A stretch of 64,000 bases of DNA, taken from assembly GCF_014695575.1 (NCBI RefSeq), contig NZ_JACJOO010000012.1, forward strand, positions 62,001 through 126,000. Reading direction: 5' to 3'. The number at the start of each line of letters is the position of its first letter. Position 1 is the first letter of the stretch. Origin of the DNA: Leptolyngbya sp. FACHB-8 (GTDB lineage Bacteria > Cyanobacteriota > Cyanobacteriia > Elainellales > Elainellaceae). Both the position numbers and the translations under genes were made by a program. Shown here piece by piece: positions 1 to 64,000 of this stretch. The notes beneath the pieces are model-generated. The model was not told the origin of the DNA, made no database searches, and saw only the letters and a list, made by a program, of their open reading frames with translations.

Positions 1-1
1 A

Positions 2-97
2 ACCGATGCAGATTTAACCGCTTTGGCATCGTTTCAGGTTCAGTTAACCGCTCAGGAAGATACTTCTGAGCCTGCTATGACGACCCAAGGATTGTGA
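2..97 (+). CDS. C-terminal fragment of an unidentified protein
   Basis: An open frame enters from the left edge and ends at a TGA at 95-97, giving about 31 residues ending in TTQGL. The stop overlaps the ATG of the following hybrid kinase in a TGATG arrangement, which suggests translational coupling and one operon. The visible tail is polar with no recognisable motif, so its function cannot be stated. From context it may be another signalling protein, but that is only a guess from the neighbour. Confidence 0.55.
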   Translation, partial: TDADLTALASFQVQLTAQEDTSEPAMTTQGL

Positions 98-3000
98 TGG
101 TAACGCAACCTATTCGCCAAAGTACCCCGGCCCATTCCCCGGCCTATACCGTACTGCTTGTTGAGACCGTTGCATCGGAACGGGATGTGTTGCGTCGCTA
201 TTTATTAGCCGATACTGGTTGCTGCTACACCGTATTAGAATCCGATTCTGCCGCTGCGGCCCTGGCTCTGTGCCAGAGTCAACAGGTAGATGGAATACTC
301 ACTAGCAATGCATTATCTGATAGCACTGGGCTGAAGTTTATACAGGCATTGCAGGAACAATTGAAGGGGGATCATCCTCCTGTCGTCATTGTCAGCCATG
401 AAGCCGATCCAGCGATCGCTGTTCGTTCCATTAAGCTTGGAGCCGACAACTATTTGGTTAAACAAACCTTGACCCCAGAGCAGCTTCAACAGGCGGTACG
501 AGGGGCTATCGAAACGGGGCGATCGCAACTGCAGTTGTATCAGCAACTCAATCGTGATTTAGCGAATCGTGTAGCTGAGTTGCAAACCCTCATTGACATT
601 GCCCCCGTTGGCATTGCGATCGCCCTGGATCCCAGCTGTGCTGAGATGCAGTGCAATGCTTACATGCGGCAAATGCTGGGGGTTAGCGTGGGCAACAATA
701 TTTCAAAAAGTGCGCCTGTAGAGGAACAACCTTCGTTTCAAGTTTTTCAGAATGGACAGGAAGTGCCATCTGAAAATTTGCCCATGCAGGTGGCCGTTCG
801 ATTGGGAGTTGATGTACTGGATACAGAAATTGAGATTCGACGATCGGATGGTACGGCTCGTCAGCTCTTGTCCTATGCTACTCCCCTACGAAATGCCCAG
901 GATGAAATTCGAGGAACAGTTGGGGCTTTTTTAGACATTACCGAACGCAACCGTATTGAAGCAGAATTGCGTACCCGTGAAGAACAATTGCGGCTATTTA
1001 TCAAACACGTGCCAGCCGGGGTGGCAATGTTTGATCGGGAAATGCAATATATTGTGGCGAGCGATCGCTGGTTAACCAGTTATGGAGTAGAACATCAAAA
1101 CATTGTTGGTCGCTCTCACTATGAAATTTTCCCCGATATTCCTGATCAGTGGAAGGCCATCCATCAGCGTTGTCTAGCAGGAGCGATTGAGTCCTGCGAG
1201 GAGGATTGCTTTTCCCGTGCAGATGGTTCTTTGATGTGGATACGTTGGGAGGTTCATCCGTGGCGCACAGATGCCCATGAGATTGGTGGCATTATTATAT
1301 TTTCGGAAGTTATCACGGAGCGGAAGCAAGCCGAAGCGCGGTTGCAAGAGCGCGAAGCTACCATTCGCCGACAGTTTGCCGAGCTAGAAGGCATTTATGC
1401 TACAGCTCCTGTCGGATTGTGTTTTCATGATACGGATCTGCGGTTTGTCCGAATCAATGACCGTTTAGCCGAAATTAACGGTGTTCCATCTGCCGAGCAT
1501 CTCGGGCGTACGGTCCGGGAAGTGCTCCCTGAACTGGCAGATGCGCTCGAACCCTTGCATCGGCGTGTGATTGAGTCTGGAGAACCGGTTCTGGATGTTG
1601 AGATTCAGGGTAGAACCAAAGCACAGCCTCAGACTGAGCGACACTGGGTAGCCAGCTATTACCCACTCAAGGATGTAAGGGGTCATGTCCTGGGTGTCAA
1701 TGTTGTCGTACAGGATATTTCTGAAGCAAAGCAAGCGCAAGCCGAACGCGAACAACTGATGCATCAGTTGGAACTGGAACACAGCTTCTTAGAGCAGACT
1801 CTGCAACAGATGCCTTCGGGGGTGGCGATCGCCGAAGCACCTTCCGGTAAGCTGCTATTTCACAACGACGAAGCCATTCGCCTGTTATGTCACTCGATGT
1901 ACGTATTGGAAGACTACAGTGGGTATACCCAGTACGGTGCCTTTCATGCCGATGGGCAGGCTTACCAACCCGAAGAGTATCCGATTGCACGAGCTGTCTT
2001 GGCAGGAGAGGTGGTCAAGGCGGAAGAGATGTCCTATCGTCGGGGAGACGGTACGATAACGACCCTATCAGTCAATGCAGCTCCTATCATTGACCAGCAA
2101 GGGCAACAAGTCGCTGCCGTGAGCACTTTTGAAGATGTGTCTGAGCGTAAACAGGCCGAGTGCGATCGCCTCCTCCTGGCTCAAATTGTAGAGTCCTCCA
2201 GAGACGCCATCATGGGGCTAACCCTGGATCGCCAGATTATTAGCTGGAATCCAGCCGCCGAACGCATTTTTGGTTACACCCGGGCGGAAATTTTAGGACA
2301 AGATTTATCAATTCTCGTTCCTGCTAATCGGGCGCATGAGCCAGCCACGGTTCTTGATGCGATTCGGCAGGGTAAGTACGTTAATCAATTCGAAACCGTA
2401 CGGCAACGCAAAGATGGCGGCCTCGTAAATGTATCCATCACGATTTCGCCTATCAAAAATGCCAGAGATGAAGTGATTGGCTTCTCCGGAACGGTGCGAG
2501 ATATTACCAGGCAAAAACGACTGGAACAGGAACGAGAACAGCTTTTTGCCCAGGCGCAATCGGCCCGTGCTGAGGCAGAAGCGGCCAGTCGTAGTAAAGA
2601 TGATTTTGTGGCTATGGTCGCCCATGAGTTGCGATCGCCCCTCAACGCCATTATGGGATGGGCAAAGCTATTACAAACCCGCCAGTTTGATCCGGCTACG
2701 ACCCACAAAGCCCTGGAAACGATTGTTCGCAATACCCAGGCCCAGGTGCAATTGGTGGAAGATTTGTTGGATATTTCGCGTATGGTACGCGGTACATTGC
2801 AGTTGACAACAACATCAGTCAACTTAGTTAACGTCATTGAAACTGCACTAGAAACGGTGCGCCCGACAGCAGAAGCCAAACAGCTTCACCTGGAAGCTCA
2901 GATACATAATGGTGCACAGATTTCGGGTGACGTTCACCGGCTGCAACAGATTGTTCTGAATCTCCTCACAAATGCTATCAAGTTTACCCCAGAGGGCGGG

Positions 3001-3726
3001 TTCATTCAGGTTTTGCTGGATCAGCAAGGTACTCATGCCCGAATCCAGGTTATCGACACTGGCAAAGGCATCAGCGCTGATTTTCTGCCCCACATTTTTG
3101 AGAGATTTCGGCAAGATCAACAAAACACAACCACAAAACAAGGCTTGGGATTAGGGTTGGCGATCGTTCAACATCTCGTCGAGATGCACGGAGGGAGTGT
3201 GACAGCAGAAAGCCAGGGTGAAAACTATGGCACAACGTTTACCGTGACATTACCATTGCTGGGAAGCAAAGGGACAGAATCGTTAAAGATGAATCATTCC
3301 CCTGTTCCGTCCTCGCCCTCTTACTCCATCGCTCCACCACCCCATCATCCTCTCAACGATATTCGAGTTTTGCTGGTCGATGATGAACCCGATATGTTGA
3401 GCCTGACAGCCTTCATCCTGGAGGAGCATGGTGCTGTGGCCCAAACGGCTACCAATGTTCCGTCGGCGCTAGAACGGTTGCCCAAGTTTCAACCCCATAT
3501 TCTTCTCAGCGATATTGCCATGCCAGAGCAGGATGGATATGAACTGCTGCAGCACATGCGGGCACGCCCTGGAGGAGGGATCCCGGCGATCGCTCTTACG
3601 GCCTACGCCTGTCAAACCCGTCGAGAACAATCCCTACGAGCGGGTTTCCAACAGCATCTAACGAAACCTGTAGAGCCAGAGGAGTTGATCAACGCAATTT
3701 TGCGAGCTGTTCGCCAGCGGGAGTAA
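97..3726 (+). CDS. Hybrid sensor histidine kinase: pseudo-receiver, about five PAS, kinase core, C-terminal receiver
   Basis: A cytoplasmic sensor kinase with no membrane segment. Order: receiver-like domain (about residues 15-140), four to five PAS domains (about 155-820), HisKA with phospho-accepting His843 in an AHELRSPLN box, HATPase_c with DTGKGI and GLGLAI, and a C-terminal receiver with acceptor Asp1139 (SDIAMPEQDG). The N-terminal receiver is degenerate: Ser70 stands where the acceptor Asp should be (DGILTSN), while the conserved Lys (LVKQ) remains. It probably gives structure or binds a partner and is not phosphorylated. The C-terminal receiver looks active. The second PAS is closely similar to one in the kinase at 27602, so these kinases share domain ancestry. 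ATG at 97 is preferred because it overlaps the upstream stop; GTG at 94 is the alternative. The signal sensed is unknown. Confidence 0.93.
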   Translation: MVTQPIRQSTPAHSPAYTVLLVETVASERDVLRRYLLADTGCCYTVLESDSAAAALALCQSQQVDGILTSNALSDSTGLKFIQALQEQLKGDHPPVVIVSHEADPAIAVRSIKLGADNYLVKQTLTPEQLQQAVRGAIETGRSQLQLYQQLNRDLANRVAELQTLIDIAPVGIAIALDPSCAEMQCNAYMRQMLGVSVGNNISKSAPVEEQPSFQVFQNGQEVPSENLPMQVAVRLGVDVLDTEIEIRRSDGTARQLLSYATPLRNAQDEIRGTVGAFLDITERNRIEAELRTREEQLRLFIKHVPAGVAMFDREMQYIVASDRWLTSYGVEHQNIVGRSHYEIFPDIPDQWKAIHQRCLAGAIESCEEDCFSRADGSLMWIRWEVHPWRTDAHEIGGIIIFSEVITERKQAEARLQEREATIRRQFAELEGIYATAPVGLCFHDTDLRFVRINDRLAEINGVPSAEHLGRTVREVLPELADALEPLHRRVIESGEPVLDVEIQGRTKAQPQTERHWVASYYPLKDVRGHVLGVNVVVQDISEAKQAQAEREQLMHQLELEHSFLEQTLQQMPSGVAIAEAPSGKLLFHNDEAIRLLCHSMYVLEDYSGYTQYGAFHADGQAYQPEEYPIARAVLAGEVVKAEEMSYRRGDGTITTLSVNAAPIIDQQGQQVAAVSTFEDVSERKQAECDRLLLAQIVESSRDAIMGLTLDRQIISWNPAAERIFGYTRAEILGQDLSILVPANRAHEPATVLDAIRQGKYVNQFETVRQRKDGGLVNVSITISPIKNARDEVIGFSGTVRDITRQKRLEQEREQLFAQAQSARAEAEAASRSKDDFVAMVAHELRSPLNAIMGWAKLLQTRQFDPATTHKALETIVRNTQAQVQLVEDLLDISRMVRGTLQLTTTSVNLVNVIETALETVRPTAEAKQLHLEAQIHNGAQISGDVHRLQQIVLNLLTNAIKFTPEGGFIQVLLDQQGTHARIQVIDTGKGISADFLPHIFERFRQDQQNTTTKQGLGLGLAIVQHLVEMHGGSVTAESQGENYGTTFTVTLPLLGSKGTESLKMNHSPVPSSPSYSIAPPPHHPLNDIRVLLVDDEPDMLSLTAFILEEHGAVAQTATNVPSALERLPKFQPHILLSDIAMPEQDGYELLQHMRARPGGGIPAIALTAYACQTRREQSLRAGFQQHLTKPVEPEELINAILRAVRQRE

Positions 3727-4391
3727 GCGTACTCGATTCCTCTGCAACAAAACCCATTTATTTGAACGAGTTCTCTCATCCGGATGGGCGAGACGCAGCA
3801 GTTGAGCATTGTGCGCTGCTCGTACTTCACCCAATCGGATCCGTACCTTATTTATCCATTAAGTAAAGTATTTGTATCTGTCTAAGGAATGAGACTTAGA
3901 CAGCTAGATCAAGAATTTGCAGAAGAATCGCATAGAACGTTTATTTTATAAGATTTCGTTTTAACTCGCCAATTATGTTCTCTATTTTGTTAAAGCGTGG
4001 TAGAAACGTGTACTTTAGCTGCCAATAATTTTTCTTATATATTAAGCTGGATTCCGTGTTTTTACGAAGTTAAATCCTGGAAGATTTACGCATAATACAT
4101 GTAATATTAAGTTTTCCTGCTAAGGTTTCTCAGGAATCTACCCTCAGGTATTGAGCTAAGTCTGTGGCGCTTTGAGAGTGAAAGGTTGTTATGTTGCTTC
4201 GATTCTTGTTACTCGTGAGTTGTACCTATCAGCCATTTACTTGATTCGCTAAATACTAACTTTTAGTATTTCTATACTTATCAAATCTCGCTGAGTTTAT
4301 TCTCAGCAAAAGGCTTTATCAGGGATCTGGGTGTTTACCATAATGTCCACAAAGATGTGGCTTGGAGTTTCTTTTAACCTCAGATGGCGCA
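3727..4391. other. AT-rich intergenic region upstream of the chemotaxis operon
   Basis: No convincing gene in about 660 bp. Three modest hairpins are visible: an 8-bp stem at 3879-3902, a 9-bp AT-rich stem at 4251-4271, and GCTGAG/CTCAGC at about 4290-4307. The region probably holds the terminator of the preceding kinase and the promoter of the chemotaxis operon, but no -35/-10 pair stands out. Confidence 0.5.
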
Positions 4392-5600
4392 ATGATAAAT
4401 ACTACACGCTTGAATGTTGAGGAATTAGTCCGGCAATTTCAGCTCAATATTCATGAGCATTTCACAGGAGAACTTCAGGTTCAATCCAATGCTTCTCTGA
4501 CCAGCTCCCTGACGGGTCACAATACCTGGAGCCTCTACTTTCTCTTTGGCCGCCTGCTTTGGGCTAATAGCAATGGGCATCGATTTCGTCGTTGGCGGCG
4601 TGCTTTTTTGTACCATAACCCCAATCTTTATTCAGATGCATTGCTGCCAGATGAACCGGATGCCGATCCCTTCTGGGAGTACCGGGTTATTACATCTTTG
4701 GTGAGAAGTGAAAAACTTCAACGGGAACAGGCGATCGCCCTCCTTGAATATCTACTGGGCGAAGTTCTCTTTGATGTTTTACAGTCAGGAGCTTCTTATC
4801 ACCAGGAAGGCAATTCTGCCGATATTAAACGGATTGGGGAACCGATTGCTGTCTTCAGCCCGAAGCAACTTTTTAGCAACTCTTACAAACGCTGGCAGTC
4901 CTGGTGCAAGGCTGAGCTGGCTGACTATTCCCCTCACCTGGCTCCTTACATTGACAATGTTCAGGAGCTACAAAATTGTATTCCAGCAAAAGCTTACGAT
5001 ACCTTAAGTCATCTCATTGATGGGGAATCGCCTCTGGCAGATATTGCTGTCGAGACAAAGCAAGATGTTCTACGCTTTACTAAGCTTCTTAATCCTTTGG
5101 TGCGTAAGGGGTTAATGACCCTACGGCAAGTTCCTGATTTACTGCCCAGTTCTCCAATTAACTCTACTTCCCTATCATCAAAAGAGCAAAATCTTCCCAA
5201 AATTCTTTGTATTGATGATAGCCCTGTTATTTGCTGGCAATTGGAACAGGTATTAACTAAACTGGGCTATCCCTGCATTAGTATTCAGGATTCACTCCAG
5301 GCTATTCCCACGTTGCTAGAAGAAAAACCTAGCTTGGTATTTCTTGATCTGGTGATGCCAATCGCGAGTGGGTATGAGATTTGCTCTCAAATTCGGCGAA
5401 TCTCCGCGTTCAAAGATATTCCCGTGATTATCTTGACAGGAAATGACGGGATTGTGGATCGGGTGCGGGCTAAGGTTGTTGGGGCTTCAGATTTTATGTC
5501 AAAGCCGGTTAACCCCCAACGGTTGATGGAAGTGGTGCGTCGATATTGCCCCATTTCTACGGATGAAATGCCCTCCCTGACCGAATGTTTGAGAAGTTAA
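4392..5600 (+). CDS. PatA/PixG-type response regulator (PATAN plus receiver)
   Basis: First gene of a chemotaxis-type operon, about 402 residues. The N-terminal 100 residues resemble the DUF4388/PATAN part of PatA and PixG. A middle helical segment follows (about 150-260), then a C-terminal CheY-like receiver (about 268-395) with acceptor Asp319 (FLDLVMP), the conserved Thr (ILTG) and Lys (SKPVN). In cyanobacterial phototaxis and pilus systems the PatA-type regulator is the first gene before CheY, CheW, MCP and CheA homologues, which is the order here. PATAN regulators are thought to act on type IV pilus motility or cell patterning. The frame is open from a TTG at 4362, but the ATG at 4392 begins the conserved part; neither has a good ribosome-binding site. 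Confidence 0.9.
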   Translation: MINTTRLNVEELVRQFQLNIHEHFTGELQVQSNASLTSSLTGHNTWSLYFLFGRLLWANSNGHRFRRWRRAFLYHNPNLYSDALLPDEPDADPFWEYRVITSLVRSEKLQREQAIALLEYLLGEVLFDVLQSGASYHQEGNSADIKRIGEPIAVFSPKQLFSNSYKRWQSWCKAELADYSPHLAPYIDNVQELQNCIPAKAYDTLSHLIDGESPLADIAVETKQDVLRFTKLLNPLVRKGLMTLRQVPDLLPSSPINSTSLSSKEQNLPKILCIDDSPVICWQLEQVLTKLGYPCISIQDSLQAIPTLLEEKPSLVFLDLVMPIASGYEICSQIRRISAFKDIPVIILTGNDGIVDRVRAKVVGASDFMSKPVNPQRLMEVVRRYCPISTDEMPSLTECLRS

Positions 5601-5740
5601 TTTTTGTCGGCTTAGCGGACAAAGATTAACGTCTCTAATAGAAGTCATCTACCAACTCCAGAAAAGATTTTAATAGTGCTTTTTCGGTTAATTCTGTGAA
5701 GAGTAACCTCTGAAAGCTCTGTTCAAATCTTTCTTAAGAA

Positions 5741-5782
5741 GCTGTTTGAAATGTTAATCCTTGGCGGACCTTTTCAAACAGC
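5741..5782. repeat. Intergenic hairpin between PixG-like and CheY genes
   Basis: Inverted arms GCTGTTTGAAA (5741-5751) and TTTCAAACAGC (5772-5782) enclose a 20-nt loop. The arm is followed by the word AAACAGCCTCTA, which also occurs near 18485, so this may be a degenerate member of an interspersed repeat. It lies inside the operon and could attenuate transcription or protect an RNA end. Confidence 0.5.
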
Positions 5783-5860
5783 CTCTAAAGACAGTTTGAA
5801 AACAACCCGATGCGGGGCTTTTCACTATTCCGGCATTGAGCAAAGAAATTGAGGAATTGT

Positions 5861-6226
5861 ATGACGACCGTTTTATTGGTAGAAGATAGCCTGACTGAAT
5901 CGGAAATTCTTACCCGCTATCTCCAGCAGGTGGGGCTAAATGTTGTTTTAGCGCGGGACGGTATGGAAGCCCAATACCACCTGAATCAGCAACGGCCAGA
6001 TCTGATTGTGTTAGACGTGATTCTGCCAGGACAAAGTGGCTTTGAACTCTGCCGTGAATTAAAAGCTAGCACAGAGACGGATGGGATCCCGGTCATCATG
6101 TGTTCCACGAAGGATACAGATGCAGACAAGCTGTGGGGCAATATGTTGGGGGCTGATGCCTATTTACCCAAGCCAGTGAATCAGCAGGAGTTTGTGAATA
6201 CTGTTCAGCAATTGATTGGGAGGTAG
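5861..6226 (+). CDS. CheY-like single-domain response regulator (PixH type)
   Basis: A stand-alone receiver of 121 residues with acidic residues at the start (LLVEDS), acceptor Asp52 (VLDVILPGQSG), the conserved Ser (MCSTKD) and Lys (LPKPVN). The start at 5861 is chosen over an upstream TTG because AGGA lies 6 nt before the ATG. It should receive phosphate from the CheA of the same operon and pass it to the motility machinery. The CheW gene starts 2 nt after its stop. Confidence 0.93.
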   Translation: MTTVLLVEDSLTESEILTRYLQQVGLNVVLARDGMEAQYHLNQQRPDLIVLDVILPGQSGFELCRELKASTETDGIPVIMCSTKDTDADKLWGNMLGADAYLPKPVNQQEFVNTVQQLIGR

Positions 6227-6228
6227 AG

Positions 6229-7143
6229 ATGGTGGATTCTGCGATCGCCCTACCCAATCACCCTCTCTCGCACGAACCCGCTGCGGGTGCCCCCGAATCA
6301 TCCGCAACCTCCCTGGCGAGAGCACAATGGGTCGATCTGGAAACCATCGCCCAGCATCTCAACCAACACTTTGGCTCTCAGGGAATCACAGTGCAAGCCC
6401 GCTGGAAGGAAAACTATCTGGTGCTGCTGATCGAATCTCTGGCATTGCCCGAGGTTGACATCCTGTTGCCTCAGGTTCAACAGGCCCTTGAAGTGCTCAA
6501 GCTGAAGGCTGTTGAAATTGTTCATGTATATGCGCGGATTACGGGTGAGGCGAACCCGTTATGGGGGCGAAGAATTACCCTGAATCCTTTAGGAGAACTG
6601 CAGGTACCCACACAATCTGTCGCCCCGACAACCCGTTCTGTAGCAGACTGGCTGGCCCAGGGGGCAGGGGTATCATCCCAAATTCTGGCTCCTGTTATTC
6701 ATCAAGCTGCTGAGGAACGGCGTTTTCTGCGTTGTTGTTTGAGCACAGAGGAAAGCGTCCTCATTCCCCTTGTGGAGATCCAGTCTATTTTTACAACGCG
6801 CCTGGCCAATATTGTGCCTGTTCCCCATATGCCAGATACGGTGTTAGGAGTACACCATTATCGGGGCGAGATGCTTTGGATGGTTGATCTGGATGCCCAG
6901 TTGGGGTTGGGTGCCTCTGAGGGCCAAGAACAGGAACTAACAGCCATTGTGATTCAGCATCAGGCATCTGCAATTGGATTTGTAACCCATGCCCAGGTTG
7001 AGATTGAAACCCAGTCCTCCGACCAAATTCATGGCCTCGATGGAGCCCTGTTTCCTAGCCGTCTGACCCCTTATTTATCCGGCTATTTACAAGAATCCGG
7101 CACGCCTGTTCTGAATGTCTCCGCCTTGCTGAACCAGCGCTGA
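6229..7143 (+). CDS. CheW-type adaptor with an N-terminal cyanobacterial extra domain (PixI type)
   Basis: 304 residues. The C-terminal half (about 165-300) is a CheW domain that would couple receptor to CheA (PLVEIQSIF, VLGVHHYRGEMLWMVDL). The N-terminal half (about 35-125) is an additional alpha/beta segment with QGITVQARWKENYLVLLIES and VHVYARITGEANPLW. From memory, similar segments occur in other cyanobacterial proteins; its function is unknown to me. Plain CheW proteins are about 150-170 residues, so this one is nearly doubled. GGGAGG just before the ATG overlaps the end of the CheY gene, pointing to coupled translation. Confidence 0.9.
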   Translation: MVDSAIALPNHPLSHEPAAGAPESSATSLARAQWVDLETIAQHLNQHFGSQGITVQARWKENYLVLLIESLALPEVDILLPQVQQALEVLKLKAVEIVHVYARITGEANPLWGRRITLNPLGELQVPTQSVAPTTRSVADWLAQGAGVSSQILAPVIHQAAEERRFLRCCLSTEESVLIPLVEIQSIFTTRLANIVPVPHMPDTVLGVHHYRGEMLWMVDLDAQLGLGASEGQEQELTAIVIQHQASAIGFVTHAQVEIETQSSDQIHGLDGALFPSRLTPYLSGYLQESGTPVLNVSALLNQR

Positions 7144-7247
7144 CGGTTGAGGATCTCCTACTCAATTTCGTTCTGTTTCTCATTTACTTTGTGGTTCTGC
7201 GATATGCAGTTCCCGTTTTCTGCTGAAGTCCCATCACCGTAATCCGT

Positions 7248-10200
7248 ATGTACACCAAAAATAATTCGCACTCCTCCACAAACACCGCTTCCGAAAATTC
7301 CTATGATGCCCTGTTGGGCTTACCCCAACGTGACCTGGTGTCGCTGATCCAGGGGAATAACGAACCTGATGAAGACATGGCCTGGGTGCAAGAGCGTAGA
7401 CGGCTACGGGCCGCACTTAATGCCGTTGAAATGGAGCTTCAACACGATACTGAAGCCGCGACAACAGCCCTGGCTCAGGTGAAAACAGAGTTAGAAAAAG
7501 TAGGATTACTGCAACGTCCGGATGTGAAGCAAGAGGTTGATTGTTTATCCAATCTGATGCAAGGGATTCATCAGGGTTTGGGAGGATATCTATCAGACTC
7601 CTTGCAGGAGCATTTTGAAGAAATCCGTCAGTATGTGCAGCGCATCGCTGACCAGATTCGCCAGACGGACGATATGGATACGCTCATGAGCATTGCTGTA
7701 CGAGCCGTACGGCAGTTTTTGGATGTGGAGCGATCGCTGATTTATCGCTTTGAAGGCGATCAGGGGGTCGTTGCGATGGAATCCCTGGAGGTGGGCTGGA
7801 CCCCCATGCAATCGGAGTCCCTTCCTGTCTTCTATTTTGGGGCGAAACAAGCACGGGATTATCAACGGCAACAGGTGGTTACCTTGCAGGGCACTCACAC
7901 CGATGTGTCTCCCTATCAGAAGCAGTTAATGGAACGATTTCAACTGCAATCAAGCCTGGCAGTACCGCTGTTTGTCAAAGACAAAATTTGGGGCTTACTG
8001 GTGGCGCAGCAATGCCAGCAACCCCGGACCTGGCGTGAAGCGACCGACATTAATTTCATGGTGCAACTGGGTCAGCTTGTGAGTTTGGCCCTTCAGCAAA
8101 CCCTGCTCCAACAAATGCTGACAGATCAGGCCGATAAAGCGATTCGCTATACCCAGGTGATCGGGCAGATTGGGCAACGCCTGGTGGAGCGACTCAAACG
8201 GCAGGATCTTGATCTCAACCTCTTACTCGCATCCACAACTCAGGATCTACGCCATGCTCTGAAGGCCGATCGTGTGGCCGTCTACCAGTTCAGTCCCGAC
8301 TGGAGCGGAGAGTTTATTGCAGAAGATCGGGCACCGGGTTGGGTGAAGCTGGTGGGGACTGACTTAGCCCGAGTACAAGATACTTTCCTTCAAGAAAACC
8401 AGGGCGGACGCTATCGCCAAAACCAATCTCTGCGAGTCGATAACATCTACACGGTGGGGCATGCACCTTGCCACGTTGAGCTATTGAGTACATGGGAAGC
8501 CAAGGCTTACATGATTGCGCCTATCTTCAACGGCGATACTCTCTGGGGGCTGTTAGGTGCCTATCAGAACAGTGGCTTCCGACACTGGGAGGACGCCGAC
8601 ATCAATCTTCTGAGCCAGGTGGGTGTGCAGCTTGGCAACGTTCTCCTGCAAGCCGATGTGGTGAAGGAGTTGCAAGAACGCAATCGCCAGATTGCCGAAG
8701 CAACAGAGCAAGAACGAGAAATTAGCCGCATTATTTATAAGCTGCGGCAATCTCTTGACATGCAGCAATCGTTCCAGACGACGGTGACGGAAGTGCGACG
8801 TTTGCTGAAGGTGAACCGCGTCCTAGTCTACCGCTTCTACCCGGATTGGAGCGGCGAGGTGGTTGCCGAATCTGTCGGTTCTGGCTGGGTTGCTCTAATG
8901 CAGGAGCAAGCGGTAGATCCAACACTGAAAACTTCACTGATGAGCTCTGAGCGATGCATTGTCAAAGCCTATGGTTCTCCTGCCCGCCCCGACACGGATA
9001 CCTATCTTAAGGAAACTCAGGGCGGTGCCTATGGCCGGGGTGAGCTGTATCGTAAGGTTGATGATGTGTATAAAGCGGGCTTTGAGTCCTGCTATCTCGA
9101 AAGCCTGGAGAAGTTTCAGGCAAAGGCGTATATTGGTGTGCCGATTTTCCTGCGGGGTGAGCTTTGGGGGTTGTTATTTGTGTACCAGTGCGATCGCCCC
9201 CGCACCTGGACAGAAACGGAAGTCAATGCCATGTTAAAAATCGCTCCCCAGCTTGGGGTGGCTCTTGAGCAGACGGAGTACATCCGTCAGGTAGAAGAGC
9301 AAGCCAAGCAATTGCAAGAGGCGGCGGAGCGCGAGAAGGCGGACAAAACCCAACTGCAACTGCAGATTGTGCAAATGCTTACGGCAGTACGTCCTGCTCT
9401 ACAGGGTGATTTGACAGTACGTGCCCCGGTTACGGAGGATGCCGTAGGCACCGTGGCCGATGCCTACAACAACACGATCCAGGCTCTGCGTAAACTGGTA
9501 ACCCAGGTGAAAGGCGCGACGGATCGAGTGCGGGAAACCTCAGAATTGAACGGAACGGCGATCGCCCACCTCAGCCAGCAAACCCAGCAAGAACTGTCCC
9601 AGGTCACCCGCGCCCTGCAAAAACTGGAGGAAATGGCTCAGGCCACCGAATCCGTTACGCAAAATGCTCAACGTATGGAAGCGGCTGTACAACGGGCCAA
9701 CGAAACGGTGCAGACCGGAGATAACGCCATGAACCTAACGGTGGGCGGTATTCTGGCAATTCGGGAAACAGTTTCAGAGACCACCAAAAAGATTAAACGA
9801 CTGAGCGAGTCTTCTCAAAAGATTTCCAAAGTCGTGAATCTGATCAGCAACTTTACGACCCAGACGCAACTCCTCGCACTGAACGCCGCCATCGAGGCTA
9901 CCCGCGCTGGAGAGTATGGCCGAGGCTTTGCTGTGGTGGCCGACGAGGTGCGCTCTCTGGCGCAACAATCCTCCGAAGCAACGGGTGAAATCGAAGCTCT
10001 GGTGCAGGAAATTCAGGCTGAAACCAACGGGGTATCAGCGGCGATGGATTTGGGCATTCAACAGGTTGTCGAAGGCACCAATCTGGTGAACCAAACCCGA
10101 CAAAGCCTGAACGAAATTGTCACCGCTACCGCCCAAATTCGTGACCTGATCCAGGGCATTACTGCCTCAGCTCAAGCTCAGGGGCAACAGTCTAACGCTG

Positions 10201-10340
10201 TCACACAGACGATGGAAGAAGTGGCGGCGATCGCCCGCAAAACCTGTACAGATTCCACCGAAATCGCCACCTCCTTCCAGAACCTCGTCCAAACAGCCGA
10301 ACTTCTGCAAAAGAGCGTCGACCAGTTCAAGGTGAATTAG
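7248..10340 (+). CDS. Soluble methyl-accepting chemotaxis protein with three GAF domains (PixJ-like)
   Basis: 1030 residues with no transmembrane helix, so probably cytoplasmic or recruited to the membrane by partners. Order: N-terminal helical region (1-120), GAF1 (about 135-285), GAF2 (about 310-465), GAF3 (about 490-680), a HAMP-like linker (about 705-765) and the receptor signalling domain with the hairpin-tip motif [18 protein letters not shown]2 and GAF3 resemble phytochrome/cyanobacteriochrome-type GAFs of phototaxis receptors. GAF2 has a Cys408-His409 pair and GAF3 a Cys615-Tyr616 pair at the position where a bilin attaches in PixJ-type sensors. Neither has a DXCF second cysteine, and GAF1 lacks the cysteine. 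Whether a bilin binds is unproven. Context with PixG/H/I/L homologues supports a photo- or chemotactic receptor. Confidence 0.92.
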
Positions 10341-10471
10341 TAGCGGCTTAGACGGTTTGGTTTTCGTCGTTAAACGGCGGAAACCAAACCGGTTTTTCCA
10401 AAAGCTGTGCGCGCTGCCCCCATCCCCCTACCGACTTCCCTGCCCCCCTACCCACTCACTCACCACTCACC

Positions 10472-13400
10472 ATGTCATCTCCCGATCCGTACCAGGCAGA
10501 AAACCTGGCTTACTTCCTAACCGAAGCTCAGGATCTGCTACAAACTCTGGAGCAAAAGTTAGTCAGCTTGCACCAGGAACGGACAACTGCCTGCATCCAC
10601 GACCTGATGCGTGTGGCCCACACCTTGAAAGGCGCATCCGCCAGTGTGGGACAACGGGCCATCCAGGAGGTGTCCCATGTCCTGGAAGATATCTTTAAGG
10701 CGCTCTACAACCCTGACCTGGAAATTGACGCTGAGGTTGAATCCCTTCTGTTTGAAGGCTACGAGTGTCTGCGCCGCCCCATCGCCGCGGCCCTTCACGG
10801 GGAAACTGAGGACGAGTCAGAGGTTATGAACCGGGCCGCCGGAATTATCGCCCGATTGCAGGAAAAGTTTGGTGATGCCTTCGACCCCAATGCCGCTATC
10901 CCGACCTCCGCGGAACTAGGGTTCGACATGGTGCAATCCATGTTTGAAGTGGGCGTCACCCAGTATCTCGAAAAACTGAAGCAGGCGATTCATCACCAGG
11001 ATGCGATCGCCCTGGCTAAAACCCTTCAAAGTCAGGCAGAAATGTTCCTCGGTTTTGCCGAATCTTTGAACCTGCCAGGTTTTGGGGCGATCGCCCAGAC
11101 TACCTTACAGGCCCTCAACGCTCATCCGGATCAGGCGGTGGCGATCGCCCAAATTGCTCTGGAGGACTTTTCGCGGGGACGGGAGCTGGTTTTGGGGGGC
11201 GATCGTACAGAAGGCGGTACCCCATCCGCTGCCCTGCAACAGTGGGCTACTGGGCAGCTGCTGGAAGAACTCTTATCGGAAGAACTCTTATCGGGAGAAC
11301 CATTACTGGAAGAACCATTACCGGAAGAACCATTAATGGAAACCCAATCTGATGACCTCTTTGACTGGGAGGACACAGACCCTACTTATTTGAGTATCAC
11401 AGAGGGGGAACTCATTATGGATGAAGCCTGTTCCGCACCCTTAGCCACCAATCTGAACGCCTCTAAGGTAGAAGACGATACGGACTCAGATTTGAGTGAC
11501 TTGATTGCGGCTCTGGAAGACGAGATTTTTCAGGGGAATACCTCTATTCCAGCACCTCCTATGAGCACGCCGATAGAGGTTACTCCTGTGTCCTCTCAAG
11601 CTGTTGAAGTACTCGACGAGGCATCCGATCTAGCCGACCTAGTCTCCGCTGTTCAGGAAAAAGTATTACAGAATGGTTCTTATGCACAAGCTGCTTCTAA
11701 TGGTACGTCAAGAGGTGGTACGTTTCCGTCTTCCATAACAGAGCAATCTGTTAACTATTCAGGCGCTTCGACTGATCCCTCCGAATTACCGGGGATAGAA
11801 GTGTCTGGCTCGGCTGCCCTAACGGAAACCACGCCTAAAACTAGCACCCCTATTCGGGTCGATCTGAAGCACCTGGAAAACTTAAATCACTTCACCGGCG
11901 AGCTTCTGATCAACCAGAATCGGCAGACGACGCAGAATGAAAGCTTGCGTGGTCAGGTGCAAAGTTTGGTGCAGGGGTTACAACGGCATCAACAGCTGCT
12001 TTATAACATTCAAGCCTGGGCTGACCAGTGGCTTATCCGGGCATCGGCACAAGCCACGCCAGGATTTGCCTCCTGGCAGGGAGAGCTATCGTCTACCGTC
12101 TCCCTAACCTCTCAGGGCCTCTCCTCTTCAATGTCGGCCTTTGATGCCCTGGAAATCGATCACTACACGGGCTTACATAGCCTGGTGCAAGGTGCATTAA
12201 CTGACTTCTCAACTCTGGAAAGTACCGCAGAAACTGTACGCCAGTTAGTCAAACAAAATCAACGAACTATTCAGGGACAGCAGCGCTTTCTAACCCATAT
12301 TCGCGATGATTTAACGAATATGCGGATGGCTCCTCTGGAGACTATTTTCAACCGTTTTCCATCGATGTTAGAACGGTTGACTAAAACCCATCAGAAACCC
12401 ACGGAGATTCACTGGGTCGGTGGTAATGTTCAGGTTGATAAAGCGATCGCCGACAAACTTTATGATCCTCTATTGCACCTAATCCGTAATGCTTTTGACC
12501 ATGGAATAGAGTCCCCTGAAACTCGCCAGATGAGTGGTAAAAAACAATCAGGACAGATTCGTATTGAAGCGTACAATCAAGGCCGTCATACCATTATCGA
12601 AGTGTCTGATGATGGAGTTGGGATTGATATTGATCGCATTCGTCAACGAGTTGTAAAGCTAGGCTTAGCTAACTCTGAGAACGCGGCTCGCTATTCTGAT
12701 GACCAGCTCCTTGACTTCCTGTTTAAACCCGGTTTTTCAACACGGGAACAGGTCAGCGACTTATCCGGGCGGGGTATGGGGCTGGATATTGTGCGATCGC
12801 AACTGACCGCTATGGGTGGCTCAGTACAGCTTTATTCCCGACCCCAGCAGGGCACAACCTTCATCCTTCAGCTTCCGCTTTCATTCTCAATTACCAAAAT
12901 GTTGGTCTGTCAGGTTGGAAGTGTCGCGTATGCGTTGCCTGTGCAACAGATTGAGCGTATTTTGTTGCCCAAACCCCACGCCTATAAAATTCATGCTCAA
13001 CGTCGTGCCCTGCAAGTGTTTGAACCCGGTTATGAGCCGCTCATTCCCCTGCGATCGCTAGATGAGTTGCTAACTTACGCGGCGGGGGGTGAGCGCGTTG
13101 TCCGTTCCCGCCGTTATCAGCAGAGTGCTTTCTCAAAACCGCAAGGTCACTCCGAGTATCCTTACATTCTGCTGCTTCACAGTAAAGAAAAAAAATGGGC
13201 GCTACAAGTCGAACGTATCTTAGGGGAACAGGAACTCGTAGTCCGGCCCCTCAAGGGTATGAACCCGCCAGACTACATTTACGGTGGGACGATTTTCGGG
13301 GATAACGATATGGCCCTGGCGATTGACCCAGATGTGCTCTTGCAGTCCGAAGACACAACAGCCCAACCCATAACCGTCAGTCCAGTACCCAGAAACGGCT

Positions 13401-13900
13401 CCCAACGTTTCATCCCTGTCACTCCATTGCCAGCACAGGTTAACCATAAGCTTCTTACGGCTGCCCCGACCCATATCGAGCCACAACCCTCAGGCCAATC
13501 CCCCAAACGCTATATCCTGCTGGTCGTGGATGACTCTATCACCCTGCGTAAGATGCTAACAGCGACCCTGGAACAGCGAGGGTATCGGGTTGTTCAGGCT
13601 CAGGATGGTCAGGATGCCATTGAGAAATTGAATACCCATTATCCCGTCGATCTGGTGCTGTGCGATATTGAAATGCCTCGGTTAAATGGCTTTGAGTTTT
13701 TGGCCTACTCCCGCCAACACCCAGATCTGTCTAAGATCCCAGTGGTCATGCTCACCTCTCGTACCACAGAGAAACACCGCCAATTGGCCCTTGGGTTGGG
13801 AGCCAATGGCTATGTCACCAAGCCCTACACAGACGATCGCCTGCTATCCACCCTGGAGAAGGTGCTGGAGCAGACCCTGGAGCCATCCATGGTGTATTGA
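10472..13900 (+). CDS. CheA-type hybrid histidine kinase with C-terminal receiver (PixL type)
   Basis: 1142 residues. An N-terminal HPt domain carries phospho-accepting His50 (AHTLKGAS). A long acidic low-complexity linker follows (about 255-480), including a run of 5-residue (L)LEEPL-type repeats from 15-bp DNA repeats at about 11265-11340. Then come the dimerisation/kinase core (HLIRNAFDHGIE, DDGVGID, GRGMGLD), a CheW-like domain and a CheY-like receiver with acceptor Asp1065 (LCDIEMP). It would take the receptor signal and phosphorylate its own receiver and the stand-alone CheY. The hybrid HPt-CheA-receiver layout is typical of pilus chemotaxis kinases (ChpA, PixL) and not of flagellar CheA. 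The start follows a pyrimidine-rich 130-bp gap without a clear ribosome-binding site. Confidence 0.94.
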   Translation: MSSPDPYQAENLAYFLTEAQDLLQTLEQKLVSLHQERTTACIHDLMRVAHTLKGASASVGQRAIQEVSHVLEDIFKALYNPDLEIDAEVESLLFEGYECLRRPIAAALHGETEDESEVMNRAAGIIARLQEKFGDAFDPNAAIPTSAELGFDMVQSMFEVGVTQYLEKLKQAIHHQDAIALAKTLQSQAEMFLGFAESLNLPGFGAIAQTTLQALNAHPDQAVAIAQIALEDFSRGRELVLGGDRTEGGTPSAALQQWATGQLLEELLSEELLSGEPLLEEPLPEEPLMETQSDDLFDWEDTDPTYLSITEGELIMDEACSAPLATNLNASKVEDDTDSDLSDLIAALEDEIFQGNTSIPAPPMSTPIEVTPVSSQAVEVLDEASDLADLVSAVQEKVLQNGSYAQAASNGTSRGGTFPSSITEQSVNYSGASTDPSELPGIEVSGSAALTETTPKTSTPIRVDLKHLENLNHFTGELLINQNRQTTQNESLRGQVQSLVQGLQRHQQLLYNIQAWADQWLIRASAQATPGFASWQGELSSTVSLTSQGLSSSMSAFDALEIDHYTGLHSLVQGALTDFSTLESTAETVRQLVKQNQRTIQGQQRFLTHIRDDLTNMRMAPLETIFNRFPSMLERLTKTHQKPTEIHWVGGNVQVDKAIADKLYDPLLHLIRNAFDHGIESPETRQMSGKKQSGQIRIEAYNQGRHTIIEVSDDGVGIDIDRIRQRVVKLGLANSENAARYSDDQLLDFLFKPGFSTREQVSDLSGRGMGLDIVRSQLTAMGGSVQLYSRPQQGTTFILQLPLSFSITKMLVCQVGSVAYALPVQQIERILLPKPHAYKIHAQRRALQVFEPGYEPLIPLRSLDELLTYAAGGERVVRSRRYQQSAFSKPQGHSEYPYILLLHSKEKKWALQVERILGEQELVVRPLKGMNPPDYIYGGTIFGDNDMALAIDPDVLLQSEDTTAQPITVSPVPRNGSQRFIPVTPLPAQVNHKLLTAAPTHIEPQPSGQSPKRYILLVVDDSITLRKMLTATLEQRGYRVVQAQDGQDAIEKLNTHYPVDLVLCDIEMPRLNGFEFLAYSRQHPDLSKIPVVMLTSRTTEKHRQLALGLGANGYVTKPYTDDRLLSTLEKVLEQTLEPSMVY

Positions 13901-13958
13901 TTACCCTCTGCCCCGCAGTTCATGCTCGTTTCTCTTCGTTATTCAGCTTTTACCCAGC

Positions 13959-14534
13959 ATGATGAAATCCTCCTCGCCCTTATCCAGGGAGCCTGCGATC
14001 GCTTCCTCCCCGTCTGTAATCTGTCAGGCTTTAACCTTTCAGGTACAGAATTATCGGTTTGCTTTGCCATTGGGCGCGATTGTTCGCATTGTTCAAGGGC
14101 GTTCGGCTCAGTCGTCTCAACGGGACTTGATCCAGTTTCATGCTGGTTCACCCATGCAGTTATTTGAAGGGGAGCCATTACCCATTCTTGATTTACGCAT
14201 GGCTCTGGTTGAGGCTTCTAGTACTCTTCCGCTCTCCAGCACAGCGGATACGATGGCTCAAACTATGGATGCTTTATTTTTGCTTATTGTCCGATTGCCG
14301 TCTTATCAATGCTGCGGTTTAGCGGTTGATCGGTTACCCAAAATTCAGCCCTTATCCCTCACCCAATGCCGTCGTCTACCAGAGTTTTATCGCCATAAAA
14401 TTGCAAATCTGGCCAGCCATGCAGTCGTGCAGGAGTCTGAGACAGACACGGATACATCTATTCTGTTCTTATTAGATTTGCAAAGTCTACAGTCTAATAG
14501 CCTTGCCACCTATTCCGACTGGAAGGATTTATAG
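13959..14534 (+). CDS. Second CheW-like adaptor of the chemotaxis operon
   Basis: About 192 residues from a double ATG (13959/13962), 58 bp after the CheA stop. The open frame continues upstream into the CheA gene, but that part is the out-of-frame reading of CheA. The core (ICQALTFQVQNYRFALPLGAIVRIVQG, then PLPILDLRMAL) is CheW-like, though divergent from the CheW at 6229 and with a long insertion near residues 95-125. It could be a receptor-specific adaptor or a competitor of the first CheW. It is the last gene before the operon-end hairpin. Confidence 0.8.
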   Translation: MMKSSSPLSREPAIASSPSVICQALTFQVQNYRFALPLGAIVRIVQGRSAQSSQRDLIQFHAGSPMQLFEGEPLPILDLRMALVEASSTLPLSSTADTMAQTMDALFLLIVRLPSYQCCGLAVDRLPKIQPLSLTQCRRLPEFYRHKIANLASHAVVQESETDTDTSILFLLDLQSLQSNSLATYSDWKDL

Positions 14535-14559
14535 AGCCCAAGATTAGCTCCACTCCATT

Positions 14560-14626
14560 CAACAGAAAGCCCAAAATACTGTGTTGCCTATGAAGCAGGT
14601 AGCACAGTATTTGGGGTTTTCTGTTG
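14560..14626 (+). terminator. Hairpin at the end of the chemotaxis operon
   Basis: Long imperfect inverted repeat: outer arms CAACAGAAAGCCC and GGGGTTTTCTGTTG, inner arms AATACTGTG and CACAGTATT. It begins about 25 nt after the last stop and contains a T-run in the distal arm. Probably the transcription terminator of the operon. Confidence 0.65.
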
Positions 14627-14795
14627 AATGATGCCCGCTTACTTCCTTAATCAATATGAAGCTGCACAAAGGACTAACTTTCTATCTCTAATACTTGGTA
14701 CAGCTCAATCTCCACCCTACGCGAGAAGGCAGCATCGGTACGAGGAAGGATGTAATTTTTTTTCCAGCATTGTTAGCTAAGAGTAGTCTTTCCGG

Positions 14796-15050
14796 ATGGT
14801 CACAATGCACGACACACGAACAGCCTCAGCTGAGCGGCATGCTGAGCGAGATCGAATTCATCGACGAGATTTGTTTAATAGTCTCTTAATCGGAGTTGGA
14901 TTGGGCACCATACTGTTGGGGGCACCCCTGGGGTGGTTTGCTCATCGTATTTATGCCCAACAACGCACGGCTCAGGTATTACTGTGTCGCCAACAAAACT
15001 TCGGCCTACGTGAAGCAGACCTCCAAGCTCGGTGTGGGCAGCCCTATTAA
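14796..15050 (+). CDS. Small single-span membrane protein, function unknown
   Basis: 84 residues. A highly charged N-terminus rich in Arg, His and Glu precedes one hydrophobic segment (about 29-50, LLIGVGLGTILLGAPLGWFA). A short tail with two cysteines follows (CRQQNFGLREADLQARCG). Composition and codon use look like a real gene. Alternative start ATG at 14805. No family recognised. Confidence 0.55.
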   Translation: MVTMHDTRTASAERHAERDRIHRRDLFNSLLIGVGLGTILLGAPLGWFAHRIYAQQRTAQVLLCRQQNFGLREADLQARCGQPY

Positions 15051-15103
15051 GGTATACGAAATATCACACTTTTCAAAAGCTTTTAATTGGAAGGTGTGAA
15101 TGT

Positions 15104-15235
15104 CAGCAATTCTCAGTATGAGCTTCAAAGCTGGGAGTTCCTGCCCGAAGGGCAGGAACTCCCAGCTTTGAAGCCCGAAAATAGCCCGCCGAAGGCGGGC
15201 TATTTTCGGGTTGGATTCCAAAATGAGAATTGCTG
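15104..15235. repeat. 132-bp double-hairpin element, family 1, copy A
   Basis: Perfect 12-bp terminal inverted repeats (CAGCAATTCTCA at 15104-15115, TGAGAATTGCTG at 15224-15235) enclose two perfect hairpins. Hairpin 1 has 25-bp arms (15122-15146 and 15150-15174) with loop GAA. Hairpin 2 has 17-bp arms (15174-15190 and 15194-15210) with loop GAA. A second copy of identical length lies at 22527-22658 with different but fully compensated stems. Confidence 0.9.
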
Positions 15236-15272
15236 TGTGAATATAGATACGCTCACATCTGTATGTTGTTAC

Positions 15273-15339
15273 GCCAACACCGAAAGCCCTCATTTTTTCA
15301 CCATCTTATGGTGAAAAAATGAGGGCTTTCGGTGTTGGC
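15273..15339. repeat. Perfect 32-bp intergenic hairpin
   Basis: Arms 15273-15304 and 15308-15339 are exactly complementary over 32 bp with a 3-nt CTT loop. No second copy was found in this window. It lies in a gene-free stretch before the CHASE2 kinase. The rest of 15051-15800 holds only repeats and a 10-bp hairpin at 15711-15738. Confidence 0.9.
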
Positions 15340-15492
15340 TTGAGAACTGAGTATCTGGAGGGCAATTCCGGCGATCGCCCAACTCTTGAATCGAACCGAA
15401 GACATTTCCTTGAAATGAGACACAAGCCCGGTTCAGCCCAGGTTTGAAACATGCCCCAGCACGGTTATTGTCCGCAACCTGATTTCCCCTTT

Positions 15493-15575
15493 TATGGCGC
15501 TGAGTTCGTTGATTAGGTACGGTGGTGTGGGTCCCACACCACCGTACCTAATCAACGAACTGCACATTGCTCTAT
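15493..15575. repeat. Family 4 hairpin element, divergent copy
   Basis: Core is a 57-nt near-perfect palindrome from 15506 with 28-bp arms around a single central base. The words GTTGATTA, GGTACGGTGGTGTGGG and CTGCACATTGC match the family members at 18342, 22259 and 49941, but the GTTGCT bulge of those copies is missing here. Confidence 0.75.
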
Positions 15576-15800
15576 CGGGATAAAACCATGCAAAATATCT
15601 TCTTTAAGAAGAAAACGCATGAACCGAGAAATAAGCGCTATGATGGTTGGTTGCTAAATAGGGTGCGAAAAACGGGGCGCAGAAACCAGACGGATGACGT
15701 GAGCCAAGTGGATTGTAAATGGCTATTTTTACAATCCCGATGGGTGATCCGTTGACTCGCATACATAAATTGCCCACGCCGTTGGTCACGGATAAAGCTT

Positions 15801-18188
15801 ATGAACCGAGGCCCCTTGTCCAGCCCTGTTCCCTCCTCCAATTCCAGGCCGAATAGCCGTCAACCTAACGATACAGCTCTAGGGCCCCGTTGGTTGCGGC
15901 CGTTTCGTGATTCGGGTCGAACCTTGGCTGCGTTTTGGGCCATTACTGCCGCTGCTCTGACGGGGTTGGATCTGGGCCTTGCTCGATCTGTGGAACGGCA
16001 AGTACAAACGTTATTCTTTGAAGTGCGGGGGCCAGTAGCCCCTTCTAAAGATGTGGTGATCCTGGCCATTGATGAGGAATCTCTGGGTCAGGGAGAATTT
16101 TTTCGGGCTGACCCGCAGCGTTATAGTAGCCTTGCCCCGATTGAAGCCTGGCCCTGGCAACGAGCCGCCTATGCTACTGTCATCGACAAGCTCATGGCCG
16201 CAGGAGCCGATGCGATTGCCCTGGATATTATCTTTTCGACTCCCAGCAGCTACGGTGAGATCGACGACCAGACATTTGAGAATGCCCTTAAGCGCCACCA
16301 GGGGCAAATTATATTAGCTGCCCAATATTCCCAGGCGGACGTGCTCCAGGGATACACGACAGAGCTGACAACCCCGCTGCCCCGGTTTTGTGATCGGCCC
16401 AACTGCATCGGATCCATTAACTTTCTGCTGGATGCTGACGGGCGTATTCATCAACTGGGAGAACGCTATTGGCAGCAACTCAACATTGATTCTCCCGAAC
16501 TCCAAACCGGGGTTTTGCCACAGCTACCGACGCTCGCCACTTCTGTGCTTCAGGCCGCCCACCGCCGCACTCTACCGCAATCGGGCAACTTCATTTTTTT
16601 CCATGGGCCAAGCCAGACCTTTGAGCACATCCCCTTCTGGTATGTCCTCGATCCGGCTACCTGGAATGGCTATTTACAATCTGGCGCGTATTTCAAAGAC
16701 AAGATCGTGCTAATTGGCTCCACGGCGGCAGTGCATCAGGATTTTCATCCTGTTCCCTTTGCCAAAAGCTGGCTCTATCCCCAGGCCATGCCAGGGGTCG
16801 AGATCCATGCCAATGCGATCGCCACCCTGATGGAGGGCAAAGCTCTCACAGACCTGTTTGGAGAGTCAGGTTGGCGCGGGCTGTTTGTACTGGTCGGGGC
16901 GGGCGGAGCCGCTTGGTGGTTGAGCCGGCATCCTCAACCCCTACGGCGGTTAGCCTGGGCTGCTGCTCTGGCGGTTGCCTGGACGGGGATCAGCTACAGC
17001 CTGTTTCTGGGAGGACGCTTGATTGTGCCGACGGCAATGCCTGCGGGAGCGATCGTCCTGGGTGGCCTGTCGCAGTTAATCGTCGGTTCTGTTAAAGAAC
17101 AAAAACGTAAACGGCAACTGCGGGATACCCTGCGACAGTACGTTACCTCCCCCATCGTGCAAGAGATCATTAGCCAACAGGACGATTTGCAAGATCTGCT
17201 GCGCGAGCGGGAATTAGCTCTATCCGGTACTGTTCTGGCGGGGCGTTACCGCATTGTGCGGGTGCTGGGGTCGGGCGGCTTCAGCGAGACCTACGTCGCT
17301 GAAGATCGTCAGCGACCGGGTAACCCACTCTGTGTGGTGAAGCAATTGCGGATGCTGGGAGCCCATGAAAACACTCTACGGTTGGCGCGACGGCTTTTTG
17401 CCACAGAAGCCGAAACCCTGGAGCGGCTGGGGCTCCATGACCAGATTCCACAACTCCTGGCTTCCTTTGAGGAGAATGAGGAGTTTTATCTGGTACAGGA
17501 GTTTATTCAGGGCCACCCCCTATCCCAAGAGTTGTTACCCCGGCGCCAACTGTCCCAGCCTCAAGTGGTCAGGCTCATGATGGAGTTGCTGGAGATATTA
17601 TCATTTGTTCATAGCCAGGGAGTTATCCATCGAGATTTGAAACCGTCTAATATTATGCGGCGGCATAAGGATGGAAAATTGGTTCTGATTGACTTTGGGG
17701 TTGCTAAGAAAATTACGACCCAACTAGCCGAGAGCGATGAAGCATCGCGGTTTACAGTTTCGGTTGGTACGCCGGGATACATGCCCGCCGAGCAGTCAGC
17801 AGGACGGCCTCACTTTAACAGTGATATTTATGCTCTGGGCATGATTGGCATTGAAGCGCTGACGGGGCAGGCTCCCCATACCCTGAATCACAGTCTCAAA
17901 TCGGGAACGGTGAGCTGGCAGCATCACGTCTCCAATATGTCGCCTGAGCTTGCCGTCATTGTTGACCTGATGGTTCATCCGGATGCTGCTGTGCGCTACC
18001 AGTCAACCCAAATTGTGCAAGCGGCCTTGCTACCCTTTTATCAGCCTGACGTTCTTGACCTTCCTCCATCGGAGGAGGAGGACGACAACCTGTTTTTCAT
18101 CTCCAGCGATACCCTTATTCCAGACGAATCAGAGGAGGGGTTTGAGGATACCACTGTCATCTCGCCTGATGACTGGGCTCACCGTTAG
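15801..18188 (+). CDS. CHASE2-domain Ser/Thr protein kinase
   Basis: 795 residues. After a basic N-terminus with one membrane segment (about 35-55) comes an extracytoplasmic CHASE2 sensor domain (about 60-350), then about three transmembrane helices (about 355-425), then a cytoplasmic eukaryotic-type kinase domain (about 475-735). Kinase residues are complete: glycine loop LGSGGFSETY, Lys514, HRDLKPSN with Asp612, DFG with Asp631, and GTPGYMPAEQ in the activation segment. It should therefore be active and transmit an envelope signal by phosphorylation. An exported FecR-domain protein and a putative outer-membrane barrel lie downstream. From family knowledge, FecR and CHASE2 proteins often sit together in cyanobacteria, so these may form one envelope-sensing unit. 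Confidence 0.93.
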   Translation: MNRGPLSSPVPSSNSRPNSRQPNDTALGPRWLRPFRDSGRTLAAFWAITAAALTGLDLGLARSVERQVQTLFFEVRGPVAPSKDVVILAIDEESLGQGEFFRADPQRYSSLAPIEAWPWQRAAYATVIDKLMAAGADAIALDIIFSTPSSYGEIDDQTFENALKRHQGQIILAAQYSQADVLQGYTTELTTPLPRFCDRPNCIGSINFLLDADGRIHQLGERYWQQLNIDSPELQTGVLPQLPTLATSVLQAAHRRTLPQSGNFIFFHGPSQTFEHIPFWYVLDPATWNGYLQSGAYFKDKIVLIGSTAAVHQDFHPVPFAKSWLYPQAMPGVEIHANAIATLMEGKALTDLFGESGWRGLFVLVGAGGAAWWLSRHPQPLRRLAWAAALAVAWTGISYSLFLGGRLIVPTAMPAGAIVLGGLSQLIVGSVKEQKRKRQLRDTLRQYVTSPIVQEIISQQDDLQDLLRERELALSGTVLAGRYRIVRVLGSGGFSETYVAEDRQRPGNPLCVVKQLRMLGAHENTLRLARRLFATEAETLERLGLHDQIPQLLASFEENEEFYLVQEFIQGHPLSQELLPRRQLSQPQVVRLMMELLEILSFVHSQGVIHRDLKPSNIMRRHKDGKLVLIDFGVAKKITTQLAESDEASRFTVSVGTPGYMPAEQSAGRPHFNSDIYALGMIGIEALTGQAPHTLNHSLKSGTVSWQHHVSNMSPELAVIVDLMVHPDAAVRYQSTQIVQAALLPFYQPDVLDLPPSEEEDDNLFFISSDTLIPDESEEGFEDTTVISPDDWAHR

Positions 18189-18204
18189 TTCCTTTAACTA
18201 ATCC

Positions 18205-18269
18205 GAGGTCTGCTTTAAGGTTCTTCTTTGTCTGCAACGCAGACAAAGAAGAACCTTAAAGCAGACCTC
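18205..18269. terminator. Perfect 31-bp hairpin after the CHASE2 kinase
   Basis: Arms 18205-18235 and 18239-18269 are exactly complementary over 31 bp with loop AAC. It starts 17 nt after the kinase stop, so it likely ends that transcript or protects its 3' end. It lacks a proper U-run. Confidence 0.75.
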
Positions 18270-18341
18270 ATTACACGTCGGCTTAAGTTTGCCTATATTC
18301 AAATATGGGTTGATTCTTGCCGCTCACTACTCGACGTGCTT

Positions 18342-18436
18342 TATAGCGCTGTGCACGTTGGTTAAGTACGGTGATGTGGGGCACTTCGTGCCCCACATCA
18401 CCGTTGCTGTACTTAACGCACTTGCACATTGCTATA
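18342..18436. repeat. Family 4 hairpin element, 95 bp, copy A
   Basis: Begins TATAGC and ends GCTATA. Central perfect stem of 16 bp (18369-18384 and 18388-18403) with loop TTC, extended by GTTAAGTAC/GTACTTAAC outside an asymmetric GTTGCT bulge. Near-identical in layout to 22259-22353. Confidence 0.9.
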
Positions 18437-19089
18437 AAGGTCATTTTTTTATGCGTGACGCACCCGAAAAAATGACCTTGAAAACAGCCTCTAGCGGTTT
18501 GTTAAAAACATATGCGGAAATTAACCTATCTTCAACAGGGGCGAACTTAAGCCGTTGAGTACTTATAGCGCTATGCGCTCAGAGCCAGGAAGGTTATTTT
18601 TGGAAAATCCCACACCGTAGGGCTTTCTAGAAATAACCTGTTCTAACCTTATTGCGTAAGGCGATAGAGCCTTTTGGGTTTTCAAAATGGGATGGCAAAA
18701 TCCGAGGTCTGAAGTCTGGTGCCGATGCAAGCCGACACACGCACATGATGAGAACCTGAGATATTCCCTGGCTTCAGAGGATCCACTGATATGGATGTAA
18801 GGAACTTATGGTGTCTGAAAGGCGTCCGAATAAGATTAACTGATGTGGAAAAATCCCTTAAAGTGTTGTAGGGAAAGGAGGGAAAGCATTTGAAGTTAAA
18901 GAATAAGTTTCTGCAAAGAGAGGATACAGCCAGATTTTTGAGAAATTTAGGTCTTAAGTTTTACAAGCCTATTTTTATACGCTCTTACAATATGTTCATC
19001 GGTTACTGTTGAGTTCTGCGGGTGCTGCCATTAGATTCCAGAAATCCACTTCTCAAACTATCGTCACTGCCCAAGGTTAGAAATCACAG
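18437..19089. other. Gene-free region upstream of the FecR-domain gene
   Basis: About 650 bp without a convincing gene. It contains a degenerate inverted repeat near 18590-18650 (GGTTATTT ... AAATAACC) flanked by TATAGCGC-like words, possibly a decayed repeat element. The 3' part is AT-rich and probably carries the promoter of the FecR gene. Confidence 0.5.
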
Positions 19090-20706
19090 ATGATCTCCCG
19101 CTCTCGCACCATCACTGCCGCCCTTGCTGCACTAACAACGACCCTCTTACTCGCCATGGAGGCCGGAGCCCAAACGGCTCTCAACCGCGCTGTTGTTGAA
19201 TCCCTGCGAAACCAGGTTCAAGTTCTACAGCAAAATCAATCGCCTCGCTCAGCTCGGGTTTCCGATATTATTGTGCCAGGTAACGGCGTCTCAACGGCCC
19301 AAAGTTCTTTTGCTGAACTCCGCTTCAATGATGGGTCTCTGGGGCGATTAGGTGAACGAGTTGTGTTCTGGTTCAATGCTGGAACTCGAGATCTTCGCCT
19401 TTCCAACGGTACGGTTTTGCTGCTCATTCCTCCTGGGCAGGGGCGTACGAATGTCCGTACTCCCAATGCAACGGCGGGTATCCAAGGGTCGGCCTTATTC
19501 ATTCGTTACATCGCTGAAACCGATACAACTGTGGTGGGTGCTCTCACGGATAGCGGTATTGAACTACTGAATGAAGATGGCACCCAACGGCAACCGTTGC
19601 GGGGTGGGCAAATGGCGGTGGCTGTAGGCGATCGCATCACCGAAATCTATGACTTCGACCTGCGCACCTTCTATGAAACCAGTGATTTGGTGAGAGGGTT
19701 GGCTCCAGAGGCGGCAGGAGGACCGGCATCCTCTGTTGTAGATGAGGGGATTGCCGAGGTTCAGGAGGAAATGGATACGGCGATCGCCCAACAACCTGCC
19801 CTCCCCACTGAAGGAGCTATCGAAACCCCCGACTTCATTCGGCTCCCCTCAACCTCTGCCCAGAACGTGCCACCTGAAAATTCTACGGGTTCTCCCAATG
19901 TTACGGGTTCCCCCAATCCGGCGGTGCCGGGTAGTAATCCTTCGGGTGCTAATGGTCAAGCTGGCAATAATCCCTCCCGAGGCGACGGTCGCTTCAGCAA
20001 CAATCCTTCGCAGCTGAATGGTCAAGGGAGAGGGAACCAGGGCCAACCCAATGGTCAAGGGAGAGGGAACCAGGGCCAACCCAATGGTCGAGGGAGAGGG
20101 AACCAAGGTCACCCAGCAGATCGGCCTGGCAGACAGCCGATGCAAAACCGTATTGACCGCACAACGAGTGATCCACGACGTGGCGATACAGACGATTCCC
20201 CTGGGCGATCAGGGCGGGTAAATCGAGGCCGCGATAACAACAATCAACCTGACCGGGGTAATGATGGTCGTGGCGGCGGTAATCAGCCTGGCCGTGGCGG
20301 AAATGGTGAGAATGGTGGGAATGGCAACTCAGACGATGATGATAGGCCTGGCAATGGTAATGACAATCCCGGTCGTGGCAATGATGATGACAATGGGAAT
20401 GACGGGCCTGGTAACGGCAACGGCAATGGCAACGGCAATGGCAATGGTAACGGCAATGGCAGACCTGGTAATGATGGTGGTAGACCAGGTAACGGTAATG
20501 GCAATGGAGGTCAGGGCAACGGTAATGGACGCCCTGGCAACGGTAATGGCAACGGAGGTCAGGGTAACGGTAATGGGGGCCCTGGCAACGGTAATGGCAA
20601 CGGAGGTCAGGGTAACGGTAATGGGGGCCCTGGCAACGGTAATGGCAATGGCAACGGAGGTCAGGGTAACGGCAATGGTAATGGTAGACCCAGAAATAAT
20701 AATTAA
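19090..20706 (+). CDS. Exported FecR-domain protein with a long Gly/Asn-rich repeat tail
   Basis: 538 residues. A signal peptide (about 1-28, ending AGAQ) is followed by a FecR-type domain (about 35-180; FAELRFNDGSLGRLG, ATAGIQGSALFIRY). A Pro/Ser-rich linker leads to a disordered tail (about 285-538) made of Gly-Asn-Gln-Arg-Pro repeats. The tail is encoded by tandem DNA repeats of 33 and 48 bp. FecR domains sense or scaffold at the periplasm. The tail could be an extended, flexible, cell-wall- or polysaccharide-binding region. There is no membrane anchor after the signal peptide, so the product should be periplasmic or secreted. The CHASE2 kinase upstream and barrel protein downstream suggest a shared envelope function. 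Confidence 0.88.
   Translation: MISRSRTITAALAALTTTLLLAMEAGAQTALNRAVVESLRNQVQVLQQNQSPRSARVSDIIVPGNGVSTAQSSFAELRFNDGSLGRLGERVVFWFNAGTRDLRLSNGTVLLLIPPGQGRTNVRTPNATAGIQGSALFIRYIAETDTTVVGALTDSGIELLNEDGTQRQPLRGGQMAVAVGDRITEIYDFDLRTFYETSDLVRGLAPEAAGGPASSVVDEGIAEVQEEMDTAIAQQPALPTEGAIETPDFIRLPSTSAQNVPPENSTGSPNVTGSPNPAVPGSNPSGANGQAGNNPSRGDGRFSNNPSQLNGQGRGNQGQPNGQGRGNQGQPNGRGRGNQGHPADRPGRQPMQNRIDRTTSDPRRGDTDDSPGRSGRVNRGRDNNNQPDRGNDGRGGGNQPGRGGNGENGGNGNSDDDDRPGNGNDNPGRGNDDDNGNDGPGNGNGNGNGNGNGNGNGRPGNDGGRPGNGNGNGGQGNGNGRPGNGNGNGGQGNGNGGPGNGNGNGGQGNGNGGPGNGNGNGNGGQGNGNGNGRPRNNN
20017..20115 (+). repeat. 33-bp minisatellite, three units, inside the FecR gene
   Basis: Units start at 20017, 20050 and 20083. 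The first two are identical and the third has a few changes. Each encodes an 11-residue unit of the NGQGRGNQGQP type. In frame, so copy-number change would only alter tail length. Confidence 0.9.
20533..20682 (+). repeat. 48-bp minisatellite in the FecR gene tail
   Basis: Units at 20533-20580 and 20581-20628 are nearly identical. A third begins at 20629 with a 6-nt insertion. The preceding stretch (about 20410-20530) is built from shorter GGCAATGGTAAC-like words. All encode Gly-Asn-rich repeats. Confidence 0.85.
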
Positions 20707-20830
20707 TAGTCGGACCCTGAATGTTTTAGGCGTATAATGGCGCGCGAAACAATTTCATAGCGAATCCGGCTTGTCAAGCATGCCATTTGTTCGTCTAGCT
20801 GGTCATGAATGCTGTCTGAGGTGATCTTCC

Positions 20831-22183
20831 GTGAAGCTTAAAACCTGTCTCTTAGGTCAATCGCTGATTTGTCTCGGGATGATCGCCAGCCATGCAGAAG
20901 CCGCCAATGCAGAGGTTAACGAGCCCTTAACGACAGCAGAATCTTTAACCCGTCCTACATGCTGTTTCATTGAGAATTTTGCTCCGGTTGAACCCACGTC
21001 TACAACGGCTCAACCTGTTGCCAATCTGTTCCCTCATATTGATGCTTTAATCACTCCTTCAGAAAAAGATCTACGAGCAATCTCACTGAGGACACCCGAG
21101 TCAACCGCTATTCGATCGCAAGCAAAAGCAGATTGGGTCGGGCTCTCTTCCCCTGAAACAATCGTTGAGCGGAGCAGATCACGCTACGGTCGGCGCCCAT
21201 CCTCAGCGGTTACTTCCCAGAACTCAACCGATAATTCTGTAGTCGGGCAGGCAACTGACGAAACCCTACCTCCCGAATCATCCGAGCAATTTTTATCCCC
21301 TTCAGACCCCACGATCGATCCTGAACTGGGCCAACTTCGCTTATGGGAACAGCCCTCAGATGACCCGGAATTGGGGCGTCTGCGCTTATGGGAGCAACCC
21401 TCTGGAGACCCAGAATTGGGGCGTCTGCGCTTACAAGAGCAACCCCTACTGGATGAAACTGTTGACGAAACGGAAAATGACACGGTTTTCCTGCTGGGGC
21501 GGCTCAGCTTTTTTAGCAGTAACAATATTCTGCTGGACGATTTTGATCCAATCGATGATCAGGTGTTTCAGGGGGGGCTTTCCCTGTTTGCATCCCCAAG
21601 CCTTGGCCCCCGAACCTACTTTTTCGGCTCCGTGGGAGGGAGTCTATCGGTTTACAACAACCTATCTGGTCTGAACTATTCAGACCTTGAATTGCAAGCT
21701 GGTATCCGACAGGTTATTTTTTCCAATACCTATCTTGATGCCAGTTGGTCAAATCAACAGTTTTTTGGCCTGGATAATGGTGGCCGATTCCTCACTGACA
21801 ACTCTCTGCGCTTGTCTCTTTCCCATCGTGAGCAATTAGCTGCACGGTTGTATTTAGATGGATTTTATCAATTGCGATTTAGCTTTACTGACCCAAGCGA
21901 TCGCGACCGCATCTTTAATACCTTCGGTCTTAGTCTTGGGTATGACTTGCAACCCGGACTGGAGGCAAGCCTTGGCTATCAATTAGTACTGTCAGACTTT
22001 ACACAACAAGAGCGCCACGATAGTTATCACGAAGTGACTGCTCAGTTATCTTATGCTCTTACAGAAAACAGTCGTGTTAGCCTCTTTGCAGGTTTGAGCT
22101 TTGGTGACTCAACAGAATCTAGTCTTAACTTTGATAGTTCTCTTTTTGGTCTGATTTTTTCAACCAATTTCTCACTGTTCTAA
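20831..22183 (+). CDS. Putative outer-membrane beta-barrel protein with internal 15-residue repeats
   Basis: 450 residues. A signal peptide (about 1-24) and a Ser/Thr/Pro-rich region are followed by three 15-residue repeats (PELGRLRLWEQPSDD type, about 162-205, DNA about 21316-21455). The C-terminal 230 residues have alternating polar and hydrophobic strands and end in phenylalanine (STNFSLF), as expected for a barrel inserted by the BAM machinery. GTG at 20831 is the start because GAGG lies 8 nt upstream. It follows the FecR gene by about 120 bp. It could be the outer-membrane partner of the FecR/CHASE2 system, which is inference from position. Confidence 0.75.
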   Translation: MKLKTCLLGQSLICLGMIASHAEAANAEVNEPLTTAESLTRPTCCFIENFAPVEPTSTTAQPVANLFPHIDALITPSEKDLRAISLRTPESTAIRSQAKADWVGLSSPETIVERSRSRYGRRPSSAVTSQNSTDNSVVGQATDETLPPESSEQFLSPSDPTIDPELGQLRLWEQPSDDPELGRLRLWEQPSGDPELGRLRLQEQPLLDETVDETENDTVFLLGRLSFFSSNNILLDDFDPIDDQVFQGGLSLFASPSLGPRTYFFGSVGGSLSVYNNLSGLNYSDLELQAGIRQVIFSNTYLDASWSNQQFFGLDNGGRFLTDNSLRLSLSHREQLAARLYLDGFYQLRFSFTDPSDRDRIFNTFGLSLGYDLQPGLEASLGYQLVLSDFTQQERHDSYHEVTAQLSYALTENSRVSLFAGLSFGDSTESSLNFDSSLFGLIFSTNFSLF

Positions 22184-22258
22184 TACCGTTTTTAGCTAAA
22201 GCTGTACAGGATGAGAGGTATGACACGCATGCGTTACACGTCTTATCCTGTGCGGCTT

Positions 22259-22353
22259 TATAGCGCTGTGCACGTTGATTAAGTACGGTGGTGTGGGGCA
22301 CGTCGTGCCCCACACCACCGTTGCTGTACTTAACGCACTTGCACATTGCTATA
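22259..22353. repeat. Family 4 hairpin element, 95 bp, copy B
   Basis: Same ends (TATAGC ... GCTATA), length and bulge as 18342-18436. The stem differs by an A-T to G-C pair exchange (GTGGTG/CACCAC in place of GTGATG/CATCAC). An imperfect hairpin at about 22198-22258 lies between the barrel gene and this element and may be its terminator. Confidence 0.9.
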
Positions 22354-22526
22354 GATTGGTTTGGTATAAGTTTGTGGGCTTCAAAGAAACGCAAGAATTC
22401 TTGTGTGGATGATCAGAATGAGGCGATCGCTCAATTCTCTGATCAAAGCTGTCATTTCTCTCACGCAAAGTGTTGAAAGAATGATGGTTTGAGGTTTTAA
22501 ATTTGTCAAGTGCTCGTGGTTCACCG

Positions 22527-22658
22527 CAGCAATTCTCAGTATGGGCATCAAAGCCAAGAGTTCACGCCCTACGGGCGTGAACTCTTGGCTTTGATGCCCG
22601 AAAACCGCGCGCCTTTGGCGCGCGGTTTTCGGGCCTAATTTCAAAATGAGAATTACTG
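22527..22658. repeat. 132-bp double-hairpin element, family 1, copy B
   Basis: Terminal repeats CAGCAATTCTCA (22527-22538) and TGAGAATTACTG (22647-22658). Hairpin 1 (loop TAC) and hairpin 2 (loop TTT) are both perfectly paired. Compared with copy A at 15104-15235, six base pairs in stem 1 and three in stem 2 are exchanged, each on both arms. Confidence 0.9.
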
Positions 22659-22750
22659 GGTTCACCGCTCTGATTTTGATAGGTGAATGAGGCGGGCTCT
22701 GTCCGCTTCATTCACTTGATTGCCTGAAGCTATAACAAGCGTAATTTTTT

Positions 22751-22778
22751 GAGGGGGAAACTGATTGGTTTCCCCCTC
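22751..22778. repeat. Small hairpins upstream of exosortase O
   Basis: Perfect 11-bp stem (22751-22761 and 22768-22778; GAGGGGGAAAC). Another, imperfect hairpin sits at about 22683-22715. They lie 170-270 bp before xrtO and may terminate upstream transcription. The remaining 170 bp should contain the xrtO promoter. Confidence 0.6.
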
Positions 22779-22947
22779 GGAATGAGTGACTTATTAGGCA
22801 CTAATTTTTCTTGACGTTCCGAAATCCGTGAGTTGAACTTGAAGTAAAGCTTAGCTTGGATACACTACCGCCTAAGAATATTCCGTAGAACTATATGTTA
22901 CATCGGGCACATAAGCTGCGGAGCCACTTGCTGAGGAGAAACAGGGT

Positions 22948-24474
22948 ATGGCAGTAAACGCAGGTTCCGCATCAGCCGACACCGTCGGGGGTGAGCTGAG
23001 GCAACGATTCCCACAAGGGATCGCATGGAGCGCAGCCATTGTTCTTAGCTGGTTTTACCTCAACAGAGCATCTGTGCAGTGGCTATGGCAAGCGGCACAA
23101 GAGCTGTCCTTATTAAATGGATTGATGCTGGCGGCGGGTGGCCTGGTGTTGCTGGTGCAGATGCTTCGACAGCCGAGCCAATGGCAGCTGTCTCCAACTC
23201 CCACCCTGCGGGTTGCCCCCGTAGCGCTGATCTTCGGCTGCGGGCTGGGAGCGATCGCCACACAGTGGGTTCTCAACCTGGAACAGGTTCCTGTGGTGTT
23301 ATTGATGTTGGGAACCTATAGTTGGCTGGGGTTGCATATCGCGCCAGCTATCTGGCGGCGGGGATTAGCTGTGGCGGTGGCGATCGCCATCCTTCTCCCC
23401 TTCAGCGTTCAATTCACCACAGGTTTGGGATTCCCTAGTCGTATCCTCACGGCCCATGCCGTTGAGTTTCTGCTGCACCACTTCCAAATTGCGGCGCTTT
23501 CCTCGGAAGACATCATTGTGCTGGATACCGGGCTAGCACGGGTGGATTTACCTTGCAGCGGCCTCAAAAGTTTGTGGACAGGAACCTTGTTCTTACTAGC
23601 CGCCACCGGGCTCGAAGGGCGGCAAATCGGGCTTCGCTGGTTGTTAGTCTGTTTAGCTAATATTGGGCTGCTGATTCTGGCAAATATTGTGCGGGTATTT
23701 ACCCTGGTAGGGATTTTGCACGTCCTGGGACAACCTGCCCTGGCAGAGACGCTACACCTGCCTCTGGGGGTGATCGGCTTTGTGGCCGTGTGTGCGATCG
23801 CCTGGGGGCTGCTCCAGTGGGTTCCTCGTAATCGAGGGCCTGTGGTACCCAAACCGCTTACCCTACAACCGTCTTTCCAAGCCAAAATTGCTCCCGCCGG
23901 AATTGTTCTTTGTTTAATCGCTCTGACGCTCTTGCCTCGACCCGGAGCGATCGCCTCCCATCCCCCTGACCTGGCTCACGTGCCTCTATCTGCTGCCATT
24001 CAAACGGTGTCCATTCCGCTTAATTCATACGAACAGGATTTTTTTGCCGCTCACTCCAATGCGTCCGTACAAAAGCAGCACTTTCAGTTTCAAGGGCTGA
24101 GTGGCGATCTCCTGATGGTTGGTAGCTCTAGCTGGCAGGGGCATCATGCACCTGAACTGTGTTTAATCAGCAGTGGCTTTGAAGTGAGCCACATGGAACC
24201 GCGGCAACTGACCCCTGAGATTTTGGGACGGTGGTTAATGTTGAATGGCGATCGGCAATCTGCGGCTTACTGGTTTCAGTCAGCTCACCGGACGACGGAT
24301 GATTATTTGACCCGTATTTGGGCGGATGTATCGCGACAGGAATCTTCCTGGGTTCTTGTTTCCATCGTGTTTGACCACCCGGAAAATGCTCAGCAAGACA
24401 ATGTTCAGTCATTTCTTCAGACTGTTCATGAAACAATCCGTGAAAATCTAAATTCCCCATCCGCCGATATTTAA
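22948..24474 (+). CDS. xrtO: Exosortase O with C-terminal EpsI-like domain
   Basis: 508 residues. The N-terminal two thirds is a multi-pass membrane exosortase with about eight to nine helices. Catalytic residues are visible: Cys203 (LPCSGLKSLWTG), Arg249 (NIVRVFTL) and His270 (TLHLPLGV). The C-terminal 180 residues, after a last membrane helix (about 318-332), form an extracytoplasmic EpsI-like segment (SWQGHHAPELCL, GRWLMLNG). Exosortases cleave the PEP-CTERM sorting signal of exported proteins. The downstream gene, 61 bp away on the same strand, ends in such a signal. This matches the known cyanobacterial XrtO arrangement with one dedicated target. The ATG follows GAGGAG at suitable spacing. 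Confidence 0.88.
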   Translation: MAVNAGSASADTVGGELRQRFPQGIAWSAAIVLSWFYLNRASVQWLWQAAQELSLLNGLMLAAGGLVLLVQMLRQPSQWQLSPTPTLRVAPVALIFGCGLGAIATQWVLNLEQVPVVLLMLGTYSWLGLHIAPAIWRRGLAVAVAIAILLPFSVQFTTGLGFPSRILTAHAVEFLLHHFQIAALSSEDIIVLDTGLARVDLPCSGLKSLWTGTLFLLAATGLEGRQIGLRWLLVCLANIGLLILANIVRVFTLVGILHVLGQPALAETLHLPLGVIGFVAVCAIAWGLLQWVPRNRGPVVPKPLTLQPSFQAKIAPAGIVLCLIALTLLPRPGAIASHPPDLAHVPLSAAIQTVSIPLNSYEQDFFAAHSNASVQKQHFQFQGLSGDLLMVGSSSWQGHHAPELCLISSGFEVSHMEPRQLTPEILGRWLMLNGDRQSAAYWFQSAHRTTDDYLTRIWADVSRQESSWVLVSIVFDHPENAQQDNVQSFLQTVHETIRENLNSPSADI

Positions 24475-24535
24475 AACTTTTGGCTCGCGTTCGCTATCTA
24501 TTATTTCCGATTACCGTCTGCCATTTCTTTTTCCC

Positions 24536-27214
24536 ATGACCTTCTTCAAATCTTCTAGTCTTCTATTTAAAATTGCTTTCTGGTTATTCAATACTTCATT
24601 ACTCCTGGTGATTTATTTAGGAGTAATGTTGATTTGGGGCATCGCCATCATCAACGATGCGATGGATGGCAACGTGCCCTGGGATTTTCTGGTGCCCTTT
24701 ATTGGGTTGGTGGGGGTGCCGACGACCTGTACGGTGGCAGAGATTGTCCCAAAGACGCGGCGATCGCTTCCCATCTTCCAATTGTTCTATGGGGTAGAGG
24801 CACCGCTTCTGACGTTTTGTCTACTGCGCTTCTTCTGGCTACGGGATCTAACCCCGGCGAATACGTTGATTTTAGGCATGAGTTTGGCGGGGGCGATCGC
24901 CTTCGCACACTGGTTATTTCAGGGAAGTAAGCCCCAATTTCAGCCGCAGTGGTGGCACCTGGCAGGGCATACGGTAATGCTGATGTTGGTGGGTTACTTG
25001 CTGGCCATTACTGCCTTTTACGTGCCGCCGATTGTGGCGATCGTTGTTATTGCGCTCATTCCCGCGAGCCTGTATGCCATCGTTGCATTTCCCTTCACAA
25101 TGTTGGTGATTGGGTTTGCATCCATGCCCATCGGAATGGCAGTCGTATATTGGCAGTCATGGCGACAGTGCTTCACTTCCCTGGTCAGCCGATATAGCGC
25201 CAAATGGGTCGGTGCATTCACAATAGCGGTTGCTGGGTCAGTGCTTGGGCTATTTATTCTGTTGCAACAACAACCTCAAAATCAGGCGTTTAAGTTGTTG
25301 GAACAACCGGCTCAAACCGATGCAGAGCGGCAGATATTACTCCAAAAATCTGAGATTATTCGCCAGGGTTTGCTCAATGCCTATCTAGCAAATTACCGCT
25401 ATCCCTACATTGAAAGCACACCGATCAAAGACATTTATCACTATCAATTCTCCTTGCCCGTGAGTATTGCTCAGGTGTTGCAGGATGCCTATGATTTTGT
25501 CATGGCTCCCTTTACCTACCAGGGCACCGAGGCCGACATTGACAGGGCAGCTGGGCTTTACGCACAGTTTTTTGACGCGCCCATTCTACGAGCTGAGAAA
25601 CCTGCAATTAAGCGGGCTATCCAATCGACCTTTGACCGCGGGCAGGCAAAAGCGGGCTTACTTGACATTGGGGAGCAGCGGGTCTGGCTAGCAAACCAGC
25701 AGGTGACGGTAAACCCCCAAGGGGATTGGGCTGACGTAGAGATACACGAAACCTATCAGAATCAAACCTTGAACCAGGAGGAAATCCTCTATTTCTTCTC
25801 GCTGCCGGAAAGCGCGGTATTAACAGGCCTTTGGCTGAATGAGACGGGCGATCGCGCCACTGCTTATCCCTATACCATTGCACCCCGAGGAGCTGCTCAG
25901 CAGGTCTACAACGAGGAGGTAGAGCGGCGAGTTGACCCGGCCCTGCTGGAGCAGGTTGGCCCCCGGCAATATCGTCTGCGGGCCTTTCCCATCCCACCCA
26001 GCGGTATGGGCGAAATGCACCTGTGGATGACCTATAAGGTGTTGCAGCAGGATGGTGGCTGGCCGATGCCACGCCTTAGTGAGCAACGCAACGTTTACTG
26101 GGACAATACCACACCGCACCAGGTGAACGGTAAAGTGGTCAATTTGAGTAGCGAGTGGCTGCCTGCAAGCGTTCCAGCAGAGGCCATAAAACCGAGCCAG
26201 CATCAGATTGATTTGCCCTGGGGGGCACATGTGCTGGCAGTGCCGTTGGAGGGCGATCGCTACCAATTGCCCCAGAACAAACGGTTGGCGATCGTCCTCG
26301 ATGGCTCCCGCAGCATGGAAACCCACCAGCCCGAGTTAAGCGCAACGATGGATTGGGTGCAGAACGTACTGCTGAAGCAGAACCAGGGTGACCTGTACTT
26401 GACCGCCATGTCTCCTGCGGCTCCCCAACGCATCGACAATTTGCAGGGGTGGGCGCTCCAAAAGACAACTTTTTATGGCACGTTGGAGCCCCGCCAAATG
26501 CTGGCCCAGTTTCAACAATTGCAGGGTGAGACGGCCTACGATGCCATTGTATTGATCACGGACCCTGGCAGTTATGAGCTGACGGCAGATAACACTACGG
26601 TGCTTCAAATGCCTGCACCTTTGTGGCTGGTTCATCTGGGCGGGTTACAACCGGCCTATGACGATGCCACACTACAAGCCATTCAAGATAGTGGTGGCAA
26701 CGTGGCGACTACCATCCAGGAGGCAATGCAGCGGCTCGGAACTCAGCCCAGCCAGGGGGAAGGTACATCCCTGCTCAATGTGGTGGACGGTTATGCCTGG
26801 TATGTTATCCAGCCAGCCAGTGAGACTACCCCAGCTAATCCCAGCTTTGAGCCATTGGCGGCCCGACAGTGGGTAACTCACCTCAGCCGTTATATAAAAC
26901 CCGATCAACTCAGCGAACTCGATACCATTCACGCTATCACGAAGGACTATGGCATTGTGTCGCCGTATTCCTCCATGGTCGTGCTGGTGAACGAAGAACA
27001 GCGGCAACGCCTGAGAGAACTAGAGCAATCGGAGGACCGCTTTAATCGAGAGGTGGAAGATCAGCAGTTACCTGAACCGGCCAGTGCTGTTTCTAGCGTT
27101 CCGGAGCCAGGGGAATGGCTGCTGCTGGGAGTAGTGGCGATCGCCCTTTCCGGTCTCTATTACCGTCAATTGCAGAGAGTAAAGAATTCAAGTGTATCTG
27201 CTCTCAGTAAGTAG
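24536..27214 (+). CDS. PEP-CTERM integral membrane protein with VIT and vWA-like domains, likely XrtO target
   Basis: 892 residues. About seven transmembrane helices occupy residues 10-245. A large extracytoplasmic region follows, with a VIT-type domain (about 375-495; VWLANQQVTVNPQG, ALLEQVGPRQYRLRAFPIPP) and a von Willebrand A-like domain (about 580-730) whose metal site reads DGSRSM. The C-terminus carries the sorting signal VPEPGEW, a hydrophobic helix (LLLGVVAIALSGLYY) and basic residues (RQLQRVK). The adjacent xrtO makes it the probable substrate. VIT-vWA proteins often mediate adhesion or complex assembly, but the role here is unknown. An N-terminal membrane domain in a PEP-CTERM protein is unusual outside this family. 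Confidence 0.88.
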   Translation: MTFFKSSSLLFKIAFWLFNTSLLLVIYLGVMLIWGIAIINDAMDGNVPWDFLVPFIGLVGVPTTCTVAEIVPKTRRSLPIFQLFYGVEAPLLTFCLLRFFWLRDLTPANTLILGMSLAGAIAFAHWLFQGSKPQFQPQWWHLAGHTVMLMLVGYLLAITAFYVPPIVAIVVIALIPASLYAIVAFPFTMLVIGFASMPIGMAVVYWQSWRQCFTSLVSRYSAKWVGAFTIAVAGSVLGLFILLQQQPQNQAFKLLEQPAQTDAERQILLQKSEIIRQGLLNAYLANYRYPYIESTPIKDIYHYQFSLPVSIAQVLQDAYDFVMAPFTYQGTEADIDRAAGLYAQFFDAPILRAEKPAIKRAIQSTFDRGQAKAGLLDIGEQRVWLANQQVTVNPQGDWADVEIHETYQNQTLNQEEILYFFSLPESAVLTGLWLNETGDRATAYPYTIAPRGAAQQVYNEEVERRVDPALLEQVGPRQYRLRAFPIPPSGMGEMHLWMTYKVLQQDGGWPMPRLSEQRNVYWDNTTPHQVNGKVVNLSSEWLPASVPAEAIKPSQHQIDLPWGAHVLAVPLEGDRYQLPQNKRLAIVLDGSRSMETHQPELSATMDWVQNVLLKQNQGDLYLTAMSPAAPQRIDNLQGWALQKTTFYGTLEPRQMLAQFQQLQGETAYDAIVLITDPGSYELTADNTTVLQMPAPLWLVHLGGLQPAYDDATLQAIQDSGGNVATTIQEAMQRLGTQPSQGEGTSLLNVVDGYAWYVIQPASETTPANPSFEPLAARQWVTHLSRYIKPDQLSELDTIHAITKDYGIVSPYSSMVVLVNEEQRQRLRELEQSEDRFNREVEDQQLPEPASAVSSVPEPGEWLLLGVVAIALSGLYYRQLQRVKNSSVSALSK

Positions 27215-27233
27215 TTGGATTCAATATAAGACC

Positions 27234-27340
27234 TAAGGAGATTTCCAGATAAGAACTTCCCCATTATTTGGAAAAAAGGCGCGGCGAAGCCGCGCCTTTT
27301 TTCCAAATAATGGGGATATTGTTTCTCAGAAATCTCCTAA
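27234..27340. repeat. Family 2 hairpin element, 107 bp, copy A
   Basis: Central perfect 27-bp stem (27259-27285 and 27289-27315) with loop GAA, within asymmetric flanks that end in near-inverted words AAGGAGATTTCC and GAAATCTCC. An inverted copy of the same length is at 58237-58343. It lies just after the PEP-CTERM gene. Confidence 0.92.
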
Positions 27341-27341
27341 G

Positions 27342-27379
27342 AAGCTGTGTCACCTGCCTCGCGGACGACACAGCTTTTT
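27342..27379 (+). terminator. Factor-independent terminator-like hairpin
   Basis: Arms AAGCTGTGTC (27342-27351) and GACACAGCTT (27367-27376), with the T-run extending to 27379. It directly follows the family 2 element and could end the xrtO-target transcript. Confidence 0.65.
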
Positions 27380-27395
27380 GATCCCTGTTGAGTCT

Positions 27396-27500
27396 TACAG
27401 CACTTTGCGCTTGAATCAGCCACGGTTGTTTTTGCGAGAGCCCCGCTGAGCGCGGCTCTCACAAAAACAACCAGATTTTAAGCGATTGAAAAGCGCTGTA
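27396..27500. repeat. Family 3 hairpin element, about 105 bp, copy A
   Basis: Ends TACAGC and GCTGTA, with an internal stem GGTTGTTTTTG ... CAAAAACAACC over a GC-rich apex containing a few mismatches. A second copy of 104 bp lies at 54430-54533. Its last base is the A of an ATG open toward the next kinase, an added reason to place that gene's start later. Confidence 0.85.
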
Positions 27501-27601
27501 TGTTTAATGGAGCTGAGCTCCTTCCATGCATTCCTGCTCAGAATGTTTTTCTTTTATGGAGAAAAGGAACCCTAAGGGAAGCCTTTTCTCTGTCTCTATC
27601 C

Positions 27602-30600
27602 ATGCTAGATTCACTCACTCTGTTGCTGGTCGGTGGCTTTCCCGCAGATCATGCCACCTACCAGCAGTTTCTGAGCCAGGATAAGCGCTATTCCTACAGA
27701 ATCACCGAATTTGAGAAAGGGAAGGATGCCCTGGCCTGGTGCCAGTCCAATACCGCAGACGTGATTCTGGTGGACGATACACTTCCCGATCTGGATGGGC
27801 TGTCATTTCTGAAGGCCTTAAAACAGCAGGATGAATCTGTGCTGCCTGTGGTTTTGTTAACCACAGGCAGCACTGTAGCTGTTATTGAGGCGATGCAGCA
27901 GGGTGCTCAGAACTATCTGGATAAACGTCAAATTACAGCGGAAAGCCTGTCTCAATGCATACACCATGTCCTCGTGCAAACCAGGTTCATGCGAGATTCA
28001 GGATGGCAGCAGGAACAACAACGACTCGTTGCAGCGATCGCCCTTGAACATGCAAAACTCTATGAGCATCTCCAACGGGAAATAATCCAACACCAACAAA
28101 GCGAAATCGCTCTCCATGCGGTGTTTGAACAATCTCCAGAAGGGAAAGTTCGCTTTGCCCCAGATGGTTCCTTCATTGCGGCAAACCGGGCATGGGAGGA
28201 AATCTGGGAAATATCAACAGACAGGCTCGTAGGCTATAACATCCTGCATGATCCGGCGGTTGTCCAGGAAGGTTATTTGCCGGCAGTACTTCGTGCCTTT
28301 GCTGGAGAAGCCGTCACCTGTCCCCCTTTTTTCCACGATCCCTCACAGTTCAATCGTCCTGGTCGTTCTCGGTGGATTGATCTGCTAATGCACCCCATCA
28401 AAAACCCGGTAGGATGCATTCTGGAAGTCGTGATGGTTATTCGGGATGCTACCGATCGCATCACCTTAGAGCAAGAACAACAACGATTAGTACAGTTGGT
28501 TGAGCATAGCCCCAGCTTTATTGGGACAGCTACTCTGGATGGGCAAGTTACCTTTATCAACCCGGCAGGGCAGGTACTTGTTGGCTTGGGTGTCGGTAAA
28601 ACGACGCAGACCATGGTTCCGGACTACCAAACTCCTGAAGAAAGCCAGCATTTCTATACTCAGGTTATTCCGGCTGTTCTCTCGGGAGGACAGTGGCAGG
28701 GAGAAGTAAGGATGCGCCACTTCCAGACCGGCGAACAGCTCCCCGTTTGGTGCAATACGTTTACGCTCTTCAACCCACAGACCGATCAGCCTGAGGCGAT
28801 CGCTGCAGTCATACAAGATTTGCGGGAGAAAAAACAGACAGAAGCCTTACTCAGGCAGCAAGCTGAATTATTGGACCTGGCTTATGATGCCGTCATTGCC
28901 TATGACATTTCCGGCAGAATTACTTTCTGGAATCGGGGAGCCGAGAGTTTATATGGATGGACGAAAGAGCAGGTAGCTGATCACGTATCTCATACTCTAT
29001 TTCAAACACAATTCCCCATTTCCTACGAAGTAATTCATGCGGCCATATTAGAACAAGGGTATTGGGAAGGCGAACTGATTCATACGCGGCAGGATGGGCA
29101 GAAGATTATTACAGAGAGCCGCCATTCCCTGATACGTGATACCCACGGCCAACCTACGCTGATTTTGGAAATTAACCGAGACATTACTGCCCGTAAACAG
29201 GCTGAGCACTCTCTGCGAGAAAGTGAGGAGAAATTCAGGCTACTCATCAAACACGCTCCTGTCAGAATTGCCATGTTGGACTGTGAAATGCGGTATGTCA
29301 CAGCCAGCCAGCGATGGGTGAATGATTTTCGTACGGAACCGCTTGAAGCCTTAATTGGGCAGTCTCATTACGATGTTTTTCCCGAACTTCCTGAACGCTG
29401 GAAACAAACGCATCAACGATGTTTGGCTGGAGCTATTGATTATTGCGAAGCAGATTTCTTCGTGCAACCCGATGGCCTGAAACAATGGATCAGAAGGGAA
29501 ATTCATCCCTGGTATCACCCCGACAATACGATTGGTGGCATCATTATCTTCTCTGAGGATATTACTGAGCGCCAACGAGCGCGACTGAACGAGCAATTTC
29601 TCAATCAATTAGAGCGGCGGCTGCGGCAACTTTCTGATATCAAAGCGATGCAATGGGAAGTTGTTAGCAGTTTGGGCGCATATTTAGATCTTGACCGTTG
29701 TTTATGGTGTGAAGTTGATAACAAACATAACGTTGTAGTGATTAATCAGGATTGGCGACAACCGGATCTTCCTAGCCATGCAGGCATGTATTCATTAGCA
29801 GACGTTATTCCTCTGGAGCTGCAAGCCCTTCATGCATCAGGTCAGCCTATTGTCATTGCTGATGTCTTAACCGATTCTCATACGGCGTCTAAAGCCAAGT
29901 TCTATCAGCAATTAAATATTGGCGCATTGATTGCCGTTTCTTGTGCCCATGCGGGTTATTGGGTTGCGACTCTTACGGGTAGTACTCGAACAGGCCGTCA
30001 GTGGCAAGAGGATGAAATTGTGTTAATGCAAGATGTTGTGTCGCGCCTCTGGAGCGTGATTGAGCAAACGCGATCGCTTGAATTATTGCGCCAAAGTGAG
30101 GAGAAGTTTCGCCAGTTAGCAGAAAACACTAATGATGTTTTTTGGATTAGTGAGCCTGAAATCAATGGGGTTCTCTACATTAACTCTGCCTACGAAAAGG
30201 TTTGGGGACGAAGCTGTGAAAGCCTGTATGCAGATCCAAAATCGTTTGTAGACGCAATTCATCCGGACGATCGAGAAGGATTTTTGGCGAGTGGGGCTGC
30301 AAGAGCAACGCAGTTTTACCAGAATGAATATCGAGTTGTCCGTCCTGATGGCTCGATTAGCTGGGTCATTGACAAAAACTTTCCGATTAGGAATGAGGCC
30401 GGTGAGGTTTATCGATGCTGTGGAATTGTTCACGATATCACCAGCCTTAAACAAGCCGAACAAGCATTGCAACGGGTAAACGAGTCTTTAGAAGAACGGG
30501 TTGCGGCACAAACTGCCGAACTTCAAGCCAGTGAACGCCTCTTAAATGCTTTTTTTGAGGCTACGTCTACCGCAAATATTGGCTTTTGCATTATCGACAA

Positions 30601-32533
30601 CGATTTACGGTACGTGAAGGTTAATGAAACGCTAGCTGCTGTAAATGGACAGTCTGTCGAGAACCTTGTGGGTGAACGCGTTGTCGATAGCATTCCAGAT
30701 ATTGCTGCTGCTGTTGAAGTCATAACACGAGGAGTCCTGACCACTCGACAACCCGTCATTAATTTAGAGATGGCAGCCGCTGCCCCTGCTCAACCGGATG
30801 TTATCAAACATTGGTTGGTCTCCTACTTCCCCATTATTCAGGGGAGCGATCGCCCCGATGCTCTGGGCTGCCTCCTGTTAGATATTAGCGATCGCAAACA
30901 GGCAGAACTTGATATGCAAGCGAGTGAAGCTGCACTCCGGACGTTATCTTACATCACGACTGTTCCTGGCCTTAGTTTTGAACAACGCCTTGAGCAGTTG
31001 TTCGAGTTTGGGAGTCACCAATTTGATTTGGATTATGGCTTCTTAGCCTGTGCTGTCGGTTACGATTACCACATCGTTGCTGCCAGGACCCCTAATGAAC
31101 CCGTGATGGTAGGCAAGGTGCTTGATCTTCGGCAAGCGTATTGTCTAGAAACCTTAAACTCCCCAGAACCCATCTGCATCGAACATGCGAGTCAATCCCA
31201 GTGGTGCGAGCATCCGGGCTATACCACCTCTGGCATGGAAAGCTACATCGGTATGCGCGTTCAGGTGTCCAATGAAAGTTATGGTGTTTTGTATTTTTGC
31301 AGTCGCCAACCTGTAGCGAAGCCTTTCAAAAAGATCGATCAGCAAATATTAAAGCTGATGAGCCAGTGGGTTGGCAGCGAGATTGAGCAACAACGATCGA
31401 ATGCTGCCTTAGAACAAAGTGAGGTGAAGTTCCGCAGTGCCTTTGAAGATGCCGCCATTGGTATGGTCCTCATTTCTCCTGCTGGGGCTATGCTTCAGGT
31501 TAACGATTCCCTCTGTAAAATGTTGGGCTACTCCGAAGCAGAGCTTTTGGGCATGGATTGTCAGCCCATAACACACCCAGAAGATCGCGATCGCTACCAA
31601 GCCTACGTTCAACAACTGCTGAATAATGAGCATTCTACATGTCAATTAGAGAAGCGATATTTCCACAAACAGGGGCACATTGTTTGGACAATTCTGAGCA
31701 TGTCGCTCGTTCGAGATATTCAAGAACAACCTCTGTATTTTGTTGCCCAAATCGAAGATATTACGGGTCTGAAACAAGCAGAACAGCAACTGTATCAACT
31801 CAACGCTCAACTTCAAGAAAGTAATCGAGAGCTAGAAAGCTTTGCCTTCATTGCCTCTCACGATTTGAAAGAACCCTTACGAACAGTGCGTAACTTCAGC
31901 ACATTGCTTCAATTAACCTGTGGTAAGGCCCTGAATGACGAGGGTAAAGACTATTTGGCTCGCATCGACAAGGCAACCCAACGCATGCAGGCATTGATCG
32001 ATGATCTGTTACGGCTTTCCAGGGTGGCAACCACAACAGCCCCCTTCGTGTCCGTTAATCTGAATCAGGTGATGGAGCAGGTTATCGCTAATCTTCAGGA
32101 GCAAGCTCAGCGTACAGGTGGGCAGATCCGAGTTGGTACCCTACCGACAATTGAGGCAGACCCGGGCCAGATGACCCAACTGCTTCAAAATTTGGTCAGC
32201 AATGCTTTAAAGTTTCATGGAGCAAGTCCACCTGTTGTAAACGTTTATGGAGATCAAAATTTAGGATCATTGGGTAGAAAAGATTGTGGGAATACTCAAT
32301 ACTATCGGCTGTGTGTAGAAGACAACGGCATCGGATTTGATCCGCAGTATTGCGATCGCATCTTTGGTGCTTTTGAGCGTCTGCATGGTCGTAGTGAGTA
32401 TGAAGGAACGGGTATTGGTTTGGCAATCTGCAAAAAAATTGTAGAGCGCCATGGCGGTACTATTGAAGCTCACAGTATCCCTGGTCAGGGTGCAACGTTT
32501 ATCCTGACTTTGCCTCAATTAACCGACGCTTAA
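27602..32533 (+). CDS. Module A sensor kinase: receiver-like, multi-PAS/GAF, SHDLKEPL histidine kinase
   Basis: About 1643 residues with no membrane helix. Order: receiver-like domain (1-120), PAS repeats interrupted by two GAF-like domains (about 160-1400), HisKA with His1420 in ASHDLKEPL, and HATPase_c ending GTGIGLAI. The receiver keeps acceptor Asp58 but its acidic pair is replaced by Gly11-Gly12, so phosphorylation is doubtful. The SHDLKEPL box is typical of phytochrome-type kinases that signal to Rcp1-like receivers, and such a receiver follows 22 bp downstream. The frame is open from ATG 27500, but that lies at the edge of a repeat. ATG 27602 is chosen because its product aligns from residue 1 with the paralogue at 34836. 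A short helix near residue 140 looks like the remnant of a lost GAF domain. Confidence 0.92.
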   Translation: MLDSLTLLLVGGFPADHATYQQFLSQDKRYSYRITEFEKGKDALAWCQSNTADVILVDDTLPDLDGLSFLKALKQQDESVLPVVLLTTGSTVAVIEAMQQGAQNYLDKRQITAESLSQCIHHVLVQTRFMRDSGWQQEQQRLVAAIALEHAKLYEHLQREIIQHQQSEIALHAVFEQSPEGKVRFAPDGSFIAANRAWEEIWEISTDRLVGYNILHDPAVVQEGYLPAVLRAFAGEAVTCPPFFHDPSQFNRPGRSRWIDLLMHPIKNPVGCILEVVMVIRDATDRITLEQEQQRLVQLVEHSPSFIGTATLDGQVTFINPAGQVLVGLGVGKTTQTMVPDYQTPEESQHFYTQVIPAVLSGGQWQGEVRMRHFQTGEQLPVWCNTFTLFNPQTDQPEAIAAVIQDLREKKQTEALLRQQAELLDLAYDAVIAYDISGRITFWNRGAESLYGWTKEQVADHVSHTLFQTQFPISYEVIHAAILEQGYWEGELIHTRQDGQKIITESRHSLIRDTHGQPTLILEINRDITARKQAEHSLRESEEKFRLLIKHAPVRIAMLDCEMRYVTASQRWVNDFRTEPLEALIGQSHYDVFPELPERWKQTHQRCLAGAIDYCEADFFVQPDGLKQWIRREIHPWYHPDNTIGGIIIFSEDITERQRARLNEQFLNQLERRLRQLSDIKAMQWEVVSSLGAYLDLDRCLWCEVDNKHNVVVINQDWRQPDLPSHAGMYSLADVIPLELQALHASGQPIVIADVLTDSHTASKAKFYQQLNIGALIAVSCAHAGYWVATLTGSTRTGRQWQEDEIVLMQDVVSRLWSVIEQTRSLELLRQSEEKFRQLAENTNDVFWISEPEINGVLYINSAYEKVWGRSCESLYADPKSFVDAIHPDDREGFLASGAARATQFYQNEYRVVRPDGSISWVIDKNFPIRNEAGEVYRCCGIVHDITSLKQAEQALQRVNESLEERVAAQTAELQASERLLNAFFEATSTANIGFCIIDNDLRYVKVNETLAAVNGQSVENLVGERVVDSIPDIAAAVEVITRGVLTTRQPVINLEMAAAAPAQPDVIKHWLVSYFPIIQGSDRPDALGCLLLDISDRKQAELDMQASEAALRTLSYITTVPGLSFEQRLEQLFEFGSHQFDLDYGFLACAVGYDYHIVAARTPNEPVMVGKVLDLRQAYCLETLNSPEPICIEHASQSQWCEHPGYTTSGMESYIGMRVQVSNESYGVLYFCSRQPVAKPFKKIDQQILKLMSQWVGSEIEQQRSNAALEQSEVKFRSAFEDAAIGMVLISPAGAMLQVNDSLCKMLGYSEAELLGMDCQPITHPEDRDRYQAYVQQLLNNEHSTCQLEKRYFHKQGHIVWTILSMSLVRDIQEQPLYFVAQIEDITGLKQAEQQLYQLNAQLQESNRELESFAFIASHDLKEPLRTVRNFSTLLQLTCGKALNDEGKDYLARIDKATQRMQALIDDLLRLSRVATTTAPFVSVNLNQVMEQVIANLQEQAQRTGGQIRVGTLPTIEADPGQMTQLLQNLVSNALKFHGASPPVVNVYGDQNLGSLGRKDCGNTQYYRLCVEDNGIGFDPQYCDRIFGAFERLHGRSEYEGTGIGLAICKKIVERHGGTIEAHSIPGQGATFILTLPQLTDA

Positions 32534-32555
32534 GCTTCCCGATGGCAACAGTCCC

Positions 32556-33011
32556 ATGCATGGAAACGTTTTGTTAATTGCTGAAGATAATCCAGACGAT
32601 CGCTTATTGATTGAGCGTGCCTGGAGTTGTATACCCCACATTCAACTTTTCCTGGTTGAAGATGGAGAAGAGCTGATGAATTTTCTTGCTCACCAGGGAA
32701 AGTATGCTCAAGCTGATGTCTTCCCCCGCCCCAATCTCATCCTGCTTGACCTCCGAATGCCACGAAAGAACGGTTTTGAGGTTCTGAAAGACTTGAAAAC
32801 TGCCCCCGAGTGGAAATCTATTCCGACGGTAGTAGTCACGACCTCTGATGCGGCTACTGATATTGATCGGGCCTATGAGTTAGGAGCTAACTCTTACATC
32901 ATCAAGCCTCAAACCATTCAGGAAATCCTGGAACTGGCGGAAGTTCTTAATCATTACTGGTTCTCAAAAGCCTGTTTACCGCACAGTACGAGACAGAGCC
33001 TGAAAAGTTGA
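32556..33011 (+). CDS. Module A Rcp1-like single-domain response regulator
   Basis: 151 residues of the Rcp1 type, with AEDNPDDR at the N-terminus, acceptor Asp in LLDLRMPRKNG, TTSD and IKPQTIQEI. Rcp1 receives phosphate from phytochrome-type kinases with a matching SHDLKEPL dimerisation box, so the upstream kinase is the likely donor. The closest relative in the window is the receiver at 37885, about 65-70% identical by eye. The short spacer suggests co-transcription. Confidence 0.93.
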   Translation: MHGNVLLIAEDNPDDRLLIERAWSCIPHIQLFLVEDGEELMNFLAHQGKYAQADVFPRPNLILLDLRMPRKNGFEVLKDLKTAPEWKSIPTVVVTTSDAATDIDRAYELGANSYIIKPQTIQEILELAEVLNHYWFSKACLPHSTRQSLKS

Positions 33012-33149
33012 TTTTGCCTACCTTTTAGCAAGCCCCAATAATTTTTGTCTAATTTGGGCATTCTAAGGAAAAGTTAAATGTCGAACTGGCTTGTATCAGT
33101 ATTTTTGCCTGTTCTTGGTAAGCAAAAACAATAGTTCAGGGACCCATTA

Positions 33150-34391
33150 ATGGAGCTTCAACACCTCAAAATTCTTTTCGTTGAAGACAACGAAGATGAT
33201 TACATTGCTGTTCGTGCAATGCTGGCAACTGCGCGAGAACCTGAATTTGAGGTGGTATGGGTGGCAACCTATGAAGCAGCTTTGACCCATTTGGGTTATC
33301 AACAAAACAAGCCACAAGATCCCACCTATCACTATAATGCCTGCCTACTGGACTATCATCTGGGGGAGCATAACGGGCTAGAAATTTTGCAGAAAGCGCT
33401 CTTCATGGGTCATCATCCCCCGATCATTCTGCTCACAGGGCAGGGGGCGCGTGATGTTGATCAGCAAGCCTTAGAGCTAGGTGCAGCCGCTTTTCTGGCA
33501 AAGGATGAGATTAGCCCGACTAGCTTAGAACGAACGATTCGTTATGCTATCCGGCAAAAACAAGCAGAAACCCGGTTACACCAATCTCAGGAGATGTTGG
33601 CCCAGGCGAATGCTACGTTGAAGAGTAGAGTTGCCGAGCAGTCCGCAGAACTGGAACATACTCGTGAGCAAGAAGCCTATTTGCGTAAACTGCAAGCGCG
33701 GCTGCTATCCTCGGTTTCCCACGAGTTCCGCACCCCATTGATGTCGATTCAGGGAGCTGCTGAACTGATAGAGGAGTTCCCGTCGGATGAAGATACTCAA
33801 TCTCAGCGGTTTCAAAAGATTTATGCCAGTGTCGATCGCATTACTCAATCGCTAGATAATGCGATGATTCATGCAGCGTTAGAGGCTGGTTCCATCCCCT
33901 TTAGACCGGTATCCGTTGATCCTGAATGGCTTTGCAAAGAACTTGTCGCTAACCTGCAACAGTTCCTGGGGAAACAGCAGCAGCTTGAATTTATCAATCA
34001 CATGGATTCGGCCAAGGTGGTGCATTTGCATGTGAATGTCGTTCAACTCATTTTGACCCAGCTGGTTTTAAACGCAATCCGCTATGCACCTGACAGCCGT
34101 GTTATCCAGTTAGAACTGGGCTGTAAGCCGCAACCAGAGGGCCAAAGTATTGTTTTTGAGGTGAAAGATACGGGTATTGGAATTCCATCAGATGAACTGA
34201 ATAAAGTCTTTGATGCATACTACCGGGCTACGAATGCCGACTTAATTTCGGGTACACCGGGCATTGGTGTAGGGTTGGCGATCGTTAAGCGAGCTACTGA
34301 ACTTCATGGCGGCCACGTCACCCTCAGGAGTGAATTAGGGGTAGGGACAACCGCTATGCTCTCTCTACCCATCCTTGAACGAGAAGCCTAA
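33150..34391 (+). CDS. Module A receiver-histidine kinase
   Basis: 413 residues. A complete N-terminal receiver (FVEDNEDD, acceptor Asp68 in LLDYHLGEHNG, LTG, AKDE) is joined by a coiled coil (about 135-180) to HisKA with His191 (SVSHEFRTPLMS) and HATPase_c (DTGIGIPSDEL, GVGLAIV). Receiver-first kinases of this type have their kinase activity controlled by phosphorylation of the receiver. Here the donor could be the module A kinase, directly or through the Rcp1-like protein. The paralogue at 38951 aligns without gaps through the catalytic His. Confidence 0.92.
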   Translation: MELQHLKILFVEDNEDDYIAVRAMLATAREPEFEVVWVATYEAALTHLGYQQNKPQDPTYHYNACLLDYHLGEHNGLEILQKALFMGHHPPIILLTGQGARDVDQQALELGAAAFLAKDEISPTSLERTIRYAIRQKQAETRLHQSQEMLAQANATLKSRVAEQSAELEHTREQEAYLRKLQARLLSSVSHEFRTPLMSIQGAAELIEEFPSDEDTQSQRFQKIYASVDRITQSLDNAMIHAALEAGSIPFRPVSVDPEWLCKELVANLQQFLGKQQQLEFINHMDSAKVVHLHVNVVQLILTQLVLNAIRYAPDSRVIQLELGCKPQPEGQSIVFEVKDTGIGIPSDELNKVFDAYYRATNADLISGTPGIGVGLAIVKRATELHGGHVTLRSELGVGTTAMLSLPILEREA

Positions 34392-34427
34392 TACCTAATT
34401 TCATCGCTTCTGCAAATAAGACTACGT

Positions 34428-34553
34428 CATGGTAACGGATGGGGTAGATTTCCATCTACCACACCCGTTATCATGGCGTAAGCCCTACTAGGGTTGTTCT
34501 AGATATGTGGTTGCTTGTTATGGAAGGGGCGTTTTGCGCTTCTTCCATAACAA
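34428..34553. repeat. Two intergenic hairpins between modules A and B
   Basis: First hairpin at 34428-34475, imperfect (CATGGTAACGG ... CCGTTATCATGG) with a GGTAGAT/ATCTACC inner stem. Second hairpin has 12-bp arms at 34515-34526 and 34542-34553 (TTGTTATGGAAG). They probably terminate module A. The rest of 34392-34835 shows no gene and should hold the module B promoter. Confidence 0.65.
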
Positions 34554-34835
34554 CCAATCCCATATTTAAAGCATGACCATCCTGGTAAACGAATTCTCTT
34601 GTTCCCAGGTAATCTAAAATTTGAGGAAAAAATTAGTGTTTTGTAGCACCGGAATGTACCAGACATGAGGTGTTTCATACACTAAATGTTTCCTATTTGG
34701 AGACAGAAAGCCATGTTTAAGTGGCACTGAGTTACACAAAGGCTGTACTCAGATCCTCAGGTTTCCTAGAAATTTTGGGTCTGCTCCCCTGAACCCAGTG
34801 CTGCTTAACCTAATGGTCGTTCCCTGCTGCTATCT

Positions 34836-37800
34836 ATGCCAGATCCGATGATCCTGTTACTGATCGATGCCTCTCCCACTGATCGAGCGCTCTATCAACT
34901 CCTTCTAAATCAGGACGATCGCCACTCCTATAAAATTATTGAATGCGAAAAAGGGAAAGATGCTCTGGTCTGGTGTGAGCATAATGCGGTAGATGTGATC
35001 CTGCTGAATGACATGCTTCCCGACCTGAATGGGCTAGAGTTTTTAGAGGCGTTGAAACAGCAAAGTCAAGAAACCGTGCTGCCAGTTGCACTGCTAGTCG
35101 ATTCAGGAAGCATAGATGTTGCACTTGAAGCGATGAATCAAGGGGCTCAGACCTATCTGGATAAGAGCCGGATAACGGCGGAGAGTCTATCTCAATGTGT
35201 GCATCATGTTCTGGCGCAAAGTAGGCTGAAGCGAGAATTGGCGTGGCAGCAGGAACAACAACGACTCGTCGCGACGATGGCGCAGCGGATTCGCCAAGCC
35301 CTGAATCTCGATGAAATTCTTCAGACAGCCGTTCATGAACTTCGCTCACTCCTACGAAGCGATCGAGTACTGCTTTACCGCTTCAACCCCGACTGGAGCG
35401 GGCAGGTTGTGATGGAGTCGGTGGGGGGCGAATGGACATCCTTGATCGGTAGAGTGATTGATGAGTCCTGCTTTAAAGGTGACTTGGTTCAAGCCTATTT
35501 TCATGGTCGGGTGAGCCGTATTGAGGATCTTCATACCGCCGCTATTCAGCCCTGTCATCGGGAGATGCTGTCGCAATTTCAGATCCAGGCAAATCTGGTG
35601 GTTCCGCTGATTCATCACAGCAAACTGTGGGGGCTATTGATTGCCCATCACTGTGCAAATGCGCACCGATGGCAGGAACGGGAAATTGATTTGATGCAAC
35701 AGGTGGCGACTCAACTGGCAATCGCCATTGAGCAAGCCGAACTTCATGCCCATCTCCTCAAAGAACAGACCCAGCGACAACAGGCAGAGATACGCTTTCA
35801 GTTGATGTTTGATCAAACCCCCGAGGGCCAAATACGCTTTGCCCCGGATGGTCAGGTGATTGCCGTCAATCGGGCCGGAGAAGAGATTTGGAATGCCCCA
35901 GCACAGGCACTAGTAGGGTACAACATCTTGCAGGATCCCTTTGTTGAGATGGACGGTCAGCGACTCGAGGTCATGCGTGCGTTTGCTGGGGAGCATGTTT
36001 CCCTGGTTCCCTTTTTCCATGATCCCTCTACGCTGGGGCGGCCGGGTCGTCCCCGTTGGGTTGATATACTTTTGTACCCCATTAAAGACGCTCAGGGGCA
36101 TGTTTTGGAAGTTGTCATGGTGACGCGGGACATCACCGACCGTATGACGGCAGATCCAGAACAACCATTAGTTCGGTTGGTTGAAAACAGCCCTCATAAG
36201 GGAACGGCTACCTTGGATAGGCAGATGACATTACTGGCGCTGCGTGCTAGTGAAGCCCGATTGAGCTTGGCTCAATCTGCTAGTAACTCGGCAGTGTGGG
36301 ATTGGAACATTACCACGAACACAGCATTCTGGTCGCCTGAGTTCTACCAGCTTTTAGAGCTTGACCCTGCTATTACCCCCAGCTTGGACAACTGGCTACA
36401 GTGTATTCATCCTGACGATCGCGACAAAGTGAAAGAGCAAACATTGCAATGCTTGACTGATGGATCGTCCAATATTAGGGTTGAGTTTCGGCTCATTGGT
36501 ACCCAGGCATTGCAATGGGCTGCTGGAATTGGAAGGATTTTTCGCAATTCCAACGGTGAAGCTGTTCGGATGCTAGGGATTTTGATTGACATTACCCAGC
36601 AGAAGCAAACAGAAATTGCATTGCAGGAATTAAATAGTGAGTTAGAGCAACGTGTTGTAGAACGCACTGCTGAATTAGTTGACCTGAATGATCGTTTACT
36701 TCCGGCTTACAACAGTCAGATACAAACTCAAGACGCATTACATACAAGCGAAGAGCGCCTCCGATTGGCCCTTGATTTTACTCATATTGGATGCTGGGAT
36801 TGGCATTTTCCCAGTGGTGAAGTGATCTGTAATGAACAATTCTTCAGGCTACTAGGTTCAACCTTCGATACGCGGCAAGTGAAGGGCGAACTGATTTATG
36901 CAGTTTGGCGGAGTCATGTTCATCCAGATGATTTGGATTGGGTGGTTCACCAGTTCTCAGACTCGATTGAGAAACAGACGGAGTATACCGTGGAATATCG
37001 AGTCGTGCATGACGATGGCTCCATCCGTTGGGTGATGTCACGGGCTCAAGGCATTTACGATGAGACTGGTCAATTACTGCGATCCATTGGCATTCTGTTG
37101 GATATTAACGATCGCAAACTGGCAGAACAACGCTTGCACGAACTGAATGTGCAACTCCAGAAAAGCAACAAGGAGTTGGAAAACTTTGCCTTCCTGGCTT
37201 CTCACGATTTGAAGGAGCCTTTACGAACGGTACGAAACTTTAGTACCCTGCTCCAGTTAACGTGTGCTGAATCTTTGCAGGAGGAAGGCAAGGACTATCT
37301 GAACCGCATCGGGAGAGCAACACAGCGGATGCAGTTAATGATTGACGACTTACTTCAACTCTCCCGCATATCGACCGCAACAACCCCCTTCACATCGGTT
37401 GACTTAAATCGGGTAATAGATCAGGTCATTGCTAATCTTGAAGAGCAAATTCGGCTGACCGCAGGCCAAATTCAGGTAGGAACTCTGCCGACCATTCAAG
37501 CCGATCCCATCCAGATGATTCAACTTTTCCAAAATCTGATCAGTAACGCTTTAAAGTTTCACGGAACTGCTCCGCCTTTGGTAAGAATTTATGTCAGGGA
37601 GAATCTGTTACCACAGAATAGTGCGAATCTGGGAAGTACGCAAAATTATGTGCTTTGCATAGAGGACAATGGCATTGGGTTTGATCCAAAATATCGCGAT
37701 CGCATCTTTGGAGCCTTTGAACGTTTACAGGGCCGCAGTCAGTATGAGGGAACCGGTATAGGCCTGGCTATCTGTAGAAGGATTGTGGAACGGCATGGGG

Positions 37801-37877
37801 GCACAATTGAAGCTCACGGTACTCCTGGTCAGGGATCAACCTTCACCCTGACATTGCCTCGCTCAATTCGCGTCTAG
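34836..37877 (+). CDS. Module B sensor kinase with two-cysteine cyanobacteriochrome GAF domain
   Basis: 1013 residues, soluble. Order: receiver-like domain (1-120) with Asn58 at the acceptor position (LLNDMLPD), GAF domain (about 150-300), PAS domains (about 315-770), HisKA with His790 (ASHDLKEPL) and HATPase_c. The GAF has PDWSGQVV, a DESCF stretch with Cys212, and Cys240-His241 (QPCHREML). The 28-residue gap between the cysteines equals that between the two chromophore cysteines of TePixJ as I recall it. It is therefore a strong candidate for a DXCF-type cyanobacteriochrome (here E-S-C-F), binding phycocyanobilin or phycoviolobilin, probably blue-absorbing in one state. A PAS domain near residues 440-470 is cut short (VENSPHKGTATLDRQM, then a new linker). 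Light input, kinase output and the Rcp1-like receiver downstream form a coherent pathway. Confidence 0.92.
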   Translation: MPDPMILLLIDASPTDRALYQLLLNQDDRHSYKIIECEKGKDALVWCEHNAVDVILLNDMLPDLNGLEFLEALKQQSQETVLPVALLVDSGSIDVALEAMNQGAQTYLDKSRITAESLSQCVHHVLAQSRLKRELAWQQEQQRLVATMAQRIRQALNLDEILQTAVHELRSLLRSDRVLLYRFNPDWSGQVVMESVGGEWTSLIGRVIDESCFKGDLVQAYFHGRVSRIEDLHTAAIQPCHREMLSQFQIQANLVVPLIHHSKLWGLLIAHHCANAHRWQEREIDLMQQVATQLAIAIEQAELHAHLLKEQTQRQQAEIRFQLMFDQTPEGQIRFAPDGQVIAVNRAGEEIWNAPAQALVGYNILQDPFVEMDGQRLEVMRAFAGEHVSLVPFFHDPSTLGRPGRPRWVDILLYPIKDAQGHVLEVVMVTRDITDRMTADPEQPLVRLVENSPHKGTATLDRQMTLLALRASEARLSLAQSASNSAVWDWNITTNTAFWSPEFYQLLELDPAITPSLDNWLQCIHPDDRDKVKEQTLQCLTDGSSNIRVEFRLIGTQALQWAAGIGRIFRNSNGEAVRMLGILIDITQQKQTEIALQELNSELEQRVVERTAELVDLNDRLLPAYNSQIQTQDALHTSEERLRLALDFTHIGCWDWHFPSGEVICNEQFFRLLGSTFDTRQVKGELIYAVWRSHVHPDDLDWVVHQFSDSIEKQTEYTVEYRVVHDDGSIRWVMSRAQGIYDETGQLLRSIGILLDINDRKLAEQRLHELNVQLQKSNKELENFAFLASHDLKEPLRTVRNFSTLLQLTCAESLQEEGKDYLNRIGRATQRMQLMIDDLLQLSRISTATTPFTSVDLNRVIDQVIANLEEQIRLTAGQIQVGTLPTIQADPIQMIQLFQNLISNALKFHGTAPPLVRIYVRENLLPQNSANLGSTQNYVLCIEDNGIGFDPKYRDRIFGAFERLQGRSQYEGTGIGLAICRRIVERHGGTIEAHGTPGQGSTFTLTLPRSIRV

Positions 37878-37884
37878 CTCTCTA

Positions 37885-38364
37885 ATGGCCACGAGTGTTA
37901 TGTTGCAAAACGTTCTGCTAGTTGCTGAAGATAATCCAGATGACCGCCTATTGATGCAGCACGCCTGGAGCCATCGACCCCATGTGCAACTCTTTCTGGT
38001 TGAAGATGGGGAAGAGGTTATAGATTTTCTGGCTCATCAGGGAACGTATACGCAGTCAGACAGCTTTCCGCGGCCTGATCTCATCCTATTGGATCTTCGA
38101 ATGCCGCGCAGGAACGGGTTTGAAGTTCTAGAAGCGTTAAAGAAACATCCAGATTGGAAAGCCATTCCCATTGTCGTGGTTACCACCTCTAATGCTGTTG
38201 AAGATGTCTACCGTGCCTATGAGTTGGGAGCGAATTCTTATATTAGCAAGCCACAAACGATTCAAGAGATTTTTGAACTGGCAGACAGCCTTGACCAATA
38301 CTGGTTTGGTCGGGCTTGCCTACCCCGCAAACTTCATTCAAACTTGTTCAGTAGCGATCGCTAA
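37885..38364 (+). CDS. Module B Rcp1-like single-domain response regulator
   Basis: 159 residues. Acceptor Asp is intact (LLDLRMPRRNG), as are AEDNPDD, TTSN and SKPQTIQEI. It begins 7 bp after the kinase stop. ATG 37900 is an alternative start that matches the module A paralogue exactly (MLQNVLLVAEDN against MHGNVLLIAEDN). In module A the equivalent upstream ATG is out of frame by one base. Likely phosphorylated by the module B light-sensing kinase. Confidence 0.92.
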   Translation: MATSVMLQNVLLVAEDNPDDRLLMQHAWSHRPHVQLFLVEDGEEVIDFLAHQGTYTQSDSFPRPDLILLDLRMPRRNGFEVLEALKKHPDWKAIPIVVVTTSNAVEDVYRAYELGANSYISKPQTIQEIFELADSLDQYWFGRACLPRKLHSNLFSSDR

Positions 38365-38535
38365 AGCTCCTCTTACCACAAAACATCCAGGCTTTAAGCC
38401 ACTCAACGTAAGACCCAAAGTGCCGTATTGACCGTCTGGGGAGAGAGACAACACTTTGGATTTTAAGTCTAAACATAACCACCTACTTTACCGCATCTTG
38501 AAACTACTTGAAGTGACTTCTATAGCCTTGGCTCA

Positions 38536-38600
38536 GTTGGTTAGGACATTGGGAGCTATTGAAGGCATTGCCTTTAATAGCTCCCAATGTCCTAACCAAC
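38536..38600. repeat. Long hairpin between module B genes
   Basis: A 65-nt inverted repeat with about 32-bp arms and one mismatch (G opposite T), flanked by TATAGC on the left and GATAGC on the right. It interrupts the module B operon, so it may lower expression of the third gene or reflect an insertion. The remaining sequence up to 38950 has no gene. Confidence 0.85.
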
Positions 38601-38950
38601 GGCGATAGCAATTGTTGAATAACTGTAATCAGGATGTGTATCCTGAATTACCATTCCGTATTCGTTATTCAACTGGATTTGAGATGAGTCTGGAAGATTA
38701 AGACCTTTATCCTTTATGAAATCTGCCTAACTCATGATAAAAATGACGGTGGGTATAGAATACAGATGTGCTGGAAGTACAAAATACACCATTAAACCTT
38801 TAAACTTTATGGATGAGTACTGAAGCGATCGCTATGGCATAGTTTTTGTGAATGGGCGTAAAGGTTTTACAATCATATCCATTCTTGGAGGCAGTCCATA
38901 TTAGGCAATCCACTCCCCATCAGAAGGAATAATTGTTCAGGCGTGAGTTC

Positions 38951-40186
38951 ATGAGTCGTCAGCCCATTAAAATTCTGTTTGTTGAGGACAATGAAGATGA
39001 TTACATTGCTGTGCGTGAAATGCTGGCAATTGTACGGGAGCTTCAATTTGAAGTGGAATGGGCTGCAACCTATGAAGAGGCTATCTCTAGCCTCACTCGT
39101 AAAGCTGATGAGTCCCAAGATGCACCCGGTTCTTACGATGCCTGCCTACTAAACTACTATCTGGGAGAACGTAACGGGCTAGAGGTTCTGCAACAGGCGC
39201 TATCCTATGGGCCTCAGCCTCCCATTATTCTCCTGACGGGAGTGGCAAATCGTGACATTGATTTGCAAGCGATGGAAATGGGCGCAGCTAATTTTTTGGC
39301 AAAGGATGAAATTAGCCCTGCTAACCTGGAGCGTACAATCCGTTATGCTATCCGGCAGAAGCAAGTCGAAGCTCTGCTGTACCAGGCCCAGAGAGCACTC
39401 GCCCAGGCGAACGCTACGTTAGAAAGCAAAGTTGCGGAACAATCCGCTGAATTGGAGCAAACCCGTGAGCAAGAAGCTTATCTTCGCCAGCTTCAGGCTC
39501 GATTGTTACCTTCGGTTTCCCATGAGTTTCGCACCCCATTGATGTCGATTCGGGGATCCGCTGAACTGATAGAAGGTTACCCGTCTGACCAAGATACACA
39601 ATCCCTACGGTTTCAGCGCATTTATGCGGGTGTCGATCGCATTACCAAAACCCTGGATAATGCCTTAATTTATGCTGCGCTAGAGGCAGGTTCCATTCCA
39701 TTTCAACCTGCACCGACGGATCTAGTCGCTGTTTGTGAAGAGCTGATCGCTAATCTTCAACAGTTGGCAGAACCACAACAGTTAGAGTTTGTCAATTCCT
39801 TCCGTCTCTCTTCGCCAGTTTCGGTTGACATTAGTTTGGTTCAACTGATGCTGACTCATCTAGTGCTGAATGCTATTCGTTACGCGCCTAACGCTGATTC
39901 GATTCAATTGGAACTCAGTTGTGAACAGCAAAACGAGTTGCAAACCATTGTGTTTTACATCAGAGATACCGGTATTGGAATTCCGTCCGATGAGCTGGAG
40001 AGCGTTTTTGATGGATACTACCGGGCCAGTAATGCCAATTCCATCCCCGGTACTCCTGGCATTGGTCTTGGGCTGGCAATCGTCAGACGGGCAGCTGAGC
40101 TACATAATGGGCAAGTTACACTCAACAGTGAGTTAGGGTTTGGTACAACTGCAGTGCTTTCCTTGCCTCTAACGATCGCTAGATAG
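38951..40186 (+). CDS. Module B receiver-histidine kinase with Asn at the acceptor position
   Basis: 411 residues, same architecture as the module A kinase at 33150. HisKA His191 (SVSHEFRTPLMS) and HATPase_c (DTGIGIPSDEL, GLGLAIV) are intact. In the receiver the acidic pair (VEDNEDD) and Lys (AKDE) are kept, but the acceptor is Asn68 (LLNYYLGERNG, codon AAC). The receiver cannot be phosphorylated normally and may be locked in one state. ATG 38951 is chosen by alignment with the paralogue. A TTG at 38933 has a better AGAAGGA ribosome-binding site and would add six residues. Confidence 0.92.
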   Translation: MSRQPIKILFVEDNEDDYIAVREMLAIVRELQFEVEWAATYEEAISSLTRKADESQDAPGSYDACLLNYYLGERNGLEVLQQALSYGPQPPIILLTGVANRDIDLQAMEMGAANFLAKDEISPANLERTIRYAIRQKQVEALLYQAQRALAQANATLESKVAEQSAELEQTREQEAYLRQLQARLLPSVSHEFRTPLMSIRGSAELIEGYPSDQDTQSLRFQRIYAGVDRITKTLDNALIYAALEAGSIPFQPAPTDLVAVCEELIANLQQLAEPQQLEFVNSFRLSSPVSVDISLVQLMLTHLVLNAIRYAPNADSIQLELSCEQQNELQTIVFYIRDTGIGIPSDELESVFDGYYRASNANSIPGTPGIGLGLAIVRRAAELHNGQVTLNSELGFGTTAVLSLPLTIAR

Positions 40187-40197
40187 CTTGTAAAAAA

Positions 40198-40277
40198 ACT
40201 GAGTTCGGGTTAAGGGTGTTTTCGAGTGCCGCACAACGCGCGGCACTCGAAAACACCCTTAACCCGAACCGAGGTTA
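40198..40277. repeat. Family 5 hairpin element, copy A
   Basis: Perfect 29-bp stem (40204-40232 and 40240-40268) with a 7-nt loop, just after the module B kinase. Shares GAGTGCCGC and GTTTTCGAGTG words with the copy at 60367-60468. With the next hairpin it separates two convergent transcripts. Confidence 0.9.
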
Positions 40278-40356
40278 AAAAAGGGAGAGAGGTGGGGCAA
40301 AACCCTACCTCCTAATCCTTAACTCTGGTGCTGAATAATCTAGTTTCGAGCAAGTT

Positions 40357-40405
40357 AAGATGCCTGTTTTTGCGTGTGCGAAGCACACGCAAAAACAGGC
40401 ATCTT
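40357..40405. terminator. Perfect 23-bp hairpin, probable bidirectional terminator
   Basis: Arms 40357-40379 and 40383-40405 pair over 23 bp with loop GAA. It lies between the plus-strand module B kinase and the minus-strand DHH gene, whose stop is 21 bp away. T- and A-runs inside the arms would weaken RNA-DNA pairing in either direction. Confidence 0.8.
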
Positions 40406-40425
40406 GGAACTCAAATTAAATATGC

Positions 40426-41472
40426 CTACGCTTTTGAGAAGCCGAGTTGAGTGAGCAATTGTTGCCAGCGATCGCGCGGCAAGCTTCCACCCGATGCCTG
40501 GTCATGGCCATTTGCATAGTTGCCTTCACCGCCGCTCAGGGGGTGCGATCGCAAAAATTCCAGCACGTTGATGGAATTGGAACGGGCTGAGAAATTGATG
40601 CGATTGGGTATATAACCTTCATTGGCAGCAATGACGACATAGCCAGGGAGACGGCTACGCCAGCTCTGGGCGATCAGTGGATGTATCTGGCAGGGAGAGT
40701 TCAGTTGGAGTAACGCTACCTTACCCGCAAAGATAGGAGCGACCTTACGGGCTTCCTCCAGGGCGTGTTTCACCTCCTCGCGGGCCTGGCGCAGTTGAAC
40801 CACTTCCGAGGAGTTGGAGTTGACCAGGGACTTGGGATCCGAATGATTTAATAGCGCGGCAACTGCCGCTTCTGGTTGATAGTGGGAGGCACGACGGGAC
40901 GCGTTGATCAAAGCGGTGGCTTCTTTGAGATACTTGGCCGTGTACTTGCGTTTGGCCTGAGTGAGTAGGTCGAAGGGAGCACGATCGCCCAGGTCACTCA
41001 AGGTTCCAATGGCTGCAATCCAATCTAAATCTGATACATCAGCAATGGATTGACAGAGCTGCCAAACAAGCCAGGAAGTGTTGGGAATGGGATCCCAGGT
41101 ATAGGCACTGATGAGTGTATCTCCATCAGGTACTCCTTCAGGATGGTGATGGTCGATAAAGCAGGTCGGGACGCCATCTAGAACGGCTTCGGAGCCGCTA
41201 CCCAAATCCATAACAAAGAGGAATTCCGGCTGGGTAGAGGCAATACGATCGCGGTTTGCCTCCGTCCAGACGTTGCGTTCGCGGTCAGGGATGACAGGAT
41301 GGATACGCGCGAACCCTGCGCGTTCGAATGCTCGCTGCCATACAACACCCGCCGTTACGCCATCGGCATCAGAATCGTAAGCCCCTGTGACGGGTGCGTT
41401 TGTAGAAATGCGATCGACAAACGTTTTAAACGCCTGACATGCGCTGTTTAAATCTGGAATGTTCATCTTCAA
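40426..41472 (-). CDS. DHH-family phosphoesterase
   Basis: 348 residues. The first DHH motif reads YDSDADG (Asp33, Asp35, Asp37) and the second FIDHHHPEG (Asp107, His108-110), with GTLSDLGD further on. The C-terminal part has a GG-containing DHHA1-like segment (HPLSGGEGNYANGHDQASGG). Such proteins are manganese-dependent phosphodiesterases or RecJ-like exonucleases; the substrate is not evident. It lies 85 bp downstream of an ATP-dependent DNA ligase on the same strand, which favours a nucleic-acid repair role over cyclic-dinucleotide hydrolysis. Confidence 0.88.
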   Translation of the reverse strand: MKMNIPDLNSACQAFKTFVDRISTNAPVTGAYDSDADGVTAGVVWQRAFERAGFARIHPVIPDRERNVWTEANRDRIASTQPEFLFVMDLGSGSEAVLDGVPTCFIDHHHPEGVPDGDTLISAYTWDPIPNTSWLVWQLCQSIADVSDLDWIAAIGTLSDLGDRAPFDLLTQAKRKYTAKYLKEATALINASRRASHYQPEAAVAALLNHSDPKSLVNSNSSEVVQLRQAREEVKHALEEARKVAPIFAGKVALLQLNSPCQIHPLIAQSWRSRLPGYVVIAANEGYIPNRINFSARSNSINVLEFLRSHPLSGGEGNYANGHDQASGGSLPRDRWQQLLTQLGFSKA

Positions 41473-41557
41473 GGCCGCTTACAACAGTTCCTCTCTCAAG
41501 CAACTCACAGTTTCTTTTGTAGATGAGCGGAAGGGCGATCGTTCCGCTCAGCCACTC

Positions 41558-43315
41558 CTAAGGTTCTGGCTCGACATCTTCACTCCCCATCTGGGCAGCG
41601 AGTTGGCGTACCGTCTCAAGGGTGTCAGCCTCTTCCGGGGGTTTATCATGGCGGATACGAAGGATGCGGGGAAACCGCAGCGCATAGCCGCTCTTGTGAC
41701 GCTTAGAGGGCTGCACCCGATCGAACGTTACCTCCAGGACAACCCTGGGTTCCACGGTACGCACACGCCCGTGGGCAAACTCCTGAATCGTATGGGCTTT
41801 CAGCCAATCGGAAAGTTCCTGCACTTCAGCATCGGTTAGACCTGAATAGGCTTTCCCGACATTCAGCAGAGTTGGATCATCCTCACTGGCCCGCACGGCA
41901 AAGGTGTAGTCTGAGAGGAATCGGCTCCGTTTGCCCGTGCCCACTTCGGCGGCGGTGATGACAACGTCTAGGGTGGCGATCGCCCGCTTTACCTTTAGCC
42001 AATCTTTGCCGCGTTTCCCCGGTTTGTAGGTCGATTGCAACGCTTTGACCATCAGCCCTTCATTCCCGCGATCGCGCGCCGCCTGGAACTCTGCATCCAG
42101 CGCCTCCGCGTTGTAGAACCGTTGGGAGACAACCCGTTGTACCGTGGGAGACTCCAACCCCAGCGATTCCAACATGGCCTGGCGCACTTCGTAGGGTTCC
42201 TCAATCAGCACCTGCCCGTTTCGGTACAGAATATCGTAGGCGACAAACGCCACGGGTACCGATTTCAACAAGTCGTCGGTCAACGTCTTACGCCCCAGGC
42301 GCTTCTGTAACTCCTGAAACGGGAGAATGCGGCCGTTTTGGTAGGGCACGATTTCCCCATCCAGAATTAACCCAGCATCCGCTCCCATGCCAAAAGCATC
42401 CCGTTTCATTGAGGCTAATGGCTGCACCAGATCTGGAAATGCAAGGGTGATCTCATCCAGGGTACGGGAGAAGAGCGCAACGCGAATGCCTGCGAAGGTT
42501 GCCCCATGGAGTAACGGATTTTTGTCAGAACTAGCGGGGGCAATGTGGGCCTGGGCTCGAATACCGTCATACTTATCTTCTACCGCAAAGCCTTCGGGCA
42601 TGCGTTGAGTGATTTCAGCCAGGTCGTCTACCGGGCTTGCCAGCATGAATTTGATCGGGTGGAACAGCCGCATGTGAGCGGTGTCTAGCTGGTCATGGCG
42701 GGCCAGCACTGCCGTTTCACCAATATCACCCGTCAGCATGTTGACCCACTGAATGCGGGCCACATTTTGCTGAGCGAGGCGGGCGATCGCATCCTCCACG
42801 GCCCCTTCCCGCAACCCAATGCGCAAATCTCCTGCCATCAACTTGATAAGATACTTGGCTTCCAGAGAGGTCGCGCGCCGTAACAGGCTGATAATGACAT
42901 CCACCTTTTTCTTGTTGCCGCGCGTTTCTACCAACGTTGCCAGCGTTGACTCCACCTCTGACAACAGCAGAATTGGCGTATCAACATCATCCAGCACACT
43001 GGCAGCCACATCCCCTAAATCGCCTCGCTGCACGAGTTCCGTCTGTAACCGCTCTGGATCTTCTCCACTCACCACGACCAGAGCCGTCATCAGAGCCGAG
43101 CCACCGACCTGCAAAACCCGCTGGTCAAATAGCGGAAAGGGAGAGCCTGCAAAATACCGGGCTGCTAGCCGCAAATCATTGTCAGATAGGGTATTGAAGT
43201 AATCTCCCAGAATGGCAGCTTTGGTAAGTCGTTTGGTGGTGGCAGCAATGGCTTCAGCGGCGATCGCAAACCGTTGAAAGGCGTTGACAGCCACAGCATA
43301 GGTATCTTGAATCAT
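41558..43315 (-). CDS. ATP-dependent DNA ligase
   Basis: 585 residues. The N-terminal helical DNA-binding domain (1-190) is followed by the nucleotidyltransferase core with adenylated Lys248 in EDKYDGIRAQ, GLILDGEIV, GLMVKAL and DWLKVKRA, then an OB-fold domain (about 440-570). It has the archaeal-type ligase layout and would act besides the NAD-dependent LigA that bacteria need for replication. It presumably serves repair. The acidic C-terminus (GSEDVEPEP) is short. Together with the DHH protein it forms a small candidate repair operon. Confidence 0.92.
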   Translation of the reverse strand: MIQDTYAVAVNAFQRFAIAAEAIAATTKRLTKAAILGDYFNTLSDNDLRLAARYFAGSPFPLFDQRVLQVGGSALMTALVVVSGEDPERLQTELVQRGDLGDVAASVLDDVDTPILLLSEVESTLATLVETRGNKKKVDVIISLLRRATSLEAKYLIKLMAGDLRIGLREGAVEDAIARLAQQNVARIQWVNMLTGDIGETAVLARHDQLDTAHMRLFHPIKFMLASPVDDLAEITQRMPEGFAVEDKYDGIRAQAHIAPASSDKNPLLHGATFAGIRVALFSRTLDEITLAFPDLVQPLASMKRDAFGMGADAGLILDGEIVPYQNGRILPFQELQKRLGRKTLTDDLLKSVPVAFVAYDILYRNGQVLIEEPYEVRQAMLESLGLESPTVQRVVSQRFYNAEALDAEFQAARDRGNEGLMVKALQSTYKPGKRGKDWLKVKRAIATLDVVITAAEVGTGKRSRFLSDYTFAVRASEDDPTLLNVGKAYSGLTDAEVQELSDWLKAHTIQEFAHGRVRTVEPRVVLEVTFDRVQPSKRHKSGYALRFPRILRIRHDKPPEEADTLETVRQLAAQMGSEDVEPEP

Positions 43316-43368
43316 TGGTGTTTAATGGGTAATCAGCAATCGGTGGTGCGTCCCTGATTGCAGCTTGC

Positions 43369-43602
43369 TTAATCGCTTTGGGCAGTGGCGATTTGATTCA
43401 GCAATGTTTCATCGGAGCAAGCATGTTGCCAATCGTTCTCTAATTGGATTCGAACCGATTGGGCACCTCCACTGGGGGTACAAACCACCCAGTACTTATT
43501 CTCGTTACCCTTCACCTGGGCAGCATCATCCGAAAGGCCACTATAGGCCTGTACACAGGTCCAGGTTGTGCCCTGGCTATCGGTCACGTCTCGTTCTTCC
43601 AT
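43369..43602 (-). CDS. Small cytoplasmic protein, function unknown
   Basis: About 77 residues from the ATG at 43602; an upstream ATG at 43647 would add 15 residues. Acidic and soluble, with three cysteines (TWTCVQAY, VVCTPSG, HACSDE) and a compact look (WTCVQAYSGLSDD, KYWVVCTPSGGAQSVRIQL). No family recognised. It lies 54 bp upstream of the ligase gene on the same strand and may be co-transcribed. Confidence 0.55.
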   Translation of the reverse strand: MEERDVTDSQGTTWTCVQAYSGLSDDAAQVKGNENKYWVVCTPSGGAQSVRIQLENDWQHACSDETLLNQIATAQSD

Positions 43603-44337
43603 GGTGCTTGCAGTATAAGGATGCTGTGAGATGGGTGGGAAATCCACGCAAAAAATTACTCCATCTGTTAGCTATTAGAAGGCGATCGCCCCCGAACAAC
43701 ATCCTACTGAAGCAACGGTTTCAGCTATTCCTGGAGAAGAACAACTGATGATGGATAGGTTCAGGGGATGGGAGAAAAGGGCACTATATGCCTTTCCTTC
43801 ACACCCTTTGAAGGGAATATGGCTCTTACGGCTTTGGATTTTAGTACAGGGCTCTACACGTAGTGATTGACTTGTAGCCTATGGAAAGCGCTACTCATAA
43901 CCCATACTCTAGGTAGAGACAAAGCCTATGCCCTTTGTCGTATTGTCAAACTGTGCCGATCTCTTGTCATACCCATAACGACAGAGATGTTGTCGTAATA
44001 TCATTCCTATGCCATTGGAAATAGCTACTCTAATTCATAAATTATGACAACAACTCACCCTTGCCCAGGAAAAGTTGATGGTAAATCCTGAAGTGCCATT
44101 GCGTGCTGTGCAGCCCCCATAAGAAAAGTCGTATCGTTGTCTATCTCTGACACTCTGTTTTAAGTCCCTTTAAATGTGCAAAGCACCCGAAAAAACAGCT
44201 TATCCAGGCATCTCTAAAGTATGCTCTAGCCTTTAAGCAGATTGGGGAAACGCTGCACTAGGTGTCTTTGCCCAAGGCAACGCAATGGCTTGGGGGTCAG
44301 GATTTGTTAGCCCAAGATTTTCGATAGGAGCAAGACG
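43603..44337. other. Gene-free region between divergent genes
   Basis: About 730 bp without a convincing reading frame. It holds a weak ACGACA/TGTCGT hairpin (43978-43996) and an imperfect direct repeat (GGAAAGCGCTACTC near 43882, GGAAATAGCTACTC near 44017). No long hairpin of the kind seen elsewhere. It should contain the promoters of the small minus-strand gene and of the large kinase. Confidence 0.5.
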
Positions 44338-47300
44338 GTGGCTCAGGATGGAGTGGCGATCGCAAAAAACCTCTTCTCAGGCGGTGGAGAGATGGGGGCT
44401 TTAATGCGGTCTATGGATTGGGCCGAAACACCCTTTGGCCCTGTTGATCGGTGGCCTCAGAGCTTGCGATCGGCCCTGAGTATTTGTCTGAACTCCCGTT
44501 TTCCCATTGCGATTTATTGGGGCCCGCAATGTCTACTGCTCTACAACGATGCCTGGCGACCGATTGTGGGGGATAAACACCCTGCATCTCTAGGGCAACC
44601 TGGATGTGAAGTGTGGCCTGAAATCTGGGATGAGATTGGCCCTGAATTTGAGAAGGTTTTTTCAACGGGAGAAGGCACCTTCCATAGTGACGAGTTGCTG
44701 GCTATGCACCGTTACGGCTATACCGAAGAATGCTTCTTTGATTACACGTTTAACCCGATCCAGGGGGAAGGGGGCGGCGTTGATGGCATTTTTAACGTGG
44801 TGAGCGAAACCACGTATCGGGTTTTGAACGATCGCCGGGCCCAACTTCTGCACGAGGTGGCATCTCGTACGGGTACTGCTAAGACGACTGAGGATGCCTA
44901 TACCTTGATTGCCGAAGCCCTTCAGTCAGCTTCAATTGATATTCCATTGTTTCTCTTCTATCAGGTTGATTTAGAGAAGGGATGCGCCCAGCTCTGCAAT
45001 GGGAGCCCGTTTCCCTTGAACACCAGTGTTGCTCCAGATCGGATAGACTTGGATGCATCTGACAATCCCAAGGGCTGGCCCATTGCTCGCTGCGTCCGAA
45101 CGGCTCAGCCACAGGTGGTCGGTGATGTGATGGCCCGCTTTGGAGCATTGCCGGGAAGCCCCTGGCCGGAACCCCCTGAGGAAGCGATGGTACTCCCCAT
45201 TGCTTTGATGGGACAGACCAAAGTTGCCGGGGTCATGGTGGCAGTCGTAAGCCCACGACGTCGATTAGATGAGCGCTATCGAGACTTTTTGGGGCAGATT
45301 GCCAGCCAAACGGCCACCGCACTCGCTAATGCCCGTTCCTACGAAGAAGAACGACAACGCGCCGAGCAACTGGCCGAGTTGGATCGCGCCAAAACAGTGT
45401 TCTTCTCAAACGTTAGTCATGAGTTTCGGACTCCCCTGACGTTAATGCTCGGCCCCATAGAAGAAGCCCTGCAAGAGACCCAGGATGGTGAGCAGCGCGA
45501 TCGCCTCCAACTGGTGCAGCGCAATGCCCTACGGTTACAGAAACTGGTCAATACCCTACTAGATTTCTCCCGCATTGAAGCCGGACGGATCGAGGCTGTG
45601 TACGAGCCGACGGATCTGGCCGAGTTAACGCGGGATCTGGCAGGAGTATTTCGCTCGGCGATTGAACGGGCGGGTTTGTGCTTGCGGGTGGATTGTTCTC
45701 CTCTGCCGGAACCGATTTACGTTGATCGGGATATGTGGGAGAAGATTGTGCTGAATCTACTCTCCAATGCCTTTAAATTCACGCTTCACGGGGAGATCGC
45801 CGTTCTTCTACACCCTTATGGAGATCACATTGCATTAACTATCCAAGATACTGGGACGGGTATTTCCGCCGAAGAACTTCCCCACATTTTTGAACGATTC
45901 CACCGGGTGCAGGGTGCTCAGGGTCGTACCTACGAAGGCTCGGGCATCGGCCTATCTCTGGTACAGGAACTTGTGCGCCTGCAGGGTGGCACGATTACAG
46001 TAAACAGTATTGTGGGGCAGGGCACCTGCTTTACGGTGGCTATTCCTACGGGCTGGGCGCACTTGCCGAGCGATCGCCTCCGCTTGGAGGGCGATCGCTC
46101 TCCATCCGCTCCTTCCACGACAAGCCGCACCTTATCATCGACCAGAGCCACTCCCTACGTCGAAGAAGCCCTGCGCTGGTTCCCAGACGCCAATGGACGC
46201 GTAGATGCGTGGCCTGAACGGGTCGACGAACATCCACCCGCCCATTCACCCAGTTCCCTTTCCTCTCCAGCACCCAACCTCCCGCTTCCCAAGATTCTTC
46301 TGGCTGACGACAACGCCGACATGCGCGACTATGTTAAGCGCCTATTAGGCCAGCGGTACACCGTGGAGGCGGTTGGCAATGGAGTTGCTGCCCTGGCTGC
46401 TATCTACCAGCAATTGCCTGACCTGGTATTAACCGATGTGATGATGCCAGGTATGGATGGCTTTGAGTTGCTTCGTAGGCTAAGGGCAGAGCCAGCCACG
46501 AAAGAGTTGCCCATCATTTTGCTATCAGCCCGGGCCGGAGAAGAAGCCCGCATGGAAGGGCTGGAAGCTGGAGCTGATGATTACTTGATAAAACCCTTTT
46601 CAGCCCGGGAACTTTTGGTGCGCATTGAAGCGACGTTGAAGCTGGCTCAAATGCGTCAGGAGGTTGCCCGTTATGAACAACAATTGCGGCGAGAAGCGGA
46701 ATCTGGGCGAGAAAAGATCAGCCTGATTTTGGACAGCATTACAGATGCTTTCGTCGCCTTCGATCGCGAATGGCGGTATACCTTTGTGAACGAACACGCT
46801 ACCAAAATTTTGCATAAAACCCGTGAAGAATTGCTCGGTAAACAGGTCTGGGAAGACGTATTTCCCAATCGTGTGGGAACGCTGTCCTATCATGAGCTAC
46901 ACCGGGCTGTAACGGAACAAGTTGCGGTTGTGTATGAGGACTTTAACCCAGCGCTTGGCACCTGGCTTGAAGTGCATGCCTATCCATCTGCTGAAGGGCT
47001 AGCCCTTTATTTTCAGGACGTGAGCGATCGCAAAAGATCTGAACAAGCCTTGCGCGAAAGCGAGGAACGCGTTCGTCAGCTGACTGAAAATATCAATACT
47101 GTCTTTTTCATGAGCGAGGGCTTTAGTGAGTCTTCGCCTGGGCACATTGTGTATGTCAACACGGCCTACGAACGGATTTGGGGGCGCTCCTGTCAGAGCC
47201 TGTACGAAAATACGCGTTCCTGGCTAGAGGCTGTGCATCCCGATGATCAAGAACGGATTCAGCGAGCGCTGCCTGGTCTTGCCCGTGCTGAGTTTGATCA

Positions 47301-49920
47301 GGAATTTCGCATTGTTCGTCCTAATGGTGAGATTCGTTGGGTGCATGACCGCGTCTTCCCGGTTCACAACGAGCGGGGTGAGCCTTATCGGACAGCGGGC
47401 ATTGTGGAGGACATTACCGAGCGTAGGCTAGCTGAAGCTGCCGTGCGGTTAAGTGAAGAACGGTATCGGTCGCTTGTTACGGTGACGTCCTCGATTGTTT
47501 GGATTGCAACCGGTGAGGGGTCGCTCGTGTCGGCACCTGCCTGGGAAGAGTTTACTGGGCAAACACCGGAGGAATATCAGGGCTGGGGATGGTTTGACAA
47601 GGTGCATCCCGACGACCGAGAGCGTACCCTTGCTGTTTGGAGTGAGGCCCTGCAGAACAAATTCCCTTACGAAGTGGAATATCGTTTCCAGCATCGAGAT
47701 GGTCAGTACCGCTATGGTATTGGGCGCGGAGTGCCGATTCTGGATGATACGGGTGAAATTCGGGAGTGGATTGGAACGCTTACGGATATTACGGAGCGAA
47801 AACAGGCCGAGGAAGCCCTGCGAGAGAATGAGGAGCGTTTGCGTCTTACCCTGAAGTCAGCCGCTTTAGGCGCATGGGAGCTTAACCTGCTAACTGGAGC
47901 GTTGACCTGGGATGAGCAATGTAAAGCGATGTTTGGGCTACCGCCTGAGGCCGAGGTCAATTATGATATTTTCCTGGCAGCATTACACCCTTTGGACCGC
48001 GATCGCATTCACCAAGTAATACAGGCTGCGGTCAGTTCTGAAGATGGCGGGGAGATTAATATTGAATATCGCGTGATCGGTATTGAGGATGGTATCGAAC
48101 GATGGATCGCTACACGAGGAAAAACCTTTTTCAATGCGGCAGGGACAAAAACGCGATTGATTGGTACTGTTCTCAATATTACTGAACGGAAACGGGCAGA
48201 AGCTGAACGCGAACACCTATTAGCCCAAGAATATCGGTATCTGACACAATTGCAAGGGTTAGCTGATGCAGCTCTAGCAATTAATTCGGCTCTTTCTGTT
48301 GAACAGGTGTTGCAAGTCATTAACGATCAGGCAGCTTCCATCATTGGAACGCACCAGTCTGTCACAAGTATGACGATTAACGAAAACTGGGCACAGGCTA
48401 TCAACGCAATCTACATGTCAGAAAAATACGCCCAGTGGCGGAATTATGATGAAAAGCCTGATGGTTCTGGAATTTATGCCTGCGTATGCCACACGAATCG
48501 TTCTATCCGCATGACCCAGGCCGAGTTGGAAGCACATCCCCACTGGAACAACTTTGGCCCATCAGGGGCAAAGCATCCCCCTATGCGGGGGGGATGGTTG
48601 GCGGCTCCTCTAGTGGGGCGAGATGGACAGAACATTGGGTTAATTCAACTCTCAGACCGCTTTGAGGGAGAGTTTACTGAAACGGATGAAACGATTCTGG
48701 TGCAGTTGGCACAAATGGCATCAGTGGCTATCGAAAATGCGCGATTATATGAAGCGGAGCAACAGGCCCGTTCAGCCGCAGAAGTGGCCCGGGAAGAAGC
48801 ACAGGCCTCTAATCGAATCAAGGATGAGTTTTTAGCGGTGCTATCTCATGAGTTGCGATCGCCCCTCAATCCCATTCTTGGCTGGTCAGACCTGCTACAA
48901 AAGAAGAAATTAGATGAAGCTAAGACGGCTCAAGCCCTGGCTACTATTCAACGCAACGCCAAACTCCAGTCTGAATTAATTGAAGATCTTCTGGATGTGT
49001 CGCGCATCCTCCAAGGCAAACTCAGTCTTCACGTAGCTCCCGTCAATTTGTTGCCTGTTATTCGGGCTGCTATGGAAACAGTGCGATTGGCGGCAGAGGC
49101 CAAAACAATTCACTTGCAAGCAAATTTTGACGGGAATGAGGAATGGGTTTCTGGAGATTCCACACGGTTGCAACAGGTGGTGTGGAACCTGCTGTCCAAT
49201 GCGGTGAAGTTTACCCCCGAAGGTGGCCAGGTCACGATTCAGGTGGAGCACCAAAGCAACCACGTCTTCATGACGGTTAGTGATACTGGGCAGGGGATTG
49301 CGCCGGATTTTCTGCCCCACGTGTTTGATTATTTCCGTCAGGCCGATGGTGCGACAACTCGTAAATTTGGCGGGCTAGGTTTGGGGCTGGCGATCGTACG
49401 GCATCTGGTTGAGCTGCATGGCGGTTCCATTCGGGCCGAAAGCCCCGGCGAAGGCATGGGGGCAAGCTTCACGGTGAAATTGCCTCTGATAAAAACCGAC
49501 TCCCAAAACCATAGGGATAGCAGACAGCTAGATGCACCCCTGGATCTAAGCGGTGTTCAGATACTGATTGTTGACGACGACACGGATACCCGCGAGTTTG
49601 TCGCCTTCCTAATTGAGCAGCATGGAGCTCAGGTCACAGCGGTGACATCGGCAGACGAGGTACTGGTCGCTCTCACTCAGAACAAGCCTGACATCCTACT
49701 CAGCGACATTGGTATGCCCGAGATGGATGGCTATATGCTCCTGCGCCAGGTGAGAGCCTTGCCGCCAGAACTGGGCGGGGATATTCCAGCGATCGCCCTC
49801 ACGGCCTATGCTGGGGAAATTGACTATCAACAGGCGATGCAGGCTGGCTTTCAACGACACATTCCAAAACCTGTAGACCCAGTCATGTTGGTGGAGGCGA
49901 TCGCCAGTCTAATCAAATAG
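44338..49920 (+). CDS. Double-core hybrid histidine kinase (two kinases, two receivers)
   Basis: 1860 residues, no membrane helix. First half: PAS-like (about 20-170), GAF (about 175-335), HisKA with His361 (NVSHEFRTPLTL), HATPase_c (DTGTGIS, GSGIGLSL), and receiver with Asp700 (LTDVMMPGMDG). Second half: four PAS domains (about 795-1310), a GAF (about 1325-1475) with GIYACVCHTNRSIRMTQ, HisKA with His1504 (LSHELRSPLNP), HATPase_c (GLGLGLAIV), and receiver with Asp1790 (LSDIGMPEMDG). All catalytic residues are present in both halves. The two cores differ in type, so the protein looks like a fusion of two hybrid kinases and not a recent internal duplication. GTG start with AGGAG upstream. Ligand unknown; monocistronic. 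Confidence 0.93.
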   Translation: MAQDGVAIAKNLFSGGGEMGALMRSMDWAETPFGPVDRWPQSLRSALSICLNSRFPIAIYWGPQCLLLYNDAWRPIVGDKHPASLGQPGCEVWPEIWDEIGPEFEKVFSTGEGTFHSDELLAMHRYGYTEECFFDYTFNPIQGEGGGVDGIFNVVSETTYRVLNDRRAQLLHEVASRTGTAKTTEDAYTLIAEALQSASIDIPLFLFYQVDLEKGCAQLCNGSPFPLNTSVAPDRIDLDASDNPKGWPIARCVRTAQPQVVGDVMARFGALPGSPWPEPPEEAMVLPIALMGQTKVAGVMVAVVSPRRRLDERYRDFLGQIASQTATALANARSYEEERQRAEQLAELDRAKTVFFSNVSHEFRTPLTLMLGPIEEALQETQDGEQRDRLQLVQRNALRLQKLVNTLLDFSRIEAGRIEAVYEPTDLAELTRDLAGVFRSAIERAGLCLRVDCSPLPEPIYVDRDMWEKIVLNLLSNAFKFTLHGEIAVLLHPYGDHIALTIQDTGTGISAEELPHIFERFHRVQGAQGRTYEGSGIGLSLVQELVRLQGGTITVNSIVGQGTCFTVAIPTGWAHLPSDRLRLEGDRSPSAPSTTSRTLSSTRATPYVEEALRWFPDANGRVDAWPERVDEHPPAHSPSSLSSPAPNLPLPKILLADDNADMRDYVKRLLGQRYTVEAVGNGVAALAAIYQQLPDLVLTDVMMPGMDGFELLRRLRAEPATKELPIILLSARAGEEARMEGLEAGADDYLIKPFSARELLVRIEATLKLAQMRQEVARYEQQLRREAESGREKISLILDSITDAFVAFDREWRYTFVNEHATKILHKTREELLGKQVWEDVFPNRVGTLSYHELHRAVTEQVAVVYEDFNPALGTWLEVHAYPSAEGLALYFQDVSDRKRSEQALRESEERVRQLTENINTVFFMSEGFSESSPGHIVYVNTAYERIWGRSCQSLYENTRSWLEAVHPDDQERIQRALPGLARAEFDQEFRIVRPNGEIRWVHDRVFPVHNERGEPYRTAGIVEDITERRLAEAAVRLSEERYRSLVTVTSSIVWIATGEGSLVSAPAWEEFTGQTPEEYQGWGWFDKVHPDDRERTLAVWSEALQNKFPYEVEYRFQHRDGQYRYGIGRGVPILDDTGEIREWIGTLTDITERKQAEEALRENEERLRLTLKSAALGAWELNLLTGALTWDEQCKAMFGLPPEAEVNYDIFLAALHPLDRDRIHQVIQAAVSSEDGGEINIEYRVIGIEDGIERWIATRGKTFFNAAGTKTRLIGTVLNITERKRAEAEREHLLAQEYRYLTQLQGLADAALAINSALSVEQVLQVINDQAASIIGTHQSVTSMTINENWAQAINAIYMSEKYAQWRNYDEKPDGSGIYACVCHTNRSIRMTQAELEAHPHWNNFGPSGAKHPPMRGGWLAAPLVGRDGQNIGLIQLSDRFEGEFTETDETILVQLAQMASVAIENARLYEAEQQARSAAEVAREEAQASNRIKDEFLAVLSHELRSPLNPILGWSDLLQKKKLDEAKTAQALATIQRNAKLQSELIEDLLDVSRILQGKLSLHVAPVNLLPVIRAAMETVRLAAEAKTIHLQANFDGNEEWVSGDSTRLQQVVWNLLSNAVKFTPEGGQVTIQVEHQSNHVFMTVSDTGQGIAPDFLPHVFDYFRQADGATTRKFGGLGLGLAIVRHLVELHGGSIRAESPGEGMGASFTVKLPLIKTDSQNHRDSRQLDAPLDLSGVQILIVDDDTDTREFVAFLIEQHGAQVTAVTSADEVLVALTQNKPDILLSDIGMPEMDGYMLLRQVRALPPELGGDIPAIALTAYAGEIDYQQAMQAGFQRHIPKPVDPVMLVEAIASLIK

Positions 49921-49940
49921 ACCGGATAATATAACAACAA

Positions 49941-50027
49941 TATGCAAGTGCGTTAAGTACAGCAACGATGGGGTGGGGCACTTCGTGCCCCACCCCATCG
50001 TAATTAATCTATGCGCACAGCGCTATA
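49941..50027. repeat. Family 4 hairpin element, inverted copy C
   Basis: Minus-oriented member ending GCGCTATA. The perfect 16-bp stem (49966-49981 and 49985-50000) with loop TTC carries three further compensated pair changes relative to copy A. It fills the space between two convergent genes and abuts the stop of the aldo/keto reductase, so it probably terminates both. Confidence 0.9.
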
Positions 50028-50984
50028 TCAACCTGCTGCTGACATCAATTGCTGAAGTCGCTCAGGTTCTTCGCCTAACCAATCCGGATTTTGGGCCGTA
50101 CCATCAAAAATTGAGGAAGTTTTGAAGGGCTCAAACTCGCCGTGGGCTCCTGCTTCTGCGGTTTTTGCGAGTAATGCCTGTACCTGCTCATCGGTCATCG
50201 GTTGGAATGCGTGAATGGCTTCAAACGCCTGGTCAACTAACTCCATCGAATCCATCCCTGTAATCACGACAGAGGTGGGTAAATTGAGAGCATAGTGAAG
50301 GCACTCAATAGGTGTGACGGTATTGGAACGTAACAGAATTCCATTTGCCATACTTTTCATGCCCAGTACGCCAATATTGCGCTTCACCAACTCAGGCAGT
50401 ACCAGTTTTGCAAAGCTGCGGTAGTGCGCATCCATCACATTCAACGGCATCTGCACCGTGTCAAACCGGAAGTTGTAATAGTCAGCTACCTCCAGCATGT
50501 GCAGGTGAATCATGGGGTCTTTGTGCCCTGTAAAACCAATGAAGCGTATTTTTCCGGCTTGCTGTGCCTCCATGAGGGCTGCATGGGCTCCCTCTTCATC
50601 AAAAATACGGTGAGGGTCCTCAAACCGCAGTACCTCGTGATATTGCACCAGATCAACGTGGTCAACTTGCAAGCGTTGTAACGACTCGTCTAGTTGTTTC
50701 GCGGCTTCCTTTTTAGAACGTCCATCCAGCTTCGTCATGAGGAAGATGCGATCGCGATAACCCTCTTTCAGCGCTTTCCCCATCCGCTGCTCACTGGTCC
50801 CTTCGTTGTAATCCCAGCAATTATCCATGAAGGTGATGCCACGATCGATCGCACTCCGAACAATGCGAATTGCGAGTTCCTCATCAACATGCTTGAGGCT
50901 GAGATGCCATCCTCCCAATCCAATGGCGGAAACCTTGACACCCGTACTCCCAAGCTCTCGATATTGCATTTCTGAATCTGACAT
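50028..50984 (-). CDS. Aldo/keto reductase
   Basis: 318 residues, NADPH-dependent oxidoreductase of the aldo/keto reductase superfamily. The catalytic tetrad is visible: Asp54 and Tyr59 (MDNCWDYNEG), Lys85 (MTKLDG) and His116 (QYHEV). The N-terminus (YRELGSTGVKVSAIGLGGW) is typical. The substrate cannot be deduced. It stands alone on the minus strand; the P450 upstream on the same strand is 450 bp away. Confidence 0.92.
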   Translation of the reverse strand: MSDSEMQYRELGSTGVKVSAIGLGGWHLSLKHVDEELAIRIVRSAIDRGITFMDNCWDYNEGTSEQRMGKALKEGYRDRIFLMTKLDGRSKKEAAKQLDESLQRLQVDHVDLVQYHEVLRFEDPHRIFDEEGAHAALMEAQQAGKIRFIGFTGHKDPMIHLHMLEVADYYNFRFDTVQMPLNVMDAHYRSFAKLVLPELVKRNIGVLGMKSMANGILLRSNTVTPIECLHYALNLPTSVVITGMDSMELVDQAFEAIHAFQPMTDEQVQALLAKTAEAGAHGEFEPFKTSSIFDGTAQNPDWLGEEPERLQQLMSAAG

Positions 50985-51074
50985 TTTGCATTCCTCTATG
51001 AACTAGCTTGGATAATGCTTTCAAAGCATGTTGACTGGGCGATGCAGCTTAATTATTAACGTTTCAAAAAGCCC

Positions 51075-51104
51075 AGAAACCCGGTGTTTCAACACCGGGT
51101 TTCT
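51075..51104. terminator. 14-bp perfect hairpin upstream of the aldo/keto reductase
   Basis: Arms AGAAACCCGGTGTT and AACACCGGGTTTCT with loop TC. It lies between two minus-strand genes and may terminate the P450 transcript about 330 bp past its stop. The rest of 50985-51436 shows no convincing gene; an 80-codon minus-strand frame at 51148-51390 has no recognisable features. Confidence 0.6.
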
Positions 51105-51436
51105 AGCATCCAACAACTTTGGCCTGGGTACATGAAGACCATTGCGTTCACATGTATATTGAAGCGACATCGGGCAAACAACAATAAATCACGTTGATAA
51201 ATTCAGAGGGTAAACTCGCTAAAAGTTTGTAACGTGCTGCCTCACTGGTCAGCACCATCGTAGGAAATATGCACGAGAAATTTCGTCCTCCTAATGAGGG
51301 AACCAAATAAAGTCCAAACCTTCCATGTAAGAGGTGTAGCACTCGGAGCGCCCGGCCATGTTTAAAGCAAGTGAATGGGGTGCGAAACACAGCCCATCAC
51401 TTATCCAATTAGAGCACTACCCTCTTTTACTTTCAG

Positions 51437-52771
51437 TTAACCAATTGTTTTGGTTAATGACCTAAACGTGACCCGCAGATTATCGCGAGGGTGTGGTGTG
51501 GGCATGACGACCATGCTCAAATCCTGGTCTGGCAGTAGCTCCCAAGTGTAGTAACGCACTAAGTGTGCTGCAAATAGCTTCATTTCTAGACGAGCAAACT
51601 CTTTGCCTAAGCATTCGCGAATCCCGCCACCAAAGGGGAGGTAGCTGTATTTGCTTTGCACGCCAGCTTGCGTAGTTCCAAAGCGCTCGGGTTGGAAGCG
51701 ATCGGGCTCAGCATGTTCCAGTGGGTTCATGTGAGTCTGATTAATTTCGTACAGGACATTCCATCCCTCGGGCATCTGAAAGCCACTCATTTCACACGAC
51801 TGTATCACGCGGCGAAAACCACCTCCAACAGGAGGTATCAGGCGCATCACCTCCTGCAATACCTGGTCGAGATACGTCATTTGCTTCAGGCTGTCCAGGG
51901 TGGTAGGGATGGCTGTATCAAACAACTGCTGTTCGGTTCGGAGTTTTTCCCAGACGAGGGGATGTTGGGCGATGAGCATGCAGAAGGAGGCGATCGCCGA
52001 GGTCAAAGTTTCATGCCCTGCAAATAACAACAGCAGCGTTTGGTCTTTTAACTCCTCGAGGCTCAGCCCATTGCCATCATCATCTCGAGCCTGGAGCAAA
52101 AGCCCCAGGGTATCGGTGCCAGATTCGGGAGATTTTTGGCGATCGCGAATAATTTCCTCAATTAGTTTCAGCAACTTGTGTCGTGCTCGTTTTGCTTTAC
52201 CAAACTGTGTCCATGGCAAGTCTAAAGGAATTGAAAATAAACCCTGGCACCAGGTTTCAAACAGATGTCCCAACTCGCTCTGAGAGCCATGGTCAATTCC
52301 CACCAGCAGTTTGCACGCAACATCCAGGGTGTAGTTTCGCAATTCGGGATACCACACCAGTTGTCCCTGCTCGGCCCACCGCTTTGTATAGCTTTGAATA
52401 ATTTCCTGCATAGCCGGAATGTAACCGGACAGAGCACGGGGCATGAAGGCCTGCGCCAGTAGCTTACGGCGGCTTTGGTGAGTACCGCCTGTCTGTAATG
52501 CCAACGAAAGGGGACCGAGCAACATCCGGGTGCTGGGCGGCCAACTGATTTCGAAATACTTATTGTCGTTCGTAAGGATGAACTGGTTAAATTCTGAACC
52601 CCGCACAAAGATAGTGGGTTGGCCCAACAAACGAGTTTTGAAAATAGAGCCGTATTTCTGGTGCTTCTTTTTCGCGTAGTTGGGATCACCAAAAAAGCTG
52701 AGGGTTTCCCCAATGAACGGCAAGCCAAATTCACCGGGAGGAAGGGAAAGAGGGGCGATCGGTTGTCCCAT
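51437..52771 (-). CDS. Cytochrome P450, CYP120-like
   Basis: 444 residues, soluble haem monooxygenase. The haem ligand is Cys387 in PFGGGIRECLGKEFARLEMK. The I-helix has FAGHETLTSA, with the oxygen-activating Thr. EVMRLIPPVGGGFRR contains the ExxR. The N-terminus (LPPGEFGLPFIGETLSF) is proline-rich with no membrane anchor, as in the cyanobacterial CYP120 group, whose Synechocystis member hydroxylates retinoids. The substrate here is inferred only from family likeness. No ferredoxin or reductase gene is adjacent. Confidence 0.92.
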   Translation of the reverse strand: MGQPIAPLSLPPGEFGLPFIGETLSFFGDPNYAKKKHQKYGSIFKTRLLGQPTIFVRGSEFNQFILTNDNKYFEISWPPSTRMLLGPLSLALQTGGTHQSRRKLLAQAFMPRALSGYIPAMQEIIQSYTKRWAEQGQLVWYPELRNYTLDVACKLLVGIDHGSQSELGHLFETWCQGLFSIPLDLPWTQFGKAKRARHKLLKLIEEIIRDRQKSPESGTDTLGLLLQARDDDGNGLSLEELKDQTLLLLFAGHETLTSAIASFCMLIAQHPLVWEKLRTEQQLFDTAIPTTLDSLKQMTYLDQVLQEVMRLIPPVGGGFRRVIQSCEMSGFQMPEGWNVLYEINQTHMNPLEHAEPDRFQPERFGTTQAGVQSKYSYLPFGGGIRECLGKEFARLEMKLFAAHLVRYYTWELLPDQDLSMVVMPTPHPRDNLRVTFRSLTKTIG

Positions 52772-53017
52772 AACGGAAGTTAGACCTTTGCGTATGCCAT
52801 TCCCTTATACTCACATTTCACGTCAAAATCTAGAACTCCTGTTTCCGTAACAATTCCCATTGGATGTATCCATTCCATCCTGATGGGAATCATCCACGGG
52901 TCTAGAACCTGGCGATCTATCGAAGTTGCTCATGGAAGCTATGCAAGCTGCTTTTTGTATCTTTAGCTACCGTTTTGTAGAGTAAGGTTATTAGAGAACT
53001 GCAGTGAGGCACCTGTT

Positions 53018-53308
53018 ATGCAATCCCATTTCCACTCTGTGCAAACCCTGGAACGTATTTTCCAGAAGCCTTCTCGCCGTAACAATGCCTGGAAAGCTCA
53101 GCTCAACAACCTGTGGCAAGCGGCGATCGCCCATCTCTCTGTTTCCTCAGAACCTCATGTGTGGTGTAGTGAAGATGCTGCAGGACGTGAGGTTTGGAAC
53201 AGCTATGACCCCACGACAGGTCAGGCTCTGCATGGTGTTTCGGCCTCTGAACTGCGGGTTTGGCTGGAAGACCGTCATTACCAGAACCCTTCGGCCTATA
53301 ACCTGTAG
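53018..53308 (+). CDS. Small soluble protein, function unknown
   Basis: 96 residues. The N-terminal part is basic (QKPSRRNNAWKAQLNNLWQAAIAHL) and the C-terminal part is a compact Trp-rich segment (VWCSEDAAGREVWNSYDPTTGQ). It looks like a conserved cyanobacterial hypothetical protein, but I cannot name a family. It is divergent from the P450 gene (246 bp gap) and convergent with the LysR gene (31 bp gap). Confidence 0.7.
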   Translation: MQSHFHSVQTLERIFQKPSRRNNAWKAQLNNLWQAAIAHLSVSSEPHVWCSEDAAGREVWNSYDPTTGQALHGVSASELRVWLEDRHYQNPSAYNL

Positions 53309-53339
53309 AAGGGCAGTCCACCTCATGACGGCTGGATGT

Positions 53340-54239
53340 CTATGACACGAGTACCTGGGTCGTTTTGAGGCTGTCCAGAAACGCGTAGATAGCTGGTGAT
53401 AATAGTGCATCCGCCAGGGTTGCCACCCCGATGACTCGTTCCAACGGCACGGGTAAGCTGTAGGCTCGAACAGCCGCCGGAATCGGCTCTGCCGCCAGCC
53501 TCGGTAAGATGGCAGCCCCCAGACCCTGGGCCACCAGGCTGACAATGGTCGCATCCGTTTCCACTTCGTAAGTGACTTTGAGAGCATAGCCGTAAGTCTG
53601 GGCGTGTTGATAGACCTGTCGCATCATGATGTAGTTGACGGGGGGCATAATCAGCGGCTGAGCGACCAATTCCTCCCAACTCAACTGTGAGCCTGCTGGT
53701 TGAAAAGTAATTGGTAGAAGGGCAACAAACTCATCTCGGATAACTTCCCACACCTCTAACCCCTCGCTAGCTGGCATAAAGGTAAACCCAATATCTGCCT
53801 GGCCCTCTCGCAATGCGTGCTCGACATGGGGGTAGTCTTCATGTTCAGCCAGGTTGACGGAAATGGCGGGAAACTGTTGGTGGAAGTGGGCGATCGCTCC
53901 CGGCAGAATATGCGTTGCAATGCTCCGAAAGGACGCAATTCTGACCTGACCACCCTTTAAACCTTTTGAAAGTTCGGCTTCTTTGGCGATCTCGTCGGCT
54001 CGATGCACAATCTCCTGGGCATGTTCGACGATGCGTTCGCCAAGGGGAGTCAGTCTGGCTCCATGCCGCCCCCGAGAAAAGAGGACGACACCCAGGTTTT
54101 GCTCCAGCATGGCGATCGCATGGCTCACGGCCGACTGAGACATTTGCAGATCGAGTGCAGCATCCGTGAAGTTCTGGCGCGCTGCGACAGCTACTAGAAT
54201 CCGCAATTGCGACAGTTTCATCTGATTCTGGTAACCCAT
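53340..54239 (-). CDS. LysR-family transcriptional regulator
   Basis: 299 residues. An N-terminal winged helix-turn-helix (LRILVAVAARQNFTDAALDLQMSQ, SHAIAMLEQNLGVVLF) and a C-terminal periplasmic-binding-like effector domain (about 95-290). ATG 54221 is a likely alternative start that begins MKLSQLRIL. Regulators of this family usually control a divergent gene; here the divergent neighbour is the small LuxR-type gene, 570 bp away across several hairpins. The effector is unknown. Confidence 0.92.
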   Translation of the reverse strand: MGYQNQMKLSQLRILVAVAARQNFTDAALDLQMSQSAVSHAIAMLEQNLGVVLFSRGRHGARLTPLGERIVEHAQEIVHRADEIAKEAELSKGLKGGQVRIASFRSIATHILPGAIAHFHQQFPAISVNLAEHEDYPHVEHALREGQADIGFTFMPASEGLEVWEVIRDEFVALLPITFQPAGSQLSWEELVAQPLIMPPVNYIMMRQVYQHAQTYGYALKVTYEVETDATIVSLVAQGLGAAILPRLAAEPIPAAVRAYSLPVPLERVIGVATLADALLSPAIYAFLDSLKTTQVLVS

Positions 54240-54302
54240 TCCGCAACCTGAATATCCACAACGGATCTACCGTGTCATAAATTGGATCCTTCAACTGCTC
54301 AC

Positions 54303-54356
54303 GGCAGACGAAAGAGGGGTGCAGGCGTTTATACCTGCACCCCTCTTTCGTCTGCC
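54303..54356. repeat. Perfect 23-bp hairpin in a divergent promoter region
   Basis: Arms 54303-54325 and 54334-54356 with an 8-nt loop. It lies about 60 bp upstream of the LysR gene start, not at a gene end, so it is not an obvious terminator. Confidence 0.85.
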
Positions 54357-54429
54357 ATTTGAGCTTCTGCCTGGGTAAAACCTGAAACGGTTTCGCCCCG
54401 TGAAATAGGCAAGAACTCCGTGTGTTTCT

Positions 54430-54533
54430 TACAGCGCTTTGCGCTTGAATTAGCCACGGTTGTTTTTGTGAGAACCGCGCAGAGCGCGGCTCTCACAAAA
54501 ACAACCAGATTTCAGTGCTTGAAAAGCGCTGTA
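54430..54533. repeat. Family 3 hairpin element, 104 bp, copy B
   Basis: Ends TACAGC and GCTGTA; stem GGTTGTTTTTGTGAGA against TCTCACAAAAACAACC with a GC-rich apex. About 85% identical to 27396-27500 by eye, same orientation. Confidence 0.88.
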
Positions 54534-54538
54534 AAAGC

Positions 54539-54580
54539 GAATGAGGGAGTGGAGGGCGATCGCCCTCCACTCTCTCATTC
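54539..54580. repeat. 42-bp near-perfect palindrome centred on a HIP1-like site
   Basis: GAATGAG at 54539 and CTCATTC at 54574-54580 are the ends. One mismatched pair; the centre reads GGCGATCGCC, containing the GCGATCGC octamer. It directly follows the family 3 element. Confidence 0.85.
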
Positions 54581-54814
54581 ACAAACGAAACTCAGTAGAT
54601 CGCAACATTTACCCTCAATTCGCAAGATTAGACAAGACAAGTCCTCATTTTTCTCGTACATACGGTCAAGAGGGGGTGCTCATCAATAACGGGGGCTGCT
54701 ATTGACGACCAGACCATCAAGAGGACGCGCTTTTCAGGGGTCAGGCGTTGCCTTCGTTTTTCAGAGCCAGGGGGAGGGAGGATCGCTAACAGGATGAAAA
54801 GGAAGGACATTCTC

Positions 54815-55012
54815 ATGCCGAAAGTTGAACTATCACCACGGGAGCTAGAAGTGTTAAAGCTTATTGCTGAAGGTCATAGCAATGCAGAAATTGCTTCCAT
54901 ACTCTACCTTAGCCCTAACACGATCAAAACTCACGTCCGCTCAGTATTGAATAAGCTTGGGGTGAACCACCGCGTTGAAGCCGCCGTCCTTGCGGTACGT
55001 CATGGCTTATAG
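54815..55012 (+). CDS. Stand-alone LuxR/GerE-type DNA-binding protein
   Basis: About 65 residues, nothing but the four-helix HTH (LSPRELEVLKLIAEGHSNAEIA, SPNTIKTHVRSVLNKLGV). The ATG at 54815 is chosen for its GGAAGGA 7 nt upstream; ATG 54794 would add seven residues. Cyanobacterial one-domain LuxR proteins such as PedR exist, but this one has no cysteine. The next gene starts with a receiver, so the pair could be a split response regulator, which is inference from position. Confidence 0.85.
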   Translation: MPKVELSPRELEVLKLIAEGHSNAEIASILYLSPNTIKTHVRSVLNKLGVNHRVEAAVLAVRHGL

Positions 55013-55133
55013 TTCTGTACAACTCCCATTTCTGGTTTGCATGACCCGCTGGCTCATTAGCTCCCGTGTTCGGGGCCACATTATGTTCGTGATCAATTCC
55101 GCTTAAATTATTCCATCCCTACACGTACCCCCC

Positions 55134-56795
55134 ATGAATAAGCCTGTCATTCTCGCTGTTGATGATGATCCTGAAGTGTTGCAGGCGATCGCCCGTGACC
55201 TGCGCCGTCAATATGCTGAGCAGTTCCGCATTATCCGCGCTGATTCTGGAAAAGCCGGATTGGATGCGTTGCAGGAGTTGAAACTGCGAAACGATACGGT
55301 TGCCCTGTTTCTAGTAGACCAACGCATGCCCCAAATGACAGGGGTGGAGTTTTTGGAGCAGGCGAGTGTGTTATTCCCGGAGGGCAAGCGGGTGCTGCTG
55401 ACGGCCTACGCCGATACCGAGGCAGCCATCCGTGCTATCAACGTGGCCCGTCTTGACTATTACTTGCTGAAACCCTGGGACCCACCTGATGAGCGGCTGT
55501 ACCCCGTTCTGGATGATTTGTTGGATGATTGGCGAGCGAACTTCCACCCTGAGTTTCAGGGAATTCGGGTCGTAGGCGATCGCTGGTCTCCCGACTCACA
55601 CCGGATCAAAGACTTCTTAACCCGCAACCAAATCCCCTACCGCTGGCTTGACATTGAGCGGCATCCAGAGGCCAAAACGTTGCTGGACTATGCCAGGGTT
55701 GAGGGGCCCTGTCTACCCCTGGTGCTGTACTCCGATGGCTCCCACATGACGCGCCCCAAAAATCTGGACATTGCCGAAAGGATTGGCCTCCAGACTCAGG
55801 CGACCAAACCTTTCTACGACCTGGTGATCATTGGCGGCGGCCCCGGTGGTTTAGCGGCGGCGGTCTATGGGGCCTCAGAGGGGCTAAAAACGGTGATGAT
55901 TGAGCGGGAAGCTCCTGGCGGTCAGGCGGGCACCAGTTCCCGGATTGAGAATTACCTGGGCTTTCCCGTTGGGTTGAGTGGGGGCGACCTGGCGCGGCGA
56001 GCGGTCACTCAGGCTCGTCGCTTTGGGGTAGAAATCTTAACGCCCCAGGAGGCGAAGAATCTGCGGATTGAGAATGATTACCGGATGATCACGCTGCAAT
56101 CTGGGGCGGAGCTGAGTTGTCATGCGGTAATTCTGGCCCTGGGGGTGTCGTGGCGACGGTTAGCCATTCCGGGCATTGACCAGTTTACCGGAGCAGGGGT
56201 TTACTACGGTGCAGCTCAGACAGAAGCCCTGGAATGTGCCGATGAAGATGTTTATATCGTCGGTGGGGCGAACTCGGCGGGGCAGGCGGCTATGTACTTC
56301 TCGCGATACGCCCGCAAAGTGGTCATGCTGGTGCGGGGCGATTCCCTGACCAAGAGCATGTCGCAGTATCTAATTGACCAGATCGAAGCGACTGAAAATA
56401 TTGAGGTATGGACGTTTTCCAGTGTGATTGAGGTCAAGGGCAACGGCAACCTGGAAGCGTTGGTGATTGAAAACTCAAAAACAGGAGAGGTTCAAACTTT
56501 GCCGACCCGCTATCTGTTTATCTTCATTGGGGCGGTTCCCAATACCGAGTGGCTGGATGGTGTCGTACAGCGGGACGACAGAGGATTCATTCTAACCGGC
56601 CCCGATTTGACGAAGGAAGGGGAATACCCTAGAGGTTGGTCCTATGAGCGATCGCCCTATCTACTCGAAACCAATATCCCCGGCATTTTTGCGGTTGGGG
56701 ATGTGCGCTACGGCTCCATTAAACGGGTAGCTTCGGGGGTTGGGGAAGGCAGTATTTGTGTGCAGTTCGTCCACCGTTATTTGAGCAACCTTTAA
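55134..56795 (+). CDS. Receiver fused to glutaredoxin-like and thioredoxin-reductase-like domains, no redox cysteines
   Basis: 553 residues. Receiver (about 4-135) with Asp62 (LVDQRMPQMTG) and Lys (LLKPWD). Next, a glutaredoxin-like fold (about 140-215) where the redox pair reads Ser152-Pro-Asp-Ser155. Then an FAD/NAD(P) domain (about 225-550) with IIGGGPGGLAAA and VGGANSAGQAA. In the thioredoxin-reductase position of CATC the sequence has Gly359 and Gln362, so no disulfide can form. It keeps both nucleotide sites and may act as an NADPH- or flavin-dependent sensor or oxidase under phosphorylation control. The cNMP-binding kinase starts 2 nt after its stop, a pairing that suggests kinase and receiver partners. 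Confidence 0.9.
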   Translation: MNKPVILAVDDDPEVLQAIARDLRRQYAEQFRIIRADSGKAGLDALQELKLRNDTVALFLVDQRMPQMTGVEFLEQASVLFPEGKRVLLTAYADTEAAIRAINVARLDYYLLKPWDPPDERLYPVLDDLLDDWRANFHPEFQGIRVVGDRWSPDSHRIKDFLTRNQIPYRWLDIERHPEAKTLLDYARVEGPCLPLVLYSDGSHMTRPKNLDIAERIGLQTQATKPFYDLVIIGGGPGGLAAAVYGASEGLKTVMIEREAPGGQAGTSSRIENYLGFPVGLSGGDLARRAVTQARRFGVEILTPQEAKNLRIENDYRMITLQSGAELSCHAVILALGVSWRRLAIPGIDQFTGAGVYYGAAQTEALECADEDVYIVGGANSAGQAAMYFSRYARKVVMLVRGDSLTKSMSQYLIDQIEATENIEVWTFSSVIEVKGNGNLEALVIENSKTGEVQTLPTRYLFIFIGAVPNTEWLDGVVQRDDRGFILTGPDLTKEGEYPRGWSYERSPYLLETNIPGIFAVGDVRYGSIKRVASGVGEGSICVQFVHRYLSNL

Positions 56796-56797
56796 TT

Positions 56798-58207
56798 ATG
56801 GGCAACACACTGTGTATTGATGACGTGTTGACGTTGGAACCGTTCCAGCAGTTGCCGCGCGAGCAGTTGGAGTGGGCGTGCGATCGCGCCACTAAACTTG
56901 ATCTGCCTCCCAAAACTCTGTTGGTCAAGGAAGGCACGCCTTCGGATGGCTTCTACATTCTGGTTTGTGGTCGTATCAACATCACCCGCCTCAGCGAGGG
57001 AATTGAGATGCCGGTGGGGCAGCACGAAGCTCCCGCCTTTTTTGGCGAAATTACTATCCTGACGGAGGAGACTGTACCTGTCACCATGCGCACGGTTACG
57101 GAGTGCCACCTGTACCAGATTCCCTGTGGTGACTTTCTCACCCTGCTGCATAATTGCCGGGGCTTTGAGCGCAGTATTTTTCGGGTCATGGAACGACGGG
57201 TGCGGGGCCTAGAATCTTTTCTGCGGGGACGGGAAAAGATGGCAGCCCTGGGTACGCTCTCTGCCGGGTTGGCCCATGAATTAAATAACCCGGCTGCGGC
57301 CCTGGTACGAGCGCTGCGAGATGTCGTCCCTGCCCTGCGTGAGCTGGAACAGATGAGCATGATCTACGGCCAGCGCAACGTAGATCCGGAGCATACTAAG
57401 GAATGGCATCAAGTCCGTGATCATGGCTATGAGATGCTGCTGAGTGGCTCAGCAGATGCCATGACGTTGAGCGATCGCGAGGATGCCCTGCTGGACTGGA
57501 TGGAAGAGTATGGAGTCAAAGGTGCTTGGAAGCTAGCCGAACCTCTCGCCAGTGCAGGCATAGAGGTTGCAACCCTGGAGCGATTGGTCGATCGTTGGCG
57601 CAATGACCCTACCGAGTTGCGCGATCAGGGCATCCGTTGGCTGGCCCTCTCCTTTGATGTGATGGCCATGATCAGAAATGGCCTGCGGGGAGCAGAGCGC
57701 ATTTCAGCCCTGGTGCATTCCATGAAATCCTACTCCCATCTAGATCAGGGTGCCAAGCAATTGATTGACATCCACGAGGGACTGGAAGATACACTTCAGC
57801 TTTTTTCCTTCAAGCTGAAGCACGGGATTACAGTGAAGCGGCAATACGATCGCAACCTTCCCAAAATTTGTGCCTATGGCAGTGAATTGAATCAGGTGTG
57901 GACAAACTTGATTGATAATGCGATCGCGGCTATGGACGAAAAAGGAACGCTGGAAATCAAGACCTGTTGTGATGGTCGCTACCTTCGCACAGAGGTTATC
58001 GATTCGGGTACGGGCATCCCTGATGAAATCCAATCCCGTATCTTTGAACCTTTTTTCACAACTAAGGAGATGGGAAAAGGCTCAGGTTTAGGCCTGGATG
58101 CGGTGCGGCGTATTGTCGAAAACCGCCACCGGGGAGTGGTTTCGGTAACATCAAAACCGGGCTGCACGCGATTTGTCGTGTGTCTGCCACTTCCTGAGAA
58201 GGTATAG
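56798..58207 (+). CDS. Cyclic-nucleotide-binding-domain histidine kinase
   Basis: 469 residues. An N-terminal cNMP-binding domain (about 15-135; GFYILVCGRINITR, APAFFGEITILTEE) leads to a HisKA-like region with His160 (AGLAHELNNPAAALVRALRD) and HATPase_c (NLIDNAIAAMDEKG, DSGTGIPDE, GSGLGLD). The AHELNNP box is that of NtrB/ZraS-type kinases. The frame is open 42 nt further upstream, but ATG 56798 lies 2 nt after the previous stop and gives the natural start. The linked receiver-reductase is the likely phosphorylation target. Confidence 0.9.
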   Translation: MGNTLCIDDVLTLEPFQQLPREQLEWACDRATKLDLPPKTLLVKEGTPSDGFYILVCGRINITRLSEGIEMPVGQHEAPAFFGEITILTEETVPVTMRTVTECHLYQIPCGDFLTLLHNCRGFERSIFRVMERRVRGLESFLRGREKMAALGTLSAGLAHELNNPAAALVRALRDVVPALRELEQMSMIYGQRNVDPEHTKEWHQVRDHGYEMLLSGSADAMTLSDREDALLDWMEEYGVKGAWKLAEPLASAGIEVATLERLVDRWRNDPTELRDQGIRWLALSFDVMAMIRNGLRGAERISALVHSMKSYSHLDQGAKQLIDIHEGLEDTLQLFSFKLKHGITVKRQYDRNLPKICAYGSELNQVWTNLIDNAIAAMDEKGTLEIKTCCDGRYLRTEVIDSGTGIPDEIQSRIFEPFFTTKEMGKGSGLGLDAVRRIVENRHRGVVSVTSKPGCTRFVVCLPLPEKV

Positions 58208-58236
58208 TCTGGCGCTAATACTTCACCCAACCCATG

Positions 58237-58343
58237 TTAGGAGATTTCTGAGAAACAATATCCCCATTATTTGGAAAAAAGGCGCGGCGAAGCCGCGCCT
58301 TTTTTCCAAATAATGGGGAAGCTCTTATCTGGAAATCTCCTTA
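58237..58343. repeat. Family 2 hairpin element, 107 bp, inverted copy B
   Basis: Perfect 27-bp stem (58262-58288 and 58292-58318) with loop GAA. The flanks match copy A (27234-27340) in reverse complement with about one mismatch. It lies between convergent genes and likely terminates both. Confidence 0.92.
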
Positions 58344-58379
58344 GAAGGTGAGAGTGAGGTAACCCTCACCTTCACGGAT

Positions 58380-59192
58380 CTACCCATTCCCCACCTCAAA
58401 CCCTGCAGCTTGTGCCGAGAGCCGATCAATCAACCCCGGTACGAACAACCGGGCCCAGGGAATGAGTTTTCCTTTCAGCGTCATAATATGGTCTCGTTTG
58501 CGGTGCTCCATAGCTTGTAGAATTTGGCGCACACATTCATCAACGGACATATTCCCTTTGCTTTCATCTCGGGGGCTTTGTCCGAGGGGTTGCCCATCGC
58601 CCCCAAAGGCGCGTTGGCGAATGTCGGTTGCGACAAATCCTGGCGATACCACCAGCACGTCTACTCCGGTCCCTTGCAATTCGATGCGGAGGGTATCAAA
58701 AAAGCCTTGCATGGCGTGCTTGCTGGCGACATATCCGGTGCGAAACGGAATGCCTGTTTTGCCACAGATAGAGGAGATTCCTACCACGATCCCCTGGCTA
58801 GCCTTCAGGTAAGGAAGTGCGTAATGAGTGCAGTACACAGCGCCTAGGTAGTTCACCTGCATAACACGCTCGAAAACCGTCAAGTCAGTCACCTCTTCAA
58901 AGAGGCTCAGCATGGAGATACCCGCATTGTTGACCAACCCGTCAATCTGACCGAAGGTGGCGATCGCCTCCGCCATCAACCGCTGACACTCCTCTGGCTG
59001 TGACACATCGGTAGGAATGGCGATCGCCTTTGCCCCTTGTCGCACACAAGCGGCTAACACATCTTCCAGGGCTTCCTGGGTACGGGCTGCTAGCACCAGA
59101 TTGGCGCCTTGCTGAGCCAGGGAGATAGCGAGCGATCGCCCAATTCCCATGGAGGCTCCAGTAATCACAAGAGTTTTGTTGGCAAAGCTCAT
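58380..59192 (-). CDS. Short-chain dehydrogenase/reductase
   Basis: 270 residues, classical SDR fold. Cofactor loop TGASMGIG (11-18), NNAG (88-91), catalytic Ser140/141, Tyr154 and Lys158 (GYVASKHA). The C-terminal segment (KLIPWARLFVPGLIDRL) is hydrophobic and could associate with the membrane. The substrate is unknown. A methyltransferase gene lies 70 bp upstream on the same strand, so the two may form an operon. Confidence 0.93.
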   Translation of the reverse strand: MSFANKTLVITGASMGIGRSLAISLAQQGANLVLAARTQEALEDVLAACVRQGAKAIAIPTDVSQPEECQRLMAEAIATFGQIDGLVNNAGISMLSLFEEVTDLTVFERVMQVNYLGAVYCTHYALPYLKASQGIVVGISSICGKTGIPFRTGYVASKHAMQGFFDTLRIELQGTGVDVLVVSPGFVATDIRQRAFGGDGQPLGQSPRDESKGNMSVDECVRQILQAMEHRKRDHIMTLKGKLIPWARLFVPGLIDRLSAQAAGFEVGNG

Positions 59193-59262
59193 GGTTTTCT
59201 CCCCGAGGTATTGTGGGTTGGAGGGGAATCATGTGCCCCTTCAGCCCACAATACCAGCAGTT

Positions 59263-60243
59263 TTAGACCGGAGCCTGCGCCAGGATGGTCCGGTGGCGTG
59301 GATCACTGGGGACGGTGGTGAGGTAATTGAAGCCGATGGACTGGAGAGCAGCCTCAATGTCAAAGGTGTAGTAGTCGTCAGACCAGGGTTCTGTACTTTT
59401 CATCAAGGTGAACAGCACGGGAGGAAGGTTCTGGATAACCGGGGATTTGGGGTTGTTGTCGACGATCGCCAGGTGGCCACCCGGGCGAAGGAGACGCAGG
59501 GCTTCGGTGAAGATGGCGATCGCAGGCTGACGGGGCAGCTCATGGGCGACAAATTGCAGCGTGATTAGATCAAAGGACTGGTCGGGAAGCCCCGTTGCGG
59601 CGGCATCGCCATGAATCCATTCGGCGATCTCTCCCTGGGTGTCACGATGGCGGGCAACGGTCAACATGTAGGGAGACAGATCCAACCCCACAGTGCGAAC
59701 GGGGTTCTCTTGACGGTTCTGGTAAAACCGATGCAGGGCCAGGGTTGAAATCCCCACAGAACAACCGATATCCAGCACATCCTGTACAGGGGATGTTATG
59801 TACTCGGCCAGGACATGATGAAAACTACTGCGGAGGCGATCCTGCGCGTCTTGCCAGGTTAAAGGCTCGTCCTTCCAGACCCGCAAGCCCATAGCATAGG
59901 TGGCAGACTCGGCCTCGAAGGCAGCATCCCAGCACAGGTTGCCCTGATCGTAAGCGTGGAAGGGAGCCTGATAATAATCGGGATAGCGCACGTCTGGATT
60001 GGTGAGCTGAGTTATGTTCTGCTGAATACCCGATGTGGCTAATTCATCGTAATGTTTGCGCCAGAGAACTCCATTTTTCTCAGCAGTTTTAATTAATACT
60101 TGCCGAGCCTGCTGCTTCATCAGCGCATAAATTGGCTTGGTTTGAATGAGCAAATTAACGCAGCGTGAGAGGAAATCATCTCCTGCCCAGGCAGGTTTAC
60201 TCTGGAGACTCATACCATGGCATCCTGTCAGAACGGTATTCAT
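59263..60243 (-). CDS. Class I SAM-dependent methyltransferase
   Basis: 326 residues. A helical N-terminal domain (1-145) precedes the methyltransferase fold, with motif I VLDIGCSVGIST, an acidic residue after strand 2 (VGLDLSPYML), motif DAAATGLPDQSFDLITL, and LRLLRPGGHLAIVD. ATG at 60213 (MSLQSKPAW) is a plausible alternative start. Small-molecule methylation is likely from the architecture; the substrate is unknown. Confidence 0.9.
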   Translation of the reverse strand: MNTVLTGCHGMSLQSKPAWAGDDFLSRCVNLLIQTKPIYALMKQQARQVLIKTAEKNGVLWRKHYDELATSGIQQNITQLTNPDVRYPDYYQAPFHAYDQGNLCWDAAFEAESATYAMGLRVWKDEPLTWQDAQDRLRSSFHHVLAEYITSPVQDVLDIGCSVGISTLALHRFYQNRQENPVRTVGLDLSPYMLTVARHRDTQGEIAEWIHGDAAATGLPDQSFDLITLQFVAHELPRQPAIAIFTEALRLLRPGGHLAIVDNNPKSPVIQNLPPVLFTLMKSTEPWSDDYYTFDIEAALQSIGFNYLTTVPSDPRHRTILAQAPV

Positions 60244-60309
60244 TGTAATACTGCTTGGTGAGCGACACTGATTGAACTATGGAAGAAACGAGTGTGTTCA
60301 GTACCAACG

Positions 60310-60358
60310 CATTCTTGTTGTGTGTGGTGTGCTTCGCATACCACACACAACAAGAATG
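60310..60358. repeat. 23-bp hairpin in a divergent promoter region
   Basis: Arms 60310-60332 and 60336-60358 with loop TTC and one G-T wobble. It lies between the starts of two divergent methyltransferase genes, where a terminator is not expected. Confidence 0.85.
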
Positions 60359-60366
60359 AACTAAAT

Positions 60367-60468
60367 AACCTGAGTGCGGGTTAAGGATGTTTTCGAGTGC
60401 CGCGCAGCGCGCGGCACTCGAAAACATCCATCTTAGCGAGCGCTTTAGCTTATCCCGAGTTGAGGTTA
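60367..60468. repeat. Family 5 hairpin element, copy B
   Basis: Perfect 21-bp stem (60385-60405 and 60409-60429), loop AGC, sharing TTTTCGAGTGCCGC with copy A. One compensated pair change relative to copy A (GGGTG/CACCC to GGATG/CATCC). The right flank is rearranged by about 25 bp before the common end GAGGTTAA. Confidence 0.85.
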
Positions 60469-60565
60469 AATAAATTGGATTTGCGTAAGTTCTCTGTGTT
60501 TCTAAAAGTTTGGCAATATGAGGTAGCTCATAGCTTCCTTTGAGTGGATTTGACAAAGTAAAGGT

Positions 60566-61366
60566 ATGCACTCCACCGAAGGTCAAGCCATGACACACAC
60601 CCACATCAACTTCCAAACGGCACCGGGCCACCAGGTTATGGCTGCTGCAGGTAAGAAAATTCTACGACCCGGAGGACGGGCAGCCACCGAGCAGTTGTTT
60701 CAGTGGGCTGGATTTCAGCCAGGAGAAACCGTACTGGAGCTAGCGTCGAGTTTTGGGTATAGCGCGATCGCCCTTGCCCAACGCTATGGTGTGCGCGTTG
60801 TCGGCGTAGAACGCGATCCGGAAAGCGTTGCCCGTGCCCGTGCCAACATCAAAGCTGCTGGACTAGAGGGCCAGGTCGAGGTAATTGAAGGCAATATCTT
60901 TAACCTGGAACACATTCCTGGGCAGTTTGATTATGTGTTGGCAGAAGCGATTTTAACGATGCAATCGCAACCCGGCAAAGCCAAAATTCTGCAAGGTATT
61001 TGCGATCGCCTCAAGCCTGGGGGACATTTTCTTTCCCATGAAATGCAAGTGCAGGGGCGGGAAGATGAAATTCGCAAAGCATTGGCTGAAACGATTCGGA
61101 CCAACGCCACCCCCCTTTCAGAAACGAATTGGATGGAAGCTTACGAAACGGCGGGTCTACACGTCGTTCAACACAAAGCTGGACCTATGGGATTGCTGGA
61201 CCCGGCGCAAATCGTTCGGGATGAAGGCTGGGCTGATACTGTGAAATTTTTCTGGAATGCTTTGACGCAAAAAACAATTCGCGATCGCCTCTTAGCCATG
61301 CGAAATGTTTTCAAACAATATCAACAAGAATTGGGATACATCGTACTATACGCAGAACGTCACTAG
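60566..61366 (+). CDS. Class I SAM-dependent methyltransferase
   Basis: 266 residues (258 from ATG 60590, which starts MTHTHINF). Motif I is VLELASSFGYSAIALA, with VVGVERDPESVARA and FDYVLAEAILTM. The later LKPGGHFLSHEMQ is typical of small-molecule methyltransferases. It is only distantly related to the methyltransferase on the other strand. The cupin gene follows with its AGGAG overlapping this stop codon, so the two are one operon. Confidence 0.9.
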   Translation: MHSTEGQAMTHTHINFQTAPGHQVMAAAGKKILRPGGRAATEQLFQWAGFQPGETVLELASSFGYSAIALAQRYGVRVVGVERDPESVARARANIKAAGLEGQVEVIEGNIFNLEHIPGQFDYVLAEAILTMQSQPGKAKILQGICDRLKPGGHFLSHEMQVQGREDEIRKALAETIRTNATPLSETNWMEAYETAGLHVVQHKAGPMGLLDPAQIVRDEGWADTVKFFWNALTQKTIRDRLLAMRNVFKQYQQELGYIVLYAERH

Positions 61367-61376
61367 GAGCCACATA

Positions 61377-61712
61377 ATGATGACACTTCTAAATGCTCCC
61401 GAATCATTTAGCGATCAACTTCAAGATAAAATCCAATACGCTGAAACAGGAATTGTCAGCAAAGTTTTGCTTAAGCTTCCGCACTGTCAATACACCTTAT
61501 TTTGTCTAGCAGCGGGTACAGATATTGCAGAACATACATCAACACAAAATGCTGTTGTGCAGGTACTAGAGGGCAATGGTATTTTGACGCTAGAGGGAGA
61601 AGATATTACCCTGGAACCTGGTGTCTTCGTTTTCATGTCTGCCAATGCACCTCATGCCCTGAAAGCATCTGAAAACTTAGCATTTCTACTAACCCTGTCT
61701 GAGCCCAGATAA
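61377..61712 (+). CDS. Small cupin-domain protein
   Basis: About 111 residues from the first of two adjacent ATGs (61377, 61380), with AGGAG 7 nt upstream. The frame is open upstream but that part overlaps the methyltransferase. One cupin barrel: IAEHTSTQNAVVQVLEGNGILTLEGE and PGVFVFMSANAPHAL give His, Glu and His candidates for metal binding. It probably binds a small molecule or metal. Association with a convergent Crp/Fnr regulator and a methyltransferase suggests a shared stress pathway, which is inference. Confidence 0.88.
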   Translation: MMTLLNAPESFSDQLQDKIQYAETGIVSKVLLKLPHCQYTLFCLAAGTDIAEHTSTQNAVVQVLEGNGILTLEGEDITLEPGVFVFMSANAPHALKASENLAFLLTLSEPR

Positions 61713-61756
61713 ATCAAGCTCCTATTGGATGTTGTGACAACGCCAATAAAACAACC

Positions 61757-61813
61757 GGTCATTCTTATCGTGAAAGTGACGGCAAAGCCGTCACTTTCAC
61801 GATAAGAATGACC
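61757..61813. terminator. Perfect 27-bp hairpin, probable bidirectional terminator
   Basis: Arms 61757-61783 and 61787-61813 with loop AAA. It lies between the convergent cupin and Crp/Fnr genes, and its last base is the first base of the Crp/Fnr stop codon complement. Confidence 0.85.
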
Positions 61814-62529
61814 TAAGACTGCGGCATCGCTAATCCTCGACCTCCTGCGATCGCATCTAACCCATCCCAATCCAAAATCGTAATAGTGCCACCCCGGCTA
61901 TAAGCTGCAACGGATTGAAGCTGCTTAAACAAGCGCACGCATTCCTCGTAAGTGATACCCACACTACGGGCAATTTCGTAATAAGACAGGTGCCTCTGCA
62001 AGCGAATGCCCTGCTTCACCTCTTCCGCACCTTGCTCTCTAGCATAGGATTGAATCAAACGCGCGACCCGTACGATCGCCCGTTCTGACACCAGCCCATG
62101 CACCATCTCATGCAACTGCTGAAGGCGCTGATTAAACACTGCCATCATATTCAATGCAATTTCGGGATTGGATTGAATGGCTGCCAGCAACGCCTCCCGA
62201 TCTACGGTGAGTATCTGCACATCACTTTCCGCCGTTACCGTTGCAGGAGCAGTCCCATCTCCAAAAAGTGCTGGAGCCGCAAATATCTCTCCCTTTGAGA
62301 GGGTACGCAGAATGGTTTCCTTCCCATTGCTTGCCGTTTTGGAAATCCGTAATAGCCCATCCAACAGGGCATAGAGTCGGGCAGGCAGGCGATCGCCCTC
62401 ATGGGACACAATTTCCCCAGCTTGATAAAGCTGTACATGACTATGGGGTTGTAGATGGGCTAACTGCTCCGGTTGCAGCCGAGCGAAGACCGAAACGGAT
62501 ACCAATTGCTCAGGAGTTGCCTGCTTCAT
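61813..62529 (-). CDS. Crp/Fnr-family transcriptional regulator
   Basis: 238 residues. An N-terminal cNMP-type beta-barrel (about 10-125; ILRTLSKGEIFAAPALFGDG), a dimer helix (about 125-160) and a C-terminal winged helix (about 160-225). The recognition helix (ITYEECVRLFKQLQ) differs from NtcA and from Fnr, and no iron-sulfur cysteines are present. The effector is unknown. A candidate NtcA box lies 112 bp upstream of its start and could act in both directions. Confidence 0.9.
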   Translation of the reverse strand: MKQATPEQLVSVSVFARLQPEQLAHLQPHSHVQLYQAGEIVSHEGDRLPARLYALLDGLLRISKTASNGKETILRTLSKGEIFAAPALFGDGTAPATVTAESDVQILTVDREALLAAIQSNPEIALNMMAVFNQRLQQLHEMVHGLVSERAIVRVARLIQSYAREQGAEEVKQGIRLQRHLSYYEIARSVGITYEECVRLFKQLQSVAAYSRGGTITILDWDGLDAIAGGRGLAMPQS

Positions 62530-62640
62530 GAAGACCCAAGAAAACGGCTGTCATCTCCTTCGATGCTACCGTAAGGGCTTTTCTGCAGGATGAATATCTC
62601 CTTTCAGTACAGAAAACATTATGGAAGTCATTTAGAATCT

Positions 62641-62686
62641 GTATCAAAAAATACCATTTTCTTGCTTTGTCAGAGAATTATAACAT
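62641..62686 (+). promoter_or_regulatory. Candidate NtcA-activated promoter upstream of the HPP transporter
   Basis: GTA-N8-TAC at 62641-62654, 24 nt before a TATAAC -10-like hexamer at 62679-62684 (TAACAT at 62681 also fits TAN3T). This is the layout of NtcA-activated promoters. The gene downstream belongs to a family with nitrite-transporting members, which fits nitrogen control. By chance such a 6-base palindrome is expected many times in 64 kb, so spacing and gene identity are what make it notable. Confidence 0.5.
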
Positions 62687-62725
62687 TGTTTAATAGAAGA
62701 GCTCCCAAGCCGCGTATTAGCTGGA

Positions 62726-63319
62726 ATGAGACGAGTATCTTTCTTAAGAGCCTATAAAGGTCAAGCCCGTGAGCACCGAAGATATCGGGGCTCCGACGAA
62801 ACTCTAAGCCGGCCCATAGCTGCTGTAGGCATAAAACGTCCCAAACGGGCGATCGCCTCCCATAACTACGCACAAATCTTCTTTTCGTTCATTGGCAGTT
62901 TTTTAGGGATTGGGGCTCTGGCATACCTAACCGCTCAGAGCGGATATCCATTAATTGCGGCTCCTTTTGGAGCAACGGCCGTGTTGGTGTTTGGGGTGCC
63001 AGATAGCCCATTAGCGCAACCTCGCAATGTGGTGTGTGGGAACTTCATTGGAGCCCTCACCTGTGCGACCTTGGTGCATTTTTTGGGTCATGATCCCTGG
63101 GTGATGGCGTTAGCGGTTGCCACGGCAATTAAATTGATGCAACTAACTCACACAGTTCATCCGCCGGCAGGGGCAGTTGCTTTGTTGGGTGTCATGAATA
63201 ATGTCTCGTGGGATTTCGTGCTGATGCCTGTGCTACTGGGATCGGTACTCATTGTCAGTTGCACAGTTCTTTTCAATAATTTGGTCCCCGATCGCCCGTA
63301 TCCCCAGAAGTGGTTCTGA
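62726..63319 (+). CDS. HPP-family membrane protein, candidate nitrite transporter
   Basis: 197 residues. After a basic N-terminus (1-45) come about four transmembrane helices with the signature THTVHPPAGAVAL and PFGATAVLVFG. HPP-family proteins in cyanobacteria and chloroplasts include nitrite transporters, so nitrite is the leading substrate, not proven here. The upstream NtcA-like box supports a nitrogen role. Confidence 0.88.
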   Translation: MRRVSFLRAYKGQAREHRRYRGSDETLSRPIAAVGIKRPKRAIASHNYAQIFFSFIGSFLGIGALAYLTAQSGYPLIAAPFGATAVLVFGVPDSPLAQPRNVVCGNFIGALTCATLVHFLGHDPWVMALAVATAIKLMQLTHTVHPPAGAVALLGVMNNVSWDFVLMPVLLGSVLIVSCTVLFNNLVPDRPYPQKWF

Positions 63320-63418
63320 GTGTGCGTTTGAAAAGCCAGTTCCAAGATGTGCATTTTTCTGTAGGAAGTACAGGAAAGAACAACTTTTGAAAAACGCTCT
63401 GATATAGTGAATTCAATC

Positions 63419-63471
63419 ATCGATAAAACTCAACCCTCATCTCCTTGAGATGGGGGTTGAGTTTTATCGAT
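63419..63471. terminator. 25-bp hairpin with one mismatch after the HPP gene
   Basis: Arms 63419-63443 and 63447-63471, ATCGATAAAACTC at the outer end, loop CTT. It lies 100 bp after the HPP stop and 36 bp before the next gene, so it may separate the two transcripts. Confidence 0.75.
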
Positions 63472-63506
63472 AGAATCATGCACTGTGAGAGTTTCCTGAA
63501 GGGGCA

Positions 63507-64000
63507 ATGCCGCGATCGCTCAAAGTCAGTCCAGATTGTATTGGTACCGTGAAGGTAGCGCTGAAACAACAGGGCATCCTGAGCCAGCGAGCATTGTCAG
63601 AAGAATTGAGTGTAGCTCTGTCTACCGTCAGTAATTTTTTTAATGGAAAACCCGTTGATCGGGCTATTTTCGAAGAGATTTGTACAAAACTTGCGCTCCC
63701 CTGGAAGGAGATTGCCGCTTCTGAGGATGAGGTGGCGATCGCTCCGCCCTATAAGGAGAGCCTTCGCCTTCAAGATTGGGGGGAAGCTCCCCAACTCAGC
63801 CGATTTTACGGACGGGCCGATGAGTTGTCCCAACTGGAAGACTGGCTTTGCCACGACCACTGCCGTCTGGTAACTGTATTGGGTATGGGAGGGGTTGGAA
63901 AAACGTCTCTGATCGTGAAGCTAGTCGAGCAACTTCAGGATCGCTTTGAGGGCTTTGTTTGGCGAAGTTTACGAAACTTGCCTCCCATCGAAACACTCCT
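63507..64000 (+). CDS. HTH-NB-ARC (STAND) NTPase, N-terminal part, runs off the window
   Basis: About 164 residues are visible with no stop before the edge. The N-terminus (about 12-70) is a helix-turn-helix-like domain (QRALSEELSVALSTVSNFFNGKPVDRAIFEEICTKL in meaning: a XRE-like fold). A linker leads to FYGRADELSQLEDWL and a P-loop GMGGVGKT at residues 126-133. This is the usual start of cyanobacterial NB-ARC proteins that carry WD40 or TPR repeats at the C-terminus. They are STAND switches that oligomerise on ligand binding; some act in antiphage defence, others in regulation. ATG 63507 follows GAAGGGGC. Confidence 0.85.
   Translation, partial: MPRSLKVSPDCIGTVKVALKQQGILSQRALSEELSVALSTVSNFFNGKPVDRAIFEEICTKLALPWKEIAASEDEVAIAPPYKESLRLQDWGEAPQLSRFYGRADELSQLEDWLCHDHCRLVTVLGMGGVGKTSLIVKLVEQLQDRFEGFVWRSLRNLPPIETL

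Follow-up and report, generated by a model that had tools for sequence, protein, structure and literature searches.

Some bacterial histidine kinases are controlled by a receiver domain at their own N-terminus. The prototype of these receiver-controlled kinases is LvrB of Leptospira, in which receiver phosphorylation forms a coiled coil in the αS helix and frees the catalytic domain (PMC13269768). An LvrB D56A variant shows basal kinase activity only and is not stimulated by the upstream kinase LvrA (PMC5863495). The KipF-PakF pair of Sphingomonas melonis is cited in that paper as one in which one kinase phosphorylates the N-terminal receiver of a second (PMC5863495). In Anabaena, a REC-GGDEF protein is fed by a hybrid kinase in the CdgK-CdgS system, which controls cell size (PMC9927289).

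Receivers that lack any of the conserved DD, D, T and K residues are termed pseudo-receivers (PMC12632262), and RitR (Asn53), CikA and ShkA are examples of Asp-less or pseudo-receivers (PMC4395418, PMC12632262). Pseudo-receivers that bind ligands or partner proteins have been reviewed (PMC12632262). Asn makes up 16% of acceptor substitutions in Asp-less receivers, and deamidation of Asn to Asp occurs in some receivers (PMC4395418). A 2025 review describes the workings of pseudo-receivers within two-component systems that are otherwise normal as unresolved (PMC12632262).

Two adjoining copies of a three-gene cassette

The window, the whole stretch of 64,000 nucleotides of Leptolyngbya sp. FACHB-8 DNA that was analysed, contains two copies (A and B) of a three-gene cassette side by side. 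The six genes lie on the + strand with the order and starts given in a preliminary description of this DNA (Table 1). In each cassette a sensor kinase (gene 1) is followed by an Rcp1-like free receiver (gene 2) and a receiver-headed histidine kinase (gene 3). Gene 1 encodes a receiver (REC1), then PAS/GAF units, then a histidine kinase; in gene 3 the receiver (REC3) is followed by a helical linker and a histidine kinase. The copies are 63% identical in REC1, 73% over the core of gene 2 and 68% in gene 3. As DNA they are ~70% identical, with the divergence spread throughout. All reading frames of copy B are intact and its kinase motifs complete.

Table 1. Coordinates of the cassette genes, receiver residues and inverted repeat, in positions of the window
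Feature	Position	Strand	Description	Basis
A1	27602..32533	+	REC1 pseudo-receiver-PAS/GAF array-HisKA (H1420)-HATPase	Pfam, alignment, codons
Gly11-Gly12 of A1	27632..27637	+	codons GGT GGC, at the place of the acidic pair	
Asp58 of A1	27773	+	codon GAC	
A2	32556..33011	+	Rcp1-like free receiver with Asp	Pfam, tree
A3	33150..34391	+	REC3, acceptor site complete-αS-HisKA (H191)-HATPase	Pfam, alignment, codons
Asp68 of A3	33351	+	codon GAC	
B1	34836..37877	+	REC1-GAF-PAS-HisKA (H790)-HATPase	Pfam, alignment, codons
Asn58 of B1	35007..35009	+	codon AAT	
B2	37885..38364	+	Rcp1-like free receiver with Asp	Pfam, structure matches
31-bp inverted repeat	38536..38600	+	B2-B3 gap	
B3	38951..40186	+	REC3, acceptor alone changed-αS-HisKA (H191)-HATPase	Pfam, alignment, codons, model, Foldseek
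Asn68 of B3	39152..39154	+	codon AAC	

The two modules had been said to align domain by domain, which for gene 1 is only partly so. A1 (1643 aa) and B1 (1013 aa) can be matched over the receiver, a single PAS stretch and the kinase at the C-terminus; A1 has additional PAS/GAF units. The gene is not collinear throughout: A1 is ~630 residues longer, mostly in PAS/GAF units, and the GAF domain directly after the receiver is B1's own. Pfam reported no phytochrome domain in the sensor kinase. Gene 2 encodes a single receiver of ~150 aa next to a kinase, and its nearest structures are Rcp1/RcpA/RcpB-like (for B2: 6xvu, 8avv and Rcp1, 1i3c), as in Rcp1-type free receivers. The three genes stand together in both copies, and A and B fall inside each family tree of the cassette formed by a sensor kinase (HK1), an Rcp1-type receiver and a REC3 protein. 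A His-Asp-His-Asp phosphorelay usually passes through an Hpt domain. Pfam found no Hpt domain in the six cassette proteins, and 'phosphorelay' was a name that the preliminary description had inferred from the sequence.

The gap between genes 2 and 3 is 586 bp in copy B compared to 138 bp in copy A, and it is widened by the 31-bp inverted repeat (3-base loop; RNA fold -63 kcal/mol, z -12.5). About 10 related dispersed copies of this hairpin, at about 70-83% identity, occur in the genome, and we rejected it as a special element. A scan for terminators and promoters in 32400-41000 returned fewer sites than shuffled sequences did. Elsewhere in the window, 4362-14534 holds a chemotaxis-like operon (a DUF4388 receiver protein, a CheY-like receiver, CheW, a GAF-rich MCP, CheA with a receiver, and a second CheW). 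An exosortase-like gene followed by a gene for a VIT-domain protein with a PEP-CTERM-like tail occupies 22948-27214; the VIT protein has relatives in 3 of the 11 family genomes searched.

Acceptor residues and their pockets

The codons bear out that both kinase-linked receivers of copy B carry Asn at the position where those of copy A carry Asp (residue 58 in gene 1, 68 in gene 3), and that both free receivers retain Asp. The REC3 pocket is complete in A3 (E12, D13, D68, T96, K118), and in B3 (E12, D13, N68, T96, K118) the acceptor is the sole change. The REC1 pocket of A1 (G11, G12, D58, T87, K108) has lost both Mg-site acids. That of B1 (D11, A12, N58, Val at the Thr/Ser site, Lys kept) has one Mg-site acid left, and the DD2 acid is absent from both. 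All five catalytic residues are present in A2, B2 and A3; A1, B1 and B3 each lack at least one of DD, D, T and K and are pseudo-receivers by definition. Judging from these residues, the B3 receiver is almost certainly unable to take phosphate in the normal way, and deamidation of Asn68 to Asp, if it took place, would restore phosphorylation.

The proposal that two working receivers lost their acceptors in a coordinated, parallel way is not supported by these pockets, given the degenerate REC1 of A1 and the loss of the DD2 acid in both copies. Because A1 and B1 both lack that acid, the simplest history, by parsimony on two sequences, is one in which REC1 was already non-catalytic before the duplication, which we regard as probable. 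A hybrid kinase elsewhere in the window (94-3726) also starts with an Asp-less receiver, with Ser at the acceptor and Thr at DD2.

Frequency of Asp loss in REC1 and REC3

We chose the relatives for comparison by their resemblance to A1, B1 and A3, a choice that could be biased towards look-alikes; among them, REC1 and REC3 differ in how often Asp is lost (Fisher p 0.006). REC1 lacks Asp in 10 of 79 relatives (6 Asn, 2 Ser, 2 Ala), which amounts to about ten separate changes on the tree, and one relative (L088) resembles B1 in pairing an Ala at DD2 with an acceptor Asn. REC3 has Asp in all 53 distinct relatives, and B3, with Asn, is the sole exception. On this evidence the two Asn residues are not equivalent, and the earlier reading of them as a matched pair is not supported.

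A 0.8 Mb sample of the genome that holds the two cassettes, made up of chosen receiver-rich stretches, gave a baseline of 12 Asp-less receivers among 158, five of them with Asn (B1 and B3 included). Chance would give about 0.06-0.16 neighbouring Asn pairs; taken by itself, and with the whole window having been searched, the pair is thus only a weak surprise. What the comparison leaves as informative is a single change, D68N in B3; the other Asn lies in a worn REC1 domain that loses Asp readily. Seven of the 12 Asp-less receivers (loci L199-L238 plus the window) were N-terminal in long proteins, i.e. 7/44 at such positions and 5/114 elsewhere (Fisher p 0.04, with the classes drawn after the fact).

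Duplication of the cassette and its relatives

A pairs with B in four separate domain trees (SH-aLRT 98 for REC1 and 99 each for the gene 1 kinase core, the free receiver and REC3), in agreement with the earlier claim of a module duplication. In the trees of the kinase core, free receiver and REC3 the next neighbours are from the same cassettes in three genomes (G224, G084 and G152). By its sequence, the three-gene cassette is duplicated in tandem. The duplication is old, because dS between the copies (about 1.5-2.6) is near saturation. Within their own genome A3 and B3 have no close relative but each other; the next is 34% identical.

Among the other 389 sampled genomes of the class, one of the same genus included, no full-length relative of A3 was found at E < 1e-70. 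A contig search for whole-module orthologues gave distant matches only, and no close relative with this pair of modules was found in the genomes sampled. We also searched 11 relatives for an empty site via the flanking ligase and VIT genes. The same-genus genome has neither gene above threshold; both are present only in G145 and G173, where they lie on different contigs or ~270 kb apart (G173 contig 2).

The cassette of HK1, Rcp and REC3 with an output domain recurs in many other cyanobacterial genomes, where the output is GGDEF, GGDEF-EAL or a kinase. G084 has, in addition, two HK1-Rcp pairs arrayed with two REC3 proteins. A fusion of REC1 to this kinase was not found in any of the other fetched loci. 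In G127 (L071, 798-2659), two short fragments of REC3 come after a free receiver; one has Val in place of the Thr, and one match contains an internal stop; from its sequence this cassette looks like one that is decaying.

Selection and structure of gene 3

In domains where dS was computable, dN/dS was 0.09-0.22 between the copies and 0.11-0.22 for A3 versus B3, values that average both branches and rest on a near-saturated dS. The REC3 branch is not longer in B3 than in A3 (0.26 compared to 0.41). The free receiver has a branch of 0.65 in B2 and 0.05 in A2, and the gene 1 kinase core one of 0.6 in B1 and 0.27 in A1. B3 keeps all its kinase motifs. Between A3 and B3 the linker (78%) and the dimerisation domain (81%) are better conserved than the receiver and ATPase (63-64%), and the distance from the receiver Lys to the kinase His is 73 in both proteins.

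An AlphaFold model of B3, of moderate confidence (pLDDT 76, pTM 0.47, 11 sequences), predicts that a single 63-residue helix links the receiver to the DHp and CA domains. The six best PDB matches of this model in Foldseek were all LvrB chains, over the full length, with low TM-scores (about 0.36) that result from differently arranged domains. LvrB was also found by sequence search. A3 and B3 both have the REC-helical linker-DHp-CA order of LvrB (Pfam; for B3 also the predicted fold and Foldseek). The A3 receiver has the acceptor site of the LvrB type (Asp with DD, T and K). In B3 the acceptor Asp is missing, and the protein is LvrB-like in build without being classed as a phospho-controlled member. 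By analogy with LvrB, phosphorylation would control A3, and B3 would be uncoupled from it.

Kinase-receiver contacts

The first helix of the gene 1 kinase, which varies in other cassettes, is identical between A and B over 23 residues, starting two before the His. On the receiver side, the contact stretches DDRLL and KPQTIQ are the same in A2 and B2. Because the contact residues hardly differ between the copies, we would expect cross-talk, with the sensors sharing receivers, rather than insulation. B1 could reach A2 and the A3 receiver; within module B, a flow of phosphate to the free receiver only is possible.

A model for the two cassettes and its alternatives

From sequence, and from a protein of another bacterium, we infer where phosphate flows, that B3 sits in a basal state, and that there is cross-talk between the copies. 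In this lineage the effector of the cassette is itself an LvrB-type histidine kinase, and an additional pseudo-receiver stands at the N-terminus of HK1. The sensor kinase of copy A would pass phosphate both to the free receiver and to the receiver of A3, whose kinase would thereby be turned on. B3, whose receiver is complete apart from D68N, would be blind to upstream input, and might then run at a basal level, act as a phosphatase or answer to some other input. B1 would go on feeding the free receivers, and its Asn58 would be secondary wear in a domain that was non-catalytic beforehand. To this reading, in which B3 is a kinase uncoupled by D68N and held under purifying selection, we give about even credence.

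The preliminary description offered a different account, in which both kinase-linked receivers of copy B lost Asp together and phosphate was rerouted to B2 only. Both Asn residues are real, both free receivers keep Asp, and Asn is one of several substitutions that could have occurred (5 of the 12 Asp-less receivers in the genome sample have it). However, with the Mg-site acids gone from A1 and DD2 from both copies, gene 1 had little to lose. Moreover, REC1 loses Asp frequently and with no link to REC3, and B1, with nearly the same contact residues, may reach A2 and A3 too; we therefore consider such a coordinated rewiring unlikely. Neutral decay of a redundant copy B could account for the several pocket losses in REC1 and for the longer branches of B2 and of the B1 kinase core. 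It would leave unexplained the intact frames, complete kinase motifs and low dN/dS, as well as a B3 receiver that is no faster than that of A3, and it seems to us distinctly improbable. The single base that separates Asp68 from Asn68 (GAC to AAC) might suggest a sequencing or assembly error. The change at residue 58 requires two bases, both sites lie in copies that have diverged throughout (about 70% DNA identity), and the assembly is good (99.5% complete), which makes an error highly implausible.

The B3 receiver might instead be a dedicated pseudo-receiver with another input, a ligand or a partner protein as in CikA and ShkA, or might act through mixed A3-B3 dimers. The coiled-coil linker and the dimerisation domain are the best-conserved parts of A3/B3, the linker length is identical, and pseudo-receivers that bind ligands or partners are known (PMC12632262). 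Kinase-kinase interaction has also been reported between GacS and its partner kinases (PMC4866733, PMC5992135). Such conservation of the DHp domain and linker is, however, usual in kinases; neither a ligand site nor a partner was found for B3, and its single pocket change is unlike most pseudo-receivers. We consider this pair of options unlikely. A more specific form, in which B3 is a phosphorylation-blind partner of A3 in mixed dimers held by the linker and dimerisation helices, B3 expression sets the gain of the A3 switch, and the free receivers are shared, appears to us rather improbable.

A3 and B3 form a natural matched pair: adjoining, 68% identical receiver-headed kinases, one with and one without the acceptor Asp, and otherwise complete. 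Such a pair allows the part that an unphosphorylatable receiver plays for its kinase to be tested directly. In wider terms the result is modest, in that a picture of paired losses is corrected and one of the two falls in a domain that is often without Asp. The variation itself is real, if modest, with ordinary signalling parts in an unusual combination.

Comparison with known systems

Among the closest described systems is LvrA-LvrB of Leptospira (PMC13269768, PMC5863495), where, as here, an upstream PAS kinase adjoins a REC-αS-DHp-CA kinase. Unlike that system, the present locus has a free Rcp1-like receiver between the kinases, occurs in two copies, and has no acceptor Asp in B3. In structural alignment, B3 and LvrB are about 21% identical. 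KipF-PakF, as cited in PMC5863495, resembles the scheme proposed here, in which the sensor kinase would phosphorylate the gene 3 receiver, and differs in phylum and kinase type. The likeness to Cph1-Rcp1 lies in the free receiver, with B2 matching the structures of Rcp1, RcpA and RcpB, whereas the sensor here is PAS/GAF-based. Finally, B3 shares with Asp-less and pseudo-receivers a receiver fold in which the acceptor is replaced, but, unlike them, it keeps the other four catalytic residues and heads an LvrB-type kinase.
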